A stretch of 64,000 nucleotides of DNA. Origin: Moorella glycerini. Its GTDB lineage: Bacteria > Bacillota > DSM-521 > Neomoorellales > Neomoorellaceae. The position numbers and the translations under genes were made by a program. The notes beneath the pieces are model-generated. The model was given only the letters and a program-made list of their open reading frames with translations. It did no database searches and was not told the origin of the DNA. Location: positions 930,001 through 994,000 of the forward strand of contig NZ_CP046244.1 of the NCBI RefSeq assembly GCF_009735625.1. The letters are read 5' to 3'. Positions 1-64,000 of the stretch are shown in pieces; positions within the stretch are counted from its first letter, which is position 1; each line of letters begins with the position of its first letter.

Positions 1-1184
1 GCCGGTTCGGGTTCGCTCAAGACGTCTACCGAATACTGGAGCTCGGGTAGTTCTTCTACTGTGACCGGGGGAAAACGGGGGTCTTCCAGGCCGGCAGCCA
101 GGGCGTTGTAAATAATCTCCTCGGCCAGGTTGGTCCTGGTAGGGCCGATGGTACCGATACATCCCCTTAAGCTGCCGTGCTTCTTTATCGACACAAAGGC
201 ACCGGCCCGGCCGGCCAGTTCCGGGGGCAGGGGTTCGGGAACAGGCAACACCTTGCCGGTTCGCAGGTAATACTCCAGGCTCTGGCGGGCCAGGCGCACC
301 GGCAGCGACTCCGCTACCGGCTTCTTTTCTTTCGCCAGCAGGCTCCGTTCTGGAGCTTCCCCTGCAGGCTCCAGGTGGGCCACCAGGTAACCGACGCCGA
401 AGGGGCCTTCATAGGACAAAACTTCCCCCCGTACCTCATAGCCGTCCAGGGCCCCCAGGCCCATGATAAAGGAACGCAGGCCGCACTCGCCGGCTCTTGC
501 GGCCAGATCTTCCGGTATGGCCAGGATGCCCTCCACGTCCAGGGCCGCAAGGAGCTCCTTCACCCTTGCATCAAAATCCTTTCCCCGGGGATCATACCCT
601 GCCGGCGCCCCGGGCAGCAGCCGGTGGGACAGGTCACCGCTGGCCACCAGCAGGACCCGGTGCGGGCTGGCCGCAACGGCCCGGGCCAGGGCGGCGCCAA
701 AGGCATAAAGCTGCTGCCGCTGCAGGAAGGCCATGCCCATGGCTACCAGGGGGGTATCGATGCCTGCCTGGCGCAAAAAATAGAGGGGCACCATCATGCC
801 GTGGTCCAGTTCCGGGGTTAAGCCGTAACGCCGGCAGGCGGCAGCGTCGAGCCAGGCCACCGGCAACCCTGCTTCCCGGGCTATATCAGCTATGGCCCGG
901 CTGAGCTCCAGGTCCAGGCGGTAAGTAAATTTGACTTCCCCGGCCCTAAAGGCCGCCAGATCACCCTTTAGCTCCCCGGTGGCCCAGAGTCCCACGGCTT
1001 CGCGAAAAACCGGCCCGTGAGGGGAAATAATGACGACCACCTCCGGGCGGCGGGCGGCAAGTTTTGCTGCCAGTCCTTTCACCGCCGTAACTGTGGTAGT
1101 AATTCTGGCCTCCTCGCCGCGCCCAACCTCCGGAACCATAACCGGCGGGTGGGGCATAAAGGCCACATCCAGTAACCGTCCCAT
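1..1184 (-). CDS. AmmeMemoRadiSam-type fusion: MEMO/LigB-like domain + AMMECR1 domain (partial, runs off left edge)
   Basis: The minus strand is open from an ATG at 1182-1184, behind an AGGGGTGAT ribosome site, to the window edge: about 394 codons without a stop. Residues 1-270 look like the MEMO / class III extradiol dioxygenase fold, with PHPP at 11, ISPHGP at about 53 and ASGDLSHR at about 181. Residues 290-394 look like AMMECR1, with LRGCIGT at about 339. In this family the two parts are often separate genes, usually with a radical SAM partner; here they are fused. The biochemical role of the family is not settled. The radical SAM partner, if present, would lie outside the window. The C terminus is missing. 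Confidence 0.85.
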
Positions 1185-1439
1185 ACAATCACCCCTTTTA
1201 ATATGGCCCGGCGCCCATCCTTTCATGTAACTGCTTCCAGCCCGGGTCTTCCCTTCAGGTTTACTTTACCACATCTACCAGCATTTTGACAGGGGTGAGG
1301 GACTGGCGCCATTTGCTATTGTGCCGGTGGCGGTAATTACGTTACAATAAAAGGGAATAAACTGGCTAAGCGCACGCTGCTGTTTCCGGCAACCTGGTGG
1401 CAGGTTTAAATCAATTTACCTTCCCGGAGGTGACAGGAA
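1185..1439. other. Intergenic region between divergent amr-type and lytS-type genes
   Basis: This 255-bp stretch separates the minus-strand fusion gene from the plus-strand histidine kinase and must hold both promoters. A TTGACA hexamer lies near 1288, but no well-spaced -10 element follows it. A clear CCCGGAGGTGA ribosome site precedes the kinase start at 1440. Nothing else is recognised. Confidence 0.4.
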
Positions 1440-3146
1440 ATGCCTCTTTTCATATCCCTGGTTGAACGGATGAGTGTAGTTATAACCCTGGCCTTTATCC
1501 TGGCCCGTTCCCGGACATTCCGGAAACTGCTCCAGGAGCAGGCCAGTTCCCGCCAGAAATTCCTGTTAATCCTGGTCTTTGGCCTGCTGGGGATCTTCGG
1601 CAGCTATGCCGGCATCCCCATCCAGGATGCCCTGGCCAACTCCCGGGTCATTGCCCCCATGGTCGGCGGGCTGTTTGGTGGTCCCCTGGTTGGTTTCCTC
1701 GCCGGGCTTATTGCCGGCGGCCACCGGTTTTTTATGGGGGGCTTTACCTCCCTGGCCTGTGGCATTTCCACCACTGTCGAAGGCCTGCTTGGAGGTATGG
1801 TGGCCCGGGCCTACCGCCAGCGCCCTTTGCCCTGGCCGGTGGCCTTTGCTGCCGGTTTTACTGCTGAAGCCCTGCAGATGCTGATTATCCTGGCCCTGGC
1901 GCGGCCTTTTGCCGCCGCCTGGAGCCTGGTCAAAGTCATTGCCTGGCCCATGATGCTGGTTAACGCCAGCGGTATTGCCCTGGCGGTAATCATTATCCAG
2001 GGTGTGCTCCGGGAGCAGGAGCTGGCCGGCGCCGTCCAGGCCCAGAAGGCTTTAAAGATTGCCAACAAGACCCTGCCCTACTTACGCCAGGGTCTGAGTG
2101 CAGATTCCGCCCGCCAGGCAGCCGCTATTATTATGGAGATTACTGGCCTGGAGGCTGTAGCTATTACCAGCGGCGATGAGATCCTGGCCCACGTCGGTGC
2201 CGGGAGCGACCACCACCGCCAGGGCCAGAAGGTCCTGACCAACGCCACCCGCCAGGCCCTGGTGACCGGCAAAATCCAGGTAGCCCAGACGGGAGCAGAA
2301 ATCGGCTGCCACCACCAGGGTTGCCCCTTAAAGGCAGCTGTAGTTGTACCCCTGGAGTCGCGGGGCAAGGAAATCGGCACCTTAAAGCTCTACCATACCC
2401 GCGCCAATGCCGTTGGCCCCCTGGACCTGGAGCTGGCCGCCGGCCTGGGCCACCTCTTCTCCACCCAGCTGGAACTGGCGGAAATTGACCGGCAGGAACA
2501 ACTGGTTGCCAAAGCCGAAATCCGGGCCCTGCAGTCCCAGATCAACCCCCACTTTTTGTTTAATGCCCTGAACACCATCATGTCCGTCTGCCGCCTGGAC
2601 CCGGAAAAGGCACGGCAGCTCCTGGGCTACCTGGGGGACTTTTTCCGCCGCAACCTGCAACACCCGGAGCGGCCGGTCACCCTGGCTACGGAAATTGAGC
2701 ATGTACGTTCTTACCTGGCCATTGAGAAGGCCCGCTTCGGTTCCCGCCTGGAGGTAATAATTGATGTCGAGCCCGGCGTGACCCATTACCTGTTGCCGGC
2801 CCTGACCCTCCAGCCCCTGGTGGAAAACGCCGTCAAGCACGGCCTTTTACCCCGCCGGGAAGGAGGACAGGTAACCATCACCGCCCGGGAGGTAAACGGC
2901 GAGGCCCGGATAACAGTTAGTGACAACGGTGTAGGCATAGACTTAAACAAGGTAACCGGTTTATTAGCGGGCACCCAGGCCAATAGTAATAATGTCGGCC
3001 TGTTTAACGTCCACGAGCGCCTGCGCCTGCTCTACGGCCCGGAATATGGCCTGCGCTTGAGCCTGAATCCCGGAGGCGGTACACGAGTAGAATTATCCCT
3101 GCCCCGCCAGGGCCAGGCAGCTTTCAAGGAAGGGGTTGCCAGTTGA
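1440..3146 (+). CDS. LytS/BtsS-type membrane sensor histidine kinase
   Basis: This 568-aa protein has about six hydrophobic segments in residues 1-200 (5TM receptor, LytS-YhcK type), then a GAF-like domain at about 205-350. The histidine kinase core follows: INPHFLFNALNTI carries the phosphorylated His near residue 375, and the ATPase part shows ENAVKHG and DNGVGI. Its stop overlaps the start of the LytTR regulator by 4 bp, so the two are translationally coupled. The adjacent CstA-family transporter resembles the BtsSR-BtsT arrangement of Escherichia coli, where the kinase senses pyruvate. The ligand here is inferred only. Confidence 0.9.
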   Translation: MPLFISLVERMSVVITLAFILARSRTFRKLLQEQASSRQKFLLILVFGLLGIFGSYAGIPIQDALANSRVIAPMVGGLFGGPLVGFLAGLIAGGHRFFMGGFTSLACGISTTVEGLLGGMVARAYRQRPLPWPVAFAAGFTAEALQMLIILALARPFAAAWSLVKVIAWPMMLVNASGIALAVIIIQGVLREQELAGAVQAQKALKIANKTLPYLRQGLSADSARQAAAIIMEITGLEAVAITSGDEILAHVGAGSDHHRQGQKVLTNATRQALVTGKIQVAQTGAEIGCHHQGCPLKAAVVVPLESRGKEIGTLKLYHTRANAVGPLDLELAAGLGHLFSTQLELAEIDRQEQLVAKAEIRALQSQINPHFLFNALNTIMSVCRLDPEKARQLLGYLGDFFRRNLQHPERPVTLATEIEHVRSYLAIEKARFGSRLEVIIDVEPGVTHYLLPALTLQPLVENAVKHGLLPRREGGQVTITAREVNGEARITVSDNGVGIDLNKVTGLLAGTQANSNNVGLFNVHERLRLLYGPEYGLRLSLNPGGGTRVELSLPRQGQAAFKEGVAS

Positions 3147-3892
3147 TCAAGGCCCTCATCGTCGACGACGAAGAACCGGCCCGCCAGGAACTACGTTATT
3201 ATATTGAACGGGATGCTAACTTTACGGTCTGCGGGGAGGCTACCGGGGGCAGCGAGGCCCTGGAACTGGCCTCTTCCCTGCAGCCGGAGGTTGTTTTCCT
3301 GGATATCGAACTCTGGGACCTGGACGGGGTAGAGGTGGCGCGGCTGCTTTTAAAGCAGCCCCGTCCCCCCTTAATCATCTTTGCCACTGCCTATGACGCC
3401 TATGCCATCCAGGCTTTTGAACTCAATGCCGTCGATTACCTGTTAAAACCCTTCACAGCCGAAAGGGTAGCCACCACCCTGGCCCGGGTGCGCCAGTTGC
3501 TCCAGCAACATGAAACCCCACCCCTGGCCAGCCTCCTGCGCCAGCTGGCCGCCACCCGCAAGACTACCAAGGTGGCAGCCTGGAAGGAAGACCGGCTGCT
3601 GGTCATCGATCCCGCGGAAATTATCTATGCCGAAGCCCGGGGCCATCAGGTGCTCCTGAAAACTAACCAGGGTACTTTGCGATTTCCCGGTACCCTACAG
3701 GAACTGGAAGACAAGCTGGACAGGGGTTTCTTAAGGGTCCATCGTAGCTTTATTGTTAACCTTGACCTGGTGCGGGAAGTAGTTCCCTATTTCCACGGCA
3801 CCTACCACCTGCTGCTTAAGGACCAGGAAAAGACCGAGATACCCGTCGGCCGCACCTATCTCAAGGACGTGCGTACTGTCCTGGGTTTTTAA
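3143..3892 (+). CDS. LytTR-family response regulator
   Basis: This 249-aa regulator has a receiver domain at residues 1-120: VDDEEPAR holds the acidic pocket, FLDIEL the phospho-acceptor Asp near 54, and LKPF the conserved Lys. A LytTR DNA-binding domain follows at about 145-245, with the typical ARGHQVLL and FLRVHRSFIVNL blocks. It starts with TTG within the end of the kinase gene. As the partner of the kinase it probably controls the transporter at 4010. It is not a winged-helix OmpR or a NarL type. Confidence 0.92.
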   Translation: MIKALIVDDEEPARQELRYYIERDANFTVCGEATGGSEALELASSLQPEVVFLDIELWDLDGVEVARLLLKQPRPPLIIFATAYDAYAIQAFELNAVDYLLKPFTAERVATTLARVRQLLQQHETPPLASLLRQLAATRKTTKVAAWKEDRLLVIDPAEIIYAEARGHQVLLKTNQGTLRFPGTLQELEDKLDRGFLRVHRSFIVNLDLVREVVPYFHGTYHLLLKDQEKTEIPVGRTYLKDVRTVLGF

Positions 3893-3903
3893 GTTCTTCC
3901 GGC

Positions 3904-3933
3904 GCCGTTCAGGCATCAATAGCGTCGTTGGGG
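3904..3933 (+). promoter_or_regulatory. Candidate LytTR direct repeat upstream of the CstA-type gene
   Basis: Two imperfect copies of a CGTT-centred sequence (CCGTTCAGGC and TCGTTGGGGC) lie 20 bp apart in the leader of the transporter gene. LytTR proteins bind direct repeats spaced about two helical turns apart. The match is short, so this is only a candidate site. Confidence 0.25.
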
Positions 3934-4009
3934 CAATATTAATGGCTGCTACCTCCCTCTGGCCTTAAAATTTTAAATAAATAATCAGGCAGGGGAGGTT
4001 ACAGCAATC

Positions 4010-5461
4010 ATGCTAACTTTCTGGGTATCCATTGCCATCCTCCTGGTGGGTTACTTCCTTTACGGCACTTTTGTCGAGAGGGTCTTTGCCCCCCAGGAAC
4101 AGCGCCCCACCCCGGCAATAAGGCTCAACGACGGCGTTGACTATGTGCCCATGGACTGGAAACGGGATTTCCTGATCCAGCTCTTAAACATTGCCGGCCT
4201 GGGGCCCATTTTCGGCGCCATCCAGGGGGCCCTTTGGGGACCGGTGGCCTTTATCTGGATCGTCCTGGGCGGTATCTTTGCCGGCGCCGTCCATGATTAC
4301 CTCGTCGGTATGCTCTCCGTGCGCCACGACGGTGCCAACCTGCCGGCCATTGTCGGCAATTACCTGGGCCCCAAAATGAAGCAGTTCGTCAACATTTTCA
4401 CCGTCATCGTCCTGATCCTGGTAGGGACCGTCTTTATGACCGGCCCGGCCCAGCTCCTGGCCAGGCTTACCCCTGAAAGTTTAAATTATTCCTTCTGGCT
4501 GGGCGTTATTTTGGTTTATTACTTCCTGGCAACAGTTTTGCCCATCGATAAAATTATCGGCAGGATCTATCCCCTTTTCGGAGCCATATTGATTATTATG
4601 GCTGTAGGTGTTGTGGGCGGGATCATGTTTGAAGGGTACCGTATTCCCGAACTAACCCTGGCCAACCTGCACCCGCAGGGAGCGCCCCTGTGGCCCCTCC
4701 TCTTTATCACCATCGCCTGCGGTGCCATCAGCGGCTTCCACGCCACCCAGTCGCCGCTAATCGCCCGCTGCCTGGAAAATGAACGCTACGGCCGCCGGGT
4801 CTTTTACGGGGCCATGATTGCCGAGTCGATTATCGCCCTCATCTGGGCTGCTGCTGCCATGGCTTTCTTTGGCGGGACCAGCGGCCTGGCTAACGGTTTG
4901 AAGAGCCTGGGCGGTCCTGCTGGTGTCGTCAACCAGGCCTCCTTTACCCTCCTGGGTACCATTGGCGGCGTCCTGGCCGTCCTGGGGGTTATCGTCCTGC
5001 CCGTCACCTCCGGTGATACCGCCTTCCGGGCGGCCAGGCTAACCATTGCCGAGTTCATCGGGTTAAAACAAGGTCCCATACTCAACCGCTATAAAATTGC
5101 TATCCCCATTTTTGCCGTAGGTTTTATTTTAAGCCAGATTGACTTTACCATTGTCTGGCGCTACTTCGCCTGGTCCAACCAGACCCTGGCCATGATTGCC
5201 CTCTGGGCCGCCGCCGTCTACCTGGCCCGGCAGCGCAGCTTCCACTGGGTAGCCACCCTTCCGGCTGCTTTCATGACGGCCGTCAGCATCACCTATATCC
5301 TCCAGGCGCCGGAAGGCCTGCACCTGGCCACCAGCATTTCCTACCCCGTAGGCCTGGTCGCAGCCGCCCTGGCCCTGCTGGCCTTCCTGTGGCAGGTTTA
5401 CACCCGGGAAGCTGTTTCAGAGGCAGCAGCGGCAGCCAAACCCAAACCGGAGCCCAGGTAA
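4010..5461 (+). CDS. CstA-family peptide/pyruvate transporter
   Basis: This 483-aa, very hydrophobic protein has the CstA N-terminal features: a FLYGTFVERVF-like first segment, then GLGPIFGAIQGALWGP and the HDYLVGMLSVRHDG loop. It continues with GAISGFHATQSP and PVTSGDTAFRAAR. It belongs to the short class of the family; E. coli BtsT and CstA exceed 680 residues. The gene follows the LytS/LytTR pair by 117 bp and has a GGGGAGG ribosome site. The layout supports inducible uptake of pyruvate or a related carbon compound. Peptide uptake is the alternative. Confidence 0.88.
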   Translation: MLTFWVSIAILLVGYFLYGTFVERVFAPQEQRPTPAIRLNDGVDYVPMDWKRDFLIQLLNIAGLGPIFGAIQGALWGPVAFIWIVLGGIFAGAVHDYLVGMLSVRHDGANLPAIVGNYLGPKMKQFVNIFTVIVLILVGTVFMTGPAQLLARLTPESLNYSFWLGVILVYYFLATVLPIDKIIGRIYPLFGAILIIMAVGVVGGIMFEGYRIPELTLANLHPQGAPLWPLLFITIACGAISGFHATQSPLIARCLENERYGRRVFYGAMIAESIIALIWAAAAMAFFGGTSGLANGLKSLGGPAGVVNQASFTLLGTIGGVLAVLGVIVLPVTSGDTAFRAARLTIAEFIGLKQGPILNRYKIAIPIFAVGFILSQIDFTIVWRYFAWSNQTLAMIALWAAAVYLARQRSFHWVATLPAAFMTAVSITYILQAPEGLHLATSISYPVGLVAAALALLAFLWQVYTREAVSEAAAAAKPKPEPR

Positions 5462-5468
5462 AGAAATT

Positions 5469-5504
5469 AATCCCCGGGTTAAGCTCCTAACCCGGGGATT
5501 TTTA
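5469..5504 (+). terminator. Rho-independent terminator after the CstA-type gene
   Basis: A perfect 12-bp stem (5469-5480 with 5489-5500, CCCCGGG core) with an 8-nt loop is followed by a T run. It lies just past the transporter stop and before the convergent amidase gene. Confidence 0.9.
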
Positions 5505-5512
5505 TATCTGCA

Positions 5513-6256
5513 TCAGGGGGCTTTTTTTGCCTGGCCGGAATCCCCAGCCCCGGGGCCTTTTCCCGCCAGGTAATTAACAATGCCGGCGTAGATAGCAAAG
5601 GCCATCCGGCGCTGGTAATGGGGATCGGCCAGGAGCTTTTCTTCCTGGGGGTTGGAGATAAAGCCGGCTTCTACAATTACTGCCGGGATTTTCTGGGTGC
5701 GGAGGACAAAGGCATCAATACTTAAAGGCACCCGGTCGGTATTGGCCAGGCGGCGCCTGATTTCCGCCTGGATGGCCTCGGCCAGCATTTTCCCCTCCGG
5801 CGATTTGGGGTCGTAAAATAGCTGGGCGCCCCTTTCCCGGCCGTCAAAGGCGTTGCAGTGGACGGAGATAAAGAGGTCGGCCTTGACCTCCTGGGCAAGC
5901 TTAACCCGTTCCACCAGGTCATCGCCGGATTCCCCTCCATGGACGTTTTCATCCTGGCGGGTGAGGAAAACCCTGGCACCGCCCTGGCGCAAAAATTCTG
6001 CCAGGCGCTGGCTGATGGCAAGATTTACCCGGTCTTCCGGAGTTCCTCCAGGGCCTTTGGCTCCGGAATCAATCCCGCCGTGGCCGGGGTCGACCACCAC
6101 CACCTGGTTGGCCACCGCCCAGGAAAAGGCCTGGATGGCCTGCTCCTCTTTCAGGCCCTGGTAGCGACTCCAGGCCAAAAATACAGCCATAACTACCAGT
6201 ACGGCTGCCATAAACTTCAGGCTGCGCCGCCGGGGAACAAATACCACCCGCGCCAT
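5513..6256 (-). CDS. cwlD: N-acetylmuramoyl-L-alanine amidase, CwlD-type (Amidase_3)
   Basis: This 247-aa protein has one N-terminal membrane or signal segment at residues 14-32, then an Amidase_3 zinc hydrolase domain. Zinc and catalytic motifs are VVVDPGHGGIDSGA near 53, ISVHCNAF near 130 and VEAGFISNPQE near 195. In sporulating Firmicutes CwlD acts with PdaA to make muramic delta-lactam in spore cortex. Length and the single N-terminal anchor fit CwlD better than the larger SH3-containing autolysins. The start is preceded by GGGAGGCGG. Confidence 0.85.
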   Translation of the reverse strand: MARVVFVPRRRSLKFMAAVLVVMAVFLAWSRYQGLKEEQAIQAFSWAVANQVVVVDPGHGGIDSGAKGPGGTPEDRVNLAISQRLAEFLRQGGARVFLTRQDENVHGGESGDDLVERVKLAQEVKADLFISVHCNAFDGRERGAQLFYDPKSPEGKMLAEAIQAEIRRRLANTDRVPLSIDAFVLRTQKIPAVIVEAGFISNPQEEKLLADPHYQRRMAFAIYAGIVNYLAGKGPGAGDSGQAKKAP

Positions 6257-6446
6257 AAACCCCGCCTCCCCCCGTAAAAAATATGCCCCTGCTTAATTCG
6301 TTAAACCAGGGAACTATTTCCTGCCCGGGGTAAAATAATTAACCTTGATCCTGGTTTCTTAAATTGTTAAAATTAATTCTCAAGTAACAGCGAAAATAAA
6401 CCATCTAAGAAGTGAAATCACTGCGAATACGAAGGGAAGAAACCAA

Positions 6447-7424
6447 GTGGCCGTAATCGTTGTCCAGGACCTGGTCAAGCGTTTTAACGACCTGATGGCC
6501 GTCGCCGGGGTAAGTTTTAACGTCGAAGAGGGGGAGATCTTCGGCTTCCTGGGGCCCAACGGCGCCGGTAAATCGACCACCATCAAAATGCTCTGTACCC
6601 TGCTCAAACCCACCAGCGGGCGGGTCACCCTGGCCGGCTTTGATGTGGCCCGCCAGCCGGATGCCGTGCGCCGCGCCATCGGCCTGGTCTTCCAGGACAA
6701 CTCCCTGGACGACCGCCTGACGGCCGAAGAAAACTTGCGCTTCCACGGCCTCCTCTACGGCCTCTCCCGGGCTACCATCAAAGAGCGCATGGACGAAGTC
6801 CTGGCCATGGTGGATCTGGCCGGGCGCCGCCGGGATATCGTCCGCACCTTTTCCGGCGGCATGCGGCGGCGGCTGGAAATCGCCCGCGGCTTCCTCCACC
6901 ACCCCAGAGTCCTCTTCCTGGATGAACCGACAGTCGGCCTGGACCCCCAGACCCGCAGCGCCATCTGGCAGCACATCCACCGCCTGCGCCGGGAGAAAAA
7001 CATCACCATCTTTATGACCACCCACTACATGGACGAAGCGGAAAACTGCGACCGCATCGCCATCATTGACCACGGCCGCATCCAGGCCCTGGATACGCCG
7101 GACAACCTGAAACGCCGGCTGGGAGGCGATGTAGTCACCATGATGACCATCGACGACTCCCGCCTGCAGCAGGAGATAGCCGCCCGCTACGGCGTGAAAG
7201 TCATTAAAGACGAAGAAGGCCTGCGCCTGCAGGTAGATGACGGGGCTGCCTTTATCCCCCGGGTGGCCGCCGATTTTGGGGGGCAGATTAACAGCATATC
7301 CTTGCGGCGCCCCACCCTGGATGACGTTTTCTTAAGCCTCACCGGCCGGGCCATCCGGGAAGATAAAGTCTCTTCCGCCGAGCTCATGCGCCTGAACCGC
7401 CGCCACGGCCGCCAGCGGCACTAA
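6447..7424 (+). CDS. ABC transporter ATP-binding protein, DrrA-type exporter
   Basis: This 325-aa protein has Walker A (GPNGAGKST at about 35), Q-loop (VFQDNSLDDRL), signature (FSGGMRRRLEIARG) and Walker B (LFLDEPTVGLDP). A C-terminal tail of about 90 residues is of the DrrA C-terminal type. It starts with GTG after GAAGGGAAG. The permease gene begins 13 bp downstream, so the two form an efflux operon. The exported compound cannot be told from sequence. Confidence 0.92.
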   Translation: MAVIVVQDLVKRFNDLMAVAGVSFNVEEGEIFGFLGPNGAGKSTTIKMLCTLLKPTSGRVTLAGFDVARQPDAVRRAIGLVFQDNSLDDRLTAEENLRFHGLLYGLSRATIKERMDEVLAMVDLAGRRRDIVRTFSGGMRRRLEIARGFLHHPRVLFLDEPTVGLDPQTRSAIWQHIHRLRREKNITIFMTTHYMDEAENCDRIAIIDHGRIQALDTPDNLKRRLGGDVVTMMTIDDSRLQQEIAARYGVKVIKDEEGLRLQVDDGAAFIPRVAADFGGQINSISLRRPTLDDVFLSLTGRAIREDKVSSAELMRLNRRHGRQRH

Positions 7425-7437
7425 GGAGGAAAGTCCC

Positions 7438-8232
7438 ATGCAACCTGCCCTGCGAGCCCTCTATACCATCTGGTACCGGGAATTTATCCGCTTCATCCGC
7501 GAGCGCAGCCGCATCATTGGTATGATCGGGCAGCCACTCCTTTACCTGCTCATTGTCGGCCAGGGGATATCGGCGGCTATGGGCTTCCGGGGCGTCCCGG
7601 CCGGTATACCCATAAACTACGTCCAGTTCATGTATCCCGGCATCCTGGGGATGTCCGTCCTCTTTACCTCCATTTTTTCCGGCGTCTCCATCATCTGGGA
7701 CCGGGAGTTCGGCTTTTTAAAAGAGGTCCTGGTAGCCCCCGTACCCCGCTGGGCTACCGCCCTGGGTAAAGCCCTGGGGGGCAGTACCGTGGCCCTCATC
7801 CAGGCCACCATCATGCTCCTCCTGGCACCTTTGATTAAAGTCTCCCTGACTCCAGTTACAATCCTCCAGCTCCTGGGCATCCTGTTCCTCATTTCCCTGG
7901 GCCTGACCTTCCTGGGCATCGCCATTGCCAGCCGCATGACAACTATGGAAGGATTCCAGATGTTCATGAACTTCCTGGTCATGCCCCTCTTTTTCCTGAG
8001 CGGCGCCATGTTCCCCATGACCAACCTGCCAGGATGGATGAATTTTTTAATGAAAATCGACCCCCTGACCTACGGTGTCGATGCCTTAAGGCGCTTGATA
8101 TATACCGGCACCGACCCCCGGGTGCTGGAGTTCCTGGTCAACTACAGCCTCGGTTTTGACCTGGCAGTAATTACCCTCATGGCCCTGGCCCTGGGTATCC
8201 TGGGCTCCTGGTCCTTCAGCCGCCAGGAGTAA
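7438..8232 (+). CDS. ABC-2 type exporter permease
   Basis: This 264-aa membrane protein has six predicted hydrophobic spans and the ABC-2 hallmarks: an N-terminal WYREFIRFIRERSR cytosolic segment, EFGFLKEVLVAPVPR in the central loop and MPLFFLSGAMFPM in the fifth span. It follows its ATPase with a GGAGG site and no intervening promoter. It is probably a drug, lipid or polysaccharide exporter. The substrate is unknown. Confidence 0.9.
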   Translation: MQPALRALYTIWYREFIRFIRERSRIIGMIGQPLLYLLIVGQGISAAMGFRGVPAGIPINYVQFMYPGILGMSVLFTSIFSGVSIIWDREFGFLKEVLVAPVPRWATALGKALGGSTVALIQATIMLLLAPLIKVSLTPVTILQLLGILFLISLGLTFLGIAIASRMTTMEGFQMFMNFLVMPLFFLSGAMFPMTNLPGWMNFLMKIDPLTYGVDALRRLIYTGTDPRVLEFLVNYSLGFDLAVITLMALALGILGSWSFSRQE

Positions 8233-8235
8233 AAT

Positions 8236-8266
8236 AAAAGCGGCTGGTGATAAGCCGCTGCTTTAG
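8236..8266. terminator. Bidirectional terminator between the ABC exporter and the sigma-54 operon end
   Basis: A 7-bp stem AGCGGCT/AGCCGCT (8239-8245 with 8253-8259) has a 7-nt loop. Read on the minus strand it is followed by TTTTATTTT, a good terminator for the long operon ending at 8301. The T run on the plus side is weaker. Confidence 0.65.
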
Positions 8267-8300
8267 AGGATAGATTCTTCACTGTAAGGTAAGCCAATAT

Positions 8301-8825
8301 TTATCCTAAAGCTTTCAAGAATAACACTTTATCGTCCTGTCCATCCCCCAGCCCCTCTACAACCGCTTTGATCCCCCGGGAGGCTAATTCTTTTTGCCGG
8401 TTACTGAGATGAGCCAGTATATCTTCTTTCTTACCAAAGCGGCGGGCCCCTGTAGTACAGGCTGAGCTACAAGCCGGCTCTTCTCCTTGTTGCAGCCGTT
8501 CCCAGCAAAAAGTACATTTTACCGGCTCATTGAAAAGGGAATTGTAGTTAATGGCCTCGTGCGGGCAAGCAGCTACACATAATTTGCATCCCAGGCAATT
8601 ATCCCGCTCCCATAAAACGATCCCATCTTTATTTTTAATGAGGGCACCGCCGGAACAAACCGCGCAACAAGCCGGCTGCTCACAGTGGTGGCAGGAATAA
8701 TGGCGACTCCCATCCACCTTCAAGCGGGGTAAGGAGTAATTGGTGTTGCCAGCTTGCCGGCAGGCTATAGTGCAAGCCTGGCAATTAATACATAAAGCAC
8801 TATCCACCAGCAGGACATAATCCAT
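8301..8825 (-). CDS. Four-cluster 4Fe-4S ferredoxin subunit, DmsB/PhsB-like
   Basis: This 174-aa protein starts at the ATG at 8825, which overlaps the stop of the molybdopterin gene and sits behind GGAGGGGAGGG. Four cysteine groups are visible: CINCQACTIAC, CHHCEQPACCAVC, CLGCKLCVAACP and CTFCWERL followed by ACSSAC. This is the four-cluster electron-transfer subunit typical of DMSO/thiosulfate/polysulfide reductase systems. No membrane anchor subunit follows, so the complex with the upstream catalytic subunit is probably soluble. It is the last gene of the ten-gene run. Confidence 0.88.
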   Translation of the reverse strand: MDYVLLVDSALCINCQACTIACRQAGNTNYSLPRLKVDGSRHYSCHHCEQPACCAVCSGGALIKNKDGIVLWERDNCLGCKLCVAACPHEAINYNSLFNEPVKCTFCWERLQQGEEPACSSACTTGARRFGKKEDILAHLSNRQKELASRGIKAVVEGLGDGQDDKVLFLKALG

Positions 8826-10936
8826 CATTTCCCTCCCCTCCCCGGCAGGGCCCTGGATATACGGCACTGGAGATTTTTATGCATAAAACCGCCCCCGACG
8901 GGATCGGTAAGAGCTGGGAAGAGAGAATTGGCCGGCTCCCGGCCAAAGACCGCCTGGCCGTAATAGGGCTGGGTAAAGACACAATTAGGTGGTAATCCCG
9001 CTACCGGGCGGGCAGGTAAAGTAATGGCGCCATAGGCCGTCTCGACAATAAGTTCTTCGCCCGGGCGAATACCCAGGGCCGCTGCCAGGTCAGCATTAAT
9101 TTCCAGGCAGGGCTCTTGCAAATCCCGCGCCCAGCTGCTGTACTGGCACTGGGTATGGTAGTGATAAGCCACCTTGGCGGTACTTAGCAGGAAGGGGTAA
9201 TCGGTAACCTTTTCCCGGCTGTTCCCGGGAGCTTGCAAGACATCCTGGAAATAAGGGTAACGAGCAGCCAGTATTTTCGCATCCATTTGTTCCAGCTCTA
9301 CCTTGCCGGAAGGAGTTGGGAAGCTCTTATCTTCATATAGGCGCCGGCGGGGCTCCTGACCAGCAGGAAAAGGATAGCTTATTCCCCCGGCACTAGAACG
9401 TAAGGCCGCAATAGTAATGCCCTTGATAGACGGTGTAAACTCACGCTCCAATTCCCAGCTTGAGGCCGGGTCAGGCGGGAAATATTCGGCCGGTAAATGC
9501 AAGCGCCTGGCCAGGAGCCGGAAAAATTCAGCTGCCGATTTGGCTTCTCCTGGCGGTTCCAGGACAGCTTCCCGCCACTGCAGGACACGATTAACACTGG
9601 CCTGGGCGGAAGCTTCCTCCAGCCAGTGGGTGGCCGGGAGGACAATATCAGCACAGGTTGCCGTATCATCCATTAAGAGGGTATGGCTGATTACCAGGTC
9701 AAGTTTCTCCAGGGCCGCCCGCATCTGCCGGGAAGCCGGCCAGGTAACGGCCGGATTACCGGCTACGTAGAGGACTTTAATCTCCCCCCCTAACATGGCC
9801 TCATAAAATTCTTGCGCGTCCCGTTTTTTTTCCGGCTTAGATACCAGCTCTGGCGGAATCAGGCCCTGGACTTTACCATAATCGACGATGTGGGAAATAA
9901 TCCCGCCCCCGGGTTGCCCGATATTACCCAGGATGGCCATCAAGGCCTCAAAGGCCAGCAGGGCACCGGTCCCATTACTGGCCGTTGCCAAGCCCCGGCC
10001 GGGGTAAAAAAGACCCGGTTTGCGGTTAGCCAGGTCCCCGGCCAGTTGCTCGATGGTCGCGGCTGGAATTCCGGTAATTGCCTCCGCCCTCTCTGGTGTA
10101 TATTCCCGGACGGCTACCGCCAGGCCGGCAAAACCCCGGGTAAAGCCAGCCACAAACTCCCGGTCATATAGTTCGCGGGTAATGATAATGTGGAGCAGGG
10201 CCAGTCCCAGGGCAGCGTCCGTACCCGGCCGGATTGGGATGAACTGGTCCGCCTGCCTGGCTGTATCGGTCTGGCGGACATCGATAACAATGACTTTGGT
10301 GCCCCGGCGCCTGGCCTCCTGCACCCAGTGGAACTGGCCGGCCTTGGTCTGGGCCAGGTTATTACCAGCTAAAAGGAGGAGCCTGGCCTCCATTACATCC
10401 GCCAGGGGATTAGGAGTTGCAGCTGAGCCAAAAAGGGAAATCCGGGCCCGCCGCTCTGATTCATAGCATATAGGGGACGTGCCATAGGAATTCAGTCCCG
10501 TGAGTTCAGCAAAAATACCATGAATAAACTTGCTATGGGACCCCCCGATTTTAGAAATAATAGCAGCCACCGCAGCATTGCCGTAAGTTTCTCTAGCCTG
10601 CTCCCACCGGCCGGCAATCAGGTCCATGGCTTCTTCCCAGCTCAGGCGACGGAAATGGCCCCGCTCCTTTTTTAAGGGATAAAGGACCCGGGCCGGGCTG
10701 TTTAAAATCTGGGCGGTTTCCATGGGTTTGGGGCAAATGTGCCCTTTATTCCAGGGATTATCCGGGTCACCATAAATACCCGCCAGCTTCCCCCGGGCAT
10801 CCAGGGCAACTAGCAGGCCACAGCCGCCGTTGCAAAGGCCACAAACACTGCGCACCAATCTTCTGGCTTCACTGCTCCCGCTAACTTCCTGCCGCCGGGC
10901 CGGCCGGATATAGCGTGCTAATAGATTAGAATACAT
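8825..10936 (-). CDS. Molybdopterin oxidoreductase catalytic subunit (MopB family)
   Basis: This 703-aa protein has the N-terminal 4Fe-4S motif C32-x2-C35-x3-C39-x28-C68. Molybdopterin-guanine-dinucleotide regions follow, and a dinucleotide-binding C-terminal domain lies at about 585-690. Cys157, in the GTSPICYES stretch, is a plausible Mo or W ligand, as in polysulfide/thiosulfate reductases. No twin-arginine signal is seen, so it should be cytoplasmic. The substrate is not clear: thiosulfate/polysulfide reductase-like is the nearest fit, but hydroxylases and transhydroxylases share the fold. It overlaps both neighbours in the operon. Confidence 0.85.
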   Translation of the reverse strand: MYSNLLARYIRPARRQEVSGSSEARRLVRSVCGLCNGGCGLLVALDARGKLAGIYGDPDNPWNKGHICPKPMETAQILNSPARVLYPLKKERGHFRRLSWEEAMDLIAGRWEQARETYGNAAVAAIISKIGGSHSKFIHGIFAELTGLNSYGTSPICYESERRARISLFGSAATPNPLADVMEARLLLLAGNNLAQTKAGQFHWVQEARRRGTKVIVIDVRQTDTARQADQFIPIRPGTDAALGLALLHIIITRELYDREFVAGFTRGFAGLAVAVREYTPERAEAITGIPAATIEQLAGDLANRKPGLFYPGRGLATASNGTGALLAFEALMAILGNIGQPGGGIISHIVDYGKVQGLIPPELVSKPEKKRDAQEFYEAMLGGEIKVLYVAGNPAVTWPASRQMRAALEKLDLVISHTLLMDDTATCADIVLPATHWLEEASAQASVNRVLQWREAVLEPPGEAKSAAEFFRLLARRLHLPAEYFPPDPASSWELEREFTPSIKGITIAALRSSAGGISYPFPAGQEPRRRLYEDKSFPTPSGKVELEQMDAKILAARYPYFQDVLQAPGNSREKVTDYPFLLSTAKVAYHYHTQCQYSSWARDLQEPCLEINADLAAALGIRPGEELIVETAYGAITLPARPVAGLPPNCVFTQPYYGQAVFGREPANSLFPALTDPVGGGFMHKNLQCRISRALPGRGGK

Positions 10937-12206
10937 TGGCCACTACCCTCCCCCACCCTTGCTGTGCAGGGTTACGGAATTGTTGCCACAGCCTGGCTAC
11001 CCCGAAATTACCTTGAATAAATTCTTTTTCGTGACCCTCTATTACTGCCCCCCTGGCTATAAGCCCGGTTATAACTCCAGCTCCCCGGAGATCACCAATT
11101 AAAGTCATCCCCGCCAGGCGACCCTTCCTGGTAACAATTTTGCGGTAAGTCATTCTTGTTGAGTCTAAAGTAAAGTATTCGCGATCATCAACACCTGTAG
11201 CTGCCGGCAGGCCGGCACTGGCCAGGGGTAAACCACCTATTTCCGTGGCGTTGACAGCCAAAGATCCCCTGTGCTCCCGTGGCAGACCCGCCATATTATA
11301 TCCAGCCACCCTGCCCTGGGCGGCAGCACTCGGCCAAACGGCCACTATACCCCTTTCGCCCCGGGCCAGGTCGAAATGTTCGGCCACATCACCGGCAGCA
11401 TAAATACCCGGTAAACTGGTAGCCATATGGTCATCAACTATAATCCCGGCGTTGATGTCCGCCCCGGCATCCGCCAGCAAGTCATAGTTAGTTTTGACTC
11501 CTACTCCTACTACTACCAGATCGCAGGGGATAACCCGGCCGTCATCCAGGCTGACCCCGGTAACCTTATCCCCATCCAGGATGGCTGTAACCTGCCGGCC
11601 TAATGCTAAGTCGATACCCCTGGCCCGTAAAGCTATTGCTATCAGGCTGGCGCCCCGCTCGTCTAAAGCCTGGGGCAGGAGATAGGGTAAAAACTCCACA
11701 ATAGTTACTGCCAGCCCTAAGCCCCGCAGGGCGGCAGCAGCTTCCACCCCTACCAGGCCGCCGCCGATAACGACGGCTTGCCGGCAATGAGCAGCAAAGG
11801 ACTTTAACTGGCGGGCATCCTCCAGGTTACGGAAGGTAAAAACGCCACAGGCTTCCCGGCCGGGAATGGGCGGTATCCGGGCCGCCGCCCCGGTAGCAAT
11901 GAGCAAACGGTCATAAGGAACTTCTTCGCCGCCGGCCAGGACTACCACCCCGGAGGCCGGCCGCACTTTAACGGCCCGCCGGCCCAGACAGGTCCTGACG
12001 CCCAGGGCCTCATAGAAAGAAGGAGGCCGGATCCACAGCCCTTCCTCCTGGATTTGCCCTTCAAGATAATAAGGCAGCAGGCAGCGCGAGTATGGTGGCC
12101 CTGTTTCCGTGGAGATTAACGTAATCTTACCCCCTGGATCCTCGCAGCGGATGGCCTCCACGGCAAAAACAGCGGCGGCACTGTTCCCAACTATGACGTA
12201 GTCCAT
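10926..12206 (-). CDS. FAD/NAD(P)-dependent oxidoreductase, FNOR type
   Basis: The ATG at 12206 gives 426 residues and has GGAGGTGG upstream; an earlier in-frame start is less likely. An FAD-binding Rossmann motif opens the protein (YVIVGNSAAAVFAVEAI). A second NAD-binding motif, VVIGGGLVGVEAAAAL, lies near residue 150, and the FAD-closing motif YAAGDVAEH near 270. The family includes NADH oxidases and CoA-disulfide reductases. In several CO-oxidising Firmicutes a similar gene follows cooF-cooS, and the same order is seen here. It probably moves electrons between NAD(P)H and the Fe-S partners. It overlaps the CODH-like gene by 16 bp. Confidence 0.85.
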   Translation of the reverse strand: MDYVIVGNSAAAVFAVEAIRCEDPGGKITLISTETGPPYSRCLLPYYLEGQIQEEGLWIRPPSFYEALGVRTCLGRRAVKVRPASGVVVLAGGEEVPYDRLLIATGAAARIPPIPGREACGVFTFRNLEDARQLKSFAAHCRQAVVIGGGLVGVEAAAALRGLGLAVTIVEFLPYLLPQALDERGASLIAIALRARGIDLALGRQVTAILDGDKVTGVSLDDGRVIPCDLVVVGVGVKTNYDLLADAGADINAGIIVDDHMATSLPGIYAAGDVAEHFDLARGERGIVAVWPSAAAQGRVAGYNMAGLPREHRGSLAVNATEIGGLPLASAGLPAATGVDDREYFTLDSTRMTYRKIVTRKGRLAGMTLIGDLRGAGVITGLIARGAVIEGHEKEFIQGNFGVARLWQQFRNPAQQGWGRVVANVF

Positions 12207-13612
12207 CCTGCTGCCACCTCCTCTGCGGCGGAACCAGAATGGCAACTGGCACCGAAGAGCCCGGCCGTGCCCGGGCTGATAAAATTAGCCATCTGGCTGG
12301 CTAAGAAAACTTCAGCCCCATGGGCGATGACCGTTGCTATTCCCGGATAAGCCCGGCTACAGCCAATAACCGGCCAGTAAACTTTCAGCGGCAGTTTCCC
12401 TTGAACAGCCGCCGCCACTGCCAGTCCCCTGACCAGGCCCCGGCAACCGCCTAAATGGAAAACCTGCCCCATATAGCCGGCAGCAATCAATTCGTCCAGG
12501 CCACAACCACCAGCCAGGACGAGGAAACCTTCTTCCAGGAGCTGGCGAGCCAGGTTAACCGTCCCGGTGCCTTCACACAGGAAAAGCAAAGCTATCCCCC
12601 GCATCTCTTTAGCCAGGGCTTCTCCTGCCAGAACTTCCACCAGGTCTTGCTGCCAGCCCGTTAACAGGGAGTGAGGTTTAAACGCGTAATTACTGGAGAT
12701 TACCGGGCCTTCCTGATGGGCTGCCAGGGCTTGACGAATTAATTCCTGCGCCAGGCCTTCCCAATTGGAACCATCAGGTTTAATTTCATTAAGATTTACG
12801 CCCTTTATCCTGCTGCCGGTTAATTGAAAGGGGAGTAAGACACCGCTGGTGTCCGCTATAGCTACCAGGTCCACCACACCCGCCGCCATAGTTTCCCGCA
12901 GGACTGCTTCATTGCCCAGGTAAGGCAGCCCCAGCCGCCAGGCTAAATAATCCCCCTCGCGGCCGGCTGCTACAAGCTGGATGCCCCTGGCGCCATAGTT
13001 GTCTATTGGAGTAGCCGTGGCCGCAATTTGCTTTTTGATTGCTGCCGCCAGGTAGGGTCGGCTACCGTCAATAACGATCGATACTACTTCCGGACTTAAT
13101 AGACCCGGCCCGGCAGGAACTGTAGTCAATGAAGTTAAACCCAGGCTGTCATTGTATAGCTTCTCCTGCTGAGCAAGCCCGGCATAAAAGGCCGCCAGGG
13201 CTACGCGGATGGCCTTGAGTTCCAATTCTTCCCGCCTGCTGCTGCCGGGACGAGCAACCTGGGCTAAAGCTGAAACCATCTCGGCCCCTGCTGGTCCAGG
13301 CCATACACCCCTATCTTTCCACAGGCTTAATTTCCCGGCAGGAATAGTAGCTGCCACAGCAGTCTCCAGCTGCCAGCTTTCTTCCAAATAAAGGGCACTG
13401 CCGGCCAGGACCTTTTCTAAAGTAGACCGTCCCGCCAGATTATCAGCCCCGGCGCCGCAGGCACCCAGGCTGGCGCCATAACCAAAAGGATCAATGCGGC
13501 AAGGTCCCTGGGGACAGCGAGTACAACACAGGCCCAATTTCGCAAAACCGCACCTGAGCCCTTCAGGCTGGCGCCGGGGTGTTTCCGCCAGGATATTTTT
13601 GGAGTTGAACAT
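12191..13612 (-). CDS. Short CODH (CooS)-like protein lacking part of the C-cluster ligands
   Basis: This 473-aa protein is shorter than CooS (about 630). The N terminus keeps the B/D-cluster pattern: Cys21, 29, 30, 33, 38 and 52 in a GLCCTRCPQGPCRI context. C-terminal Cys346, Cys370 and Cys390 line up by context with C-cluster ligands 446, 476 and 526 of the Carboxydothermus enzyme. The equivalents of His261, Cys295 and Cys333 appear replaced: GHNP becomes GSRP, GICCTGNE becomes AAGREGDY, and VQCIMP becomes TSGVLLP. A normal Ni-Fe C-cluster is therefore unlikely and CO oxidation is doubtful. A CooF-like ferredoxin precedes it and an FNOR-type flavoprotein follows. The function is not known. 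Confidence 0.8.
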   Translation of the reverse strand: MFNSKNILAETPRRQPEGLRCGFAKLGLCCTRCPQGPCRIDPFGYGASLGACGAGADNLAGRSTLEKVLAGSALYLEESWQLETAVAATIPAGKLSLWKDRGVWPGPAGAEMVSALAQVARPGSSRREELELKAIRVALAAFYAGLAQQEKLYNDSLGLTSLTTVPAGPGLLSPEVVSIVIDGSRPYLAAAIKKQIAATATPIDNYGARGIQLVAAGREGDYLAWRLGLPYLGNEAVLRETMAAGVVDLVAIADTSGVLLPFQLTGSRIKGVNLNEIKPDGSNWEGLAQELIRQALAAHQEGPVISSNYAFKPHSLLTGWQQDLVEVLAGEALAKEMRGIALLFLCEGTGTVNLARQLLEEGFLVLAGGCGLDELIAAGYMGQVFHLGGCRGLVRGLAVAAAVQGKLPLKVYWPVIGCSRAYPGIATVIAHGAEVFLASQMANFISPGTAGLFGASCHSGSAAEEVAAGWTTS

Positions 13613-13624
13613 GCTAACCCTCCT

Positions 13625-14050
13625 TCACACCGCGAACGGCCCTTCAGCGTAGATTAAAGCCCCGGTAGGACAGGCATGGGCACAGGCCGGCTCCCCGCGA
13701 CCGCTACATAAATCACACTTCCAGGCCTTCCTCTTGCCGGGAAAAGGAAACACCGCCCCTAACGGGCAGACGGTAACGCACATCCAGCAGCCGACACATT
13801 GCTCCCAGTCGCTGGCAACTCCCCCCTCCGGAGTAAAATGCATGGCCCCACTGGTACAGGCTTTGAGGCAAAGCGGGTCCTGGCAATGGCCACAAACCGC
13901 AGGCCAGGCGCCTTCCCCGGCTGGCTGGACCTGGAGGCGGGGCCTGTTGCTAGAACCTGGAGCATTAGTACGGGTCTGGGCTTCAGAACAGGCCAGTTCA
14001 CAGGCCAGGCAGGCCAGACAACGCTCAGGGCGGACAAATAACTGTTTCAT
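13625..14050 (-). CDS. CooF-like four-cluster ferredoxin
   Basis: Starting at the ATG behind CAGGAGT, the protein has 141 residues. Cys groups are CLACLACELAC, CGHCQDPLCLKAC, CVGCWMCVTVCP and CDLCSGRGEPACAHACP, the pattern of CooF and HycB-like electron carriers. It sits 12 bp before the CODH-like gene, the usual cooF-cooS order. It is the likely electron partner of that protein and of the flavoprotein downstream. Confidence 0.85.
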   Translation of the reverse strand: MKQLFVRPERCLACLACELACSEAQTRTNAPGSSNRPRLQVQPAGEGAWPAVCGHCQDPLCLKACTSGAMHFTPEGGVASDWEQCVGCWMCVTVCPLGAVFPFPGKRKAWKCDLCSGRGEPACAHACPTGALIYAEGPFAV

Positions 14051-14072
14051 CGCTTTTACTCCTGTTCCCCTT

Positions 14073-14711
14073 CTACGACTCACCGGTGCTTTCTCCTATC
14101 CGTCGTCCCAATTCTCTTCCCAACTCCCTTGCCCGGGCCACCAGTCTTTCGTTATCACCGGCCCGGCAAAACATTTCTGGCTTTATTGCGTGGCTCCCAT
14201 AATACAAGGGGACATTGCTATAAGCACATTCTTCACCATACCCGCAAGAAAGACAGGGAGCATTGCCGGGAACCTGGATACTACCTACCAGGTTCATGCG
14301 ATACCAATTAAAAAAGTATCTCAGGTATTCTTCCACCCTGGTGGCATCGCGAAATCCTCCGGCTACCGCTATGCCAAACTTACCCTGGGTTAACATCACA
14401 CGATGCTTCAGGGGATAAAGCCTCTCTAAAAAAGTTTTCGTTAAGGCGTTTAATGAAAAAAAGGTGGGGAAGCCCCCGATGACAATCCCCCGGGCAGCTT
14501 CCACCTTGGCCAGGATTTCATTCATCCCATCCTGCTGGACACACCTGTTGGTAGCAGCGCATTTTAAACACGCCAGGCAAGGACGCAGGTGGTAACGGGA
14601 TAGCTTGATAAACTCTGTTTCCAGGCCGGTAGCGACAAGGATTTCCTGGATAACAAAATCCAGATTACTATTAACTATTGAACTGCCGCTAAAGCCGACT
14701 ACTAAAGCCAT
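14073..14711 (-). CDS. Iron-sulfur flavoprotein / NADPH-dependent FMN reductase family
   Basis: This 212-aa protein starts at the ATG after GGAGGCAAAAGAA. It has a flavodoxin-like FMN fold: VVGFSGSS at the N terminus and IVIGGFPTFFSLNALTKTFLERLYPL in the middle. It also has a compact cysteine motif CLACLKCAATNRC (C-x2-C-x2-C-x5-C), the signature of archaeal-type iron-sulfur flavoproteins (Isf). Further Cys pairs occur near residue 160 (CLSCGYGEEC). It probably passes electrons between ferredoxin and flavin within this operon; one possible task is reductive reactivation of the corrinoid protein. Confidence 0.8.
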   Translation of the reverse strand: MALVVGFSGSSIVNSNLDFVIQEILVATGLETEFIKLSRYHLRPCLACLKCAATNRCVQQDGMNEILAKVEAARGIVIGGFPTFFSLNALTKTFLERLYPLKHRVMLTQGKFGIAVAGGFRDATRVEEYLRYFFNWYRMNLVGSIQVPGNAPCLSCGYGEECAYSNVPLYYGSHAIKPEMFCRAGDNERLVARARELGRELGRRIGESTGES

Positions 14712-14753
14712 TTCTTTTGCCTCCACCGAAAACTACTTACATTACCCCTGCAA

Positions 14754-16394
14754 TTATACACCCGCCGGTCTTTCCTGAGGTATGCTCCCACAATCTTCCT
14801 CCAACTCCCGCGGCCCCACCAGGGAGAGGACCAGGCAGAAGCAGCCCACTACTACCAGGAAGGCCACCAGGCCAAAAAGCCCCATCTTATATAACCACCC
14901 GAAACGGGTAACAAGGAGCAGTACCATGGCTGCCGTCAGTATCCCGGCGCCCATAGCCAAGTTCTTCTTCCCAGCTGTAAGCTCGCCGCCTACTTGCCAC
15001 TGGCCGGCCTTTTCTACCAGCGTTACCATTATCAGGGCCAGAATGTTCATGGACATACCAAAGAATACCGGGTGGATGTTGAGGTAAAATTTGGCAGGGT
15101 CCCAGTGACCCAGGGCATACCAGGTGAGACCGCTGATAAAGCCTGCCGCCAGGGCGGCTACCGCTGCTCGCTTCGTGGCCAGGGGCCAGAAAAGGGCGGC
15201 TACTACCGGCGCAAAGGTCGCCCCGTTGCGGAGTGTCCAGGCAAATACATTCCACCAGGCAGCCTGCTCGCTACGGAGAATGCCAAAAATAATCATCATT
15301 ACCGTTAAAACTACCAGGGAAACCTTGGTGTAGTAAACCTTCTGAGCATCCGTTATCTTTGGGTTAATGGCGGCCATGGTGTCCCGTCCCAGACTGGTGG
15401 CCCCGGAAAACTGGCAGGGGGCACCCCACCCCAGGGCACAGGCCCAGACACCAAGGAAAAAGAGGCCTACCAGGGGAGCCGGTAAAACCTGCGCCAGGTA
15501 CAGGGGCACCTGTACCATGCCCCGGGTACCACCAGGGGCTACTACCGCCGCCGCCAGGCCGAAGAGCACGCCGAAGAAGATAAAGATAATGTTGGCGGCA
15601 AAGGCCATGAGCAAACCTTTACGCCCTTCCTCCACCGTCCGGCAGGAGAGGGCCATCTGGAAGGCTGCCTGAGCCAAAAGTACGTTAATTAAAAAGGTGG
15701 CAAACCAGGCGATGATTAACTGCAAACCCACCCCGTCCAGGCTGAACATGGCCGGCTTGCTAGCCGCCAGCTGGGCCAGGCCGCTGAAGCCGGGTTTGAT
15801 AAAGAAGGCTATGCCCCCTATAATAAACATAATGGCAAACATGATGTTATTGGCCGTCTGGGTGACCACTACCGACCACATCCCGCCGGACTGGAGATAA
15901 ATTAGCAATAACAATGCCGTAATAACTACCGCCATGGTAATAGGTATATGGGTAAAGGCAGAAACAGCCGAGGCAAAGGCCAGGGTTGTAGCCACCGACC
16001 ACATGGGGAAGGTAAAGGCGGTAATGGCGCCCGCCACACCCAGGGCCACGCGACCAAAATGGTCGCCAATCAACCCTGATATGGTCACCATCATCCGTTT
16101 CCGGAAATTACCGATGAGAAGCAAGGCAATAATCAGGACATGGACCATTTCGGCCACACCGTACCACCCGGCCGAAATGCCTTTTACATAGGAAAGTTCC
16201 ATGATGGCAATAAATGAGGAGCCGGAGAATAATCCCGTGATACAGACAAAGACCATCCACGGCCGGAAAGAACGGCCACCGACAAAGTAGCCTTCGCTGC
16301 TCTGGGCTCTACGGCGTACCACGTTGCCCAGAAAAATCAAGACGGCCGTATAAACTATGGCTAACCCAATGACCCAACTACCAGTAGCATTCAT
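14754..16394 (-). CDS. Sodium:solute symporter (SSS family), copy 1
   Basis: A GGGAGGT site six bases before the second ATG selects 16394 as start (546 aa). About 13 membrane spans are visible, with SSS features such as GLFSGSSFIAIMELSYVKGISAGWYG and the GWGAPCQFSGATSLGRD block. It is strongly similar along its whole length to the symporter at 21554-23200. Lying between the methyltransferase and redox genes, it probably imports the methylated substrate of this operon. The substrate is not identifiable from sequence. Confidence 0.85.
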   Translation of the reverse strand: MNATGSWVIGLAIVYTAVLIFLGNVVRRRAQSSEGYFVGGRSFRPWMVFVCITGLFSGSSFIAIMELSYVKGISAGWYGVAEMVHVLIIALLLIGNFRKRMMVTISGLIGDHFGRVALGVAGAITAFTFPMWSVATTLAFASAVSAFTHIPITMAVVITALLLLIYLQSGGMWSVVVTQTANNIMFAIMFIIGGIAFFIKPGFSGLAQLAASKPAMFSLDGVGLQLIIAWFATFLINVLLAQAAFQMALSCRTVEEGRKGLLMAFAANIIFIFFGVLFGLAAAVVAPGGTRGMVQVPLYLAQVLPAPLVGLFFLGVWACALGWGAPCQFSGATSLGRDTMAAINPKITDAQKVYYTKVSLVVLTVMMIIFGILRSEQAAWWNVFAWTLRNGATFAPVVAALFWPLATKRAAVAALAAGFISGLTWYALGHWDPAKFYLNIHPVFFGMSMNILALIMVTLVEKAGQWQVGGELTAGKKNLAMGAGILTAAMVLLLVTRFGWLYKMGLFGLVAFLVVVGCFCLVLSLVGPRELEEDCGSIPQERPAGV

Positions 16395-16471
16395 TACCAT
16401 ACCTCCCTTTCCCTCAGACCTAGGGCCTCTAGCTCGTAGCGTAATACCTCGCAGGCTAGAATAAAAACCAT

Positions 16472-17323
16472 CTATGCCTCCTGGTAATGGCGATAATCCT
16501 CAAGATAACGCATGGCCCACTCATCCCGGCCAGCAAGCAAGTCGGCAGCCCTGATACTCCGGCGGATCCCCCTTGCGATAGGATCAACAATCAAGGCCGT
16601 CGCCCCGGCAGCTATGGCCTGGGCAAAAAAGGCCTTATTGATAGCCTGGCGATCGGGTAACCCGTGGGAAACATTGCTGGCCCCTAAAATCAGGTTTAAA
16701 CCTAATTCCTGGGCCACCAGGCGCATGGCTTCCAGGGTAATGACGGCTGCCTTTTGATCTGCTCCTACCGTCATGGCCAGGCAGTCAATAATAATGTCTT
16801 CCGGCCTGAGGCCAAAGGCGATAGCCCGTTCCAGGATATGCCGGGCTATGGCCAACCGCTCTCGCGGCTCCTGGGGGATGCCTTTTTCATTCATGCAGAG
16901 GCCAACGACTGCTGCCCCGTACTCTTTAACTACTGGTAAAATACGCTGTAAAGATGCTTCCTCGCCCGTTACTGAATTTACCAGGGCCCGGCCGTGGTAA
17001 GCCTTAAGGGCTGCCTGTAGGGCTTCGGGCTTGCTGGAATCAAGACATAAGGGTACATCGACAACATCCATTACCGCTCTAACCGCTTCCGGTAAAAGGG
17101 CAACTTCATCAACGCCGGCAGCCCCGACATTAACATCCAGCATATCGGCCCCGTTTTTTACCTGGGCTACGGCCTCTTCCTGGATTAAAGATAAATTACC
17201 TTCCTGGAGGGCCATGGCCATCCTTTTCCTGCCCGTAGGGTTAATCCGCTCGCCGATGATTACCGTGGGTAGGCCCGGACCAATTTCTACCTGTTTATCT
17301 TTGCGTGAAAGTATTGTCTTCAT
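16472..17323 (-). CDS. Pterin-dependent methyltransferase (DHPS-like, MeTr/AcsE-MtvA type)
   Basis: This 283-aa protein has the dihydropteroate-synthase-like barrel of methyltetrahydrofolate:corrinoid methyltransferases. It shows GERINPTGRKRM at the N terminus, DMLDVNVGA near 60, PLCLDSSKPEAL near 92, LVNSVTGE near 115 and GASNVSHGLPDR near 215. In acetogens these enzymes move a methyl group between a corrinoid protein and tetrahydrofolate. Its ATG directly follows the stop of the corrinoid gene, which makes it the second methyltransferase of a three-component demethylase. Confidence 0.9.
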   Translation of the reverse strand: MKTILSRKDKQVEIGPGLPTVIIGERINPTGRKRMAMALQEGNLSLIQEEAVAQVKNGADMLDVNVGAAGVDEVALLPEAVRAVMDVVDVPLCLDSSKPEALQAALKAYHGRALVNSVTGEEASLQRILPVVKEYGAAVVGLCMNEKGIPQEPRERLAIARHILERAIAFGLRPEDIIIDCLAMTVGADQKAAVITLEAMRLVAQELGLNLILGASNVSHGLPDRQAINKAFFAQAIAAGATALIVDPIARGIRRSIRAADLLAGRDEWAMRYLEDYRHYQEA

Positions 17324-17962
17324 TTAACTCACCTTCAGTAATTCATTGGCCACATCTACAGCTGCAGCCGCATCTTTACCATAACCATCGCAGCCAGCTT
17401 TCCTGGCAAACTCTTCCGTGATGGCAGCCCCACCAGCTATGATTTTTACCTTATCCCGCAGGCCGGCATCCTCAAAGGCTTTAACTGTCGCCGGCACATA
17501 GTTCAAAGTAGAAGTGATCAGGCAAGACATGGCAATAATATCCGCCTTATAATCCCGGGCCGCCTGGACAAATTTTTCCGGGGCAATATCAATCCCCAAA
17601 TTAATTACTTGAAAACCGGCACCCTCGAGCATCATGGCTACCAAATTTTTGCCGATATCATGGAGATCTTCTTTTACAGTGCCAATAACTATTACTCCCC
17701 GCGAGTTTGTTTCTGAAGCTGAAAGTAAAGGTTTCAGTATATCCAGGCCCGCGTGGGTAGCCTTGGCGGCAATCAACACTTCCGGGACATAAACCTCGTT
17801 GCGTTTAAATTTTTCCCCGACAACATTCATGCCGGCAATGATACCTTCATTCAGGATTTGTTGCGGGTCAAAGCCCTCCTCCAGGGCCCGGGTACAGCAT
17901 TCTTTAACTACATTTGGCTTATAGGTGATGATGGCATTTTTAATTTCCTCCAGGATGCTCAC
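17324..17962 (-). CDS. Methyltransferase corrinoid protein (MtvC/MtbC-like)
   Basis: This 212-aa protein has a B12-binding cap domain at about 1-85 and a Rossmann cobalamin-binding domain at about 88-210. The base-off signature DLHDIG, near residue 100, supplies the His that binds cobalt from below; SCLITST and GGAAIT complete the site. The GTG start overlaps the stop of the upstream methyltransferase by 4 bp and has GGAGGAG before it. It should carry the methyl group between the flanking methyltransferases. Confidence 0.93.
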   Translation of the reverse strand: MSILEEIKNAIITYKPNVVKECCTRALEEGFDPQQILNEGIIAGMNVVGEKFKRNEVYVPEVLIAAKATHAGLDILKPLLSASETNSRGVIVIGTVKEDLHDIGKNLVAMMLEGAGFQVINLGIDIAPEKFVQAARDYKADIIAMSCLITSTLNYVPATVKAFEDAGLRDKVKIIAGGAAITEEFARKAGCDGYGKDAAAAVDVANELLKVS

Positions 17963-19023
17963 GCTATCTCCTCCTTTTGCTGGGCGGCAATTTTGGTAGC
18001 CGAATATTCCCTCGCTGTTTTTAACATTGCCCTGACATTTGCATCGGGAGTTCCATAATCACACCCGACGGCATCAATGGAAAGCTTGTCATAAGGAGCG
18101 CCAATATCAATGATCCGTTTTACATCTCCGGCAATTTCTTCCGGCGAACAATTTAACATGCGGACAGGGTCGATGCGGGCATTGACAAAAACGTCTGGCA
18201 TGAGTTCCCGCAAACGTTTTAAATCCGTCATGGGACCTACTTCCAGGAAGGAGAGATTGTTAACCTTGGCATAACCCTCCAGCATATGATCGGCCTTGCC
18301 ACAATGATGGATGCCGAAGGGCTGTAAGGTTGCTGAAAGCCTGTTTTCGTAAGGGAGGACAAATTCTTCAAAGGCCTGGCGCGAGATCTGGACTACCGTA
18401 CAATCAGGCAAAACATACATTTCTGGCGGTGCCATGGGCGTAACTGACGAAGCCAGGGTGCCCGTCCGGCTTTTGACATAACGGGCCAGCTGGATAATGG
18501 TTTCCGTACAGATATTAAATAGATGATGCACCAGGTCGGGATTTTCAAAGAAATCGATATAGAGCTGGTCTCCCCGGATCTTTAAACCCAGGTTTAAAAC
18601 CCCGGTGGTATTAATGTTACCGGTGACCCGGCCATATTTTTGTTCCAGGTAATCCATTTGTTTGATAATTTCCGTCATGGGGTAAGCCTGGGTAATATCG
18701 GGTACTTTTAACTGGAAGATCTCTTCTTCTGATAAATTAGCCGGTACCGCCCAGGGAATGGCGTCATCAAAGAATTTAACTTCGCACCCAAAGACCTCCG
18801 GCAAAAGAACCATACCGTAATCAATAAAAGGTTCGGGTTCGGGATCGGGTTTCCCCATACCTACATCGCCAAAACGTTCATACAGGATACGCTGCTGTTT
18901 TTGAAAGGCATCTACCCGGTAGTCAGGATCATAATAGTACTGGCGGTTATAAGAAATACCGTAATTCTTATACCACCAGCTGGGATAAAAGCCCACTTTA
19001 GCGTTAATATATTTGGTGGCCAT
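17959..19023 (-). CDS. UroD-fold methyltransferase (MtaA/MtbA/MtvB-like methyl donor:corrinoid)
   Basis: The ATG at 19023 follows GGGGGTG and gives 354 residues. The uroporphyrinogen-decarboxylase-like barrel of MT1/MT2 methyltransferases is evident. A zinc-type signature His-x-Cys occurs in IHHCGKADH near residue 247, with a later Cys in AVGCDYGTPDANV near 330. As first gene of the operon, directly upstream of a corrinoid protein, it should demethylate the imported substrate. Vanillate-type O-demethylases of acetogens use this three-part plan, but the substrate here could equally be a methylamine, betaine or methyl thioether. Confidence 0.85.
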   Translation of the reverse strand: MATKYINAKVGFYPSWWYKNYGISYNRQYYYDPDYRVDAFQKQQRILYERFGDVGMGKPDPEPEPFIDYGMVLLPEVFGCEVKFFDDAIPWAVPANLSEEEIFQLKVPDITQAYPMTEIIKQMDYLEQKYGRVTGNINTTGVLNLGLKIRGDQLYIDFFENPDLVHHLFNICTETIIQLARYVKSRTGTLASSVTPMAPPEMYVLPDCTVVQISRQAFEEFVLPYENRLSATLQPFGIHHCGKADHMLEGYAKVNNLSFLEVGPMTDLKRLRELMPDVFVNARIDPVRMLNCSPEEIAGDVKRIIDIGAPYDKLSIDAVGCDYGTPDANVRAMLKTAREYSATKIAAQQKEEIA

Positions 19024-19063
19024 TTGGCAAACACCCCCTTCAGTTATCTGGTAATTAAATTTT

Positions 19064-19079
19064 TGCAAGAATCATGCCA
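19064..19079 (-). promoter_or_regulatory. Sigma-54 (-24/-12) promoter of the methyltransferase/CODH-like operon
   Basis: On the minus strand the sequence is TGGCATGATTCTTGCA, matching TGGCAC-N5-TTGCA with the invariant GG and GC correctly spaced. It lies about 40 bp before the first gene and downstream of three activator-type dyads. Confidence 0.88.
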
Positions 19080-19094
19080 GGGATGAAAAATAAA

Positions 19095-19119
19095 AAAATA
19101 CCTGACTTTCTTAGTCAGG
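19095..19119 (-). terminator. Terminator of the first sigma-54 activator gene
   Basis: The 7-bp stem CCTGACT/AGTCAGG (19101-19107 with 19113-19119) has a 5-nt loop and, on the minus strand, is followed by a T-rich run. It separates the activator transcript from the sigma-54 promoter just downstream. Confidence 0.75.
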
Positions 19120-19150
19120 CATAATTTATTTTCAGTATTTTTGACTTAAT

Positions 19151-19246
19151 TGGTGCGCGGATGTACCACTTTTAATATTAAAAACCTAAAAGCACTTTAA
19201 TTTCGCACTGGTACGCTAGGCTACCAAGTGGTGCTCTGCTGTACCA
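19151..19246. promoter_or_regulatory. Three 18-bp dyads, probable enhancer sites for the sigma-54 activator (set 1)
   Basis: Three copies fit the plan TGGTxC-N6-xxACCA: 19151-19168 (TGGTGCGCGGATGTACCA), 19209-19226 (TGGTACGCTAGGCTACCA) and 19229-19246 (TGGTGCTCTGCTGTACCA). They lie about 70-180 bp upstream of the sigma-54 promoter, the usual enhancer distance. The last two overlap the 3' end of the activator gene, so its C-terminal codons are also operator DNA. Confidence 0.7.
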
Positions 19247-21302
19247 GTCCATATTCGCGGGCCTTACGTAAAAGGGTGGAATGGGCTATCCCCAAACTTT
19301 CTCCCGCCCGCCTCAAGCTATGGTGCTCCTGCAGGGCCCGGGAGATAAGCTTTTTTTCTAATATCCGGGTGGCCTCATTAAGGGGAATTAAATCATCTAC
19401 GTAAATTGTTACTCCTCCCTGGCCTCGATCCTTACAGATATAGGCCGGCAGGGATTTACAGGTAATTACCTTTTCTTCCGTAGTTACCACCAGGCGTTCG
19501 ACCAGGTTCTCTAGCTCCCGGACATTTCCTGGCCAGGTATAGCTTATAAAAGCAGCAAAAACATCTTCCCCTAACTGCTTGTTTAAGCCGTAACGCTGGT
19601 TATACTTTTGTAAAAAAGCCCGGGCCAGGGGTAAAATATCCTCCTTGCGTTCACGCAAGGGTGGAATTTCAATGGGCACTACGTTAAGGCGGTAGTAAAG
19701 GTCCTGGCGAAATCTCTTTTCCGCCACCAGCTGGCGTAAATCCTGGTTGGTAGCAGCAATGATCCTTATATTGAGGGCAATCGGCTTACGCCCTCCCACG
19801 CGAAAAAGCTGCTGGTCCTGAAGTATCCGGAGCAATTTAACCTGTAAATTTAAAGGCATTTCCCCAATCTCATCCAGGAGAACTGTGCCCCCGTTAGCAC
19901 ATTCTAATAAACCTATTTTGCCCCCGCGTGTGGCGCCGGTAAAAGCCCCTTCTTCATAGCCAAATAGTTCGGATTCCAACAGATTTTCCGGGATGGCACC
20001 GCAATTAACCTGCACAAAAGGCCCGTTATGCCGGGGACTGGTACGGTGAATTATTTTGGCAATTACCTCTTTCCCTACACCTGATTCTCCTGTTAACAGG
20101 ACGGTGGAATCAACATGAGCCACCCTGATAGCCTGTTCTACAATCCGTTCCATCTGTTTGCTCTTAAATATAATTTTTTCTGTTTCTAATAAACGCGCCC
20201 GCAGTTCATTTAATTCTGTGGTGAGCCGGGCGGTCGCATCACGATTTTGCTCCAGTTCTGCCTGCAGGCGATTGAGCTCGGTCATATCGCGAATGTTGAC
20301 CACAACCCTGGCAATTGTTCCTTCTTCCGTAAATACCGGATTACCGGTAATCAAAACGTCCCGCCCTGCGGCTGTAATTACTTTGACAGTGGCTGGTTTT
20401 TTATGATGGGTTACCTGTTGAAAAATATCGTCAAGATATTTATTTTCCTGAAAGTTACATCCCGCCTCACCCAGGATACGCTCATAACTGGAATTAAAGC
20501 GTAAAACATGTTTATCCCGGCCCAAAACAACAATACCGTCATAAGAAGAAGCAATGATGCTTTCCAGTTCATTATTCAAGGCTTTAACGGCACTTAATTC
20601 ATTATAAGCATTTTCCAGGGCGGAAATATCCTGCAGTACGGCAACTGCTCCGGCCACTTTATTATTAAAATATAAAGGATTTTCGCTTAAAATAATAACA
20701 TTATCATTTAATATTACCCGTCGTCCATTTATCACCTGGTTGGCCTTAATATCTGTAAGCAAATCACCTTCAGGGAAGACATCTTTTATTTTTCGCCCTA
20801 AAATAGCTTTTGCCGGCATGCCAAGTATTTTTTCAGCCGCAGCGTTAAAGTGGATAATCTCTCCTTCTTCATTAACAGCTATAATACCATTCGGTACAGC
20901 TTGCAGGATAACTTCTAACTGATTTTCTGTTTCCTGGAGAGCCTCGTATACCTGGTTAATAAGACTAAGGCGAGTTAAAATTCCTTTCAGCTTCTGGTCA
21001 TTATCTACCACCAGGAGGCGTTCCAGGGGTAAATGAGCAACATCATGAAAGGGTGTATCTTCATGGATACTTACCAGATTACGATCCATTACTTCGACCA
21101 CAGGCGTATCAAAGCTTTTTCCTGCTCGCAAAGCCTTAATCAATTCCCGGATGGTAATTATCCCTACTATTTTGTCGTGTTCGCTTATTATAGGCGCACA
21201 GGTAAAGGGGCCACAGAGATAGATATCGGCTGCCTCGCTCAAGGTGGCATTGGCAGCTAAAGTTTGGGGTGTATGATACATAACTTGTTTAACGCGAAGC
21301 AT
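19221..21302 (-). CDS. Sigma-54-dependent transcriptional activator, CBS-PAS-PAS-AAA-Fis (copy 1)
   Basis: This 693-aa regulator has two CBS motifs (about 1-118), PAS domains at about 125-235 and 245-360, and a short coiled segment. The AAA+ domain (about 385-620) carries Walker A GESGVGKE and the sigma-54 contact loop GAFTGA. A Fis-type helix-turn-helix ends the protein (about 650-690). CBS and PAS domains suggest sensing of a nucleotide, redox state or small aromatic ligand. It lies upstream of the sigma-54 operon on the same strand and is the obvious activator. A -10 TATAAT (21335-21340) and -35 TTGAAT (21358-21363), 17 bp apart, precede it. Confidence 0.92.
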
Positions 21303-21433
21303 CCCCTATCCCCCCTTATATTTCGATATAATTTATTATACATTCCCTATATATAAAATTCAATTGAGCTGTATTCCTGCCTTCACTGTTCTGGACCTCT
21401 CCCCAGACAATACCTACACCTGGCCCCCCAGTA
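21303..21433 (-). promoter_or_regulatory. Sigma-A-type promoter of activator 1
   Basis: On the minus strand TTGAAT (21358-21363), a 17-bp spacer and TATAAT (21335-21340) form a good vegetative promoter. Unlike activator 2, no TGGTGC dyad is seen here. Between this and the symporter lies the terminator at 21433-21459. Confidence 0.6.
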
Positions 21434-21459
21434 AAAAGCGGCTCCTGGCAGTCGCTTTT
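21433..21459 (-). terminator. Terminator of the second symporter gene
   Basis: The stem AAAAGCG/CGCTTTT (minus strand; 21434-21440 with 21453-21459) has a 12-nt loop and a T5 tail. It lies about 95 bp past the symporter stop. A larger imperfect inverted repeat (GGGGAAGAT... ATCTTCCCC, about 21478-21531) lies between them. Confidence 0.65.
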
Positions 21460-21553
21460 GCGATTTCCTAAAAGTTTGGGGAAGATCGGCGAGCCCTTGA
21501 AAAACCTTACCGGGCAACCAATCTTCCCCTTTTTACTACTACCTTGCCGGATG

Positions 21554-23200
21554 CTATTTGCCCGCCGGGCCTGCCTGGGGCCTGGCCTCCGCTACAGCTA
21601 AACTCTCTGCCCTTTCTTCTCCGGTAAAGGCAATTACCATGCAGAAGGCAGCAATAAAGATCAGGAAAAGGACCATGCCAAAAACGCCTTTAGCATAAAG
21701 CCAGGTAAACTGGTTAACAGCCAGGATGATTAATGCCAGGCCGGCAACCATGGCCCCGAAACCAACACTCCTGGCTGCTCCTTTCCCGGGTATCGCCCAG
21801 CGATAGCTGCCAGTCCTTTCAATCAAGGTAACCAGGGTTAAAGCCGAGACGTTAAAGATCATACCAATCCACACCGGGTGGATGTTCAGGTAAAACTTCG
21901 CCGGGTGCCAGCCGCCCAGGTGATACCAGGTTATACCAGAAACAAACCCGGCGACCAGGGCGCTTACAGCTGCCTTTCTGGTAGCCAGCGGCCAGAAGAG
22001 CACCCCGATGACGGGAGCAAAAGTGGCCCCATTGCGGGCCGTCCAGGCCAGGACATTCCACCAGGCGGCCTGTTCCGTGCGCAGGAAGCCAAAGATAATC
22101 ATTAAGCCGGTTAAAATTACCAGGGACCATTTGGTGTAGGCAACCATCTGCTTATCGGTAACTTCAGGATTCAGGGACGAAACTACGTCCCGTCCCAGGC
22201 TGGTGGCCCCGGAGAACTGGCAGGGAGCCCCCCACCCCAGAGCGCAGGCCCAGATACCCATGAAGAAGATGCCCACCAAGGGTGCCGGTAAAACCTGGGC
22301 CAGGTATCTGGGTACGGCTACCAGGCCACGGCCGACGCCGGGGGCTACCACCGCCGCTGCCATGCCAAAAAGAACGCCTAGGACGATAAAAACAATGTTA
22401 AATCCTGCTGCCCAGAGGAGACCCTTTTGTCCTTCTTCCGGCGTGCGGCAGGAGAGGGCCATCTGGAAGGCCGCCTGGGCCAGAAAGACGTTGACCAGGA
22501 AGGTGCCGAACCAGGCGAGGATTGTCTGCAGGCCAACGGTAGTCAGGCCGTACATGGCCGGTTTGGTCACCGCCAGCTGGGCCAGGCCGGCGAAGCCGGG
22601 TTTAAGGAAAAAGGCTACCAGACCGATTATAAACATCAAGGTAAAGGCCACGGTATTGGCCGTCTGGGTAAAGACCACCGACCACATGCCGCCAGCCTGC
22701 AGGTAAATTAGCAGGAGCAGGGCGCTGAAGATTACCCAGGTAGATAACGACATCCCTGTAAAGGCGCTCATGGCAGCGGCAAAGGCCAGGGCATTGGCGG
22801 TAGCGTACATGGGAAAGGTAAAGGCCGTGACAGCGCCGGCGATGGCCTTGGCCGTGCGCCCGTAGCGTTCACCGATCAACCCGGATACGGTCACTACCAG
22901 GCGTTTGCGGAAGGGTATAACAAAAAATAAGGCAATAATTATCACATGGATTAATTCAGCCACGCCATACCAGCCGGCAGAGATGCCCGTGGTATAGGCC
23001 AGTTCCAGGATGGCGATATACGAGGAACCGGAAAAAAGCCCGGTTATACAAACAGCCACCATCCAGGGCTTGAACTTACGGCCGCCCACCCAGAAGTCCT
23101 CACCGCGGGCGGCCCGGCTTCTGGCTACGTTGCCGGCAACAATCAGAGCGACTGTGTAAATGACAGCCATAAATAAGATCCAAAAAGCGTAGGTATTCAC
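21554..23200 (-). CDS. Sodium:solute symporter (SSS family), copy 2
   Basis: This 548-aa, 13-span transporter is a close paralogue of the one at 14754-16394, sharing the SGSS(Y/F)IAI and GWGAPCQFSGATSLGRD blocks. The start is GTG with GGGGGG upstream. It follows the OsmC-like gene and probably shares its transcript from the sigma-54 promoter at 24127. Copies 1 and 2 each lie in the control range of one of the two activators, suggesting duplicated uptake circuits for related substrates. Confidence 0.85.
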   Translation of the reverse strand: MNTYAFWILFMAVIYTVALIVAGNVARSRAARGEDFWVGGRKFKPWMVAVCITGLFSGSSYIAILELAYTTGISAGWYGVAELIHVIIIALFFVIPFRKRLVVTVSGLIGERYGRTAKAIAGAVTAFTFPMYATANALAFAAAMSAFTGMSLSTWVIFSALLLLIYLQAGGMWSVVFTQTANTVAFTLMFIIGLVAFFLKPGFAGLAQLAVTKPAMYGLTTVGLQTILAWFGTFLVNVFLAQAAFQMALSCRTPEEGQKGLLWAAGFNIVFIVLGVLFGMAAAVVAPGVGRGLVAVPRYLAQVLPAPLVGIFFMGIWACALGWGAPCQFSGATSLGRDVVSSLNPEVTDKQMVAYTKWSLVILTGLMIIFGFLRTEQAAWWNVLAWTARNGATFAPVIGVLFWPLATRKAAVSALVAGFVSGITWYHLGGWHPAKFYLNIHPVWIGMIFNVSALTLVTLIERTGSYRWAIPGKGAARSVGFGAMVAGLALIILAVNQFTWLYAKGVFGMVLFLIFIAAFCMVIAFTGEERAESLAVAEARPQAGPAGK

Positions 23201-23270
23201 TCACAGTTCCCCCCTGTAGCCTTGTTAAGATTTAATTCTCTCTAGTGAATGCCTTCCCCGATATCCACTT

Positions 23271-23729
23271 TTAATTACCGCTGGCTTCTTTTAAGAAGGG
23301 GTAAGGATACTCCTGGCCGTTAATTTTAAAAGCATACTCGATGGAACCGGCTGTCTTCATCATATTGGCTGCCGAACAGTACACCTCGTCAGCCAGCTTG
23401 ATGGCGTGGGCCACCTTGTCCGGCGGGATATTGGCCCCCTGGAAATGATAAACTACCCGCATATGGGTAAAAATTTTGGGATGGTCGGCAGCCCTTTCGC
23501 CTTCAACCGTAATGGTCAGGTCATCATAACTGACCCGCATTTTTTGCAGGATGTGGGTAACTTCGATACCGGTACAACCGCCCAGGGCCATAAGCATCAG
23601 TTCCATGGGCCGGGCACCCTGGTTCTCGCCACCATAGATGGGGCTGGCGTCCATGGCCACCCGGTGGCCGGCACCGTCATCCCCCACAAACTGCATCTTA
23701 CCTGCCCAGTTGACTGTGACTTTTGCCAT
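23271..23729 (-). CDS. OsmC/Ohr-family protein
   Basis: The ATG at 23729, behind GAGGAGG, gives 152 residues; longer readings run into a non-coding repeat. OsmC features are the N-terminal strand AKVTVNWAGKMQF, the first-Cys motif ALGGCTGIEV near 54 and the second at VYCSAANMMKTAG near 120. The family reduces organic hydroperoxides or binds small thiol-reactive ligands. In the same transcription unit as a symporter it may detoxify or bind the imported compound. That link is inferred. Confidence 0.85.
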   Translation of the reverse strand: MAKVTVNWAGKMQFVGDDGAGHRVAMDASPIYGGENQGARPMELMLMALGGCTGIEVTHILQKMRVSYDDLTITVEGERAADHPKIFTHMRVVYHFQGANIPPDKVAHAIKLADEVYCSAANMMKTAGSIEYAFKINGQEYPYPFLKEASGN

Positions 23730-24126
23730 CGAAATCATCCTCCTCTGGGTTATTCTACCCTGAAAATAACTTCGCTCCAGGCTGGCATTGTTTTTGCTCG
23801 CTCCCTGGTCCTCGCGGATCAGCCTACGGCTCAGCCTTGGGCTCGGGCGCCCAGCACTCACTAAACTCAGGTGCCTCCAAAGGTAGTGCGACTGCATAAA
23901 CCGAAGAACTGGTTACTGTAACTTGGTTACTGTGAGTGCTGGGCGGCCTATTCGGCATCCTTGCCTTTAGAATCCGGCCTTTGGCCTCTCTGTCCTCGGC
24001 CCCGCCCTCGCTCTCGGCACAGCCTGCGGCTGCTTAACCGCTCGGACCAAGTCGCTCGCTCCAAACAAATGCCAGCCGCGTTAGCGGCATAAAAGTCTTG
24101 TTACCGCTATCACTTATTTTGTAGAT
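23730..24126. repeat. Structured non-coding element in the leader between sigma-54 promoter 2 and osmC
   Basis: About 400 bp without a credible gene. It holds a perfect 14-bp inverted repeat (23848-23861 with 23932-23945, CGCCCAGCACTCAC) enclosing 70 bases. The 9-mer GCTCGCTCC is directly repeated at 23796-23804 and 24054-24062, and related AGCC(T)xCGGCT units lie between. It reads like a dispersed genomic repeat inserted in the 5' untranslated leader. A sigma-54-like sequence (TGGCATTGTTTTTGCT, 23783-23798) also faces right on the plus strand. Confidence 0.5.
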
Positions 24127-24142
24127 TGCAAAAATCATGCCA
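24127..24142 (-). promoter_or_regulatory. Sigma-54 (-24/-12) promoter of the osmC-symporter unit
   Basis: The minus strand reads TGGCATGATTTTTGCA, nearly identical to the promoter at 19064. It would give a transcript with a leader of about 400 nt before osmC. Confidence 0.85.
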
Positions 24143-24207
24143 GGGTATATAAATCCCCTTGCACCATCTCCGGCTACAAGGGGATGGGATAAAAAAAGAA
24201 CCTTTTC

Positions 24208-24326
24208 TGGTCTGTTTGCGCACCAGTAATCCCGGTTATTTACTTTGTTCATGTGGTCACATTATAATTTAACCCCGTAAATTAATCCGGTGCAGTTTCA
24301 GACCGCTTCGGTGCAATTTTGCACCA
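24208..24326. promoter_or_regulatory. Three 18-bp dyads, probable enhancer sites (set 2)
   Basis: Copies at 24208-24225 (TGGTCTGTTTGCGCACCA), 24288-24305 (CGGTGCAGTTTCAGACCG) and 24309-24326 (CGGTGCAATTTTGCACCA). As in set 1, one is promoter-proximal and two lie close together across the 3' end of the activator gene. The half-site TGGTGC is shared with set 1. Confidence 0.68.
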
Positions 24327-26403
24327 CAAGCTCGTAGGACTGGGCCTTGCGCAATAAAGTTGAATGGGATACCCCCAGGGCCCGGGCGGCCTGGCGCAGG
24401 CTGCCATACTGTCCCAGGGCCATGGTAATTAATTGCCGTTCCATCTGTTCCCTGGCCTCCCGGAGGGGTAAAAGCTCCCTGAGGACCAGGGTTTTGCCGG
24501 CCTCTTGTCGTTCCCCTTGGAATTCAAGGGGCAGATGTTCCGGCTGGATTAAGTCTCCTTCGCCCATAATGACTACCCGCTCCATGGCATTCTGGAGTTC
24601 CCGGACATTCCCAGGCCAGGAATAAGCCTCCAACACCTTGCAGGCAGCGAAGGACAGGCGTTTAGCCGTACCGTATTTATTATTAAACCCTTCCAGGAAG
24701 TGCCTGGCCAGGGGCAGGATATCTTCCCGCCGCTCCCGCAAAGGCGGAATCCTTATAGGCACTACATTTAAACGGTAATAGAGGTCTTCGCGAAAAGTCT
24801 TTTCCCGGACCATCCGGGCCAGGTCCTTGTTGGTCGCAGCCAGGACGCGGACATTGAGCTTAATGGCATGGCGACCGCCAAGGCGATAAATCTCCTGCTC
24901 CTGGAGAAAACGCAACAACTTGACCTGCAATCCAAGGGGCAGGTCGCCTATTTCATCCAGGAAGAGGGTGCCGTTATCGGCCACCTCCAGGAGACCAATT
25001 TTTCCTTCTTTACTGGCCCCGGTAAAGGCCCCCTTCTCATAACCGAAGAGTTCTGATTCGAGCAGGTTTTCCGGGATGGCACCGCAATTAATTTCCATAA
25101 AGGGACCGTTACAGCGCCTGCTGTGCCGGTGAATCAGCCTGGCGATTACTTCCTTACCGACACCAGATTCCCCGGTAATCAGGACGGTAGAATCGACGGC
25201 CGCCACCCTTAAGGCCTGGTCCACCACCCGTTGCATGGCCGGGCTCTGGCGGATCACCTCGGGAGCCGCCAGGTGCCGGGCCCGCAGGGCCTGGATTTCA
25301 GCTGCCGCTCGCTGGGCCTCTTCTTTGAGATGGCGCAGTTCCGTCATATCGCGGATGCTGATGACCACCTGGGAAACGGTCCCCTCTTCGTTAAGGATGG
25401 GACTACCAGTTAGTATGGCTTCCCGGCCCGCCGGCGTCTGGTACATGACGGTCACCGCCTTGCGGCTGTCCCGGACCAGGCAGCAGAGCTGGTGGAGTTG
25501 ATCTTCTGCCAGGGTGGCATCCGGCTGTAGCTTGTGGCCCACCAGGAGCGGCTTAGCGCCCGGCGCCATAATGCGGCCGTAGGCTTCGTTCACCCCCAGG
25601 ACAACGCCCTGGCTGTCAATAACCACCATGCCGTCGTAGCAGGCCTCAATAACGCTCTTGAGCTGCCGGTTTAAAGACTTGACCACCTGCAGCTCGCTGG
25701 AGATGGCCTCCAGTTCGGAAATATCCTGCAGGACCAGGACAACTCCCTGCTCATGGCCCTCCCTGGTAATGGAACTGCGCCGGATGGCCAGGGTTCTATC
25801 TCCTGCACGCGCCTTATGAAACTGGTCACCGGCTGCTTTGGTAAGAAACTGGCTTAAACCAGACGCCGCCAGGACGGTGGCCGCCGGCTGCTCCAGGGCT
25901 GCTGCCACCGGCAGGTCGAGGAGCCGGGCAGCCGCCGGGTTGATGTGGCATATTTTCCCTTCCCGGTCGACGGCAATGATACCGTTTGGTACCGCCTCCA
26001 GTACTGCCGCTAGCTCGCGTTCCGCCTTTTCAAGGGCCCGGTGCACCTTATTGATCAGGCCAATCCTGGTCAGGACGCCGCTCAAGCGCCGCTCTTTGTT
26101 TAAAACAATGAGGCGATCAATGGGTAAATTGGCCACCTGCTCAAAACCTGTATCCTCATCGATGCAGACCAGTTTCCTATCCATGACCTCTTCAATAGGC
26201 GTAGCCATGGTAGCCCCCTGCTGCAGGGCTTCCAGGAGGCGAAAGACGGTAATAATGCCCACCACTTCGCCGTCGGCGTCCAGGACCGGAGCGCAGTTGA
26301 CCTGCTGCCGCTGGTAGACGGCCACGGCATCGGCCAGGGTCTGCCAGTAGTATAACGTCTCCGGGTTGTTGAGCATTACCTGCTTGACCTGCATGAGATA
26401 CAC
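24298..26403 (-). CDS. Sigma-54-dependent transcriptional activator, CBS-PAS-PAS-AAA-Fis (copy 2)
   Basis: This is a paralogue of the activator at 19221 with the same domain order, up to 701 aa. CBS pair occupies about 1-120 and two PAS domains about 128-360; the AAA+ domain carries GESGVGKE and GAFTGA, and a Fis-type helix-turn-helix ends the protein. The first start is GTG at 26403; the ATG three codons later aligns better with copy 1. Its promoter contains an 18-bp dyad, suggesting autoregulation. The target is probably the sigma-54 promoter at 24127, with cross-talk to 19064 possible because the enhancer motifs are alike. Confidence 0.92.
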
Positions 26404-26464
26404 CAGCCCTTAAAAATTTAGGGATAGGCCCCGTACTACTTTCTACGTCAAGAGACCAATCCCT

Positions 26465-26493
26465 ATTATAACAGGTGGTGCGCTTTTGCACCA
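26465..26493 (-). promoter_or_regulatory. Promoter of activator 2 with overlapping 18-bp dyad
   Basis: On the minus strand TATAAT (26465-26470) is a perfect -10. The dyad TGGTGCGCTTTTGCACCA (26476-26493) fills the spacer and -35 region. A protein bound here should block RNA polymerase, so autorepression is the natural reading. The rest of 26494-26733 shows only the leader of the HicB gene. Confidence 0.6.
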
Positions 26494-26733
26494 GATACAA
26501 AAACAGCCGGCCTGGTATTGAGCTGGGGCCGGCTATCTGTTGGGCCAACTTTATAAGCAACCAGCCTTGCGAAAGGTGGGAAGGAAAAGTAGATAATTTT
26601 TACCTAGATGGTTACCATGGGATGAGATACTGCTTTTGCTAAAAGCTCGAGAGTGATAAAATATTAAGTAGAAAGTTGCTTTTCGACCCGGAGCTGATTT
26701 AAATTTTGCTTAAATGGGGAGGTATGCATCAAC

Positions 26734-26943
26734 TTGGATCAAGAAATTCTCTTCCTTGTCGAAGAATCTCCTGAAGGCGGTTACGAAGCTCGTGCTCTCG
26801 GTTATTCCATTTTTACAGAGGGTAAATCAGTGGAAGAACTTAAGGATTCTGTTCGCGATGCAGTTCGCTGCCATTTTGAAGAAAAGGATTTACCGCGGGT
26901 GATTCGCCTCCATTTTGTAAAGGATGAAGTAATCGCCGTATGA
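26734..26943 (+). CDS. hicB: HicB-like antitoxin
   Basis: This 69-aa protein has the HicB fold start: FLVEESPEGGYEARALGYSIFTEGKSVEEL, typical of the partial RNase-H-like domain that plugs HicA. It starts with TTG after GGGGAGG. It overlaps the HicA start by 4 bp (ATGA). No C-terminal DNA-binding domain is present, so it belongs to the short HicB class. Confidence 0.82.
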   Translation: MDQEILFLVEESPEGGYEARALGYSIFTEGKSVEELKDSVRDAVRCHFEEKDLPRVIRLHFVKDEVIAV

Positions 26944-27185
26944 AAATCCCGAGGGACATAAGCGGGGAAGAACTGGCCAGGTTACTCGCCAAGTTCGGTT
27001 ATCAGATAACGCGGCAGACTGGTAGCCATCTACGTCTCACCACTATGTTTAACGGTGAACATCATATCACCATTCCCCGCCATAATCCATTAAGAGTAGG
27101 TACTCTTAATGGCATACTAATTGATGTTGGAAAACATCTAAAGATCAGCAAGGAAGCGTTGGTAAAAGACCTTTTTAATAACTAA
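26940..27185 (+). CDS. hicA: HicA-like mRNA interferase toxin
   Basis: This 81-aa protein has the double-stranded-RNA-binding-like HicA fold: GEELARLLAKFGYQITRQ, then the catalytic His in GSHLRL and ITIPRHNPLRVGTLNGIL. Translationally coupled to hicB, it should form a type II toxin-antitoxin module that degrades mRNA when free. The module lies just outside the transposon that starts at 27258. Confidence 0.85.
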   Translation: MKIPRDISGEELARLLAKFGYQITRQTGSHLRLTTMFNGEHHITIPRHNPLRVGTLNGILIDVGKHLKISKEALVKDLFNN

Positions 27186-27218
27186 GGGGGCCACGTGGTT
27201 GCCCCCTTAGTTGTTTTA
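27181..27218 (+). terminator. Terminator of hicBA
   Basis: A perfect 11-bp stem, ACTAAGGGGGC (27181-27191) with GCCCCCTTAGT (27201-27211), is followed by TTGTTTT. The stop codon TAA lies in the 5' arm. Confidence 0.9.
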
Positions 27219-27415
27219 TAGAAATTCGCCCCCTAAAACCTACCCCTTGTGGGGTAGTGTCATTTAGCACATTAAATTAACCACCGTTTTTCAAATTAAA
27301 GTAACTCACGCCGCCGGCACAAACTGCAAGATTATCAAATTACAGCACCCCAAATTCTCAGGAATTGCACATTAGCACAATAAAATCCCCAAAGAAAAAA
27401 GCCGCTCAACGCGGC

Positions 27416-27727
27416 CTAAAAAGAAGGGGCCTTGAACCGTTCCGCCAATTTTTTATCAAGGGCAGCCAGGCGTTTTCTCTGGAAATCAAATCCTTGTTCC
27501 AGTTGCAACTGGCAAATAAAGCTGTAATAATGGGGTTCCTCGCGGGCGGTATAGAAAGACTCCAGGTATTTTAGCAATTCAGCGTAAAGGTCGCGGGCGA
27601 AATCCAATACCGGGCGTTCCAATTCCTCACCGTAGGACCCAAAAGTATTCGCCCAGAGGACGAAAGCCAGGATCTCCAGGAGACTTTCCACGTCTCTGGG
27701 GGAATCAAGCTTAAGCATAGCCACCAC
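27416..27727 (-). CDS. Small transposon-borne protein of unknown function
   Basis: This 103-aa, mostly helical protein is not recognised. It is rich in Leu, Glu and aromatic residues and has a charged C-terminal helix (FQRKRLAALDKKLAERF). It follows the ATPase gene by 2 bp inside the transposon, so it is probably co-expressed and may be an accessory transposition factor such as a target-selection or regulatory subunit. Confidence 0.6.
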   Translation of the reverse strand: MVAMLKLDSPRDVESLLEILAFVLWANTFGSYGEELERPVLDFARDLYAELLKYLESFYTAREEPHYYSFICQLQLEQGFDFQRKRLAALDKKLAERFKAPSF

Positions 27728-27729
27728 CC

Positions 27730-28530
27730 TTAAAGGCCAATTTCGGTAGCTGCCTGGCGTACCACATCAGCACTAATCAGCTGGGCTTTAAGCTGGGCGC
27801 CCCAGAGGAGGGAAGTCAGGGCCAGGTTGTTCACCAGGCGCGGCCAGCCGCGGGAGCGAGAAGCGATGGCCTCGACGGCAGGCGGCTCAAATAAAGGCCT
27901 GGTAGCCCCCACCAGGGATAAATGGTGCTCCAGGTAGGCGCCCACCTCCTCACGGTTTAAAGGTTCCACCTGGAAGCGAACCACCAGGCGTTGGGCCAGA
28001 GACTGGGTCTGGTTCAACTCCAAGCGGCTCAACAAAAAAGGCAAGCCGGCCAGGACCAGGATAAAAGGATTAAAGGCGTCCATGGCGAAATTAAAGAGCA
28101 GGGCCAGGTCCAGCAGGAATTTGGGGTTAGCCAGGTGCATCTCATCCAGGATGAAGACGGGCGTAATCTTTTTATCCCGGAAGAACACCTGGACCGCCTG
28201 CTGGATCTGGTGAAAAAGGTCAATCTTGCGGAAAGACGGTTCTTCCCCCAGGCCCCGGGCCAAACCGCGGTAAAAATCCATGACCGTCCCTGTGGCCAGG
28301 GGCAAATAAATAACCTTAAAGAGGGCCGGGTTTAAATTAGCACAAAAGACCCGCAAGGCAAAGGTCTTACCGGCTCCCGGTTCCCCCACCAGGACCCCCA
28401 TGCCCCGGACGCGGGATAAATACTCCAGCCGGGCCCTCGTTTCTTTTAAACTGCAGGAAAGGAAGGCATCCTGGGGTTTTAGCTCCTTGCCAAAAGGAGC
28501 CCCTTTTAAGCCATAAAAAGCCTGGTACAT
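27730..28530 (-). CDS. TniB/ExeA/IstB-like AAA+ transposition ATPase
   Basis: The ATG at 28530 with GGAGGGGG upstream gives 266 residues. It opens like ExeA-type ATPases (YGLKGAPFGKELKPQDAFLS). Walker A is GEPGAGKT near 52 and Walker B VFILDEMHL near 125; the arginine region follows with SLAQRLVVRFQ. It partners the upstream DDE transposase, as MuB, TniB or IstB do in target capture. Confidence 0.85.
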   Translation of the reverse strand: MYQAFYGLKGAPFGKELKPQDAFLSCSLKETRARLEYLSRVRGMGVLVGEPGAGKTFALRVFCANLNPALFKVIYLPLATGTVMDFYRGLARGLGEEPSFRKIDLFHQIQQAVQVFFRDKKITPVFILDEMHLANPKFLLDLALLFNFAMDAFNPFILVLAGLPFLLSRLELNQTQSLAQRLVVRFQVEPLNREEVGAYLEHHLSLVGATRPLFEPPAVEAIASRSRGWPRLVNNLALTSLLWGAQLKAQLISADVVRQAATEIGL

Positions 28531-28531
28531 T

Positions 28532-29788
28532 CTAGTTTTGGCCCCCTCCCTGTAAGCTGGCAAAAGAAAGTTTGCTCTCCCGCTTTGCCCGGGCGTTAAC
28601 ACTGAGCGCCACCGGCTGTGCCACCGCCACCTCTTTACCGGCCACAAAAATCAAGACCCGCTCCAGTTTTTCCGGGTCAAAGCGCACCTCCACCCGGTTG
28701 CCGATAAATTGAGGCGGCACCTCAAAAAGGCGCTTGTTAATGGAGATAGTAGCATCATGATGTACCCGCCGTTCCTCCCGCTTGAAAAAAAGCGGCTCCA
28801 GAACAGCCGGGTCGCTCACCATCTTAACCTGGCTGAACTGGGACATAAACTTATCCAGGGGGCTCATACCCAAAGCACTGTGGACCTGGCGGTGATAATC
28901 TTCCTCCAGCCACTGCCAGAAAGAGCGGTTCAAGTTATCCAGAGATTTAAGGTGTTCATCTTTAACCAGGGGCAAGAAACGCTGCCTGACGGTCAAGAAG
29001 AACCTTTCGATCTTACCCTTGCTCTGCGGGTCATAGGGTTTAGTATTGATCAAGGCTATCCCCAGGGCCGCGCAGGCCAGCTGCAGCTGCTCCGAACGAT
29101 AGATTTTACCATTATCCACGTAGACCATCTGCGGAATGCCCCGGCGTAAGATAGCCTCCTTGAAGACCACCTTCAAAGACTCAAACTTCTCGGAAGTAAA
29201 AAACTGGGCAAAAGTCACCAGGCGGGAACAATCATCGATAAAAGCAAAGAGGAAAGTAGCCACCTTTTTGTTGCCAACGCGAAGGTAAGGCCCGGCCGCC
29301 ACATCCCCCTGCCAGAGGGTATTCACCGTATCATAGGCAAAGCGTTTCCGTTCCGGCTCCCGCCGCATCTCCCGGCCTAAAAGCCCCCTGGATTTCAGGA
29401 AACGGTAAATGGTAGCGTAAGAAACGGCGTCCGGTAAAATAACACCTTTAGCCACCAGTTGTTCATAAAAGACAGAAGCCGGACAGGAACGCTCCTCCTG
29501 GCGCAGGGCCAGGAGTTGCTCCTGTAACTCCGGGGATAAGGCCCGCGGCCTTCCCCGGTCAGAACGCCTTTTCGGTTTTAACCCCTCAAACCCCTCGCGG
29601 CGGTAATCCCTGAGCCAGCTGGCAATGGTCTGGGGGCTATAGTCGCAGAGGCCATAATACGGTACTTCATGGGGTCTGGCCGTAATACTCTCCAGGTAGG
29701 CCTTCCTGCTGGCTACCTGACCCTGCAACAACGGCGCAATCAAGCTAAAGCGAAAAAGAGCGATATTTTCCCGGTCCTTCTCGTCCAT
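28532..29788 (-). CDS. DDE (rve) transposase of the transposon
   Basis: The ATG at 29788 with GGGAGGGG upstream gives 418 residues. Helix-turn-helix domains fill residues 1-140. The integrase core shows the catalytic acids in WQGDVAAGP, MVYVDNGK and SKGKIERF. A Mu-type C-terminal beta-barrel lies at about 310-380. The stop of this gene lies 2 bp before the ATPase ATG. All catalytic residues are present, so the element may be active. Confidence 0.88.
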   Translation of the reverse strand: MDEKDRENIALFRFSLIAPLLQGQVASRKAYLESITARPHEVPYYGLCDYSPQTIASWLRDYRREGFEGLKPKRRSDRGRPRALSPELQEQLLALRQEERSCPASVFYEQLVAKGVILPDAVSYATIYRFLKSRGLLGREMRREPERKRFAYDTVNTLWQGDVAAGPYLRVGNKKVATFLFAFIDDCSRLVTFAQFFTSEKFESLKVVFKEAILRRGIPQMVYVDNGKIYRSEQLQLACAALGIALINTKPYDPQSKGKIERFFLTVRQRFLPLVKDEHLKSLDNLNRSFWQWLEEDYHRQVHSALGMSPLDKFMSQFSQVKMVSDPAVLEPLFFKREERRVHHDATISINKRLFEVPPQFIGNRVEVRFDPEKLERVLIFVAGKEVAVAQPVALSVNARAKRESKLSFASLQGGGQN

Positions 29789-29930
29789 CACAACCCCTCC
29801 CCAGGATTTAAGGTTAACCGGTCCGGTCATTTACCAGTTTAACCTTAACCTGTCCCCCAGGACAGGCAAAAGGTGTGTGGTGGCTAATGTAGCAGGGAGG
29901 CTTTACGGAACCGGGGAAAGCATGGTAAAA

Positions 29931-30461
29931 TTAATTAGCCATAAAATTGCGCCGGAAATGATTATGGAACCTTTGGGAAAAGGTTTCGGCGTTGGGGAAC
30001 GCGGCAATCATTTCCAGCAATTTTATGGCCCTTTGTTTAAATTCCGGCGGGATTATTTCCTGGTAACCCTGCTCCCGGAAGAAGGCCTGGATGCAATTCA
30101 TGTTCTTCGCCCAACGGCGGCGGTAGAACTGGAGCAGCTGGTAGTAAATAAGGAGGCGGGCCTTGGAGAAGAAATATATGAGACAGTCCAGAATGAACTT
30201 AAGGGAATACTGGTAATACGGCAGGAGAAAGGAAGGCAAAAGAGAGAAGGTGTGCCGGCAGGAGCGGCACCAAAAGCGGCAGATGGGCAGCTGTAGCCAC
30301 TTTTCCGAGTCACTACCGGCATTACGCCAGTAAAAACCATGCCGCTTTAGAGCCTGCCGGGCCATACAGATAGGGCAAGACTCTATGACGGGAAACTCAT
30401 TTTTCTTACCCCGGGCAGCATAATCCTCCAGGGAAATACCGAAATTGTATACCAGTTGCAT
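29931..30461 (-). CDS. DUF6431-like zinc-finger protein, transposon-borne
   Basis: This 176-aa protein has an N-terminal zinc-finger-like pair, CPIC near 31 and CRSC near 67, then a hydrophobic/aromatic helical part. Proteins of this kind commonly precede transposase genes in clostridial elements. It reads towards the transposase and lies just inside the right terminal repeat. Its role is unknown; DNA binding at the ends is a reasonable guess. Confidence 0.6.
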   Translation of the reverse strand: MQLVYNFGISLEDYAARGKKNEFPVIESCPICMARQALKRHGFYWRNAGSDSEKWLQLPICRFWCRSCRHTFSLLPSFLLPYYQYSLKFILDCLIYFFSKARLLIYYQLLQFYRRRWAKNMNCIQAFFREQGYQEIIPPEFKQRAIKLLEMIAAFPNAETFSQRFHNHFRRNFMAN

Positions 30462-30660
30462 AAACAGCCCCCCAGAATAATTTGCTAAAATTATATCACT
30501 TTGGGGGAACTGTTACATGTTATCTCGATATTTTAAATTGATAAAGTTAGGACTAGTTTTAAGGATGATAGTGTGCTAAATGACAGGGTAGGATTAAGGG
30601 GACATATTTGATTTTAAATACATATAGACCAAACTTATGTTCTTGCGGTAAAATAAAGTT

Positions 30661-30867
30661 GTGGAAAGAAAAATTAACCATTGTGTATACAACATCAACT
30701 ATCATATCGTTTTTTGCCCCAAATACGGTACCGCTGGCCATGTCAGCGCCGACACCATCCGTAAATATATCGAAACTCAAAAGTCCCATGCGAAGGGAGG
30801 TGAAAAAAATGAGCCAGTTGCAACGCAATACCACAGCCAAGAAAAGCAAAGGGCAAACGCAAGGTGA
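30661..30867 (+). pseudogene. Internally deleted IS200/IS605 TnpA remnant
   Basis: The frame begins as a Y1 transposase (NHCVYNINYHIVFCPKY) and then jumps directly to the C-terminal helix (AGHVSADTIRKYIETQKS). The middle, including the HUH metal motif, is missing. It should be inactive. The C-terminal codons read into the TnpB start region. Confidence 0.75.
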
Positions 30868-32068
30868 CGTGCTGGTAGAAAAAATACCCCTTAAGTTAAA
30901 ACCTACAGAAGAAACATTGGCCAGGGACATCCAGAGAGAATCTGCCAGGGTTTGGAACACCGTCATGACCATCCACCGCTTATTCTGGTTCAAATACGGC
31001 GTCTGGATAGATGAAGCCATGATGAAAGAGTTCCTTAAAGGAAGGTTCAACGTCCATTCTCAGGACGTGCAGGCCATTATTGAGACCTACTACGAATGCT
31101 GGGAAAGGACGAGGAAGCTTCACGAAGAAGGGCATCCAGAGTGGCGCTATCCCTGGCGGCTGAAGCGTTTTTTCACCTCCACGTGGAAAGTGACCGGTAT
31201 CACCGTAGAAGACAAAAACTTAAGGCTGTCCAACGGCTGGAAGAAACCGCCGCTTAAAGTAAAACTGCCGGCCAGGCTGAAAGGAATGGCAATCAAACAG
31301 GTCCAGCTCGTTTGGCGCCGCAACGGCTACTGGCTGCATGTAGCGGTAGTTAAGCCCGCCCTGGAGAAAGTCCAGGGGGACGCTGTAGCAGCCGTAGACC
31401 CAGGCGAAGTCCATGCCTTAACCCTGACCGACGGGCAGGAAGCCCTGGTCATCAACGGCCGGCATTTGCGTTCCCTGCGCCGCCTGCGCAACAAAACCTT
31501 GAGGAAGTTTCAAAAGGCCATTTCCCGCACTAAAAAAGGCTCCAACCGTCGCAGGAAACTCCTGGCGGCCAAGTACCGCTTTTTAAATTGGATTGGAGCC
31601 CAAATATCCCACGCCGAACATGCCGTCACGAAAATGGCGGCAGACTGGTGCCTGGAACGCGGGATAAAGAAGGTTTACCTCGGCGATCCCCAGGGTGTAA
31701 GGGAACAGGACTGCGGCCGGCACCACAACCAGCGGATGAGCCAGTGGAGCTTCGGCCGGCTGCGGGAGTTGCTGGAATATAAGCTCAAGCGGCACGGCAT
31801 CACTCTGGAGAAAATCGAAGAACGGGGCACTTCCGGCACCTGCCCGCTATGCGGCAAGTATACAAAGCAGACCGGCCGCGTTTACCAATGCGGTAATATG
31901 GAATGTGGTTTTAGCGGGATGCACCGCGACGTGCTAGGCGCTACGGGAATACTGGACTTAGCAGTAAACGGCCGGTTCACCCCGGGCCGCAAGTTACCGG
32001 AGATAGTGTCTTACGCGTGGCCTGCGGTATTAGCCCCAGTACAGGTCAGCAAGATGAAAGCCGCATAA
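30809..32068 (+). CDS. tnpB: TnpB RNA-guided nuclease of an IS605-type element
   Basis: The ATG at 30809 follows GGGAGGTG and gives 419 residues. RuvC-like catalytic residues are visible: Asp in AVDPGEVHA, Glu in EKIEERGTSGTCP and Asp in GMHRDVLGATG. The zinc ribbon is CPLC and CGNMEC. All three acids are intact, so the nuclease may be active even though its TnpA is a remnant. TnpB proteins are guided by an RNA transcribed from the 3' end of the gene and the right end of the element. Confidence 0.88.
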   Translation: MSQLQRNTTAKKSKGQTQGDVLVEKIPLKLKPTEETLARDIQRESARVWNTVMTIHRLFWFKYGVWIDEAMMKEFLKGRFNVHSQDVQAIIETYYECWERTRKLHEEGHPEWRYPWRLKRFFTSTWKVTGITVEDKNLRLSNGWKKPPLKVKLPARLKGMAIKQVQLVWRRNGYWLHVAVVKPALEKVQGDAVAAVDPGEVHALTLTDGQEALVINGRHLRSLRRLRNKTLRKFQKAISRTKKGSNRRRKLLAAKYRFLNWIGAQISHAEHAVTKMAADWCLERGIKKVYLGDPQGVREQDCGRHHNQRMSQWSFGRLRELLEYKLKRHGITLEKIEERGTSGTCPLCGKYTKQTGRVYQCGNMECGFSGMHRDVLGATGILDLAVNGRFTPGRKLPEIVSYAWPAVLAPVQVSKMKAA

Positions 32069-32270
32069 AGACGTATCTACGCTGAGTAGTAGACGCCTCT
32101 GGACCGGGCCATCCGGCATTTGGGGTTAACCTGGGTGTCTGGATGTAGCGCATTGAAGGGGAATAAGACCTGTCTTCCGGCAGGCATCTCCCGATGAGGT
32201 GCTGAGGACCGTCCGGGATACCCGGCTGCTTTAATAAAGCCGCCGGGCTTGTCCCGGCGGAGGTTCACGC
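32069..32270 (+). ncRNA. Candidate omega RNA / right end of the IS605-type element
   Basis: The 200 bases after tnpB have no gene and are rich in small inverted repeats. The strongest is CCGCCGGG/CCCGGCGG (32240-32247 with 32253-32260), followed by AGGTTCACG, which looks like the right-end hairpin of such elements. If the scaffold ends near 32268, the guide would be the following bases. The boundary is an estimate. Confidence 0.4.
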
Positions 32271-32555
32271 TTATCTATACGCGTACTAACCGGCCATGCC
32301 TGGAAGGCACAAACAATCATGAAAATAGAAAGAAGTGATTACAAACATCTGATTTTCTGCTACATTGGACTTATCAGGGACAAAGGTTGAGTATATTTTG
32401 ATGGTATAACCTCGAGTACTAACCTAACCTGATTGCCTTTGAGCACAGCCAATTGTCGCCCCTTGTTCTTAAGGACTTGGGAACAGCACGGGTGTTAAAC
32501 TTCTTACTTTCTCGGGCAATCATCCCTGAAATCCAATGAAGCAGGAGGAGTTCTT
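32271..32555 (+). other. Leader of the IS110 element; possible bridge-RNA region
   Basis: This stretch between the IS605 right end and the IS110 transposase start has no gene. IS110 elements of the non-IS1111 type encode their bridge RNA in the non-coding left end upstream of the transposase, so that RNA would lie here. I cannot fold it reliably. A GGAGGAG site precedes the transposase ATG. Confidence 0.3.
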
Positions 32556-33802
32556 ATGCAAGACATCTTGGAAACCTGCTGTGGTTTGGACGTCCATAAA
32601 GATACCGTGGTTGCCTGCCTATTAAAAGGCAATATTGGCGAGGAACCGACAAAAACCATCCGCACCTTTTCCACCCTTCTGCCCGGGCTTGATGAACTGA
32701 AAGCCTGGCTGGAAGCAGAGAACTGCCGCCATGTGGCCATGGAAAGCACCGGGGTTTATTGGCAGCCTGTATATAACGTCCTGGAAGAAGCCTTTGACGG
32801 CAGTATGGTTTTGATTGTTGCCAACGCCCGGCACATGAAAAACGTTCCCGGTAAAAAGACTGACATGAAGGACGCTGAATGGATAGCTACCCTTTTACGC
32901 GCCGGATTGTTGGAAGGAAGTTTTATCCCCTCCAAACCTATCCGGGAACTCCGTAATCTAACCCGGTACCGCAAAAGTATTATCGAAGAGATTGCGTCGC
33001 AAAAGAACCGCATCGAAAAGCACTTACAAAGCTGCGGTTTCAAGCTCTCCACCTTCCTCACCGATATCTTCGGGGTATCGGGCCGGGCGATTATGGATCA
33101 CCTTTGCCGTCACGGGAAGATATCCGCCCGGGAAGTAGAGACTTTGGTAAAGGGTCGTGCCAAGAGTAAGCTTCAGGAAATCAAGCAGGCTGTCAATGGC
33201 AAAATGGATGTTCACCAAAGGGAGTTCCTCAAGCTTTTGCTGGGCTGGCTGGATCAGCACTACGAGCATCTTCGATTGGTAGAGCAAAAGCTGGAGGAAA
33301 AACTTAATCAATACCAAAGACAACTGGAACAACTGGACGGCATCCCGGGGATTGACAAAACCGCTGCCGCCGCTATTCTGGCGGAAATTGGCATCGATAT
33401 GAGCCGCTTTAAAACTGCGGAACATATCTGTTCCTGGGCGGGCTTAAGCCCCGGCAATAATGAAAGTGCAGGAAAAAAAAGTCCACTCGCACCACCCACG
33501 GTAACACCTATCTAAAGCGAATTCTTTGCGAAGTTGCCTGGTCCATCACCCGGGTACGCGACAGCTATTTATCGTCCTGGTACTGGAAGGTCAAGCAACG
33601 CCGCGGGGCCAAGAAAGCCCTTATCGCTTTAGCCAGAAAGCTCCTGGTAATCATTTACAACTTACTAAAAAACGGTACAGACTACGACGAGACTGCATTT
33701 GAGAAAGCCAAACAAAAGCAAGAAAGGTTTCGGATCAAGAAAATTATTGCTGAGGCCCGGAAGCTGGGACTCGAGGTAAGGGAAGTCGCCCAGGTCGTTT
33801 AA
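32556..33802 (+). pseudogene. IS110-family transposase, split by a -1 frameshift in an A8 run
   Basis: Residues 1-319 (32556-33515) carry the DEDD RuvC-like domain: GLDVHKDT, ESTGVYWQPVY and TDMKDAEWIA. They run on into the C-terminal domain, GIPGIDKTAAAAILAEIG and WAGLSPG. At 33473-33480 eight A residues occur; beyond them the reading frame continues one base back, from TCC at 33482 to the TAA at 33800-33802. That part reads HGNTYLKRILCEVAW and on, 107 codons of normal IS110 C terminus. Either one A has been lost, or slippage on the A8 run makes the full protein. The gene is otherwise intact. Confidence 0.82.
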
Positions 33803-33939
33803 CACTATACCCTCAAAAAGGATTAACCTGGCTGATGCAAGTTCATGCATCTGCTAGCTTATTATTGCCTTTTTACGCCCTGCCTGGTAGGGTTATTTAC
33901 TTGATGAAGATCATTTGTTAGGTTATTTTCGTGTTAATT
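33803..33939 (+). other. Right end of the IS110 element
   Basis: This 137-bp AT-rich stretch follows the transposase and precedes the convergent AOR-family gene. It contains a short TGCATG-type dyad near 33838-33850. Element borders cannot be fixed without an empty-site comparison. Confidence 0.3.
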
Positions 33940-35664
33940 TTATATTAACTCCCGGCTGAAGGCTACCTTGAAGTCCCGGGGCTGGTCCAGGCGCACCAGT
34001 TCCAGGCCCAGGCGGTCCAGGGTGGCTGGCGCCGGGCGTCCCTGATCATCCCAGCCGCGGCGGCGGTAATAAGCCTGCACTAATTCTGGCAAATTGGTAA
34101 AGGGCCCAGCTTTAATCTCCCCGGCAACAATACCTTCTCGCAGGAACCTGGCCGGCAGGGTATCGGCTTCCCGGCCCAGGCCCTCCCGCAGGTTGAAGGC
34201 CCGCTCCAGGGTAAGGCTCCTTGCGGCGGCCATATGGATTTCCTCCAGGGCCAGTTCCGTACCGGTAACGGCCGTCAACATTGCGGTCATCAGTTCCAGG
34301 GGCAGCCAGCCGCCCAGGTGGGCAAAGAGGCAGCCGATACCTGTTTCCAGGGCTACTGTCGTCTCGTGGATGCGGCTTACCTGGTCCACCAGGTCTTCCC
34401 CTTCCCGGTCGGCAGCAAAGAGCCCGGCGTGAAGTGACTTGCCATAGCAATAACTGCCACCCAGGGCCGAAACGACTATCCCCAGGCCGTGGAGGGGGCG
34501 CACCCGCGGGTCATAACCCGGCATCTCAATCCCTTTGATGGTCATGGCGTATTCCGCCGCCCCGGAGCCGGTATATTCTGCCGCCCGGCGCACCCCCTCG
34601 GCCAGGAGGTCGCCGATGCCGGCCCGGTAGGCGATCATGCGGATCAATTCCAGGGTGGCTTCCGGCCGTTCCCAGCCCAGGTCAAAGCCCTCAGCTTTAA
34701 GTAAACCCCGCTGCTGCAGTTCATAGGCAAAGGCAATACTGCCCCCGGTGGAGACCGTGTCCAGGCCCAGGTCGTTGCAGCGTTCGTTGGCTGCCGCCAC
34801 CAGGTCCGGCTCGAAATGACCAGGGTTGACTCCCAGGGCCCAGCAGGTCTGGAACTCCGGTCCTCCTCGCTCCAGGAGGTGAGGCTGGTTAACCGTATCA
34901 ACATCCGCCTGCCAGGCGCCCTGGAAATTGCGGGTAGGTAAAATGGCACCCTTTATAGCCCCCGGCAAAGGCGCCCGTTGATCCCGGCGGTCAATCAATT
35001 CCCGCTGTCGCTCCAGCAGCCGGGACCAGAGCTCCCTGTCAGCCGCAGGTATATCCGGTTCGGAGTCTACGACAATGGCTTTAAGTTTTTTGACTCCCAT
35101 GACGGTACCCACCCCGCCGCGAGCGGCCGTACTGTGGTTACTCACTATGCTGGCATAGCGCACCAGGTTTTCCCCCGCCGGGCCGATGCAGGCCACCCGC
35201 GCCCCCTGGCCATAACGCCAGCGCAGCTCGGCCTGGGTAGCCTCTGTCCCCTGGCCCCAGAGGTCTTGTGCCGGTCGCAGTTCCACCTGTCCCCGAGGCC
35301 CCAAATAGAGGTAAACGGGCTCAGCCGCCTGGCCGGTCAGGAGGAGTATTTCGTACCCGGCGCCGTGGAGCCAGGTACCGAAGTCGCTGCCGCCCACGGA
35401 ACGGATAAAGCCGCCGCTTAAAGGGCTTTTGGTCACCGCCAGCCAGCGGTTAACCCCCCTGGCCCCGCTGCCGGCCAGGGGACCGGCGCTAAAGATTAAA
35501 ATATTCTCCGGGCTTAAGGGTCCTACTCCCGCGGCCAGTTCGCCATAAAGATATCTGGCCGCCAGGGGCCGTCCGCCGATAAAGTCACGGCATACCTTTG
35601 CCGGTATATCCTCCTGGCGGATGCTGCCGTCGCTTAGATTTACCCGTAAAATTTGCCGCTCCAT
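33940..35664 (-). CDS. Aldehyde ferredoxin oxidoreductase family protein without the usual N-terminal cluster motif
   Basis: This 574-aa protein is typical of tungsten AOR enzymes at both ends: ILRVNLSDGSIR, AVTKSPLSGGF, GPAGENLVRYASIVSN, GGVGTVMGVKKLKAIVV, ERCNDLGLDTVSTGG and RAFNLREGLGREADTLPARF. Between LPTRNFQ (about 243) and GPEFQTCWALG (about 268) the family normally has about 50 residues with C-x2-C-x3-C. Here only some 20 residues remain, without that motif. The later Cys (GIGCLFA, about 450) is kept. A standard 4Fe-4S cluster therefore seems impossible, and the activity is uncertain. Confidence 0.85.
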   Translation of the reverse strand: MERQILRVNLSDGSIRQEDIPAKVCRDFIGGRPLAARYLYGELAAGVGPLSPENILIFSAGPLAGSGARGVNRWLAVTKSPLSGGFIRSVGGSDFGTWLHGAGYEILLLTGQAAEPVYLYLGPRGQVELRPAQDLWGQGTEATQAELRWRYGQGARVACIGPAGENLVRYASIVSNHSTAARGGVGTVMGVKKLKAIVVDSEPDIPAADRELWSRLLERQRELIDRRDQRAPLPGAIKGAILPTRNFQGAWQADVDTVNQPHLLERGGPEFQTCWALGVNPGHFEPDLVAAANERCNDLGLDTVSTGGSIAFAYELQQRGLLKAEGFDLGWERPEATLELIRMIAYRAGIGDLLAEGVRRAAEYTGSGAAEYAMTIKGIEMPGYDPRVRPLHGLGIVVSALGGSYCYGKSLHAGLFAADREGEDLVDQVSRIHETTVALETGIGCLFAHLGGWLPLELMTAMLTAVTGTELALEEIHMAAARSLTLERAFNLREGLGREADTLPARFLREGIVAGEIKAGPFTNLPELVQAYYRRRGWDDQGRPAPATLDRLGLELVRLDQPRDFKVAFSRELI

Positions 35665-35669
35665 AAAAA

Positions 35670-35707
35670 CACCCCGCCGGTACTTTTTCTTTAGTATCAG
35701 CGGGGTG
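35670..35707 (-). promoter_or_regulatory. Hairpin covering the ribosome site of the AOR-family gene
   Basis: On the minus strand CACCCCGC...GCGGGGTG forms an 8-bp outer stem with further pairing inside. It is followed by TTTTT and at once by the ATG. GGGGTG, the only plausible ribosome site, lies in the 3' arm. The structure looks like a terminator and would also hide the ribosome site. Confidence 0.55.
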
Positions 35708-35722
35708 CTGCTACACTATACT

Positions 35723-35797
35723 TCTATCTTCAGCAGTACCACCCGGGCCGGGGCTGCTCCAATTCCCTGGAGGGGAAGGGGCAGGGCTTCGCCGCGC
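35723..35797 (-). pseudogene. Duplicated 3' tail of a cyclase-family gene
   Basis: The minus strand encodes EALPLPLQGIGAAPARVV and LLKIEV then stop. This closely matches the C terminus of the cyclase at 36473 (ALPLRILGAEAAPARVV, LLEIE). No start or upstream domain remains. The relic and the intact gene bracket the DUF4258/YgiT pair, so a second cyclase copy was probably lost or interrupted when that pair arrived. Confidence 0.7.
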
Positions 35798-35800
35798 AAG

Positions 35801-36055
35801 TTATACCTTTGCCCGACGCTGCACCGGCTCACGAAAATCGTATACTGGTACTTCAATAATCCGTTTAGGTTTCATGTGTTCCTTTCGGATTTCCTCCAGC
35901 TGCAGAGTTGTTTCCGCATCATAATACTGCTCACCACATTCCTCGCATACCCATGCGGGGACATTTTCTACCAGGGTGAGTTTATCACCCCACCAGTTCT
36001 CCACCCGGACTTTTTTTGGCCTGACCTTACTACCGCAAAGCGGGCATTTAGTCAT
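35801..36055 (-). CDS. YgiT-type zinc-finger protein (MqsA-like antitoxin N-domain)
   Basis: The ATG at 36055, behind GGAGGAAATAAAG, gives 84 residues. Two CxxC pairs, CPLC near 4 and CEEC near 38, with the context VPAWVCEECGEQYYDAETT, are the YgiT/MqsA zinc domain. There is no C-terminal helix-turn-helix. It overlaps the preceding DUF4258 gene by 8 bp. The pair is a common toxin-antitoxin-like module. Confidence 0.82.
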   Translation of the reverse strand: MTKCPLCGSKVRPKKVRVENWWGDKLTLVENVPAWVCEECGEQYYDAETTLQLEEIRKEHMKPKRIIEVPVYDFREPVQRRAKV

Positions 36056-36377
36056 CTTTATTTCCTCCTGCGTTACCCCGACTTCTTTCATTTATCCATT
36101 TTGGTGGCTCCGGGATATAAACAGTGATTATGATTAACGTCCCATCGTTATCCAGAGAACAGACTATATGAATAGATCGCCCATCGGGAATATGACCTAG
36201 CACCAGGCAACTTGGTCCCCGGGGATCCTCAGGGTAATCCTCCAGGATCTCTCCTGTCAATAAGGCTACTATCATATCTGTAGCCGATATACATCGTTGC
36301 CCGGTACGCTGCCTGGCATGACAGCTCATTACCCAGTTACCCTTAATGATCGTCTCCTGTATCTGGCCTAAATCCAT
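36048..36377 (-). CDS. DUF4258 protein, probable toxin partner
   Basis: The internal ATG at 36377 gives 109 residues starting MDLGQIQETI. The DUF4258 core is clear: SCHARQRTGQRCISATDMIVALLTGEILEDYPED, then SCLVLGHIPDGRSIHIVCSLDNDG. These proteins resemble RelE/BrnT-type nucleases and pair with YgiT zinc-finger antitoxins. Toxicity is inferred from family and gene order. Confidence 0.78.
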   Translation of the reverse strand: MDLGQIQETIIKGNWVMSCHARQRTGQRCISATDMIVALLTGEILEDYPEDPRGPSCLVLGHIPDGRSIHIVCSLDNDGTLIIITVYIPEPPKWINERSRGNAGGNKDD

Positions 36378-36472
36378 TTCCGTTTCTCCCGTCCCACTAC
36401 TTCTAATTTTAACCGATAATATAAAAGATCGCGAGTACTTTTTACCCTCCACGAGCCAGCCGCTTTGGCGGC

Positions 36473-37093
36473 CTACTCTATCTCCAGTAGGACGACCCGG
36501 GCCGGGGCTGCTTCCGCTCCCAGGATACGGAGGGGCAGGGCCAGCATCTGATAAGTGCCAGGAGGTACCTCTTTCAATCTGAGGCCCTCGATGATAACAA
36601 TCCCTTGCTCTAACAAGGTCCGGTGGGTTGGGTAACCAGGCTGGTCCCGCTCCACCCCCAGGGCATCCAGGCCGACTCCGCGAACCCCTGCTTTAGCCAG
36701 GTGGGCAGCGGCCCCGGCATCCAGGTAGATAAAGTCGGCTTCATTTCCGGCAGCCCAGGAGTTTTTAGTTTTCAACAGGATAAAGTCGCCGGCCCGGACC
36801 GGCTGGCCCGCCAGGTCCCCGGCCGTAATGCGGTCGTTGACTGCCGTTAGGTCCAGCACCAGGCAGGAGCCGATTAAAACCGATAGGTCCAGTTCTGCTG
36901 TCGTAGCCCCGCCGGGGATCACATGGGCGGGGGCATCGATATGGGTCCCGGTGTGGGTATCCAGGAGCCAGCGCGTTTCCCGCACGCCGTTTTCATAGTC
37001 GCGGGTGATTTCCGTTTGCGGCTGCTTCTCCGCCCTGTTTTTGTAGACCGGCATGCCTTGGTATATGGGCATGGATATGTCGTAGATACGCAA
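36473..37093 (-). CDS. Cyclase / arylformamidase-family metal hydrolase (KynB-like)
   Basis: This 206-aa protein has the HTGTHIDAPAH metal motif near residue 47 and the YDISMPIYQGMPVY start of the cyclase family. KynB enzymes hydrolyse N-formylkynurenine; relatives act on isatin or other amides. No tryptophan catabolic genes are nearby, so the substrate stays open. The gene is 30 bp downstream of zwf on the same strand. Confidence 0.82.
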   Translation of the reverse strand: MRIYDISMPIYQGMPVYKNRAEKQPQTEITRDYENGVRETRWLLDTHTGTHIDAPAHVIPGGATTAELDLSVLIGSCLVLDLTAVNDRITAGDLAGQPVRAGDFILLKTKNSWAAGNEADFIYLDAGAAAHLAKAGVRGVGLDALGVERDQPGYPTHRTLLEQGIVIIEGLRLKEVPPGTYQMLALPLRILGAEAAPARVVLLEIE

Positions 37094-37123
37094 GCTTTCA
37101 CCAGTCCATTCATTTATTTCTAG

Positions 37124-38638
37124 CTACCCACGTTCCGGCAGCAATTCATCTTCCTGCCACCAGTGGCGGCCGTCCCGGATTAAGAGCTCCCTCGCCGCCG
37201 GTGGTCCCCACTGGCCGGCGGCGTAATTGGGAAAGAGGGGCGGCCTCGCCGTCCAGGCAGCGGCAATGGGGTCCACAAACCGCCAAGCCGCCTCCACCTC
37301 ATCCCAGCGGGTGAAAAGGGTGGGGTCCCCCCGCATTACATCATAAAGCAGGCGCTCGTAAGCCTCGGGGGAGTTGACGCCCACCTCACAGTTCTGGCAA
37401 AAGTCCAGGCGGATGGGTACAATGTAATTATTATTCCCCGGCCGCTTGGCATTGAGCTGGACGTAGACACCCTCCAGGGGCTGGACGCGGATGACCAGGA
37501 GATTGGGGCGTAATTCGCCGTATTCCTTAAAATACAGGATATCCGGCAGGGATTTAAACTGGAGGATAATTTCCGTCACTTTCACCGGCAGGCGCTTGCC
37601 TGTACGCAGGTAAAAGGGCACGCCGGCCCAGCGGAAGTTTTCGATGAAAAGCTTTAAAGCAACAAATGTTTCCGTCGTGGAATCAGAGGCCACTTCCTTT
37701 TCCCGGCGGTAAGGCGGTACCACCTGCCCATCTATCTCCCCGCCACCGTACTGGCCGCGGATGACGTTCCTGCTGACTGCCGCCGCGTCCAGGGGTTTCA
37801 AAGAGCGCAGCACCTTTACCTTTTCATCGCGGATAGCTTCCGTGGCCAGGCTGGCCGGCGGTTCCATGGCCACCAGGGTCACCAGCTGCAGGAGGTGGTT
37901 CTGGACCATGTCCCGCAGGGCCCCGGCCCTGTCGTAATAGCCGCCCCGGTCCGCCACGCCCACCGTTTCCGCCGAAGTAATCTGGACGTGGTCGATATAT
38001 TTATTATTCCAGACCGGTTCAAAAAAGGTATTGGCAAAGCGGATGACCATGATGTTCTGGATCATTTCTTTCCCCAGGTAATGGTCGATGCGGTAAATCT
38101 CTTCCTCGCTGAAAGCCGCCCGGAGCTGGCGGTTTAATTCTGCCGCCGAAGGCAGGTCATGGCCGAAGGGTTTCTCAATAACAACCCGCTGCCACCCCCG
38201 CGCCGGTACCAGGCCTGTTTCCTTTAAGCTCCGGACCACGGAGCCAAAGTGTTCCGGGGCCACGGCCAGGTAAAAAATGCGGTTGCCCTGGCAACCAGCC
38301 GCCTCCTCCAGTTCCGCCAGGAATTGCCGCAGGAGGGTGTACCCCTCCGGGTCATAAATGTCGGTCCGGAAATAATGCAGACGGCTGGCGAAGGGCTCAA
38401 AATGGGCGTCCAGGTCAGAGGCGCGGCGGGAAAAGGTCTGCAGGGACGGCAGTAATATCTCCTGCCGGAAGCTATCCCGGGTAAAATCGCGCCGGCCCAC
38501 AGCTATTACCCGCAGGGCAGGCGGCAGGAAACCATCGACAAAAAGGTTGAATAAAGCCGGGTAAAGCTTGCGCCGGGCGAGATCTCCCGTGCCACCGAAG
38601 ATCACCAGCAAACTGTTGTCCGGCCGTTCCGGGGCCAT
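37124..38638 (-). CDS. zwf: Glucose-6-phosphate 1-dehydrogenase
   Basis: This 504-aa protein shows the NADP-binding FGGTGDLARRKLYPALFNL near residue 14 and the active-site RIDHYLGKE near 185 with catalytic His; PFYLRTGKRLP near 335 is the sugar-binding region. It converts glucose-6-phosphate and NADP to 6-phosphogluconolactone and NADPH. Length and motifs are complete. No 6-phosphogluconolactonase or Gnd gene is adjacent; only the cyclase follows. Confidence 0.95.
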   Translation of the reverse strand: MAPERPDNSLLVIFGGTGDLARRKLYPALFNLFVDGFLPPALRVIAVGRRDFTRDSFRQEILLPSLQTFSRRASDLDAHFEPFASRLHYFRTDIYDPEGYTLLRQFLAELEEAAGCQGNRIFYLAVAPEHFGSVVRSLKETGLVPARGWQRVVIEKPFGHDLPSAAELNRQLRAAFSEEEIYRIDHYLGKEMIQNIMVIRFANTFFEPVWNNKYIDHVQITSAETVGVADRGGYYDRAGALRDMVQNHLLQLVTLVAMEPPASLATEAIRDEKVKVLRSLKPLDAAAVSRNVIRGQYGGGEIDGQVVPPYRREKEVASDSTTETFVALKLFIENFRWAGVPFYLRTGKRLPVKVTEIILQFKSLPDILYFKEYGELRPNLLVIRVQPLEGVYVQLNAKRPGNNNYIVPIRLDFCQNCEVGVNSPEAYERLLYDVMRGDPTLFTRWDEVEAAWRFVDPIAAAWTARPPLFPNYAAGQWGPPAARELLIRDGRHWWQEDELLPERG

Positions 38639-38853
38639 ATACCAGCCGCCTTTCTACCCATCTTCCCTCCTATTTTGTGCTCCCGGCCGGGTTTTTATAG
38701 GGAGTTTATTACCAGACAGGTAGAAAAAGACCACAAATACATGCGCTTCTAAAACACATGCGCTTCTAATTCTTATAGAAAAGAAACTCGAAGATCACAC
38801 TGACCTTTGCCGGTGACGTGCTGGGCTCCAAAGCCCGGGCACCAAGCAGGCAA

Positions 38854-38894
38854 TAAAAAAGGGTCCGGCACCTATCTTGCTGACCGGAACCCTT
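38854..38894 (-). terminator. Terminator of tRNA-Gly
   Basis: On the minus strand AAGGGTTCCGG (38884-38894) pairs with CCGGACCCTT (38859-38868), followed by TTTTATT. It lies 9 bp after the tRNA CCA end. Confidence 0.85.
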
Positions 38895-38902
38895 GATTTT
38901 AC

Positions 38903-38977
38903 TGGAGCGGAAAACGGGATTCGAACCCGCGACCCTCGGCTTGGGAAGCCGATGCTCTACCACTGAGCTACTTCCGC
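38903..38977 (-). tRNA. tRNA-Gly (anticodon CCC)
   Basis: The minus strand folds as a cloverleaf: acceptor GCGGAAG with TTTCCGC, D arm AGCTCAGTGGTAGAGC, and anticodon stem TCGGC/GCCGA around TTCCCAA. The T arm is GCGGGTTCGAATCCCGT. The CCA end is encoded. The 7-base anticodon loop gives CCC. Confidence 0.93.
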
Positions 38978-39106
38978 ATGTGTTATTAATTTTACCCCCT
39001 TCCTTTTCTTTTGTCAAGTTTTTTAATAAACCGCCTGAGCAAGGGTCTCTTTTTTTGAATTTCAACCCCGCAGGGCCCTAACAAGAATTGGTTAAAAGTA
39101 TAGCCC

Positions 39107-39136
39107 TTGCTTAAACGTTTCCTCTGGTAGTATAAT
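39107..39136 (+). promoter_or_regulatory. Sigma-A-type promoter of the AbrB-like gene
   Basis: TTGCTT (39107-39112), an 18-bp spacer and a perfect TATAAT (39131-39136) lie about 35 bp before the GTG start. Confidence 0.7.
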
Positions 39137-39170
39137 TTTTTTAGTAAGACGAATAACGGAGGTAAGAACG

Positions 39171-39419
39171 GTGTATAAAATAACCGTTTCCCAGAAAGGA
39201 CAGATTGTTATTCCCCTGGAAATACGTAAAAATTATGGTTTAAAAAAAGGCGACCAGCTGGCGGTGGAAGATAATAACGGTATTATAACCCTGCGACCTC
39301 TTCCCAAGAACCCCGTCCTCGAGCTGCGAGGTAAATATAAAAGTAGCAATCCCGTCGATAGGCTTACTACAGTTTTAATAAAAGAAAGATCTGCTGAGCG
39401 ATCCCGGGAAAGGCGATAA
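39171..39419 (+). CDS. AbrB/MazE/SpoVT-type swapped-hairpin DNA-binding protein
   Basis: This 82-aa protein opens with the AbrB fold: ITVSQKGQIVIPLEIRKNYGLKKGDQLAVEDNNGIITLRP. The start is GTG after GGAGG. Such proteins are antitoxins or transition-state regulators. No full toxin gene follows; only a very short frame (METAKFVLRQN..., 39429-39485) is present, which might be the remnant of a PIN-domain partner. It appears orphaned. Confidence 0.8.
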   Translation: MYKITVSQKGQIVIPLEIRKNYGLKKGDQLAVEDNNGIITLRPLPKNPVLELRGKYKSSNPVDRLTTVLIKERSAERSRERR

Positions 39420-39506
39420 ACAGTTACATGGAAACAGCAAAATTTGTCCTGCGCCAAAATTGGGTTTCGAGATTCTCTGGATAGGAAACGGTAACCCCTC
39501 TGTAAA

Positions 39507-39542
39507 GTGACCGGCCCAGGAATTAGGCCGGCCACATTTTTT
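39507..39542 (+). terminator. Terminator after the AbrB-like gene
   Basis: The stem GTGACCGGCC/GGCCGGCCAC (39507-39516 with 39526-39535, one mismatch) has a 9-nt loop and a T6 run. It also separates this gene from the convergent microcompartment operon. Confidence 0.75.
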
Positions 39543-39562
39543 GCCATGCGGCCCTGGTAGTA

Positions 39563-39901
39563 CTACCATGCCAGCAGCTTAACAAATTCTCCATACTTAT
39601 CTTCCCATTCCCCCGCCTTTTCCGCTTCATAAGTTTTCAGGGCAAAGGAACGGCGCACTATCTCCCGCCCCTCAGCCAGGCTTGCCACTGCACCCATAGC
39701 CATGGCCTGGACCAGGAGGCTGCCGGCGGCCGTGGCTTCCACCGGGCCGGCCACCACCGGGCGTCCGGTGGCGCTGGCGGTAAACCGGCAGAGGAACTCG
39801 TTCTGCGTACCACCGCCCACCATGTGGATGACCGGCAGTTTTTTCCCCAGGATACCCTCCAGCTTTTCCAGCACCCAGCGGTATTTTAAGGCCAGGCTCA
39901 C
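39563..39901 (-). pseudogene. Rhamnulokinase C-terminal fragment
   Basis: The 112 residues match only the last quarter of rhamnulokinase: SLALKYRWVLEKLEG, then HMVGGGTQNEFLCRFTAS and AGPVEATAAGSLLVQAMA. The whole ATP-binding N-terminal half is absent. It starts with GTG overlapping the acetate kinase stop, so it may still be translated. A complete rhaB lies at 53171. This appears to be a relic of an older kinase copy at the downstream end of the operon. Confidence 0.8.
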
Positions 39902-41115
39902 CAGGGCGCACCTGACGATCTCGCCGCCCCGGAGGGCTCTTCTCCGGCCAGCACCTTTACAGTTTCCCGGGCGATCATGACTTCTTCGTCGGTGTGTACT
40001 ACCAGGACCTGGACTTTGGCTTCCGGGCTCGAGATCAGGCGGTCATCGCTCCCGTTTTCATTGCGTTCAGCATCCAGCTCGATACCCAGGAACTCCAGGC
40101 CGCGGCAGATTTCCCGGCGCAGGCCGCTGCTCTTTTCGCCGATGCCGCCGGAGAAAATCAGGACGTCAATCCCGCCCATGGCCGCCGCGTAGGCGCCGAT
40201 ATATTTTTTCGCCCGGTAGGCCAGGACGTCCAGGGCCAGGCGGGCCCGTTCATGCCCCTGCCGGGCGGCTTCTTCCACTGCCCGGTAATCGTTGCTGACG
40301 CCGGCGATACCCAACCAGCCGCCTTTTTTGTTGATTACTTCCTCCAGGGCATCAGGTGACAGGCCTTCCTGCCGCAGGAGATAAACAAGGGCGCCGGGGT
40401 CGACATCGCCGCAGCGGGTCGACTGGAGCAATCCCTCCGTGGGCGTAAAGCCGGTGGAGACGTCGATGGATTCCCCGCAGCAGCAGGCATTGGCCGTGGT
40501 ACCACTGCCGAGCATGAGGGAAACAATCTTTAGTTCCTGCAGGTCCCGCCCTAGAAATTCAGCGGCCCGGTTGACCATATAGGTAAAGGTGATGCCGTGG
40601 AAACCGTAACGGCGCAGGCCGTAACGCTCGTAATATTCGTAGGGGAGGCCGTAGAGATAGGCCCGGGGCGGCAGGCTCAGGTGGAAGGTGTTGTCGCAGA
40701 CGGCCACTTGGGGTATATCCGGCAAAAGCCTGCTTACGGCCTCGATACCTGCAATGTTGGCCGGGTTGTGCAGGGGGGCCAGCTGGCAGCAGGCCTTTAA
40801 AGTGGCCAGGACAGCAGCATCAATGCGGGCCGGCCGGCGGAGGCTCGCGCCGCCGTGGACCACCCGGTGGCCGACGGCCTCCAGCCGGTGAGGCTGCAAT
40901 AACTTGAGGATTTCTGCCAGGGCTTCGCCATAGTCGCCCCGGGGTAAATGCTTCCGGTACTCAGCCGCCTCCCCTGTTAAATCTTGATGCCGCAGGGTGG
41001 TTTCCCGGCTGCCGATGCGTTCCACGCTGCCCCGGACCATTACTTTTTCTTCCGGCATGGAAAAAACTTTATACTTAATCGATGAACCCCCACAGTTTAA
41101 AGCCAGAATTTGCAC
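39898..41115 (-). CDS. ackA: Acetate kinase-family enzyme of the microcompartment operon (divergent)
   Basis: This 405-aa protein has the ASKHA acetate kinase framework: LNCGGSSIKYKVF at the start, GHRVVHGG near 81, CDNTFHLSLP near 140, RYGFHGI near 170, TRCGDVDPG near 234 and FSGGIGEKSS near 320. The usual HLGNG loop reads MLGSG, and GFHGTSH reads GFHGITF, so the active site departs from housekeeping AckA. In the operon it would convert the acyl-phosphate made by PduL, probably lactyl- or propionyl-phosphate, to the free acid with ATP formation. Confidence 0.82.
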   Translation of the reverse strand: MQILALNCGGSSIKYKVFSMPEEKVMVRGSVERIGSRETTLRHQDLTGEAAEYRKHLPRGDYGEALAEILKLLQPHRLEAVGHRVVHGGASLRRPARIDAAVLATLKACCQLAPLHNPANIAGIEAVSRLLPDIPQVAVCDNTFHLSLPPRAYLYGLPYEYYERYGLRRYGFHGITFTYMVNRAAEFLGRDLQELKIVSLMLGSGTTANACCCGESIDVSTGFTPTEGLLQSTRCGDVDPGALVYLLRQEGLSPDALEEVINKKGGWLGIAGVSNDYRAVEEAARQGHERARLALDVLAYRAKKYIGAYAAAMGGIDVLIFSGGIGEKSSGLRREICRGLEFLGIELDAERNENGSDDRLISSPEAKVQVLVVHTDEEVMIARETVKVLAGEEPSGAARSSGAPW

Positions 41116-41307
41116 CGTTTGTCCTCCTTGAGGCCTTATTTCAGGTTAAAAAGTTTCCCGGCATCTTGAGGAAAAGGAGACCAGTATACCCTCCCAGGCC
41201 ATAGCTTTCTTGAATTACCTTATGCCTGTTAGCCGTGAAGGGACATCGGCCCATACAGAAATACCGGTGGGCAGGGGGGTGCTACCACCGGTCTTGCCGG
41301 CACCAAC

Positions 41308-41586
41308 CTAGCGTGGCAGCCCCTTGATGTCTCCCTCCACCTGGTCGATAATGCCCACAATGGCCAGGTCCACCGGGGCCTGGGGTACATTGAGGCCCAG
41401 GCGGGCGGCACTCCCGGTGGCTACCAGTACCAGTTCTCCCTTGCCGGCACCGACGGTATCCACGGCCACCAGGGTCTCGCCCCGGCGGCTGCCCTGGAGG
41501 GGACGGATGAGGAGGAGCTTGCTGCCGGTGAGGCTTTCATGTTTACGGGTAGCGACCACCGTTCCGGTTACTTCGGCAATCAGCAT
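41308..41586 (-). CDS. BMC pentameric vertex protein (EutN/CcmL/PduN family)
   Basis: This 92-aa protein is the full EutN/CcmL fold: MLIAEVTGTVVATRKHESLTG, then VDTVGAGKGELVLVATGSAAR. Five copies cap the vertices of the polyhedral shell. It is the only BMC-P gene in the window and lies 4 bp after pduL. Confidence 0.92.
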   Translation of the reverse strand: MLIAEVTGTVVATRKHESLTGSKLLLIRPLQGSRRGETLVAVDTVGAGKGELVLVATGSAARLGLNVPQAPVDLAIVGIIDQVEGDIKGLPR

Positions 41587-41590
41587 CTTC

Positions 41591-42274
41591 TCACCTGATT
41601 TCTACTTCGTCACCGCACTGCAGCCCGGCGGCATTGGCATCGTCGGTGTCGATGTGCATGACGAGCTTGAACTTGGGGCTGACCCGTACCTGGACGCCAC
41701 CGAAGATGGTGGGCCGGTCGGATTTAATGGTGCGCACGGTGACTTCGTCGTTGTCTTGAAGGCCCCATTTTTCCGCTTCGACCGGGCTCATGTGGATGTG
41801 GCGGTTGGCGATAATAGCCCCTTCCCGCAAGGTAACGGAACCCCGGGGACCGACCAGGGTAATGGGGGCGGAACCGGCCAGGTCCCCGGAACGGCGCACC
41901 GGCGCCGGGATGCCTAAGGTTATGGCGTCGGTGCGGGAGATCTCTACCTGGGTGCGGTCGCGCACCGGCCCCAGGATGCGGACGTTGGTGAGGGACCGCA
42001 AGTTGCGCCCTACCAGGGTGACGACTTCGTTGGCGGCAAATTCTCCCGGCTGGTAGAGGTCGTTCCGTTTGGTCAGCTGGTAGCCGGGCCCGAAGAGGAT
42101 GTCGATCTCCTTCTGGGCCAGGTGGACATGGCGAGCAGATACGAGTACGGGAACACGTTTGGCCGCCGGGGTGGAATGGGCTGCCGTACCGGCCGCGGCG
42201 GTTTTACCCCGGCGTTCCTTCAGTTCGGCCATAACTTCCCTGGTGATTAAATCGATAAGGGCAGCAGTGGACAT
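41591..42274 (-). CDS. pduL: Phosphate propanoyltransferase-type enzyme, PduL
   Basis: The ATG at 42274 follows AGGTGA and gives 227 residues. The N-terminal amphipathic helix (STAALIDLITREVMAEL) looks like an encapsulation peptide. Two PduL domains follow, with zinc-binding ARHVHL near 49 and NRHIHM near 147. It swaps CoA for phosphate on the acyl-CoA produced by the aldehyde dehydrogenase, recycling CoA inside the compartment. In this pathway the acyl group is probably lactyl. Confidence 0.92.
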   Translation of the reverse strand: MSTAALIDLITREVMAELKERRGKTAAAGTAAHSTPAAKRVPVLVSARHVHLAQKEIDILFGPGYQLTKRNDLYQPGEFAANEVVTLVGRNLRSLTNVRILGPVRDRTQVEISRTDAITLGIPAPVRRSGDLAGSAPITLVGPRGSVTLREGAIIANRHIHMSPVEAEKWGLQDNDEVTVRTIKSDRPTIFGGVQVRVSPKFKLVMHIDTDDANAAGLQCGDEVEIR

Positions 42275-42283
42275 TATGGTCAC

Positions 42284-42483
42284 CTTGCTTTTAAGTATGG
42301 TTGACTGTCAGGACTGCCAATCTGGATGGCAGCAGTCCTGCCTAACAGGCGGCTGACAATGCCCCGGAAATTTGTGGCAGGCCGGCAATTTATCCTGCAG
42401 GCCCGATTTATGAACAAGCGGTTGATAAAGCAACATTTAAATTTGGTTGGGATTGGTCCACCTTTCTCCGCCGGGGCGTGTGT
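42284..42483 (-). other. Non-coding gap with a hairpin between the BMC-T and pduL genes
   Basis: This 200-bp gap has no gene. On the minus strand CAGGACT...AGTCCTG with inner GCCA/TGGC (about 42317-42345) forms a bulged stem without a T run. It may set relative expression of shell and enzyme genes. Confidence 0.4.
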
Positions 42484-43029
42484 TTACGCTAGTTGCTCCC
42501 AGACTTCAGGGTGAGGAGAGGGGATAACAACCGCATCCACGAGTTCCCCTTTTTCTTTGAGGGGCAGGGTGGCGGCGTTTACGGCGGCCCGGACGGCGCC
42601 GACGCTGCCTGTCAAGATGACCACCCCCTTGCCCCCCAGCCCGTAGGCGGGGCGGATGTCCAGGAGCTCGACAAGGGCGGCCTTGGCGGCGGTGTCGGCA
42701 GCCTTGATGGCGGCCGTGACGCTGAAGGTTTCGAGGACTCCCAGGGCGCCTTTAGGGGTTACTGCGGCTACCCCGGCCAGGCCCGACAGGACTCCGGGAT
42801 GGAGGTTGCCCAGAATTAAGCTGCTCACGACCGTTACCCCGCCGGTGGTGACCCCATGTTCTACGGCGCTCGTCACGGCGCTGATCTCGCCGCTTAAGAT
42901 AATCAGGCTTTTACCGGGGCAGGTAGTGCGTATTTTCAGTTCTACCGGCGCGGCTTTAAGGCAGCTGTCGGCCACCATTATCCCCCGCGCCAGGCTCTTG
43001 AGTTCGATGAGTCCAACGGCGATACCCAT
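42484..43029 (-). CDS. pduT: Tandem-domain BMC-T shell protein, PduT-like with probable 4Fe-4S pore site
   Basis: This 181-aa protein has two BMC domains: GLIELKSLARGIMVADSCLKAA near 6 and GVLETFSVTAAIKAADTAAKAA near 97. The IRTTCPGK stretch near residue 37 matches the Cys that binds a 4Fe-4S cluster at the trimer pore in PduT. It would form pseudohexameric trimers able to pass electrons through the shell. The adjacent pduS-like gene supports this. Confidence 0.88.
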   Translation of the reverse strand: MGIAVGLIELKSLARGIMVADSCLKAAPVELKIRTTCPGKSLIILSGEISAVTSAVEHGVTTGGVTVVSSLILGNLHPGVLSGLAGVAAVTPKGALGVLETFSVTAAIKAADTAAKAALVELLDIRPAYGLGGKGVVILTGSVGAVRAAVNAATLPLKEKGELVDAVVIPSPHPEVWEQLA

Positions 43030-43119
43030 CAGTCACTGCCTCCGTAAATAAGACGTCCCCAGGCTTTACCGGGCAGGAGTGGCCTTCGTCCAGGTAGGCG
43101 GTTCCTTTCCTGGCGGTGC

Positions 43120-44472
43120 TCAATGATCACCATGGTTAACTCCTCCCTGGATGGTGATATTGCCATTGACAGCAACGATGATGCCGCTGATGCTGGCGTG
43201 GAGGTTGGCACCCGGGGTATCGCCCCGGATACGAGCTAAAAGTTCCCCCGCTGTAACCCAGTCGTCCGGTTTGACTACCGGCTCCGGCGCGGCCCCGGCG
43301 CTTTGCTTTAAGGGCAGGGACACCTGGTTGACCGTGATGTTTCCTTCCCGGAAAGTCACCGGGCGGGCGTAGTATTCTTTTAAGCCCAAGCGGCTGATGA
43401 GACTTTGAGTAGGTACCTGCCGCCCTTCCCGGAAAGGGGAAGGAGTGGTAGCCTGCCAGGGGCCGGGCCGGAAACCCTTCTGCTGCAGCTCGGCCTTGAT
43501 TTTCCTGTTGACCTGCCGCGGGGAGAGGTTGAATGGGCAGGCGTAGAGGTCGCAGAGGCCGCACTCGCTGCAAAGCAGGGCCCGCGGCAGGGTTATATCG
43601 GCCAGGCCATAGGTCACGGCACGCATGACCCGGTGGGGTTCCAGGGGATGCCCCAAAAGGTGCCGCGGGCAAAAGTCCGTGCACTGCTGGCACTGGCAGC
43701 AGACCTGGAGGGCGAGTCTCAGCTCCCGGTTTAGATCCCGCTGGTAACTGGCGGCCAGGGGGTGGTCCGGGGGCAGGACAAGGATGCCCTTGGTGGTCTT
43801 GGTAACCGGCGCATTGATGCTGGTCACCTTACCCATGCAGGGGCCGCCGGCGATAAGCACATATTCGTCTGCCAGCGGTCCGCCGGCCAGGGCCAGGAGC
43901 TCCCCCACCGGGGTTCCCAGGGGAACGGCCAGGGTGAGGGGCTGCCTCACGGCGCCGGTGACGGTGACGTATTTATGGGTTACAGGCTGGCCTGCCAGGG
44001 CGCGGTGGATGTTGTATAAAGTCTCGACGTTTAGAACTACCGCCCCGGCCTGCAAGGGCAAACCTCCCGGCGGGATTGTTCGGCCGGTAACGCTAGAGGT
44101 TAATAAGTGCTCGTCGCCCACGGGGTAGACGTCCGGCAGGAGGTGGAGCTTCAGGCCCGGGTAATTGTTAATCTCCCCCGCCAGGGCCGCATGGGCCTCC
44201 CGGTATTTTTCTTTGAGGGCTATAACCCCTGTTTGGGCGCCGGTGGCGCGGACAAGGGTGGCTAAAGTGGCCAGGAGTTCGGTCGGATGGCGGGCCATGA
44301 GTTCCTGGTCGACTTTAAGTAAGGGTTCGCACTCGGCCCCGTTGATGATAACGGTCTGGATGGGGGGGCTGGTCTTCAGTTTCAAGGCGGTGGGGAACCC
44401 GCCCCCGCCGGCCCCGACCACACCGGCAGCGGCTATTTTATTTATGACGGCTTCCAGTTCGCCGGCAGGCAT
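43120..44472 (-). CDS. pduS: PduS/RnfC-like flavin Fe-S oxidoreductase
   Basis: This 450-aa protein has the RnfC/NuoF-like glycine-rich FMN site GVVGAGGGGFPTALKL near 17 and INGAECEPLL near 43, then a SLBB domain. Two 4Fe-4S motifs follow: CCQCQQCTDFCP near 263 and CSECGLCDLYACP near 308. In Pdu compartments PduS is a cobalamin reductase that interacts with PduT. No B12-dependent dehydratase is present here, so reoxidation of NADH with electron export through the BMC-T cluster is a more fitting role. That role is inferred. Confidence 0.88.
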   Translation of the reverse strand: MPAGELEAVINKIAAAGVVGAGGGGFPTALKLKTSPPIQTVIINGAECEPLLKVDQELMARHPTELLATLATLVRATGAQTGVIALKEKYREAHAALAGEINNYPGLKLHLLPDVYPVGDEHLLTSSVTGRTIPPGGLPLQAGAVVLNVETLYNIHRALAGQPVTHKYVTVTGAVRQPLTLAVPLGTPVGELLALAGGPLADEYVLIAGGPCMGKVTSINAPVTKTTKGILVLPPDHPLAASYQRDLNRELRLALQVCCQCQQCTDFCPRHLLGHPLEPHRVMRAVTYGLADITLPRALLCSECGLCDLYACPFNLSPRQVNRKIKAELQQKGFRPGPWQATTPSPFREGRQVPTQSLISRLGLKEYYARPVTFREGNITVNQVSLPLKQSAGAAPEPVVKPDDWVTAGELLARIRGDTPGANLHASISGIIVAVNGNITIQGGVNHGDH

Positions 44473-44787
44473 TTCCTTCCCTCCAGGTACGGGCTGTTCT
44501 CCAGCTTTTTATCCAGTTCTCTCCCCGGGCATTTTCAGTTTTTTTATTCAGGTTTACCGCTCTTCCCCGCTGCCCGAGGCGGTTCTCCTCCGAAAATGGA
44601 TGGGGAGGATGCCACCATGGGCGACTCCTCCAAGAATAGATATGAGAGGCGTTAAGTTGTACTTAACCCGGATAATCCCCTACTTTCTCCACTTCATCAC
44701 CGCTTTCTCTCCGCTTTTGTTCTCAATTTCACAATTAAGCTGTATTTAACTATCCCGGCGGCCACACGGGTGGTGACCGGCCCCCGG
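44473..44787 (-). promoter_or_regulatory. 315-bp leader with alternative hairpins and a 24-codon reading frame before pduS
   Basis: On the minus strand GGAGGA, then TCCTCC, then GGAGGA occur within 50 bases (44588-44630). The central block can pair with either flank, so two hairpins exclude each other. A small frame (44618 down to 44544, starting MVASSPSIFGG) begins seven bases after the first GGAGGAG. A GTTAAG/CTTAAC hairpin lies at 44651-44667. This resembles an attenuation-type leader but matches no riboswitch I recognise. Confidence 0.4.
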
Positions 44788-46260
44788 CTAGTCTACCGTC
44801 CGCAGCGCCCCGGCGATGACCGTCCGCTGTTCCCGGGTGTAGGTGCGGGGGGTACAGATACCCTCGCCCGTGGGGCTGGCGATGGTGTGGCTGAAGTGCC
44901 CTTCCCCGCCGATCTTTAACCCGGCGGCCGAGGAGGCGTTGGCTACCAGGATGTCGGTACGGAGCTTGCGGGCGTAAGCCGTGATGCGGCCTACGTCCTG
45001 GCTGTGGATGATGGCCGTATGTTTGTAGCCGTGCTCGACCCGGGCGGCCAGTTCCAGGGCGGCGTCAAAGTCTTTTACCCGCACCAGGGGCAGGACCGGC
45101 AGCAGCTGTTCTTCCTGCACCAGGGGGTGCTCCGGGGGACATTCTATGAGGGCGATCCTGGTGTGCGCCGGGGCGTTGATGCCGGCTTGCTTCAGGATAA
45201 GTACGGCGTCTTTGCCTGTTAGTTCGGGGTTAAAGGTCCGGCCGTCGGGCAGGATGGCCCGCACCAGGTTCTCTTTGTCCCTTTCGTCCTGCACCAGATA
45301 GGCGCCGTGGTTCTGCAGGTGGAAGAGGAGCTCGCCGGCTATCGCTTCCACGGCAATGATGACCTTTTCGGCAATGCAGAGGACGGTGTTGTCAAAGGCG
45401 GCACCGTCGACAATACACCTGGCGGCGTAGTCCAGGTCTTTCACTGTTTCGTCGACGACCACCGGGGGATTGCCGGGGCCAGCGGCAATGGCTTTTTTGC
45501 CGCTTCTCAGGGCCCGGTTAACCACTTCGGGACCGCCGGTGGCGACGACCAGATCTACATCGGGATGGCTTAAGACCAGGTCCAGGTTTTCCAGGCTGAC
45601 TTTATCGCCAACGACTAATAAATCCTCCGGCCCGCCGGCTTCCTGAATGGCGGCGTTGAAAAGGCGCACCAGGTACTGGGTGGTCTTGAGCCCTTTGGGA
45701 TGGGGCAGGAAGATAATGCTGTTGCCGGCGGCGACCATGCTGATGGCATGGTTGATGACGCAGGAGCCGGGATGGGTGGCCGGCTCGATGGCGGCGATGA
45801 GGCCGAAGGGCGCCCGCTCAATCAGGATGAGGCCGTTGTCGCCGCTGATGGCCTCGGTCTTTATGTCTTCTAACCCCGGGGTTAAGCGGGCGGCGTAGAG
45901 CTTCTTCTGGATCTTGTCTTCGACCCGGCCGTAGCCGGTTTCTTCGTGGGCCAGCCTGGCGATTATTTCTACGTTTTCTATGGCCGCCCGGCGGATGGCG
46001 GCGACGATCTCGCCCCTCGTTTTGAGGCTTAGCTTTACCAGTTCTTGCTGCGCTTTTTTGGCAGCGCTAATGGCTGCATTCAAGTCGCTGTATACGCCTT
46101 TGTCACCGCGCGAGGCAGTGGCCACGGCCTGGCCGGCCCGCGCCTGGCAGGCACCGCTACACGCTGTTGCCGTGGTAGCTGTTGTCCCATTACAGGACTG
46201 CTGTTGGATGTTTTTTAATACTTCGGCGACAATGCTGGCGATAGTGGTTTCGTCGATCAT
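44788..46260 (-). CDS. pduP: CoA-acylating aldehyde dehydrogenase, PduP-like, BMC cargo
   Basis: This 490-aa protein starts with an amphipathic helix (IDETTIASIVAEVLKNIQ), a typical encapsulation peptide, followed by a Cys/Thr/Ala-rich linker. The dehydrogenase domain has EETGYGRVEDK near 105, ATHPGSCVINHAISMVAAG near 160, GGPEVVNRALRSGKKAIAAGPGNPP near 240 and the catalytic Cys in DNTVLCIAEK near 293. It oxidises an aldehyde with NAD and CoA to acyl-CoA inside the shell. With the aldolase in the same operon, lactaldehyde is the likely substrate; propionaldehyde is the alternative. Confidence 0.92.
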   Translation of the reverse strand: MIDETTIASIVAEVLKNIQQQSCNGTTATTATACSGACQARAGQAVATASRGDKGVYSDLNAAISAAKKAQQELVKLSLKTRGEIVAAIRRAAIENVEIIARLAHEETGYGRVEDKIQKKLYAARLTPGLEDIKTEAISGDNGLILIERAPFGLIAAIEPATHPGSCVINHAISMVAAGNSIIFLPHPKGLKTTQYLVRLFNAAIQEAGGPEDLLVVGDKVSLENLDLVLSHPDVDLVVATGGPEVVNRALRSGKKAIAAGPGNPPVVVDETVKDLDYAARCIVDGAAFDNTVLCIAEKVIIAVEAIAGELLFHLQNHGAYLVQDERDKENLVRAILPDGRTFNPELTGKDAVLILKQAGINAPAHTRIALIECPPEHPLVQEEQLLPVLPLVRVKDFDAALELAARVEHGYKHTAIIHSQDVGRITAYARKLRTDILVANASSAAGLKIGGEGHFSHTIASPTGEGICTPRTYTREQRTVIAGALRTVD

Positions 46261-46273
46261 TTCTGCTCACCGC

Positions 46274-46546
46274 TTAGGAGGGTAATATTCTGCTGAGGTC
46301 CGTGTGGGGCCGCGGGATAACGTGGACGGCAATAATCTCACCTAAGCGACCAGCGGCAGCGGCCCCGGCTTCGGTGGCCGCCTTGACGGCGCCGACATCG
46401 CCGCTGACCATGACGGTGACGAGACCGGAGCCGACTTTCTCCATGCCGGCCAGTTCGACGCCGGCGGCTTTGAGCATGGCGTCGGCGGCTTCAATGGCGG
46501 CGACTAAGCCTTTGGTTTCGATAAGTCCCAGGGCGCCGTCTTTCAT
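46274..46546 (-). CDS. BMC-H hexameric shell protein 1
   Basis: This 90-aa protein is a single BMC domain: [21 protein letters not shown], then [19 protein letters not shown] and HVIPRPH. It differs from shell protein 2 at few positions, so the two are recent duplicates. It forms hexamers that tile the shell facets. Confidence 0.93.
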
Positions 46547-46547
46547 G

Positions 46548-46844
46548 TTAATCTACCCCCCTGGTAGAGGCGTCTTTTTTACCGGGCAGGATGCGGGCTA
46601 CGTCGCTGTGGGGCCGCGGGATGACGTGGACGGCGATGACTTCCCCGAGCCTGGCGGCGGCTGCCCCGCCGGCTTCGGTGGCCGCCTTGACGGCGCCGAC
46701 TTCGCCAGTGACCATGACGGTGACCAGGCCGGAGCCGATCTTTTCCATGCCCACCAGTTCGACGCTGGCGGCTTTGAGCATGGCGTCGGCGGCTTCGATG
46801 GCGGCGACTAAACCTTTGGTTTCAATGAGTCCTAAGGCGCTCAT
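46548..46844 (-). CDS. BMC-H hexameric shell protein 2
   Basis: This 98-aa protein nearly copies shell protein 1 through residue 85, then has a short charged tail ([11 protein letters not shown]). The two genes are separated by 1 bp. The tail may lie at the concave face and tune assembly or interactions. Confidence 0.93.
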
Positions 46845-47039
46845 GGGTTGTTTTCCTCCTTAAGCAATTGGTGTGTTATTTATGGGTGGAAAGGCCGACA
46901 ACAATGACTCTACCCGACGGTTATGGGACCGTCGCTGTGGGACTTGCTTGCTGCCGGCTGTACCGCCAAGGCGGTAGCAGCAAAAATTAAAATTAGTTCC
47001 GCCGGAATTATGCTACCCGGGCTTTATCCGGCCGGTCCG
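46845..47039 (-). other. Intergenic hairpin region between shell genes
   Basis: This 195-bp gap has no gene. It contains CGACGGT/ACCGTCG (about 46914-46933) and a CCGCC/GGCGG pair near 46964. No T run follows. It may balance the amounts of shell proteins. Confidence 0.4.
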
Positions 47040-47312
47040 TTAGCATAAATACCCAGACAGCTCTTCATGGGGCCGGGCGATGACCCGGCTGGCAAAAACG
47101 GTGCTGATTCTAGCGGCCTGTTCCCGGGCGGCTTCGACGGCTGCCGTTACGGCGCTGACTTCGCCGCTGATCTTCAGCACCGCCAGGCCGCTGCCTTTGG
47201 TAACCTCGTAACCGAGGATGGCAATACCCGCCGTCTTGGCGGCAGTGTCGGCGGCTGCTATCACGGCGGCCAGGCCGCGGACTTCAATTATTCCCAGTGC
47301 TTGTTTACTCAT
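47040..47312 (-). CDS. BMC-H hexameric shell protein 3 (divergent)
   Basis: This 90-aa BMC domain is clearly less like the other two: ALGIIEVRGLAAVIAAADTAAK, then KGSGLAVLKISGEVSAVTAAVEAA. The pore-region sequence differs (TKGSGLA against KVGSGLV), so it may set a different permeability. It is the shell gene closest to the aldolase. Confidence 0.92.
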   Translation of the reverse strand: MSKQALGIIEVRGLAAVIAAADTAAKTAGIAILGYEVTKGSGLAVLKISGEVSAVTAAVEAAREQAARISTVFASRVIARPHEELSGYLC

Positions 47313-47422
47313 GGTTTTCCTCCGGAATTGATTTGCGCCCGTTGTATTGAACAGCCGGGGGGAAATATTTATTGCTTTCCTCTGGCTGGTTCATGGGCAG
47401 CCGCAGCTACCCTGCCCCTTCT

Positions 47423-48223
47423 TTACTGTTTCCTGTCCCCCAGTGAGGCCAGGACGCGCCGGGTTACGGTAGTGATGATATCCTTGAGTTCCTCCTCGGA
47501 TATAGCGCCTGCCGCCCCTTCCTCATGGCCGGAAATGCTGCAGGCGCCACAACCCGTACAGCCGGGATGACGTCCGCTGACGCCGAGTTTTTCCCGGATC
47601 TGCAGCAGTTTTTCTACCTCCTGGCAGGGCAGCACTCTTTCCCCGCCCAGTTGCCGTGCCGCCAGGCTGATCTTGGCAAAATGCTCTATGGATTCCATCT
47701 TGTAAAAGGCGTTGTAGACGTCCGTTCCCATGGTCAGGGCACCGTGGTTTTCCAGCAAAACGGCGTCGTATTTGTCCAGGTATTCCCTGACCGCCAACGG
47801 TATCTCTTCGGTGGAAGGAGTGCCGTACCTGGCGATGGGGACAGCCCCCAGGCTGATGATGATTTCCGGCAGTACCGGCTTATCCAGGGGGATACCGGCC
47901 ACGGCAAAAGCGGTCGCCACGGGCGGGTGGGCGTGGACTACCGCCCGCACGTCCGGCCGGTGCTTGTAGACATCCAGGTGCATTTTTATCTCCGTAGAGG
48001 GTTTAAGTTCGGCGGCGCCAGCGATTTTCCGCCCTTCCAGGTCCACCTTGAGGATCATGTCGGGGGTCATAAAGCCCTTGCTCACGCCGGTAGGGGTGGT
48101 CAAAACCTCATTTTCCCCGATGCGGACGCTGATATTGCCGTCGTTTGAGGCGACAAAGCCTTTGGCATAAATACGCCGCCCCACCTCACATATGTCCTGC
48201 CTGATTTGATACTCGGAAGCCAC
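47423..48223 (-). CDS. Class II sugar-phosphate aldolase (fuculose/rhamnulose-1-phosphate type) with C-terminal encapsulation peptide
   Basis: This 266-aa protein starts with GTG after AAGGGAG. It has a class II aldolase domain at about 1-210: FVASNDGNISVR, the zinc site HAHPP near 98 and ENHGALTMG near 158. A Cys-rich linker (CTGCGAC) and a terminal amphipathic helix (ISEEELKDIITTVTRRVLAS) follow, as seen on BMC cargo. It should cleave rhamnulose-1-phosphate to dihydroxyacetone phosphate and lactaldehyde inside or at the shell. Fuculose-1-phosphate is a possible second substrate. Confidence 0.9.
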   Translation of the reverse strand: MASEYQIRQDICEVGRRIYAKGFVASNDGNISVRIGENEVLTTPTGVSKGFMTPDMILKVDLEGRKIAGAAELKPSTEIKMHLDVYKHRPDVRAVVHAHPPVATAFAVAGIPLDKPVLPEIIISLGAVPIARYGTPSTEEIPLAVREYLDKYDAVLLENHGALTMGTDVYNAFYKMESIEHFAKISLAARQLGGERVLPCQEVEKLLQIREKLGVSGRHPGCTGCGACSISGHEEGAAGAISEEELKDIITTVTRRVLASLGDRKQ

Positions 48224-48248
48224 GTGTTATGTCTCCCTTCCTGGGATT

Positions 48249-48291
48249 GCCCTGGCCTTCAGGGCCATAGCTGCCGCCCGAAGGCCAGGGT
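48249..48291 (-). other. Strong hairpin between rhaS and the aldolase gene
   Basis: A perfect 11-bp stem, CCCTGGCCTTC (48250-48260) with GAAGGCCAGGG (48280-48290), has further GGGC/GCCC pairing inside. No T run follows, so it is probably an mRNA-stabilising or partial-termination structure separating transport from compartment genes. Confidence 0.55.
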
Positions 48292-48321
48292 AAGTGGTAA
48301 CAACAGGCATGCTGTATATAT

Positions 48322-49380
48322 TTAGAAATCGTACTGATCAACGTTACTCTTATCAAAAACCAGCGGCGGACCAGCATAAATTGTTCCGAACTTGCCCACT
48401 TCAACATCACCATACTTGGGAACCTTAAACTTGAACCCCTCTTCGCCTTTTGCTTCGCCTTTTACCAGGTTGTACGCAAAGTAACCCGCCACATATCCGA
48501 TACGGTAGGTATCCCAAAGCATTGCACCAGGTATTACGCCCTTTTTAATAAATGTTTTCAATTGATTGGGTGTACCGTTGCCATAAGCGACAACTTTGTT
48601 CTGGACACCGGCATTTTCAACAGCCTGGGCAGCCGCGACGATGCCAACAGAAGTCGGCGACAGGATACCTGCTAAATCGGGATACTTTTGCAGGAGCGCT
48701 TCCGCTTCAGTCAGGCTCTTCTGAGGCTCGTCATTACCATAAGCAATTTCTACCAGCTGCATATCTTTATATTTAGGATCCTGCAAAACTTCTTTGGTAA
48801 TTTTAATACTGTTATTCTGGAAGGGAGCGTCGGTTGTTGAACTCAGGATAGCGAACTTACCCTTGTATTTAAGAAACTCCGCAAACTTAATTGTCATCTG
48901 CCTGGCAAGCTCATCATAGTTTGTACCTATAATTGATGCTTCTCGGTACTTCTCATTACCCTTAATGTCATCATTAACGGTTATAATTTTTATCCCCTTA
49001 TCCCTTGCTTCTTTAAGCACCGAGATTAGCGCATCGCTGCTGTTAGGGGATATGGCGATAACATCGACGCCGCGCTGGATTTGAGCTTTAATGTAAGGAA
49101 TTTGCGAGGTCGGGTCCGCCTGGTCAGGTGCCGTCATGGTAAATTCAAAGCCCAGTTCCTGTGAAGCCTTTTTAAAGCCTTCAATGATTGGATTAAAGTA
49201 GGGGATACCGGTACTGATGGGGATATAGACAACCTTGATTTGTTTTTGGGCGCTGCCACTCTGGGAACTGCTGGCGTTTGGCTGTTGATTCGGTTCCTTA
49301 GTCGCGCTTTTACCACAGGCTGTTACAGCTAAAAGAATAAGCATTATACACGTCAGTAAGGCAATAATCCTTTTGGTCAT
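48322..49380 (-). CDS. rhaS: Sugar-binding lipoprotein of the rhamnose ABC transporter
   Basis: The ATG at 49380 follows AAGGAGG and gives 352 residues. A lipoprotein signal (about 1-23) ends in LLAVTACGK, with the Cys as lipid anchor. A periplasmic-binding-protein type 1 fold follows, as in RbsB and LsrB. Position beside CUT2-type permeases and rhamnose enzymes indicates L-rhamnose binding. Confidence 0.88.
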   Translation of the reverse strand: MTKRIIALLTCIMLILLAVTACGKSATKEPNQQPNASSSQSGSAQKQIKVVYIPISTGIPYFNPIIEGFKKASQELGFEFTMTAPDQADPTSQIPYIKAQIQRGVDVIAISPNSSDALISVLKEARDKGIKIITVNDDIKGNEKYREASIIGTNYDELARQMTIKFAEFLKYKGKFAILSSTTDAPFQNNSIKITKEVLQDPKYKDMQLVEIAYGNDEPQKSLTEAEALLQKYPDLAGILSPTSVGIVAAAQAVENAGVQNKVVAYGNGTPNQLKTFIKKGVIPGAMLWDTYRIGYVAGYFAYNLVKGEAKGEEGFKFKVPKYGDVEVGKFGTIYAGPPLVFDKSNVDQYDF

Positions 49381-49509
49381 CGTCTTTCCTCCTTGCATAA
49401 TTGACTTAATAGATACAAGCTCCTCTCACTCCGGAATCACATGATGCAACTGGATGTAGTGGGGATTGCTTTCATATAAATTTCACCTGCTACATAGTCA
49501 ATCACCCCT

Positions 49510-50514
49510 TTAACCTTTACTGGCAGTAAAGCTATTTAACAGGTTGGAAACTATCATGGCAAAAATAAGCACTGCACCTATGATGGCCAGTTGATCGAAC
49601 CTCTTGACATTGGCCAGCAACATGCCTGTCCTCAGAATCATCAGAATGAAAAAAGACATAAAAGTTCCGGTAATACTCCCGCTACCGCCATTAATGGATG
49701 TGCCGCCTAACAGCACTATGGTAATTATGTCCAGCTCTCCGCCAAGTCCTATATTATACCTGGCGATCTCCAGCCTGGACATAGAGAGGATCCCGGCGAT
49801 TCCGGCTACCAGGCCAACCAGGGTAAAAAGTATCATCTTTACCTTATTGGTATTTACAGCCGAATATTTGGCGGCCTCGCTATTGGTGCCAATGGCATAT
49901 ATCTGCCGGCCGAAAAACGTCAATCGTAGAATGGCTTCCATGACAACTGCCATGACTATAAAAAGCAGAAACGGGACGGGAATTACATCAAAGATGTAGC
50001 GCTTATCAATTCCTACAAACCAGTCAGGGAAATTTCCCAAGGAATTGTCACCAATGAGCACCTGGGCTAGGCCCCGGTACAATGCCATGGTACCAATAGT
50101 AACAATAAGGGAGGTAAGACCTGTTTTTGTTACCAGCAATCCGTTAATGGCCCCGAGAATGGCGCCAAAAACGATACCGATAACTAGGGCCCATTCCATC
50201 CTCACGCCATGGTGAAACAATTGGGCGGTTACACAGGCGACAAAAGTCATTGACGCCGCCACCGAAAGGTCTATTTCACCGGCGATCATGACCAGAGTCA
50301 ACACCAGGGCGATGAGGCCAAATTCTACATATAAACTAGTAGAATTAAGTAGAAACTCTATGTCGGTAAAGTAGGGCGTCAAAAATGAACTAATAACAAA
50401 GCTGAGGATCAGGAACAGGATGGTATTAAGTTCCGGCCTGATAAGTTTTTGCCACCTCCTGGATTTTTCTGCAGCCGCCTCGCCATTTACCATCTTTGCT
50501 GTTGCAGGGCTCAT
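49510..50514 (-). CDS. rhaQ: Rhamnose ABC transporter permease (CUT2 type)
   Basis: This 334-aa membrane protein has the RbsC-like pattern of 8-10 spans. Family motifs are VMIAGEIDLSVAASM near 90, LVTKTGLTSLIVTIGTMALYRG near 130 and GGTSINGGSGSITGT near 275. It starts with GTG overlapping the end of the other permease. The two permeases probably form a heterodimer. Confidence 0.88.
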   Translation of the reverse strand: MSPATAKMVNGEAAAEKSRRWQKLIRPELNTILFLILSFVISSFLTPYFTDIEFLLNSTSLYVEFGLIALVLTLVMIAGEIDLSVAASMTFVACVTAQLFHHGVRMEWALVIGIVFGAILGAINGLLVTKTGLTSLIVTIGTMALYRGLAQVLIGDNSLGNFPDWFVGIDKRYIFDVIPVPFLLFIVMAVVMEAILRLTFFGRQIYAIGTNSEAAKYSAVNTNKVKMILFTLVGLVAGIAGILSMSRLEIARYNIGLGGELDIITIVLLGGTSINGGSGSITGTFMSFFILMILRTGMLLANVKRFDQLAIIGAVLIFAMIVSNLLNSFTASKG

Positions 50515-51566
50515 AAGCTCACCTTCCTTTTCATGGCCTGGTATAGCCGGACCTGGATAAGCCTGTCAATGATTATGGCCACAATAATTATTAGGCCATA
50601 TGTTGCTTCCTGCCAGAACCCCGATATTCCCAGGGTGGGGAGGGCATTATGGATAACCCCCAACAGGATGCAACCAAGCACGGTTCCGGTGGTATTGCCG
50701 TTACCCCCTGCCATGCTGGTGCCGCCGATTACAGTAGCCGCGATAGCGGTGAATTCAAGCCCCATGCCTGTCATGGTGGGGTTGACGTATCCGAACCGCG
50801 ACATGTAAATAATACCGGCAAAGCCAGAGAGCCCCCCTGAAATCACAAAGATAAGAAAAACTATTAGCTTAACATTGATACCTCGTAGTCCGGCGGCATT
50901 AGGATTACTGCCGATCGCGTAAATCTCCCGACCAATATGTGTACGTCTCAAAAAAACTGAAACCAGTAGGGCTATAATAAAGGCGAAGATGACTATCCAG
51001 GGGATATAAAAAACTGAATGCTTGGTTTGTGATAAGGCCACCAGCGCCTGGGGTATAAACCTGTTATCGATCTGCTGGCCTTTGCAAAGGATAAATAATA
51101 AGCCCCTGTAGATGTTCATGGTACCGAGGGTTACAATAACTGACGGCAGGTTGAATTTGGTCACTATGACACCGTTAATAGCGCCAAGAACCGCCCCGAT
51201 CAATGTCCCCGCTATAAACGCCAGCGGAATGGGGAACCCCGGATAATTAACGTAAATTTGCCCCACGGCAATCGCTGCAAAACCCACAATCGAACCCACC
51301 GAAAGGTCCAGATTCCTGCTGATAATCACCATCATTTCACCCAGGGCGACCACCAGAAGAAAAGGGAAAAACAACAATATGTTAACTAAAGACTCGATAC
51401 TAAAAAAGCGCGGCTGTATGGCGGAAACCGTGGCATAAATCAATAATATGATTACAATAACGCCAAGTTCCCTGAGAAGGAACAGCCTGGTAATTTTGCT
51501 GGCGTCATAACTAGTCCCCGCAGTAGTAGAAAGGGGATCTGGGGTTTTAAGCATCGCCTTGCCCAC
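50511..51566 (-). CDS. rhaP: Rhamnose ABC transporter permease (CUT2 type)
   Basis: This 351-aa protein is of the same family as the next gene: MMVIISRNLDLSVGSIVG near 93, TKFNLPSVIVTLGTMNIYRG near 140 and GGTSMAGGNGNTTGT near 290. The GTG start follows GGAGGTCTAAAG. The N-terminal 30 residues are cytosolic and polar. Confidence 0.88.
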   Translation of the reverse strand: MGKAMLKTPDPLSTTAGTSYDASKITRLFLLRELGVIVIILLIYATVSAIQPRFFSIESLVNILLFFPFLLVVALGEMMVIISRNLDLSVGSIVGFAAIAVGQIYVNYPGFPIPLAFIAGTLIGAVLGAINGVIVTKFNLPSVIVTLGTMNIYRGLLFILCKGQQIDNRFIPQALVALSQTKHSVFYIPWIVIFAFIIALLVSVFLRRTHIGREIYAIGSNPNAAGLRGINVKLIVFLIFVISGGLSGFAGIIYMSRFGYVNPTMTGMGLEFTAIAATVIGGTSMAGGNGNTTGTVLGCILLGVIHNALPTLGISGFWQEATYGLIIIVAIIIDRLIQVRLYQAMKRKVSL

Positions 51567-51590
51567 CTTTAGACCTCCAATACTGCTATA

Positions 51591-53102
51591 TCACAACTTT
51601 TGTCCCGAAGCAGCAGCCATAACCTTCTGCTCCGATATTTCTTCCCTCTCAAGGAGAGCCGTCATCGTACCTTCATACATCACCAGTACGCGGTCGCTTA
51701 AAGTCAGTATCTCCGGAAGCTCCGAAGAAATCATTATTATGCACTTGCCTTCCGCTGCCAGCCGGTTAATTATTTTATATATCTCTGTTTTGGCCCCGAC
51801 ATCGATTCCCCTGGTAGGTTCGTCCAGGATCAAGATTTTGGGTTCGGTCAGCAGCCACTTGGCCAGGCTTACCTTTTGCTGGTTACCACCGGAGAGTTCC
51901 TGAACGGGTTGTCTACTATTTCTAGTTATTATCCTGAGGTTATGGATATAGTTGTCAGCAATTAATTGTTCTTCTTTGAATTTCAACCAGCCCAACATAC
52001 TGGTAATACGGTTAGGCGAGGAAAAGGAAATGTTATTGCTGATCGACCAAGGTAGCAGGAGCCCCAAACCTTGCCTGTCTTCGGGGACCAGGGCCATTTT
52101 ATACTTAATGGCATCTAGCGGCGATTTTATCGTTACCTTTTTCCCCCTAATAAATATTTCACCCTTCTCAATGGGAGTAATGCCGAACAGGGCCCGTGCA
52201 ACCTCGGTTCTGCCTGCACCTACGAGCCCGGCAATCCCCAGGATTTCACCTTCTCGCAATTCAAAGGATATATCTTTAAAGACCCCTTCGATGGCAATAT
52301 TTTTAACAACAAGATAAGGTTGCGCCGCTATTTTAGCTGGTTCTTTAGGGATCAGCTCCTTTATCGTCCGTCCGATCATTTTTTCGATCATTTGATCTCT
52401 GTTGATATCTTTGGTTTTATACGTTCCTATTTTTTCGCCATCGCGTAGTATAGTGACGCGATCGGATATTTCCTTGATTTCATCCAGCCTGTGGCTGATG
52501 TAGATTATTGCCTTACCCTGATGTTTCAGTAACCTGATAATATCTAAAAGCTTGCCTACTTCGTCGGGGGTAAGGGCGGCAGTCGGTTCGTCCATAAAGA
52601 TAACACGGGCATTTTGTGATAATGCGCTGGCAATCTCCACCATTTGCTGGTCGGCAACCGACAGGCCACGCAACTTGGCCTTGACATCCAGTTTAACGCC
52701 AAGGGAATCAAGTAATTGCCTGGCTTCCTGATATTTTCCATGCCAATCAACGAAAATGCTCTGCTTGTTTTTAACCCGGGTGTGGCCGATAAAAATATTT
52801 TCGGCGATGTCGAGATCAGGGAAGGAAAGAGGCTCCTGGTGGATAAGAGCGATCCCCAGATCTCGGGCAACAATAGGTGAGGAAACGCTAACCTTTTTTT
52901 CATCCACGTATATCTCGCCGGCCGAAGGCTGATAAACGCCGCAAATAATCTTTACCAGGGTGGATTTACCGGCACCGTTTTCGCCGATTAAGGCGTGCAC
53001 CTCACCGGGATACACTTCAAAGCTGATTTTGTTTAAGACATTAATCCCACTAAAGGATTTTGAAATATCCAAGGTTCTTATGACAGGTACTTTTTCCGGC
53101 AT
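51591..53102 (-). CDS. rhaT: Rhamnose ABC transporter ATPase (two nucleotide-binding domains)
   Basis: The ATG at 53102 follows AAAGGAGGTAGG and gives 503 residues. Two ABC domains are fused in tandem, as in RbsA. Domain 1 (about 1-235) has Walker A GENGAGKST and Walker B VIFMDEPTAAL. Domain 2 (about 250-495) has a GLVGAGRTE Walker A variant, signature LSGGNQQKVSLAKW and LILDEPTRGID. It energises uptake by the two permeases. Confidence 0.9.
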   Translation of the reverse strand: MPEKVPVIRTLDISKSFSGINVLNKISFEVYPGEVHALIGENGAGKSTLVKIICGVYQPSAGEIYVDEKKVSVSSPIVARDLGIALIHQEPLSFPDLDIAENIFIGHTRVKNKQSIFVDWHGKYQEARQLLDSLGVKLDVKAKLRGLSVADQQMVEIASALSQNARVIFMDEPTAALTPDEVGKLLDIIRLLKHQGKAIIYISHRLDEIKEISDRVTILRDGEKIGTYKTKDINRDQMIEKMIGRTIKELIPKEPAKIAAQPYLVVKNIAIEGVFKDISFELREGEILGIAGLVGAGRTEVARALFGITPIEKGEIFIRGKKVTIKSPLDAIKYKMALVPEDRQGLGLLLPWSISNNISFSSPNRITSMLGWLKFKEEQLIADNYIHNLRIITRNSRQPVQELSGGNQQKVSLAKWLLTEPKILILDEPTRGIDVGAKTEIYKIINRLAAEGKCIIMISSELPEILTLSDRVLVMYEGTMTALLEREEISEQKVMAAASGQKL

Positions 53103-53170
53103 CAACCTACCTCCTTTAGCCCGGCAAGCCGGAAATAATCTGCCCGCTGCCATGATCTACTGCCTGCAAA

Positions 53171-54667
53171 TTAACCCTTTTCCTCGATAATCCTTACAAA
53201 CCTTTCATATGCTTTCTCCCATACCTCTCGCTCTTCCGGGAGGTATTCCTTGATCTCAAATGAATTTCTAATAATCCTTCTTATTTCTGGCAAAGACCTG
53301 TACAGCCCTGCTCCGGTCGCTTGCAGCATGATATTCCCTATGGCCGTAGCCTCGACGGGACCGGCGGTCACTTTAATACCCAGGGCACTGGCGGTGAACT
53401 CGTTGAGCAATTCGTTATTGCTGCCCCCGCCAGTAATATGCAATACCTTCACCTTACTACCGGTCGCCTCCATTAGCCTCTCCAGAACATACCTGTATTT
53501 TAGAGCCAGGCTCTCAAAGACGATCCTGCTTATCGTACCTATATCATCTTTATCAACTTCCGCCTGCCCCGTCCTGCAACAATATGCGGCAACCGCTGCG
53601 GTGGCATCAACCGGGTTGAGGAAGGCTGGATCGTCGGGATCGATAAAGGCAACAAAAGGTGCGGCTCCCTGCGCCAGGCTGGCGATTTCCTGGTAACTCA
53701 AGGACGGGTGCTTTTTGTTCCAGATGCGTTTGCAACACTGGATTATCCACAGGCCCATCACGTTTTTCAGGTAGAGAATTCTATTAAAGGCCCCGCCGGA
53801 GTTGGAGATGTTCATTTCATAACTCCTGTCGTTTATTACCGGGCTATCCAGTTCCAGCCCTACGATAGACCACGTTCCTGAGTTTAAAAAAGCCCATCCT
53901 TCATCTTCTACTGCCGGAACCGCCACCGCGGCGCTGGCGGTATCATGAACGGCCGGAGCAATCACCGGGACCTCATTCAAGCCAACCTCTTCGGCCAGTT
54001 CCCCTTTTAACGGCCCGATAACGTCCCCTGCCCTTATCAGTCTGGTCGTTATCTTCGACGGGATTCCCAGGGCTGCGAAGACCTTCTTCTCCCAATCATC
54101 GGTGACAGTGTTATATAGCTGGGAAATAGAAGCCACCGTATGTTCGACGGCTTTTACGCCCGTGAAAAAATAGTGGAATAAGTCGCCGATAAAGAGTATG
54201 TTCTCTGCTGCCGGCAATAAGGGATCTTCATCCCGCACCATCGCCACCAGCTGGTTTACCGTATTGATTTGTAGCAGCTGGATTCCTGTCAGGTTATACA
54301 GCTCCCGCAGGCCCAGCTTTTTATCGATAATAGCCATTGTTCCTTCATTTTTGGCATCGCGATAATGGTAGGGGTTGCCCAGGAGATTCCCCCTTTTATC
54401 GAGTAAACCGAAATCTACACCCCAGGCATCTACTCCTATACCGTCGAGGTCGCTACCGTATTCAGATACATATTTCTTTAAACCGGCAAGCAGCTGGGAG
54501 TAAAAACCGAGTACATCCCAGTATAAATGATTATTTATTTTTGTTCCCCCTGTGGGGAAGCGGTAGATTTCGGTTAAGGCAAGCCGGTCCTCTTTGATAC
54601 TTCCCACCACCGCCCTGCCGCTCTCCGCGCCCAGGTCAAAGGCCAGGAACCTCCTGGTTTCCCTCAT
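53171..54667 (-). CDS. rhaB: Rhamnulokinase
   Basis: This 498-aa FGGY-family kinase shows the N-terminal phosphate loop FLAFDLGAESGRAVVG, GIGVDAWGVDFGLLD near 85, the FGGY region near 255-275 (FLNSGTWSIVG) and the C-terminal ITGGGSNNELLNEFTASA. It phosphorylates L-rhamnulose to rhamnulose-1-phosphate, the aldolase substrate. Neighbours support this over fuculokinase. The fragment at 39563 is a paralogue of its last quarter. Confidence 0.9.
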   Translation of the reverse strand: MRETRRFLAFDLGAESGRAVVGSIKEDRLALTEIYRFPTGGTKINNHLYWDVLGFYSQLLAGLKKYVSEYGSDLDGIGVDAWGVDFGLLDKRGNLLGNPYHYRDAKNEGTMAIIDKKLGLRELYNLTGIQLLQINTVNQLVAMVRDEDPLLPAAENILFIGDLFHYFFTGVKAVEHTVASISQLYNTVTDDWEKKVFAALGIPSKITTRLIRAGDVIGPLKGELAEEVGLNEVPVIAPAVHDTASAAVAVPAVEDEGWAFLNSGTWSIVGLELDSPVINDRSYEMNISNSGGAFNRILYLKNVMGLWIIQCCKRIWNKKHPSLSYQEIASLAQGAAPFVAFIDPDDPAFLNPVDATAAVAAYCCRTGQAEVDKDDIGTISRIVFESLALKYRYVLERLMEATGSKVKVLHITGGGSNNELLNEFTASALGIKVTAGPVEATAIGNIMLQATGAGLYRSLPEIRRIIRNSFEIKEYLPEEREVWEKAYERFVRIIEEKG

Positions 54668-55707
54668 GGTTTATCACCCAACCTTTCCCAATCAAGCGGG
54701 TAGGTACCGTATTCTTTGATAGCATCGAGGAAGGTTTTATAGTTTACCGGGTTTATACCGGCGTGGATGGAATTGCTGGAGGAGATTATATAACCGCCTC
54801 CTGCTCCCGCTTTCCGGATGCAATCTTTAACCTCTTCAATCACATCTTCCGGCTTCTTGTCAACCAGGGTGCTGACGCAATCCACGTTTCCTTTCAAGCA
54901 GATACGATCACCGTAGGTTTTCTTCATATATTCCAGGTCCATCCCCCCCAGGGGGTCAATGGGGTCCAGGCAGTCGATGCCCGTATCTATCAAATCTTCG
55001 ATGACTTTCATAATATTGCCGTCGGTATGCTTGATTACATAGAAACCCAGGGCTTTAAAGTTCTGGATCAGCCTTTTGAAGTGGGGTAAGACCATTTTCC
55101 GGTACATTTCCGGGCTGATCAGCAGGTCCTTATTGTCGGCAATATCGTCGCCGACAACAATTATTTCCCCCCCCAGTTCTTTTATATTGCGGGCCAGGCG
55201 AGTGCTGTAATCCACGCTGATTTCCATCAGCCGCTCCACGACATCCGGCTGCGTGTAAAACCCCATCAGGAAGCCTTCAAAACCCATCAAATCCCGCGGC
55301 TGGGAAAACACATCCCGGAGCCTTATAATTACGGCCCGCGTATCGCCGATGGCTTCCATGACCCGCTTGATGTCGTCGAACCGGTAATCGGCATCCGGGT
55401 CGGGGACTCTAAGCTTCTTCAGATCTTCCTCATCCTTAATGGGGTAATCTACCGGCATGGGATATTCATCATAGGAAGCCCTCACGATGCCCCATTCGTC
55501 CCGGTAATGCCGGCTGTCGATTACCTCTTTTTTCATATTCGGCGCCACGGCCATCCCGTCAATATCCATCAGCTCGATAAATTTTACCTCGTCGCGCTGT
55601 CCGGTCATCTTTTCTATTACACTGGGACTTATAATCCACTCAAAGGTGGGTATCCTGTCCGGTTCCTCCCTTTGCAGGGTCTTGATCACTCTTTCCTTCG
55701 GTTTCAT
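54664..55707 (-). CDS. UroD-superfamily protein of unknown role in the rhamnose operon
   Basis: This 347-aa protein has the uroporphyrinogen-decarboxylase-like barrel: KPKERVIKTLQREEPDRIP at the N terminus and FYVIKHTDGNIMKVIEDLIDTGIDCLDPIDP near 210. It overlaps rhaB by 4 bp and lies between rhaB and the isomerase. The region KHTDGN replaces the His-x-Cys zinc site of corrinoid methyltransferases, and no heme genes are near. Members of this superfamily occur in sugar operons without known function. Removal of a methyl or carboxyl group from a modified sugar is one possibility. Confidence 0.8.
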   Translation of the reverse strand: MKPKERVIKTLQREEPDRIPTFEWIISPSVIEKMTGQRDEVKFIELMDIDGMAVAPNMKKEVIDSRHYRDEWGIVRASYDEYPMPVDYPIKDEEDLKKLRVPDPDADYRFDDIKRVMEAIGDTRAVIIRLRDVFSQPRDLMGFEGFLMGFYTQPDVVERLMEISVDYSTRLARNIKELGGEIIVVGDDIADNKDLLISPEMYRKMVLPHFKRLIQNFKALGFYVIKHTDGNIMKVIEDLIDTGIDCLDPIDPLGGMDLEYMKKTYGDRICLKGNVDCVSTLVDKKPEDVIEEVKDCIRKAGAGGGYIISSSNSIHAGINPVNYKTFLDAIKEYGTYPLDWERLGDKP

Positions 55708-55710
55708 TTT

Positions 55711-56934
55711 TTAACCCCCAAGCGTATTGGCGCCTTTATTCTTTCTCTCCCGCGCGATTTTTTCCGCATAGCCGCTGCGGCGATAATTCAGCAGGGGGTC
55801 CGGCTCAATTCCCATTTCCACCCGCACCTGGTTCAGCAGGGGATTGACATCAATCTCAAAGGCTTCCATCAGGGTCCTGTTGGCCAGGATTACATCGCCA
55901 TTTTGCCGCGCCTCCTGCAGTTTCCTGCGGTCGACTAAGAGAGCCCTGGCGTAGGCCTTCTGGACGTTCATTACCGACTGGATTATTCCTTCAATGCTCG
56001 GCTCGATATTGTGGGATTGGTCCAGCATGTAGACAATATCCACGTCCACGTTATCTTCTTCAGCTTCAATAATTTGATCAAAAATCAGGAACAGGCCATA
56101 GGGATCGATGGAGCCGACCATCAGGTCATCGTCCGCATACTTGTGGTTGTTGAAATGGAAGCCGCCCATCTTCCCTTCATCAAGTAAGACAGCGATAATC
56201 TGTTCCACATTTACCCCTAACAGGTGGTGTCCCAGATCAACCAGAACTTTGGCCCTGTCTCCCATTTTCGTACACATGAGATAGGACATACCCCAATCCA
56301 TCACATCGGTGGTGTAAAAGGCGGGTTCAAAAGGTTTGTATTCGAGCAGCAGGGTCATATCGGCATCCATGGCGTCGTAGAGTTCCTTCAGTCCCGCGAA
56401 TAACCTGTGTTTGCGCTCTCTTAATTTATCCTGTCCGGGGTAGTTGGTGCCGTCAGCCAGCCACACACCCAATGTTTTTGACCCCAATTCCCTGGCTATT
56501 CTTACGCAATCCTTGAAGTGCTCAATGGTGCTGCGGCGGACATCGGCAAAGGGGTTACATATGCTCCCGAATTTAAACTGCTGCCCCATAAAGGTGTTGG
56601 GGTGAACCGTACCTATTCTGAGGCCTTTCTCAGCGGCATATTCACGTACGGGCTCGTACTTCCCGTCCTCCGTCACATCCCAGAGGACATGGGTCGCCAT
56701 TACGGGGCAAATGCCAACCACCCGCTGGATCTCGGCACAGTCGTCTATTCTATCCCAGACGGTTATAGCGGCACCTTCCTCCCGGAAGGTGCCATAGCGC
56801 GTGCCCGAATTACCCACCGCCCAGGAAGGAAGTTCAATGACCTGCTTTTTTAGCTTGTCTTTAACCCTTTCGATATCAATTCCTTTATCTGCTAAAACCT
56901 GGGCCAGGAGCTGGTACTGTTTTTCCCATAACAT
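55711..56934 (-). CDS. rhaI: L-rhamnose isomerase (RhaI type)
   Basis: This 407-aa protein is a xylose-isomerase-like TIM barrel. Metal-site regions are LLLEYKPFEPAFYTTD near 202, VLVDLGHHLLG near 234, GGFHFNNHKYADDDLMVGSIDPY near 262 and VYMLDQSHNIEPS near 305. It interconverts L-rhamnose and L-rhamnulose with a divalent metal. It matches the Pseudomonas/Bacillus RhaI class rather than the E. coli RhaA class. Confidence 0.9.
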   Translation of the reverse strand: MLWEKQYQLLAQVLADKGIDIERVKDKLKKQVIELPSWAVGNSGTRYGTFREEGAAITVWDRIDDCAEIQRVVGICPVMATHVLWDVTEDGKYEPVREYAAEKGLRIGTVHPNTFMGQQFKFGSICNPFADVRRSTIEHFKDCVRIARELGSKTLGVWLADGTNYPGQDKLRERKHRLFAGLKELYDAMDADMTLLLEYKPFEPAFYTTDVMDWGMSYLMCTKMGDRAKVLVDLGHHLLGVNVEQIIAVLLDEGKMGGFHFNNHKYADDDLMVGSIDPYGLFLIFDQIIEAEEDNVDVDIVYMLDQSHNIEPSIEGIIQSVMNVQKAYARALLVDRRKLQEARQNGDVILANRTLMEAFEIDVNPLLNQVRVEMGIEPDPLLNYRRSGYAEKIARERKNKGANTLGG

Positions 56935-56955
56935 GACCTTATCCCTCCCAAAACT

Positions 56956-57279
56956 TTATTCTGTGAGGTTATATTTAAACATCAGTTCCATTTCCCTGAC
57001 TGTGCCTGTTTCCGGGTCGATATCGGGATAATAGATATTGGCCATTACCTCATTCCACCTGGCAATTACGGGACTGCTGGCCAGGACTCTATTGGAATGG
57101 TTCCTGTCCGGGACTTCGTAGTAGCCGAATAAATCGTCGCCCGAGCACCAGATGGTGTAATTGCTGATCTTGGCTTCCGCCAGCACTGCCAGCATTTCCG
57201 GCCATATCTCGTCATGCATCTTTTTGTATTCTTCCTTTTTTCCCGGCCTTAGTTTAAGCCTGAAGGCTACCCTTTCCAT
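56956..57279 (-). CDS. rhaM: L-rhamnose mutarotase
   Basis: This 107-aa protein has the RhaM dimeric ferredoxin-like fold: RVAFRLKLRPGKKEEYKKMHDEIWPEM, then ISNYTIWCSGDDLFGYYEVPD. Conserved His near 21 and the Tyr/Trp set form the active site. It interconverts alpha and beta anomers of L-rhamnose. It is the first gene of the locus, behind TGGAGG. Confidence 0.92.
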   Translation of the reverse strand: MERVAFRLKLRPGKKEEYKKMHDEIWPEMLAVLAEAKISNYTIWCSGDDLFGYYEVPDRNHSNRVLASSPVIARWNEVMANIYYPDIDPETGTVREMELMFKYNLTE

Positions 57280-57390
57280 AATTCGTATACCTCCATAAGG
57301 GAATGAATGAGGTGTGGGGGGCTATCCAGGTTATGGTTATATAATCCATTTTTAGTGTTTTTAAATCACTCCTCCTATACCTGGTCATAT

Positions 57391-57431
57391 TCTATATTTA
57401 GCCCCAAAACTGGTTAACAATTTCTTGTTAA
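57391..57431 (-). promoter_or_regulatory. Promoter and palindromic operator of the rhamnose-BMC operon
   Basis: An 18-bp perfect palindrome, TTAACAATTTCTTGTTAA (57414-57431), overlaps a -35 TTGTTA (57415-57420, minus strand). An 18-bp spacer leads to TATAGA (57391-57396). It fits repression by the DeoR-type regulator next door. The rest of 57280-57731 is AT-rich leader without a credible gene. Confidence 0.6.
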
Positions 57432-57731
57432 ATTTTTAATCTAAATAAAAAACCTCTTTAATTTCCCGTGAAATATTTCCGTTTTCATCCAATTTCGCCT
57501 TCAAGGGCTTCATGTATTCCTACCAGCGGATATAAGACGGGTCTTTTGCTAATTCTCCACATGCTTTTTCCATATTTTCGACTTGTAAATAAGAAAACAA
57601 TTTGCGGCCATCCATAAAATGCTATAATTGCGAATAGCAACCCTCCTAATAGCCGCCAGTAAATCAGGAAAGACTTTCTGGTGTGATAGTTGCCAGCTAT
57701 ATAAACGCCGGGCTTTCTACCTCCAGGTTCT

Positions 57732-58538
57732 TCAGCTGCTGGCACTTACCTTCTCTGGCACATCTGTTATCGCGCCTCCTGCAACAATCACCCTGACACC
57801 ACTGCGGCGAAATTTTTCAATTTCCCCCTCCGGGGTGCCGCTGTCGGTTATAAGGGTATGCACAGCCGTCACCGGTGCTACCGTGGCCAGGGCGGCGGTA
57901 CCAAATTTATCATGGTCGGCAAGAAGGATTATTTCTTTGGCCCCGCGCACCATCTCTGCCTTCACCCTGGCTTGAACCTCGGTCGATTCTGTGATGCCTT
58001 CTTCCAGGGTTACCCCTTTACAGGAGATAAAGGCTTTTTTAATGTTATAGCTGGCCAGGGCGTTCTCCACCAGGGGGCCTACGAAGGAAAGGGTACGGGG
58101 ATGCAGGGTGCCGCCGGTGCAGATGACCGTTATATCCGGGTTGCCAACCAGGGCCATCACAACCTTCAAGGCATGGGTAATTACCACCAGGTCCTTTTTA
58201 TCTTTGAGGTAATGAACCATCTGCAGAGCCGTGGTGCTGGCGTCAACAGCGATCACATCGCCGGGCTGGACCAGTTCCGCTGCCTTCCTACCGATGAGCT
58301 GCTTTTCGTAGCGGTTGCGCATATTGCGGATGTGGAAGGCCGTTTCTTCCTGGTTGACGGCTATTTTTACGGCGCCGCCGTGGGTGCGTTTTAAATAGCC
58401 CTCGTTCTCCAGGCGTTCCAGATCGCGGCGGATGGTTTCTTCGGTGACCTGAAAGATATTGCTGAGCTCAGTAACTTTAACTATGCCCTGCTCGTTTAAA
58501 TGCCGGATTATCTCCTGCCGCCGGTCTTCAGCCCGCAT
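57732..58538 (-). CDS. DeoR-family transcriptional regulator of the rhamnose locus
   Basis: This 268-aa protein has the N-terminal DeoR winged helix (RRQEIIRHLNEQGIVKVTELSNIFQVTEETIRRDLERLENEGYLKRTHGGA). The sugar-phosphate-isomerase-like sensor domain shows VIAVDASTTALQMV near 95, TGGTLHPRTLSFVG near 145 and ILLADHDKFG near 205. The ligand would be a phosphorylated intermediate such as rhamnulose-1-phosphate or DHAP. It lies directly upstream of the operon on the same strand, separated by its operator region. Confidence 0.9.
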   Translation of the reverse strand: MRAEDRRQEIIRHLNEQGIVKVTELSNIFQVTEETIRRDLERLENEGYLKRTHGGAVKIAVNQEETAFHIRNMRNRYEKQLIGRKAAELVQPGDVIAVDASTTALQMVHYLKDKKDLVVITHALKVVMALVGNPDITVICTGGTLHPRTLSFVGPLVENALASYNIKKAFISCKGVTLEEGITESTEVQARVKAEMVRGAKEIILLADHDKFGTAALATVAPVTAVHTLITDSGTPEGEIEKFRRSGVRVIVAGGAITDVPEKVSASS

Positions 58539-58741
58539 GCCTCAACCCCCTTTCCGAAAACAGGTATCTTGAAGTTTTGTTTCACTAAATATATTCGCCG
58601 TTAAAAAGCAAATTCCTTCTGGCACCACAAATTTTTTATCTGGAATTTTGGTTTTTCAAATATGTATTCTGCGTTTCCCAAAATAAAATTACGGGTTTAC
58701 ATATTTACTTAGCCAAAGATGGCATGTGGGATTTAATCCCC

Positions 58742-58770
58742 TTGACAGGGGCGTTATAAGGGTGTAATAT
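58742..58770 (+). promoter_or_regulatory. Promoter of the tRNA cluster
   Basis: A perfect TTGACA (58742-58747), a 17-bp spacer and TAATAT (58765-58770) lie ten bases before tRNA-Lys. The upstream stretch 58539-58741 is AT-rich and holds no gene. Confidence 0.85.
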
Positions 58771-58780
58771 ACTGACCTGT

Positions 58781-58856
58781 GGGCCATTAGCTCAGGCGGT
58801 AGAGCACCTGACTTTTAATCAGGGTGTCGGTGGTTCGAGTCCACCATGGCTCACCA
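58781..58856 (+). tRNA. tRNA-Lys (anticodon TTT)
   Basis: Acceptor GGGCCAT/ATGGCTC (one G-T pair), anticodon stem CCTGA/TCAGG around CTTTTAA, T arm GGTGGTTCGAGTCCACC and an encoded CCA. First of three clustered tRNAs. Confidence 0.95.
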
Positions 58857-58863
58857 GACATAT

Positions 58864-58938
58864 GGCCCGTTGGTCAAGAGGTTAAGACACGAGCCTTTCA
58901 CGCTCGTAACGGGGGTTCGATTCCCCCACGGGTCACCA
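58864..58938 (+). tRNA. tRNA-Glu (anticodon TTC)
   Basis: Acceptor GGCCCGT/ACGGGTC, anticodon stem CGAGC/GCTCG around CTTTCAC, T arm GGGGGTTCGATTCCCCC and an encoded CCA. It lies 7 bp after tRNA-Lys. Confidence 0.95.
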
Positions 58939-58944
58939 AATCCA

Positions 58945-59021
58945 GGAGCCCTAGGGTAGCGGTCTAACATGCCGGCCTGTCACGCCGGAGATCGCGGGTT
59001 CAATTCCCGCCGGCTCCGCCA
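58945..59021 (+). tRNA. tRNA-Asp (anticodon GTC)
   Basis: Anticodon stem CCGGC/GCCGG around CTGTCAC, T arm GCGGGTTCAATTCCCGC and an encoded CCA. The acceptor GGAGCCC/CGGCTCC has six pairs and a C-C mismatch at the seventh position. The T loop starts TTCAATT. Confidence 0.92.
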
Positions 59022-59031
59022 GGAAAGAATA

Positions 59032-59056
59032 AAGCCCCGGGAAGGGGCTTTTTTGA
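59032..59056 (+). terminator. Terminator of the tRNA cluster
   Basis: AAGCCCC (59032-59038) pairs with GGGGCTT (59044-59050) around a 5-nt loop, followed by a run of T. Confidence 0.9.
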
Positions 59057-59177
59057 TACGTATAGCATGGTATAATAAGAGTACAGGCATAAGCAGTTTT
59101 TAGGGAATGATGAGACTGTAATAATTTTCAAGAATGTACCGGCCGGGGTTTGCAGGCAATGCGGGAAGGTGTTTTCT

Positions 59178-59282
59178 ATGGTACAAATTAGCTGGTTCTA
59201 TGGCATCAAGATTTCAATGTTTTATGACGAACATTTACCACCTCATTTCCACGTAGAATACGGGGAATACCATGCGAATTAA
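59178..59282 (+). pseudogene. Truncated DUF4160 gene
   Basis: The frame from the ATG at 59178 reads MVQISWFYGIKISMFYDEHL then PPHFHVEYGEYHAN and stops. This is the N-terminal part of a DUF4160 protein, including the PPHFHVEYGEY signature. The usual last 40-50 residues are missing because of an early stop. The partner DUF2442 gene follows. Confidence 0.65.
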
Positions 59283-59357
59283 TGGATAACTGGCATAATG
59301 CTTATCATAAAAAAGAGCTGTTTAAAATCGATCCCCTCAGATAGGAGCGTGATAAAA

Positions 59358-59630
59358 ATGATCCCCCCGGCATTAATCCAGGTATATGCTGATAAAGAAA
59401 GGGATTACGCCATTATCTGCCAGTTCGTTGACGGCAAAGTGACCCGCTACGATATGAAAAATCTGTTATACGGGGTTTTTGAACCCCTGAGGGATAAAGA
59501 GGTATTCAAGAACACCTTGACCATCCTGGATAATACAGCGGCCTGGGATTTAACCGGAAAAAGGGATGAAACAAACTGCCTGACTATTGATCCCTGGACA
59601 TTATATAATGCCGAAGATATAACCGGCTGA
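59358..59630 (+). CDS. DUF2442-like small protein
   Basis: The ATG at 59358 behind AGGAGCGTG gives 90 residues. It resembles DUF2442 proteins: VYADKERDYAIICQFVDGKVTRYDMKNLL, then a C-terminal LTIDPWTLYNAED. These usually pair with DUF4160 proteins, and that partner is truncated just upstream. The role is unknown; a toxin-antitoxin-like function is often assumed. Confidence 0.7.
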   Translation: MIPPALIQVYADKERDYAIICQFVDGKVTRYDMKNLLYGVFEPLRDKEVFKNTLTILDNTAAWDLTGKRDETNCLTIDPWTLYNAEDITG

Positions 59631-59644
59631 GGAGGTTATTTTTA

Positions 59645-59836
59645 ATGGGACTGGTAAATAAACAGTTCCTAGTGGATAGACGGGGTAGAAAACGGGGGAT
59701 AGTACTTTCAATTAAAAGATACCGGCAACTGATGGAAGATCTGCATGATCTGGCAATCGTCGCTGAACGGCGTGAAGAAAAAACAAGGGATTTTGCGGAA
59801 GTAAAGCGCCGCTTAAAGGAAGATGGAATTGTATAG
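59645..59836 (+). CDS. Antitoxin-like protein of a RelBE-type pair
   Basis: This 63-aa protein has the Phd/YefM-RelB style: N-terminal strand NKQFLVDRRGRKRGIVLSIKRYRQLMEDL, then a charged helical tail. It overlaps the toxin gene by 14 bp. A GGAGG site lies just before it. Confidence 0.75.
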   Translation: MGLVNKQFLVDRRGRKRGIVLSIKRYRQLMEDLHDLAIVAERREEKTRDFAEVKRRLKEDGIV

Positions 59837-60089
59837 CCTGAACTTTAAAACTTCCGCTGAAAAAGACCTGCGCCGGTTACCAAAAGCTATAATAGGTCGT
59901 GTAATGGAAGTTATCGAAGGTCTGCAACTGGAACCATTTCCCCGAAAAGCGATAAAATTATCAGGTACCGAACGATTGTATCGCATCCCGGTGGGTGATT
60001 ACAGGATCGTATACGAAGTTAATACTCAAAATCAGAAGCTTACAGTTTATTACATTCGTCACCGAAGGGAAGTATATCGCCGCATCTAG
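59823..60089 (+). CDS. RelE/ParE-family toxin
   Basis: This 88-aa protein has the RelE fold: FKTSAEKDLRRLPKAIIGRVMEVIEGLQ, LSGTERLYRIPVGDYRIVYEV and the C-terminal VYYIRHRREVYRR. Basic residues at the end fit a ribosome-dependent mRNA nuclease. It is translationally coupled to the antitoxin upstream. Confidence 0.85.
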   Translation: MELYSLNFKTSAEKDLRRLPKAIIGRVMEVIEGLQLEPFPRKAIKLSGTERLYRIPVGDYRIVYEVNTQNQKLTVYYIRHRREVYRRI

Positions 60090-60116
60090 AAAAAGCCTCG
60101 GAGAGGTTTTCTTCTA

Positions 60117-60830
60117 TTATTCCTTTTGCAATTCCCGCTCGACAAAGCGCAGGTGCTCGCAGACGGCCCGCCGGGCGGCGCGGGGGTTGTGGTCCCGGAT
60201 GGCTTCATAAATGCGCCGGTGCTGCTCAAAGAGTAACTGCGGGTTGCCCGGGGTAGTGTAGAGGCGCTGGCGGCTGGCCCTCAAGGCCTGGCGCATGGTG
60301 TCGGAAACGGTGTGCATGAGCCGGGCCAGGACGGAGTTACGCGCCGCTTCGGCTATGGCCAGGTGAAAGCGCAGGTCGGCTTCTTCGCCCAGGGTGCCCT
60401 TCCGCAGGTCACGTTCCATTTCCTTTAAAATCTCGGCCATTTTTTCTAAATCCTCCGGCCCGGCGCGGCGGGCCGCGAGATGCGCGGCCTCGCCTTCTAA
60501 GGCCTGGCGGGCCTCCAGGAGTTCTATGGCCGCCTGGCGGTCCAGGAGCAGGGCCATTGCTAAGGGCTCTACAATGGCCCCCTGCCGGATGTTCTGGACA
60601 AAGGTGCCCTCCCCCGGCCGGATGTCAATAACCCCCATGGCCGCCAGGGCGCTCAGGGCTTCCCGCACGGAGGCGCGGCTGACGGCCAGCCGTTCGGACA
60701 GTTCCCGCTCCGAAGGCAGGCGATCCCCCGGTTTCAGGTTGCCCTCGCCGATGAGGTCCTTGATCTGCTGGACGATTTCTTCATATATTTTTTTGGGCCG
60801 GATGGGCCTCAGTTCCACCTCTGTCCTCAC
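60117..60830 (-). CDS. lutR: GntR/FadR-family regulator of the lactate utilisation genes (LutR/LldR-like)
   Basis: This 237-aa protein has an N-terminal winged helix (IYEEIVQQIKDLIGEGNLKPGDRLPSERELSERLAVSRASVREALSAL) and a C-terminal FCD helical domain with the metal-binding residues spread over RFHLAIAEAARN and LLFEQHRRIYEAI. It lies immediately downstream of the lut genes on the same strand. LldR/LutR proteins respond to lactate. The start is GTG; a second GTG five codons on is possible. Confidence 0.86.
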   Translation of the reverse strand: MRTEVELRPIRPKKIYEEIVQQIKDLIGEGNLKPGDRLPSERELSERLAVSRASVREALSALAAMGVIDIRPGEGTFVQNIRQGAIVEPLAMALLLDRQAAIELLEARQALEGEAAHLAARRAGPEDLEKMAEILKEMERDLRKGTLGEEADLRFHLAIAEAARNSVLARLMHTVSDTMRQALRASRQRLYTTPGNPQLLFEQHRRIYEAIRDHNPRAARRAVCEHLRFVERELQKE

Positions 60831-61012
60831 CTCTAAAAAGCAATTTATCTAAGACCGGCATTAAACCCTGAAAGGAGAGGTTACCCTCAGGCGCAGGTTC
60901 CACCCCATGCCTGTTTACTCCATACCTGTATCGAAATAACCTGTACCGGGCGCAGCCGAAAACTGGATCTCATCTGTTCAGCGTTAATGTGACTGGAGCC
61001 ATATCTGTAGCC

Positions 61013-63301
61013 TTATTCGTCTTCACAGTCCGCAAGTATCTCTGCCGTGTGCTTTACCTGCATAGCGCTACCCAGCTGGTCCAGGCCGCCGCGGAGCTGG
61101 AGGACACAGCCGGGGCAGTCTACGGCCACCACTTCCGCGCCGCTCGCCACAATATTTTTCAGCTTGCGCTCCAGGATGGGCCTGCTGATTTCCGGGTACT
61201 TGATACTGTAGGAACCGCCGAAACCGCAGCAGCGGTCGCTTTCTTTCATTTCCACCAGTTCTAACCCCGTCTGGCCCTGCAAAACCCGGCGCGCCACCTG
61301 GTCCAGGCCCAGATGCCGCTTGAAGTGGCAGGAATCGTGGTAGGTGACTTTGACCGCCTGGTTGCCGGCTTGTGTCAATTCCCCCGGCGGCTCCGCCCGG
61401 CGGCCGGAAGTCGTGCATTGCCGGTCAAGGGAACCCTGCCTGCCGGTTTCCAGCCCTTCCCCGGCCCCCTGCTTCTTTTCCCCATTTCCGCCTGGTGGCC
61501 CGAAAGGTCCTTGTCGCCCGCCGGTCAATTCATGGACCAGTTCGGTGAAGTCCTTGACCTTCGCCGCCAGGGCCTGTGCCCGCCCCTCCCAGGCCGGGTC
61601 TCCGGCCAGGAGTTCGGGGAAGTCCTTCTTCAGGGCCACGGCGCAGGTGGGGCAGGCGGTGACCACCACCTCGGCCCGGGCGCCTTCCAGGGCAGCTATA
61701 TTCTGTTTAGCCAGTTTAACCGCCGTCTCCCGGTCGCCGGCGTAAGTTGCCGGCGCGCCGCAGCAGGCCTGTTCCTGAGGGAAGACTACCTGCACCCCTT
61801 CCCGCCCCAGGACTTTATAAACGGCCTCGCCGATCTCCGGGTAGGCAAAGTCAATGACGCAGCCGCTGTAGAAGGCGGCCCGGAGACGGGGCTTGCTCAA
61901 GGGACGCTCCAGGTCCTTCGCCCGGTCCCGCAGGGGCCTCCCGGCAATGGCCGGCAGGCTGCGCCCTTCCGTAAGGCTGCTGAAAAAGAGGGGCAGGTGC
62001 CGGATGAGGGGTCGGCCGTGGGTCACCGGCCCCTGGAGACGGGCAGCGGCCCGCAGCAGGGTGTGCATAAGCTTCGGCCTGGCCACCACCCCGTGGAGGG
62101 CAAGGCGGTAGCCGCGGGAAAGGCCCTGCTTCCTGACGACCCGCTCCCGCAGCTTCAATACCAGCTCGGGGATGTTGATCTGCGCCGGGCAGACCTCAGC
62201 GCAGCGCCGGCAGCCGATGCACAGGCTCTGGGGATCGGCGGCGTCTTCCAGTGAATTGAAGAAGGCTGTGAGGATACTGCCGATGCCACCGCTGTAAATA
62301 TAACCGTAGACCTGGCCGCTGACCAGCTGGAAGACAGGGCAGACATTGGTGCAGGAGGCGCAGCGGATGCACTGCAGGGCTTCCTTGAAGACCGGGTCGG
62401 CGGCCATGCGGGTGCGGCCATTGTCCAGAAGAACGACGTGTAACTCCTTAATCCCTTCGCCCTCACCCTTCCAGGCCGGGACCGGGCCGGTAATCATGGT
62501 CACATAGCTGGTAATGGGCTGGGCTGTCCCGCTACGGGGCAGGGCCTCCAGGATGGGGACGATGTCTTTAATGCCGGGCACCAGCTTCTCGTAGCCGACA
62601 ATGGCCACGTGCACCGGGGGAACGGTGGTGGCCAGGCGGGCGTTACCTTCATTGGTGCAGATGACGATGGTCCCCGTCTCGGCCACGGCAATGTTGGCGC
62701 CGCTGATGCCCATACCGGCGGTCAGGAATTTTTTCCTTAATTCTCGCCGGGCGATGCGGACCATATTTTTAATATCCGGTTCCACCGGCTCATTCAGGTA
62801 ACGGCTGAAGACCCGGGCCACCTCTTCCTTGGGCAGGTGGATGGCCGGCATGACCATGTGGGAGGGCCTTTCCCCGGGCATGAGCTGCAGGATCCACTCC
62901 GCCAGGTCAGTCTCATGGGGGGTGATGCCCCGCTCCTGTAGGTACGCGTTGAGGTGGATCTCTTCCGAAGCAAAGGACTTGGACTTGACAATATCGGTAA
63001 CGCCATGTTCTCTAGCTACCTGGTAGATGTATTCCCTGGCGGCCGCTGCGTCCTTAGCACGGAATACCTTGCCGCCACGGGCCTCCACCGCCCGGGTGAA
63101 CTGCTCAGCCAGTTCCTCGTAACGGCTGGCGGCATCAGCCTTGATAGCGGCAATCCTCTGCCTTAAGGATTCAAAGTCCCGGCCGGCATAGACCTGCTCC
63201 CGGGAAACGATGTAAGCATCGGCAAAGCGCTCTAGTGCCCCGCGCAGGCTGGCATTGTCCAAAGCCCGGCGAATACGCTGTTTGAATTCTTTACCGGCCA
63301 T
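61013..63301 (-). CDS. Lactate utilisation Fe-S protein: LutB fused to LutA
   Basis: The ATG at 63301 follows GGGGGTG and gives 762 residues. The N-terminal LUD domain (about 60-290) is LutB-like, followed by two 4Fe-4S motifs: CIRCASCTNVCP near 312 and CIGCRRCAEVCP near 365. The C-terminal third is LutA-like, with two CCG domains (QACCGAPATY with ACPTC; DRCCGFGG with CPGC). The two CCG domains are split by about 55 low-complexity residues rich in Gly, Gln and Arg. LutABC oxidises L-lactate to pyruvate in the cytoplasm. Confidence 0.88.
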   Translation of the reverse strand: MAGKEFKQRIRRALDNASLRGALERFADAYIVSREQVYAGRDFESLRQRIAAIKADAASRYEELAEQFTRAVEARGGKVFRAKDAAAAREYIYQVAREHGVTDIVKSKSFASEEIHLNAYLQERGITPHETDLAEWILQLMPGERPSHMVMPAIHLPKEEVARVFSRYLNEPVEPDIKNMVRIARRELRKKFLTAGMGISGANIAVAETGTIVICTNEGNARLATTVPPVHVAIVGYEKLVPGIKDIVPILEALPRSGTAQPITSYVTMITGPVPAWKGEGEGIKELHVVLLDNGRTRMAADPVFKEALQCIRCASCTNVCPVFQLVSGQVYGYIYSGGIGSILTAFFNSLEDAADPQSLCIGCRRCAEVCPAQINIPELVLKLRERVVRKQGLSRGYRLALHGVVARPKLMHTLLRAAARLQGPVTHGRPLIRHLPLFFSSLTEGRSLPAIAGRPLRDRAKDLERPLSKPRLRAAFYSGCVIDFAYPEIGEAVYKVLGREGVQVVFPQEQACCGAPATYAGDRETAVKLAKQNIAALEGARAEVVVTACPTCAVALKKDFPELLAGDPAWEGRAQALAAKVKDFTELVHELTGGRQGPFGPPGGNGEKKQGAGEGLETGRQGSLDRQCTTSGRRAEPPGELTQAGNQAVKVTYHDSCHFKRHLGLDQVARRVLQGQTGLELVEMKESDRCCGFGGSYSIKYPEISRPILERKLKNIVASGAEVVAVDCPGCVLQLRGGLDQLGSAMQVKHTAEILADCEDE

Positions 63302-63854
63302 GATGCCCACCCCCGTTATCGCCTATCAGGATAATCAGCAGCCGTTCCGGGCCGTGCACGCCGATGGTCAGGCTGCGTTCTATGTCGGCCGTGCGGCTGG
63401 GCCCCGTGACCAGGGTGAAATATCCCGGCCAGGAACCCCGCCCCAGGTAGGCGTCGATTACCTCGGTTAAATTGGCCCGGACCCGCTCCACCGGCAGCAG
63501 GGCCACGCAGTTGAGCGGCAGCATGGCCGCCAGGCGGGTTTTAAGATCGGTAGCGTCCATAGCCAGGGTGCCCGTCTCGGCAATGCCATAATCAAATTCC
63601 ACAATGCCGGTATCGGCCTGGCGGGCAAAACAGGCGCCGTCCTTCTCAATACTGAACCCCGCCTGGCCCAGGGCCTTTTCCACCCCTGCTGTCTGCACCA
63701 GGGGAGAATCTACCAGGGCCACCTTCAATCCCAGGGGGCGTAAAATTTCTACCAGTTTGGAAGCAACCTCTCCCGGTCCAGCTACCGGGATTACCCGGGC
63801 CCCCATCGCTTCGGCCTGGCTGGTGAAGGAGGCGATTAATTCCGCGTGGCGCAA
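63291..63854 (-). CDS. lutC: LutC-like LUD-domain protein
   Basis: This 187-aa protein is a stand-alone LUD domain: GIVEFDYGIAETGTLAMDATD near 85, LLPLNCVALLPVERV and GYFTLVTGPSRTADIERSLTIGVHGPERL at the C terminus. The start is TTG after GGGAGGG. It overlaps the LutB-LutA fusion gene by about 10 bp. It completes the LutABC set. Confidence 0.88.
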   Translation of the reverse strand: MRHAELIASFTSQAEAMGARVIPVAGPGEVASKLVEILRPLGLKVALVDSPLVQTAGVEKALGQAGFSIEKDGACFARQADTGIVEFDYGIAETGTLAMDATDLKTRLAAMLPLNCVALLPVERVRANLTEVIDAYLGRGSWPGYFTLVTGPSRTADIERSLTIGVHGPERLLIILIGDNGGGHHGR

Positions 63855-64000
63855 ATAGAAACCCTCCCGAAATAGAAGTCAGATGCAAGAAGTCAGAAGT
63901 CGGAATTTCCGTCAGAACTGGCTGGAAGCCAGTTCCTTTTAACTTATCGCCGGAAAGTCCCAACTATAAGGACGGGATGATAGATGGTATTTTGGTACAA
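63855..64000 (-). other. Upstream region of the lut genes
   Basis: This stretch holds a short AGAAGTCAGA repeat (about 63874-63899) and the presumed promoter of lutC. No clear -35/-10 pair or FCD-type operator can be fixed. Confidence 0.3.

Follow-up and report, generated by a model that had tools for sequence, protein, structure and literature searches.

A corrinoid demethylase gene set joined to a molybdopterin redox module and a degenerate CODH relative in Moorella glycerini

Background

Corrinoid demethylases are well studied, and what becomes of the demethylated remainder is usually ignored. The closest described counterparts of the locus reported here are MtvABC of Moorella thermoacetica and Odm and Vdm of Acetobacterium dehalogenans, which likewise combine a UroD-superfamily methyltransferase I (MT1), a separate corrinoid protein and an MT2 that passes the methyl group to tetrahydrofolate. 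UroD-type demethylase systems with RACE are already known, and the RACE activase is often clustered with three-component corrinoid O-demethylases (PMC10418091, PMC13222342). Type 1 mlp clusters also contain a UroD-family methyltransferase and a corrinoid protein (PMC10418091). Among redox systems, CooF-CODH-FNOR gene clusters occur in several Ni-CODH clades (PMC6344411), and small CODH-like proteins (mini-CooS, clade G) have been described (PMC8776680).

We analyzed a 64-kb stretch (the window) of the 3.56 Mb genome of Moorella glycerini, in which ten adjacent genes bring elements of these systems together. Compared with MtvABC, Odm and Vdm, the window operon has a joined redox module, no RACE in this copy, and an MT1 with a His-Cys plus Asp site. 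Compared with Type 1 mlp clusters, it has one MT1 rather than several Mlps, an MT2, and no invariant His-Cys-Cys site (PMC10418091). It shares its adjacent genes and protein types with the known CooF-CODH-FNOR clusters (PMC6344411), but its CODH lacks half of the C-cluster ligands, MopB and Fd genes are added, the whole lies behind methyltransferase genes, and most relatives of the locus have CooF-FNOR with no CODH. The window protein is short and from an anaerobic thermophile, as is mini-CooS of Thermosinus. The metal-cluster motif is described as complete in mini-CooS (PMC8776680) and is incomplete in the window protein. The literature searched, which took in few subscription papers, describes neither a MopB-FNOR chain nor such a CODH relative in a corrinoid demethylase operon. 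The first-pass annotation had stated that no demethylase operon with this redox module was described; this stands uncontradicted rather than proven, and we regard the coupling as provisionally undescribed.

Results

Translations and domain searches show ten minus-strand genes, read in turn as MT1, corrinoid protein, MT2, symporter (SSS), iron-sulfur flavoprotein (FeSflav), CooF, CODH-like protein, FNOR, MopB and ferredoxin (Fd). The features, from upstream to downstream, are as follows.

19221 to 21302, minus strand: sigma-54-dependent activator, CBS-CBS-PAS-PAS-AAA+-HTH (Pfam Sigma54_activat, 238 bits; CBS, PAS, HTH_50)
19064 to 19079, minus strand: -24/-12 promoter element TGGCATGATTCTTGCA (matching element 5' of MT1 in seven related loci)
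17959 to 19023, minus strand: MT1, UroD-superfamily methyltransferase I (PF01208, 79 bits; HHC motif and invariant Asp)
17324 to 17962, minus strand: corrinoid protein of MtgC/MtbC type (B12-binding_2 and B12-binding; NCBIfam MtgC, 222 bits, below the cut-off of 370)
16472 to 17323, minus strand: MT2, predicted methyl-corrinoid:tetrahydrofolate methyltransferase (Pterin_bind; PRK07535, 288 bits, above the cut-off of 259)
14754 to 16400, minus strand: sodium:solute symporter, SSS (PF00474)
14073 to 14726, minus strand: iron-sulfur flavoprotein FeSflav, FMN_red with C-x2-C-x2-C-x5-C (PF03358; motif from the translation)
13625 to 14083, minus strand: CooF-like polyferredoxin (Fer4_11)
12191 to 13612, minus strand: CODH-like protein, short, D/B-cluster cysteines kept, C-cluster site altered (TIGR01702, 125 bits, cut-off 478; PF03063; ligand mapping)
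10926 to 12245, minus strand: FNOR, FAD/NAD(P)-dependent oxidoreductase of PadH/NirB type (Pyr_redox_2, 208 bits; PadH, 309 bits, cut-off 475)
8825 to 10936, minus strand: MopB, molybdopterin oxidoreductase with a Cys ligand and without the formate-dehydrogenase His and Arg (PF00384, PF01568, PF04879; Fdh-alpha, 325 bits, cut-off 666)
8301 to 8867, minus strand: polyferredoxin Fd, likely partner subunit of MopB (Fer4_11, 74 bits)
8239 to 8259, minus strand: terminator-like hairpin 3' of the last gene, Fd (pattern match only)

This gene content, like the conservation and residue losses below, is read directly from the data. The ten open reading frames were found with the strand and coordinates first assigned to them, and their families held in domain searches; the proposed MT1 start at 19068 was replaced by a likely ATG at 19023. 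From MT1 to Fd, the junction gaps are -4, 0, 71, 27, -11, 12, -55, -11 and -43 nt, the widest being MT2-SSS (71 nt) and SSS-FeSflav (27 nt) and the rest short or negative. Spacing and conservation suggest that the ten genes form one operon with one transcript. We leave room for a separate transcript beginning at the 71-nt MT2-SSS gap, the junction at which a related locus (G371) carries an additional transposase-like ORF.

The -24/-12 element TGGCATGATTCTTGCA (19079-19064) has one mismatch to the consensus and lies about 40 nt 5' of the likely MT1 ATG. Across the whole window, 28 matches with at most two mismatches were found versus 33.7 expected; the element is backed by its recurrence 5' of MT1 in seven other loci (M. 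stamsii, G371, G439, G418, G416, G427 and G411), which chance explains poorly. Orthologues of the activator also lie 5' of MT1 in seven loci (G371, at 60% identity, G125, G042, G418, G416, G427 and G411). With both element and adjoining activator kept in orthologous loci, the sigma-54 control proposed in the first-pass annotation is upheld. A second terminator-like hairpin (19122-19098, pattern match) marks the end of the upstream activator gene.

The first three genes make up a three-component demethylase set, with a UroD-type MT1, a corrinoid protein with both B12-binding domains and a pterin-binding MT2 encoded side by side, and they are kept as a unit in twelve operons. MT1 is 85% identical to its G371 counterpart and 65-76% identical to nine others; a search of the PDB with MT1 gave zero matches at E≤0.001. 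Its HHC motif is kept, the third zinc-ligand position is C, V or L in a shifted register, and the Asp adjoining this variable position is invariant in ten orthologues. S-methyl specificity through a His-Cys-Cys zinc site was dropped as a candidate because the third Cys is variable and out of register. In described enzymes, His-Cys-Cys goes with an S or Se methyl donor, and a carboxylate or loss of the ligand with O (PMC10418091). Applied to the MT1 site, this rule, a weak guide, leans toward an O-methyl compound as the predicted methyl donor.

We next consider the CODH-like protein, whose gene is adjacent to those of CooF and FNOR on one strand, as it is in G371. Aligned with canonical CODHs, it keeps the D-cluster cysteines C21 and C29, the B-cluster cysteines C30, C33, C38 and C52, and C346, C370 and C390 at C-cluster positions 446, 476 and 526 (CODH-II numbering). 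The other C-cluster ligands are replaced (H261 by S184, C295 by R218, C333 by G257), as are the catalytic residues H93 (by Y75) and K563 (by R420), and a helical stretch of about 70 residues is missing. All five replaced residues are lost in each of the three CODH-like homologues (window, M. stamsii and G371). This is not a normal Ni-CODH: half of the C-cluster ligands are gone. An active Ni-CODH was rejected on the loss of C-cluster and catalytic residues, and CO oxidation by the protein appears very unlikely. The three homologues have ten cysteines in common, six in the D/B clusters and four near the former active site; the fourth of the latter, C418, is new and precedes the position of the lost catalytic lysine by two residues. 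These positions suggest a putative four-cysteine cluster (C346/C370/C390/C418) at the old active site. A single-sequence structure prediction (pLDDT 40) was too poor to test it.

MopB belongs to the MopB/DMSO-reductase superfamily, with its Molybdopterin, Molydop_binding and Fe4S4 domains all above curated cut-offs. Its best family match is formate dehydrogenase alpha (TIGR01591) at 325 bits, about half of the cut-off of 666. It shares the 4Fe-4S domain and the Cys ligand with FdhA-type formate dehydrogenases, but falls far under the curated cut-off and differs at the active site: in six aligned proteins the residue after the Cys is Tyr or Phe rather than His (ICY/ICF/VCY), and the Arg-Gly-Gln (RGQ) motif is gone from MopB and its five relatives. 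Formate dehydrogenase identity was rejected on the loss of the catalytic His and the RGQ Arg, and the same pattern, with Cys kept, points to a separate Cys-ligated subgroup. Reading of the translation found no twin-arginine leader at the MopB N-terminus. In profile searches FNOR is closest to PadH, the NADH-linked subunit of phenylglyoxylate dehydrogenase, and the CooF-like protein resembles the N-terminus of PadI. PadH and PadI shuttle electrons to NAD, and the likeness makes an NAD(P)H-linked cytoplasmic enzyme the natural reading. Unlike phenylglyoxylate dehydrogenase, the locus has no 2-oxoacid oxidoreductase subunits.

The neighborhood recurs in other genomes. M. stamsii DSM 26217, the nearest named relative found, has the identical ten genes in identical order, with a CODH-like protein 93% identical to that of the window. 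It is a type strain available in culture. All ten genes are also present in G371, which belongs to a second genus of the family, with FeSflav relocated to the end. Identities to G371 are 60% for the activator, 85% for MT1, 73% for the corrinoid protein, 74% for MT2, 73% for FeSflav, 53% for CooF, 35% for the CODH-like protein, 61% for FNOR, 66% for MopB and 42% for Fd; the G371 symporter is 71% identical, measured to the second symporter of the window. Because the genes stay together despite the rearrangement and the strong divergence of the CODH-like gene, their linkage is better evidenced than by order alone.

In another class, 12 of 83 genomes encode a MopB relative (50-55% identity), which in seven of the twelve lies downstream of methyltransferase-operon genes on the contig. 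Five of these (G439, G418, G416, G427 and G411) share the order sigma-54 element, MT1 (65-69%), corrinoid protein, MT2, (DUF1638), RACE, (symporter), CooF, FNOR, MopB, Fd, with parentheses marking variable members. The upstream part of the other two (G440 and G429) is cut by the contig end, so that MT1 is in view in five of the seven fragments; G440 also has FeSflav (48%). Within this class, a MopB relative is present in six of seven MT1-bearing and six of 76 MT1-less genomes (Fisher p 1.6e-5, phylogeny ignored). No extra operons turned up in the order or class of G125 or in the order of G042 (three or four genomes each). The first-pass annotation had allowed that the redox genes might never be conserved with the methyltransferase genes; instead the link recurs in two classes, and the neighborhoods argue that the redox genes are genuinely tied to the demethylase.

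Each part also occurs alone. Four of the twelve MT1 operons (G125, G042, G420 and G441) have no redox genes, showing that the chain is not required for demethylation as such. Conversely, CooF-FNOR-MopB-Fd is found with no nearby methyltransferase genes at six loci (G346, G386, G435, G420 and second copies in G411 and G429), suggesting that the redox unit has its own job; FNOR-MopB-Fd alone lies on a short contig of G430, and MopB-Fd accompanies a cytochrome b in G002. The redox part is thus a free-standing module joined to the demethylase. In a MopB tree, the window, M. stamsii and G371 group together (96/100), and most deeper forks are open, which allows either one origin or several for the methyltransferase-linked modules.

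Discussion

At close to an even chance, we read the locus as a sigma-54 methylotrophic operon in which an NAD(P)H-linked cytoplasmic molybdo- or tungsto-enzyme acts on the demethylated product or on a co-substrate, accompanied by a degenerate CODH and served by RACE from elsewhere. The symporter would import the methylated compound; MT1 would load the methyl group onto the corrinoid protein, from which MT2 would pass it to tetrahydrofolate and the Wood-Ljungdahl pathway, both roles being taken from family membership. CooF-FNOR-MopB-Fd would oxidize or reduce what is left after demethylation, or a second substrate encountered along with it, and electrons would pass between this unit and NAD(P) through FNOR and the ferredoxins, in either direction. 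Rather than oxidizing CO, the CODH-like protein may serve CooF and FNOR as a partner in electron transfer or as a scaffold, and a RACE encoded elsewhere in the genome would reactivate the corrinoid. We infer every enzymatic role in the locus, and the direction of electron flow. Two roles had first been proposed for the chain; a Mo/W-dependent step on the product is the better choice, and corrinoid reactivation has lost ground.

A TauE/TSUP exporter adjoins each of the four chainless MT1 operons and one of the eight that carry the chain (p 0.01 with phylogeny left out of account, few related genomes). On a simple reading of this pattern, some lineages export the demethylated product, which is probably an anion, and other lineages process it with the molybdoenzyme. 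G439 has both the exporter and the redox chain.

The main rival, given the rhodanese-type neighbors, is a sulfur-linked electron sink, which we rate clearly less probable than product processing. Here oxidation of part of the methyl groups to CO2 would release NADH, and MopB would balance redox during methylotrophic growth by using it to reduce some acceptor of inorganic or organic nature, perhaps a sulfur compound. Thiosulfate and nitrate reductases are among the secondary matches of the Cys-ligated MopB. In G416, G427 and G411 the gene after Fd encodes a CoA-disulfide-reductase/rhodanese protein, TauE/TSUP adjoins most free-standing redox modules as well as the G439 operon, and a CRP/FNR-type regulator lies near free-standing copies. 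However, MopB still matches formate dehydrogenase best and not a reductase, the TauE and rhodanese families are widespread, and the window locus has no membrane or exported subunit. The neighborhood evidence fits both product processing and an NADH-driven sink.

Alternatively, MopB might act upstream of the demethylase, so that the compound taken up, perhaps an S-oxide or N-oxide, would become the actual methyl donor of MT1 only after conversion by MopB. MopB enzymes include S- and N-oxide reductases, and the module is encoded together with a transporter and MT1. Typical DMSO and TMAO reductases have a Ser ligand, however, while that of MopB is Cys, and four MT1 operons do without MopB; we consider this improbable.

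The first-pass annotation also suggested that the chain replaces RACE; on this reading it would reduce Co(II) to Co(I) corrinoid. RACE is indeed absent from the window, from the M. stamsii locus and from 50 kb around the G371 locus, but not from the host genome, where three RACE genes elsewhere would supply the activase of the demethylase system. Among the ten redox-bearing operons, the CODH-like protein and RACE are mutually exclusive: no RACE gene accompanies the CODH-like gene in the three operons that have it, and the other seven, all in the second class, encode RACE beside or close to CooF. Replacement of RACE by the whole chain was rejected because the two coexist in those seven operons; this coexistence and the three genomic RACE genes indicate that the complete chain does not stand in for RACE, and its CooF-FNOR-MopB-Fd part also occurs without methyltransferases. 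Nothing in it is ATP-coupled, and corrinoid reactivation needs no molybdoenzyme. A narrower form confines the role to the CODH-like protein and CooF, but the exclusion pattern may be a single evolutionary event in one family. We therefore judge reactivation by the chain, or by these two proteins only, to be quite improbable. It is just as doubtful that, in the Moorella relatives, the degenerate CODH, with its D/B clusters and the putative C346/C370/C390/C418 cluster, took over from RACE as low-potential corrinoid-reactivating donor.

That the short protein oxidizes CO or reduces CO2, feeding CooF and FNOR, is scarcely credible, for although CooF-CODH-FNOR is a recognized CODH setting (PMC6344411), the H261, C295, C333, H93 and K563 positions are lost in three of three homologues.

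Conclusions

A CODH relative with an altered active site offers a test case for the reuse of the CODH scaffold. A demethylase tied to an NAD(P)H-linked molybdoenzyme, as predicted here, would point to a new anaerobic pathway shared by thermophilic acetogens and members of a second class.

Neighbourhood of the MT1 operon

Directly upstream of the MT1 operon, the minus-strand unit joining a UroD-superfamily methyltransferase I to a redox chain, and of its activator gene lies a second sigma-54 unit (21554-26403, minus strand), with the following features:

24298-26403, minus strand: activator
24142-24127, minus strand: -24/-12 element, TGGCATGATTTTTGCA
23271-23897, minus strand: OsmC-family gene
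21554-23200, minus strand: symporter, the second in the window

In G420, a genome whose MT1 operon lacks the redox genes, an OsmC gene (55%) sits just upstream of the MT1-operon activator (locus L135), so the OsmC gene may belong to the same pathway as the MT1 operon. Also in the neighbourhood, but outside the operon, is an aldehyde:ferredoxin oxidoreductase of the tungsten-enzyme family (33940-35664, minus strand). A mobile-element patch at 27730-33515 includes a Mu-type integrase with its AAA partner, an IS110 transposase and an IS605 OrfB/Cas12f1-like TnpB protein (30608-32068).

Another UroD-family gene (54664-55707, minus strand) falls within a sugar-type operon (47423-58538, minus strand), together with an ABC transporter, an FGGY kinase, a xylose-isomerase-like protein, a class II aldolase and a DeoR regulator. 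The whole genome holds about 28 UroD-family matches, several of them grouped around 464-490, 611-615, 1305-1315, 2165-2175 and 2652-2662 kb.

Short CODH-like proteins in other genomes

Short CODH-like proteins were found at three further loci:

L100, genome G400, contig C62, 123-8790: 504 aa
L101, genome G275: 422 aa
L102, genome G081: 423 aa

At each, the gene is grouped with a CooF-like polyferredoxin (CooF), a ferredoxin, an FAD/NAD(P)-dependent oxidoreductase and a conserved 214-215-aa protein, whose G400 copy had no Pfam match; genes resembling tripartite tricarboxylate-type transporters lie nearby, and at L100 a UroD-family gene adjoins CooF. Compared by alignment (G400) or by eye (G275 and G081), all three proteins retain cysteines resembling C333, C446, C476 and C526 of CODH-II, and H261 and C295 are not kept. 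These loci seem to represent a broader class of CODH-like redox modules that do not act on CO.

Follow-up and report, generated by a model that had tools for sequence, protein, structure and literature searches.

A shortened CODH-like protein whose former C-cluster site looks rebuilt around four cysteines, in a candidate demethylation operon of Moorella glycerini

Short CODH-like proteins (mini-CooS) have already been published (PMC8776680), as has a CODH-fold protein with a non-C-cluster site, CooS-V, which lacks CO activity (PMC9311411). CODH surveys have filtered out sequences with deletions in the C-cluster ligands (PMC6344411, PMC8776680), and such proteins may therefore be systematically overlooked. 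In the CODH/HCP literature examined, we found no published account of the ligand set described below, of a Cys at the HCP ligand position or of a link to a UroD/corrinoid operon. The protein concerned is encoded in what we call the window, the whole 64,000-nucleotide stretch of Moorella glycerini DNA that was analysed (NZ_CP046244.1, positions 930,001 to 994,000); for the comparison of its C-cluster positions we used the ligand roles given in PMC10502027.

12191-13612, minus strand: mini-CooS-like protein, 473 aa (ORF, domain, profile and model comparison)

The reading frame is sound (ATG at 13612, good ribosome-binding site) and its product matches the Pfam Prismane/CODH family at 7e-24; its closest solved structures by sequence are CODHs, and a profile of three orthologues aligned by hhalign to 66 full CODHs with a probability of 100% (E = 3e-39). 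It scores 124.6 bits against TIGR01702, the curated CODH family, and so does not reach the cut-off of 478. The preliminary description had put it about 160 residues short of CooS, which agrees with 473 aa against mostly 590-655 aa in the CODHs compared; part of the shortening is a stretch absent between the B-cluster region and residue 85. At this length it fits mini-CooS / clade G, described as CODH-like proteins of >400 aa that stand apart from the standard clades: in the tree it falls outside the 66 sampled CODHs, on a very long branch whose exact placement is unsure. Mini-CooS branches run to 3 to 5 substitutions/site and join each other, in two separate, well-supported groups; because these branches are so long and meet each other, we conclude nothing beyond the two groups. 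An AlphaFold model built from a 24-sequence alignment (mean pLDDT 68, pTM 0.70) matches a CODH with Z 28.8 over 446 of its 473 residues (CODHs overall, Z 26-29 over about 450) and CooS-V on a par with it (Z 28.6), while class III HCP gives Z 26.1 with a much worse rmsd. We take the protein to belong to the CODH/HCP superfamily as a shortened and diverged form that would not be a CO dehydrogenase, a role as a CO enzyme being very unlikely. Among the matches listed there are at least three orthologues, counting the window protein itself, one in Moorella stamsii and one in a related-genus genome (G017), all in a single bacterial family; among 398 sampled genomes of the phylum, matches occur in the window genome and G017 only.

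13457-13552, minus strand: B-/D-cluster cysteines C21, C29, C30, C33, C38 and C52 (alignment)
12575-12577, minus strand: Cys346 codon, at CODH-II Cys446 (alignment, profile comparison)
12503-12505, minus strand: Cys370 codon, at CODH-II Cys476 (alignment, profile comparison)
12443-12445, minus strand: Cys390 codon, at CODH-II Cys526 (alignment, profile comparison)
13061-13063, minus strand: Ser184 codon, at CODH-II His261 (alignment; invariant in three orthologues)
12959-12961, minus strand: Arg218 codon, at CODH-II Cys295 (alignment; invariant in three orthologues)
12359-12361, minus strand: Cys418 codon, in GC[S/N]RAY, at CODH-II His561, HCP Glu494 and CooS-V Glu556 (ungapped register test, HCP motif of the same genome, literature)
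12353-12355, minus strand: Arg420 codon, at CODH-II Lys563 (ungapped register test; invariant in three orthologues)

The B/D cysteine pattern is intact, as first described: the six cysteines correspond to C39/47/48/51/56/70 of CODH-II with identical spacing (X7, X2, X4, X13). At the C-cluster, three of the six CODH ligands are kept by alignment and profile comparison, and these are the three positions to which Cys346, Cys370 and Cys390 had been assigned. The same description read the other three as Ser or Gly (His261), Arg or Ala (Cys295) and Ser or Gly (Cys333). Ser and Arg hold, Gly and Ala are not the aligned residues, and at Cys333 the ligand is lost as claimed but no residue aligns, the whole segment being deleted (a gap in the window protein, with Asp-Thr-Ser-Gly nearest to it; Ala-Leu in G017). 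No His or Cys replacing H261 or C295 was found in the profile alignment of mini-CooS against CODHs. The acid-base pair of Ni-CODH, Lys563/His93, is likewise missing: Lys563 has become Arg420 and His93 Tyr75 (non-His in G017 too, where the alignment is less sure), and the catalytic-His region is unconserved.

The gain of a cysteine is argued from the sequence that follows C390, LPLKVYWPVIGCSRAYPGIATVIAHG in the window protein and MPILVALNGLGCNRAYVSLALSVAYG in the G017 orthologue. When these two tails were slid ungapped over 44 CODH tails through 26 offsets, offset 0, which matches LP with LP, was the sole one to score above 0 (8.6 and 1.7 in the two orthologues; next best -2.1 and -4.6). In the HCP encoded by this genome, LP...SWFEQKA places an E at K-2, and a G follows at K+12, to be compared with C418, R420 and G432 of mini-CooS. 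The K-2 Glu serves the hybrid cluster as its seventh ligand (Mm Glu434, Dv Glu494; PMC10502027) and corresponds to Glu556 in CooS-V; among 51 CODHs this place is taken by Ser, His, Ala, Thr or Gln and in no case by Cys, while Cys418 is invariant in the orthologues. MAFFT alone favours a gapped alternative that places C418 elsewhere, and the nearness of the four cysteines is read from the sequence register only, because model residues 414-441, around Cys418, have pLDDT <50. With three ligands lost and one gained, the former C-cluster site looks rebuilt, offering four cysteines (346, 370, 390 and 418). Four cysteines are the usual set of an ordinary [4Fe-4S] cluster, and we therefore infer that the site most likely carries a nickel-free, all-cysteine cluster of the [4Fe-4S] type, with Arg218 and Arg420 beside it as a likely candidate anion site. 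The altered metal site of the preliminary description thus gains support from the ligand loss and from Cys418. That description had named as evidence against its reading an alignment in which other positions provide the His and Cys ligands of this site, and this applies in part: Cys418 sits at the HCP/CooS-V ligand position, and replacements for H261 and C295 were not found. Two memberships were considered and rejected: that of HCP, where Mm His193, Glu217, Cys261 and Glu434 are here Ser184, Arg218, deleted and Cys418, and that of the CooS-V type (clade D-1), where the C295 position has Arg218 instead of Glu and H261 and C333 are also lost.

The gene lies within a set of ten on one strand, spaced by -55 (about -16 if FNOR begins at ATG 12206) to 71 bp and preceded by an activator gene and a promoter:

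19221-21302, minus strand: sigma54 activator, CBS-PAS-AAA+
19064-19079, minus strand: sigma54-type promoter TGGCATGATTCTTGCA, about 40 bp before the ATG and kept at the same place in G017
17959-19023, minus strand: UroD-superfamily methyltransferase I, with His254-x-Cys256 and Cys336 (numbering of the 369-aa ORF from 19068)
17324-17962, minus strand: corrinoid protein, MtgC-like
16472-17323, minus strand: corrinoid:tetrahydrofolate methyltransferase, PRK07535 family
14754-16400, minus strand: sodium:solute symporter
14073-14726, minus strand: FMN reductase-family protein, with a C-x2-C-x2-C-x5-C motif as in iron-sulfur flavoproteins
13625-14083, minus strand: CooF-like 4Fe-4S protein, 16 Cys
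10926-12206, minus strand: FNOR, NAD(P)H/FAD oxidoreductase, likely start ATG 12206
8825-10936, minus strand: Mo/W-bis-pterin oxidoreductase, FDH-like
8301-8867, minus strand: FeS partner of the Mo/W protein

A terminator-like hairpin separates the activator gene from the TGGCATGATTCTTGCA promoter, and G017 has the same activator with a one-mismatch sigma54-type promoter at the same place; across the window such promoter matches are no more numerous than chance would give, so that position and conservation carry the weight. The ten-gene set is present in three genomes (window, M. stamsii and G017), with the FMN protein last and a transposase-like gene inserted in G017. The CooF and FNOR partners that had been ascribed to the protein are both there, adjoining mini-CooS. 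FNOR has as its closest solved chain 8c0z_E, subunit E of an aldehyde oxidoreductase complex, a match that favours an adaptor role of CooF-FNOR towards NAD(P). The catalytic residues of FDH are a His after the Cys ligand and Arg333; the Mo/W protein has a CYESE motif, with Tyr after the Cys ligand at the place of the His and Val at that of the Arg, and judged by these residues it is not a formate dehydrogenase. An aldehyde ferredoxin oxidoreductase gene lies elsewhere in the window (33940-35664, minus strand). A neighbour unit (21554-24142, minus strand) has its own sigma54 activator (24298-26403) and a TGGCATGATTTTTGCA promoter (24127-24142); it encodes a second symporter, with 63% identity to that of the operon, and an OsmC-like protein. 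Compared as DNA with M. stamsii (L031), positions 8301-21302 are 98.7-100% identical in the genes from activator to CooF and 94.1-95.5% in those from mini-CooS to the FeS protein, a mosaic divergence that suggests recombination with a breakpoint near 13600.

What the operon might act on is suggested by its relatives. In the UroD family, proteins that bind zinc through His-Cys-Cys are methyltransferases acting on S or Se (PMC10418091), and His254, Cys256 and Cys336 are found in the UroD protein of the window, G017 and G143, the third place being Val in the G062 relative; no solved UroD homologue matched the operon's protein, so that the pattern is unanchored by structure and an S-/Se-methyltransferase is suggestive only. 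In G143 and G062, which belong to two other families, the relatives of the UroD operon (75% and 71% identical) adjoin a TauE sulfite exporter, the sole TauE of G062; none of the mini-CooS, CooF, FNOR and Mo genes was seen beside them in the stretches read. Relatives of the CooF-FNOR-Mo-FeS module occur without mini-CooS in G355 and G393, where they come with a SulP permease and TauE, and in G023 a gene for sulfur transport (PF04143) and one for NrfD are found close to the Mo and FeS genes. The TauE/SulP neighbours of both operon halves elsewhere are therefore two separate pointers to sulfur compounds. From these neighbours in other genomes, not from this operon, the substrate is probably a methylated, sulfur-type compound. 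The operon may encode a thermophilic demethylation pathway that has not been described before; a literature search on methanesulfonate demethylation found nothing relevant. Within G355 and G393, the Mo/W relatives that adjoin sulfate permease and TauE genes are 50% identical. Genome G000 has about 29 UroD-family matches where three relatives have 8-13; its set of methyltransferases is unusually large.

We hypothesize, with about an even chance of being right, that mini-CooS is a nickel-free, all-cysteine Fe-S protein serving as redox partner in a demethylation operon. This reading starts from the observed residue pattern, fold, operon, operon conservation and sigma54-type promoter, and adds to them a presumed cluster type, anion site, direction of electron flow and substrate class. 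The operon would import a methylated, probably sulfur-type compound; its methyl group would pass to the corrinoid and on to THF, and the rest of the substrate would be redox-processed with the Mo/W protein. Electrons would travel between NAD(P)H and mini-CooS by way of FNOR and CooF to the D-/B-clusters and the four-cysteine site, where Arg218 (in the place of C295, once the unique-Fe ligand) and Arg420 (in that of Lys563), facing the side that formerly held Ni and the unique Fe, would hold an anion. Mini-CooS would in this way carry electrons between NAD(P)H and the breakdown of a substrate of the S-methyl or sulfonate type. The preliminary description had already proposed a function outside CO oxidation, which is supported by the changed H261, C295, C333 and K563; as possible functions it named electron storage and the reduction of another small molecule, and the operon points to the breakdown of a methylated, probably sulfur-type substrate. 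A bolder version, which we consider rather doubtful, has the CODH scaffold turned into a Ni-free enzyme, with a [4Fe-4S] cluster held by four cysteines and an anion pocket formed by two arginines, performing NAD(P)H-linked redox chemistry on the sulfur remnant (sulfite-, sulfonate- or thiol-type) of the demethylated compound; the superfamily would then have a third chemistry next to those of the Ni C-cluster and the hybrid cluster.

Alternatively, no chemistry takes place at the site and the dimer is a pure electron wire that links CooF to the Mo/W, FMN or corrinoid protein, for example for reductive activation. This has a real if minority chance: a four-Cys site is coordinatively complete, and the operon is without RACo, which is encoded elsewhere in the genome, while the related G143 operon carries RACo instead. 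Conserved Ser184, Arg218 and Arg420 at the cavity nevertheless suggest a selected pocket; the genome has three RACo matches elsewhere, and NAD(P)H by itself is ill suited to reducing Co(II). Two RACo-like genes of genome G000 lie at C1:755963-756733 and 457132-457893; their matches are reported as having a stop codon in frame and an open frame of 616 aa. A hybrid-cluster-type site, with an Fe-S-O cluster as in CooS-V that reduces hydroxylamine, NO or similar in stress defence, appears improbable to us. The shared superfamily, a ligand at the HCP Glu position and a fold similarity to CooS-V equal to that to CODH all speak for it, but the His261 and Cys333 equivalents and the Glu ligands of HCP and CooS-V are all absent here, the operon content is catabolic without an NO or stress gene, and the genome encodes its own HCP. 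CODH is typically partnered by CooF and FNOR (PMC6344411), as a cryptic Ni-CODH with ligands from elsewhere, a C-cluster and slow CO oxidation for this pair would also be; with H261, C295, C333, K563 and the catalytic-His region changed, and CODH-II C295A/E variants losing both Ni and CO oxidation (PMC9311411), we give it very little credence, and substitute ligands were rejected when no His or Cys was found in place of H261 and C295. Purifying selection acts on mini-CooS (93% identity to the M. stamsii orthologue, dN/dS 0.25), and ten of its eleven cysteines are kept in the 39%-identical G017 orthologue, above identity expectation (binomial P = 5e-4). A decaying CODH pseudogene retained in the operon is hardly credible: divergence from G017 is fast, mini-CooS being the least conserved operon protein (~39% vs 42-85%), but the frame is open in three genomes, the cysteines persist, and the dN/dS largely refutes this reading.

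A second type of mini-CooS, of 504 and 482 aa, is encoded in the Moorella bin G008 (L119) and the distant genome G293 (L121):

L119:123-4935, minus strand, and L121:10033-14669, plus strand: type-2 module of CooF, mini-CooS, 249-aa FeS protein, 215-aa protein and FNOR

Like the window protein, type-2 mini-CooS is short, has intact B/D cysteines, comes with CooF and FNOR and lacks H261, C295 and K563; unlike it, C333 is kept and Cys418 is missing, and the site would offer four cysteines too, by a different route. The type-2 modules carry two extra proteins, the FeS protein and the 215-aa one, which is without any Pfam or NCBIfam family. In G008 the module is preceded by a UroD gene and apparent tripartite (Tct-like) transporter genes.

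Among described systems, the mini-CooS of Thermosinus carboxydivorans (WP_007288589.1) and clade G resemble the window protein in being short CODH-like proteins of >400 aa, and clade G is likewise linked to FNOR and CooF; in clade G-1 the second C-cluster Cys is mutated (PMC8776680, PMC6344411). By its published description the Thermosinus protein has a complete cluster motif, whereas the window protein differs at H261, C295, C333 and K563 and has the additional Cys418. CooS-V of Carboxydothermus hydrogenoformans (clade D) shares the CODH fold, the lack of a C-cluster and a K-2 ligand (Glu556; PMC9311411), but has lost only C295 (to Glu) of the six C-cluster ligands and keeps H261, C333 and its full length. 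The class III HCP, Mm HCP, shares the superfamily, the shortness and a cluster ligand at the Cys418 position (Glu434; PMC10502027), but keeps His193, Glu217 and Cys261 and has no D-cluster, whose cysteines the window protein retains. The site proposed here would add a third active-site type to the CODH/HCP superfamily, where the evolution of the Ni C-cluster versus the Fe-S-O cluster is debated, and Cys418 offers a clean single-residue test of it, at a position that is Ser or His in CODH and Glu in HCP.
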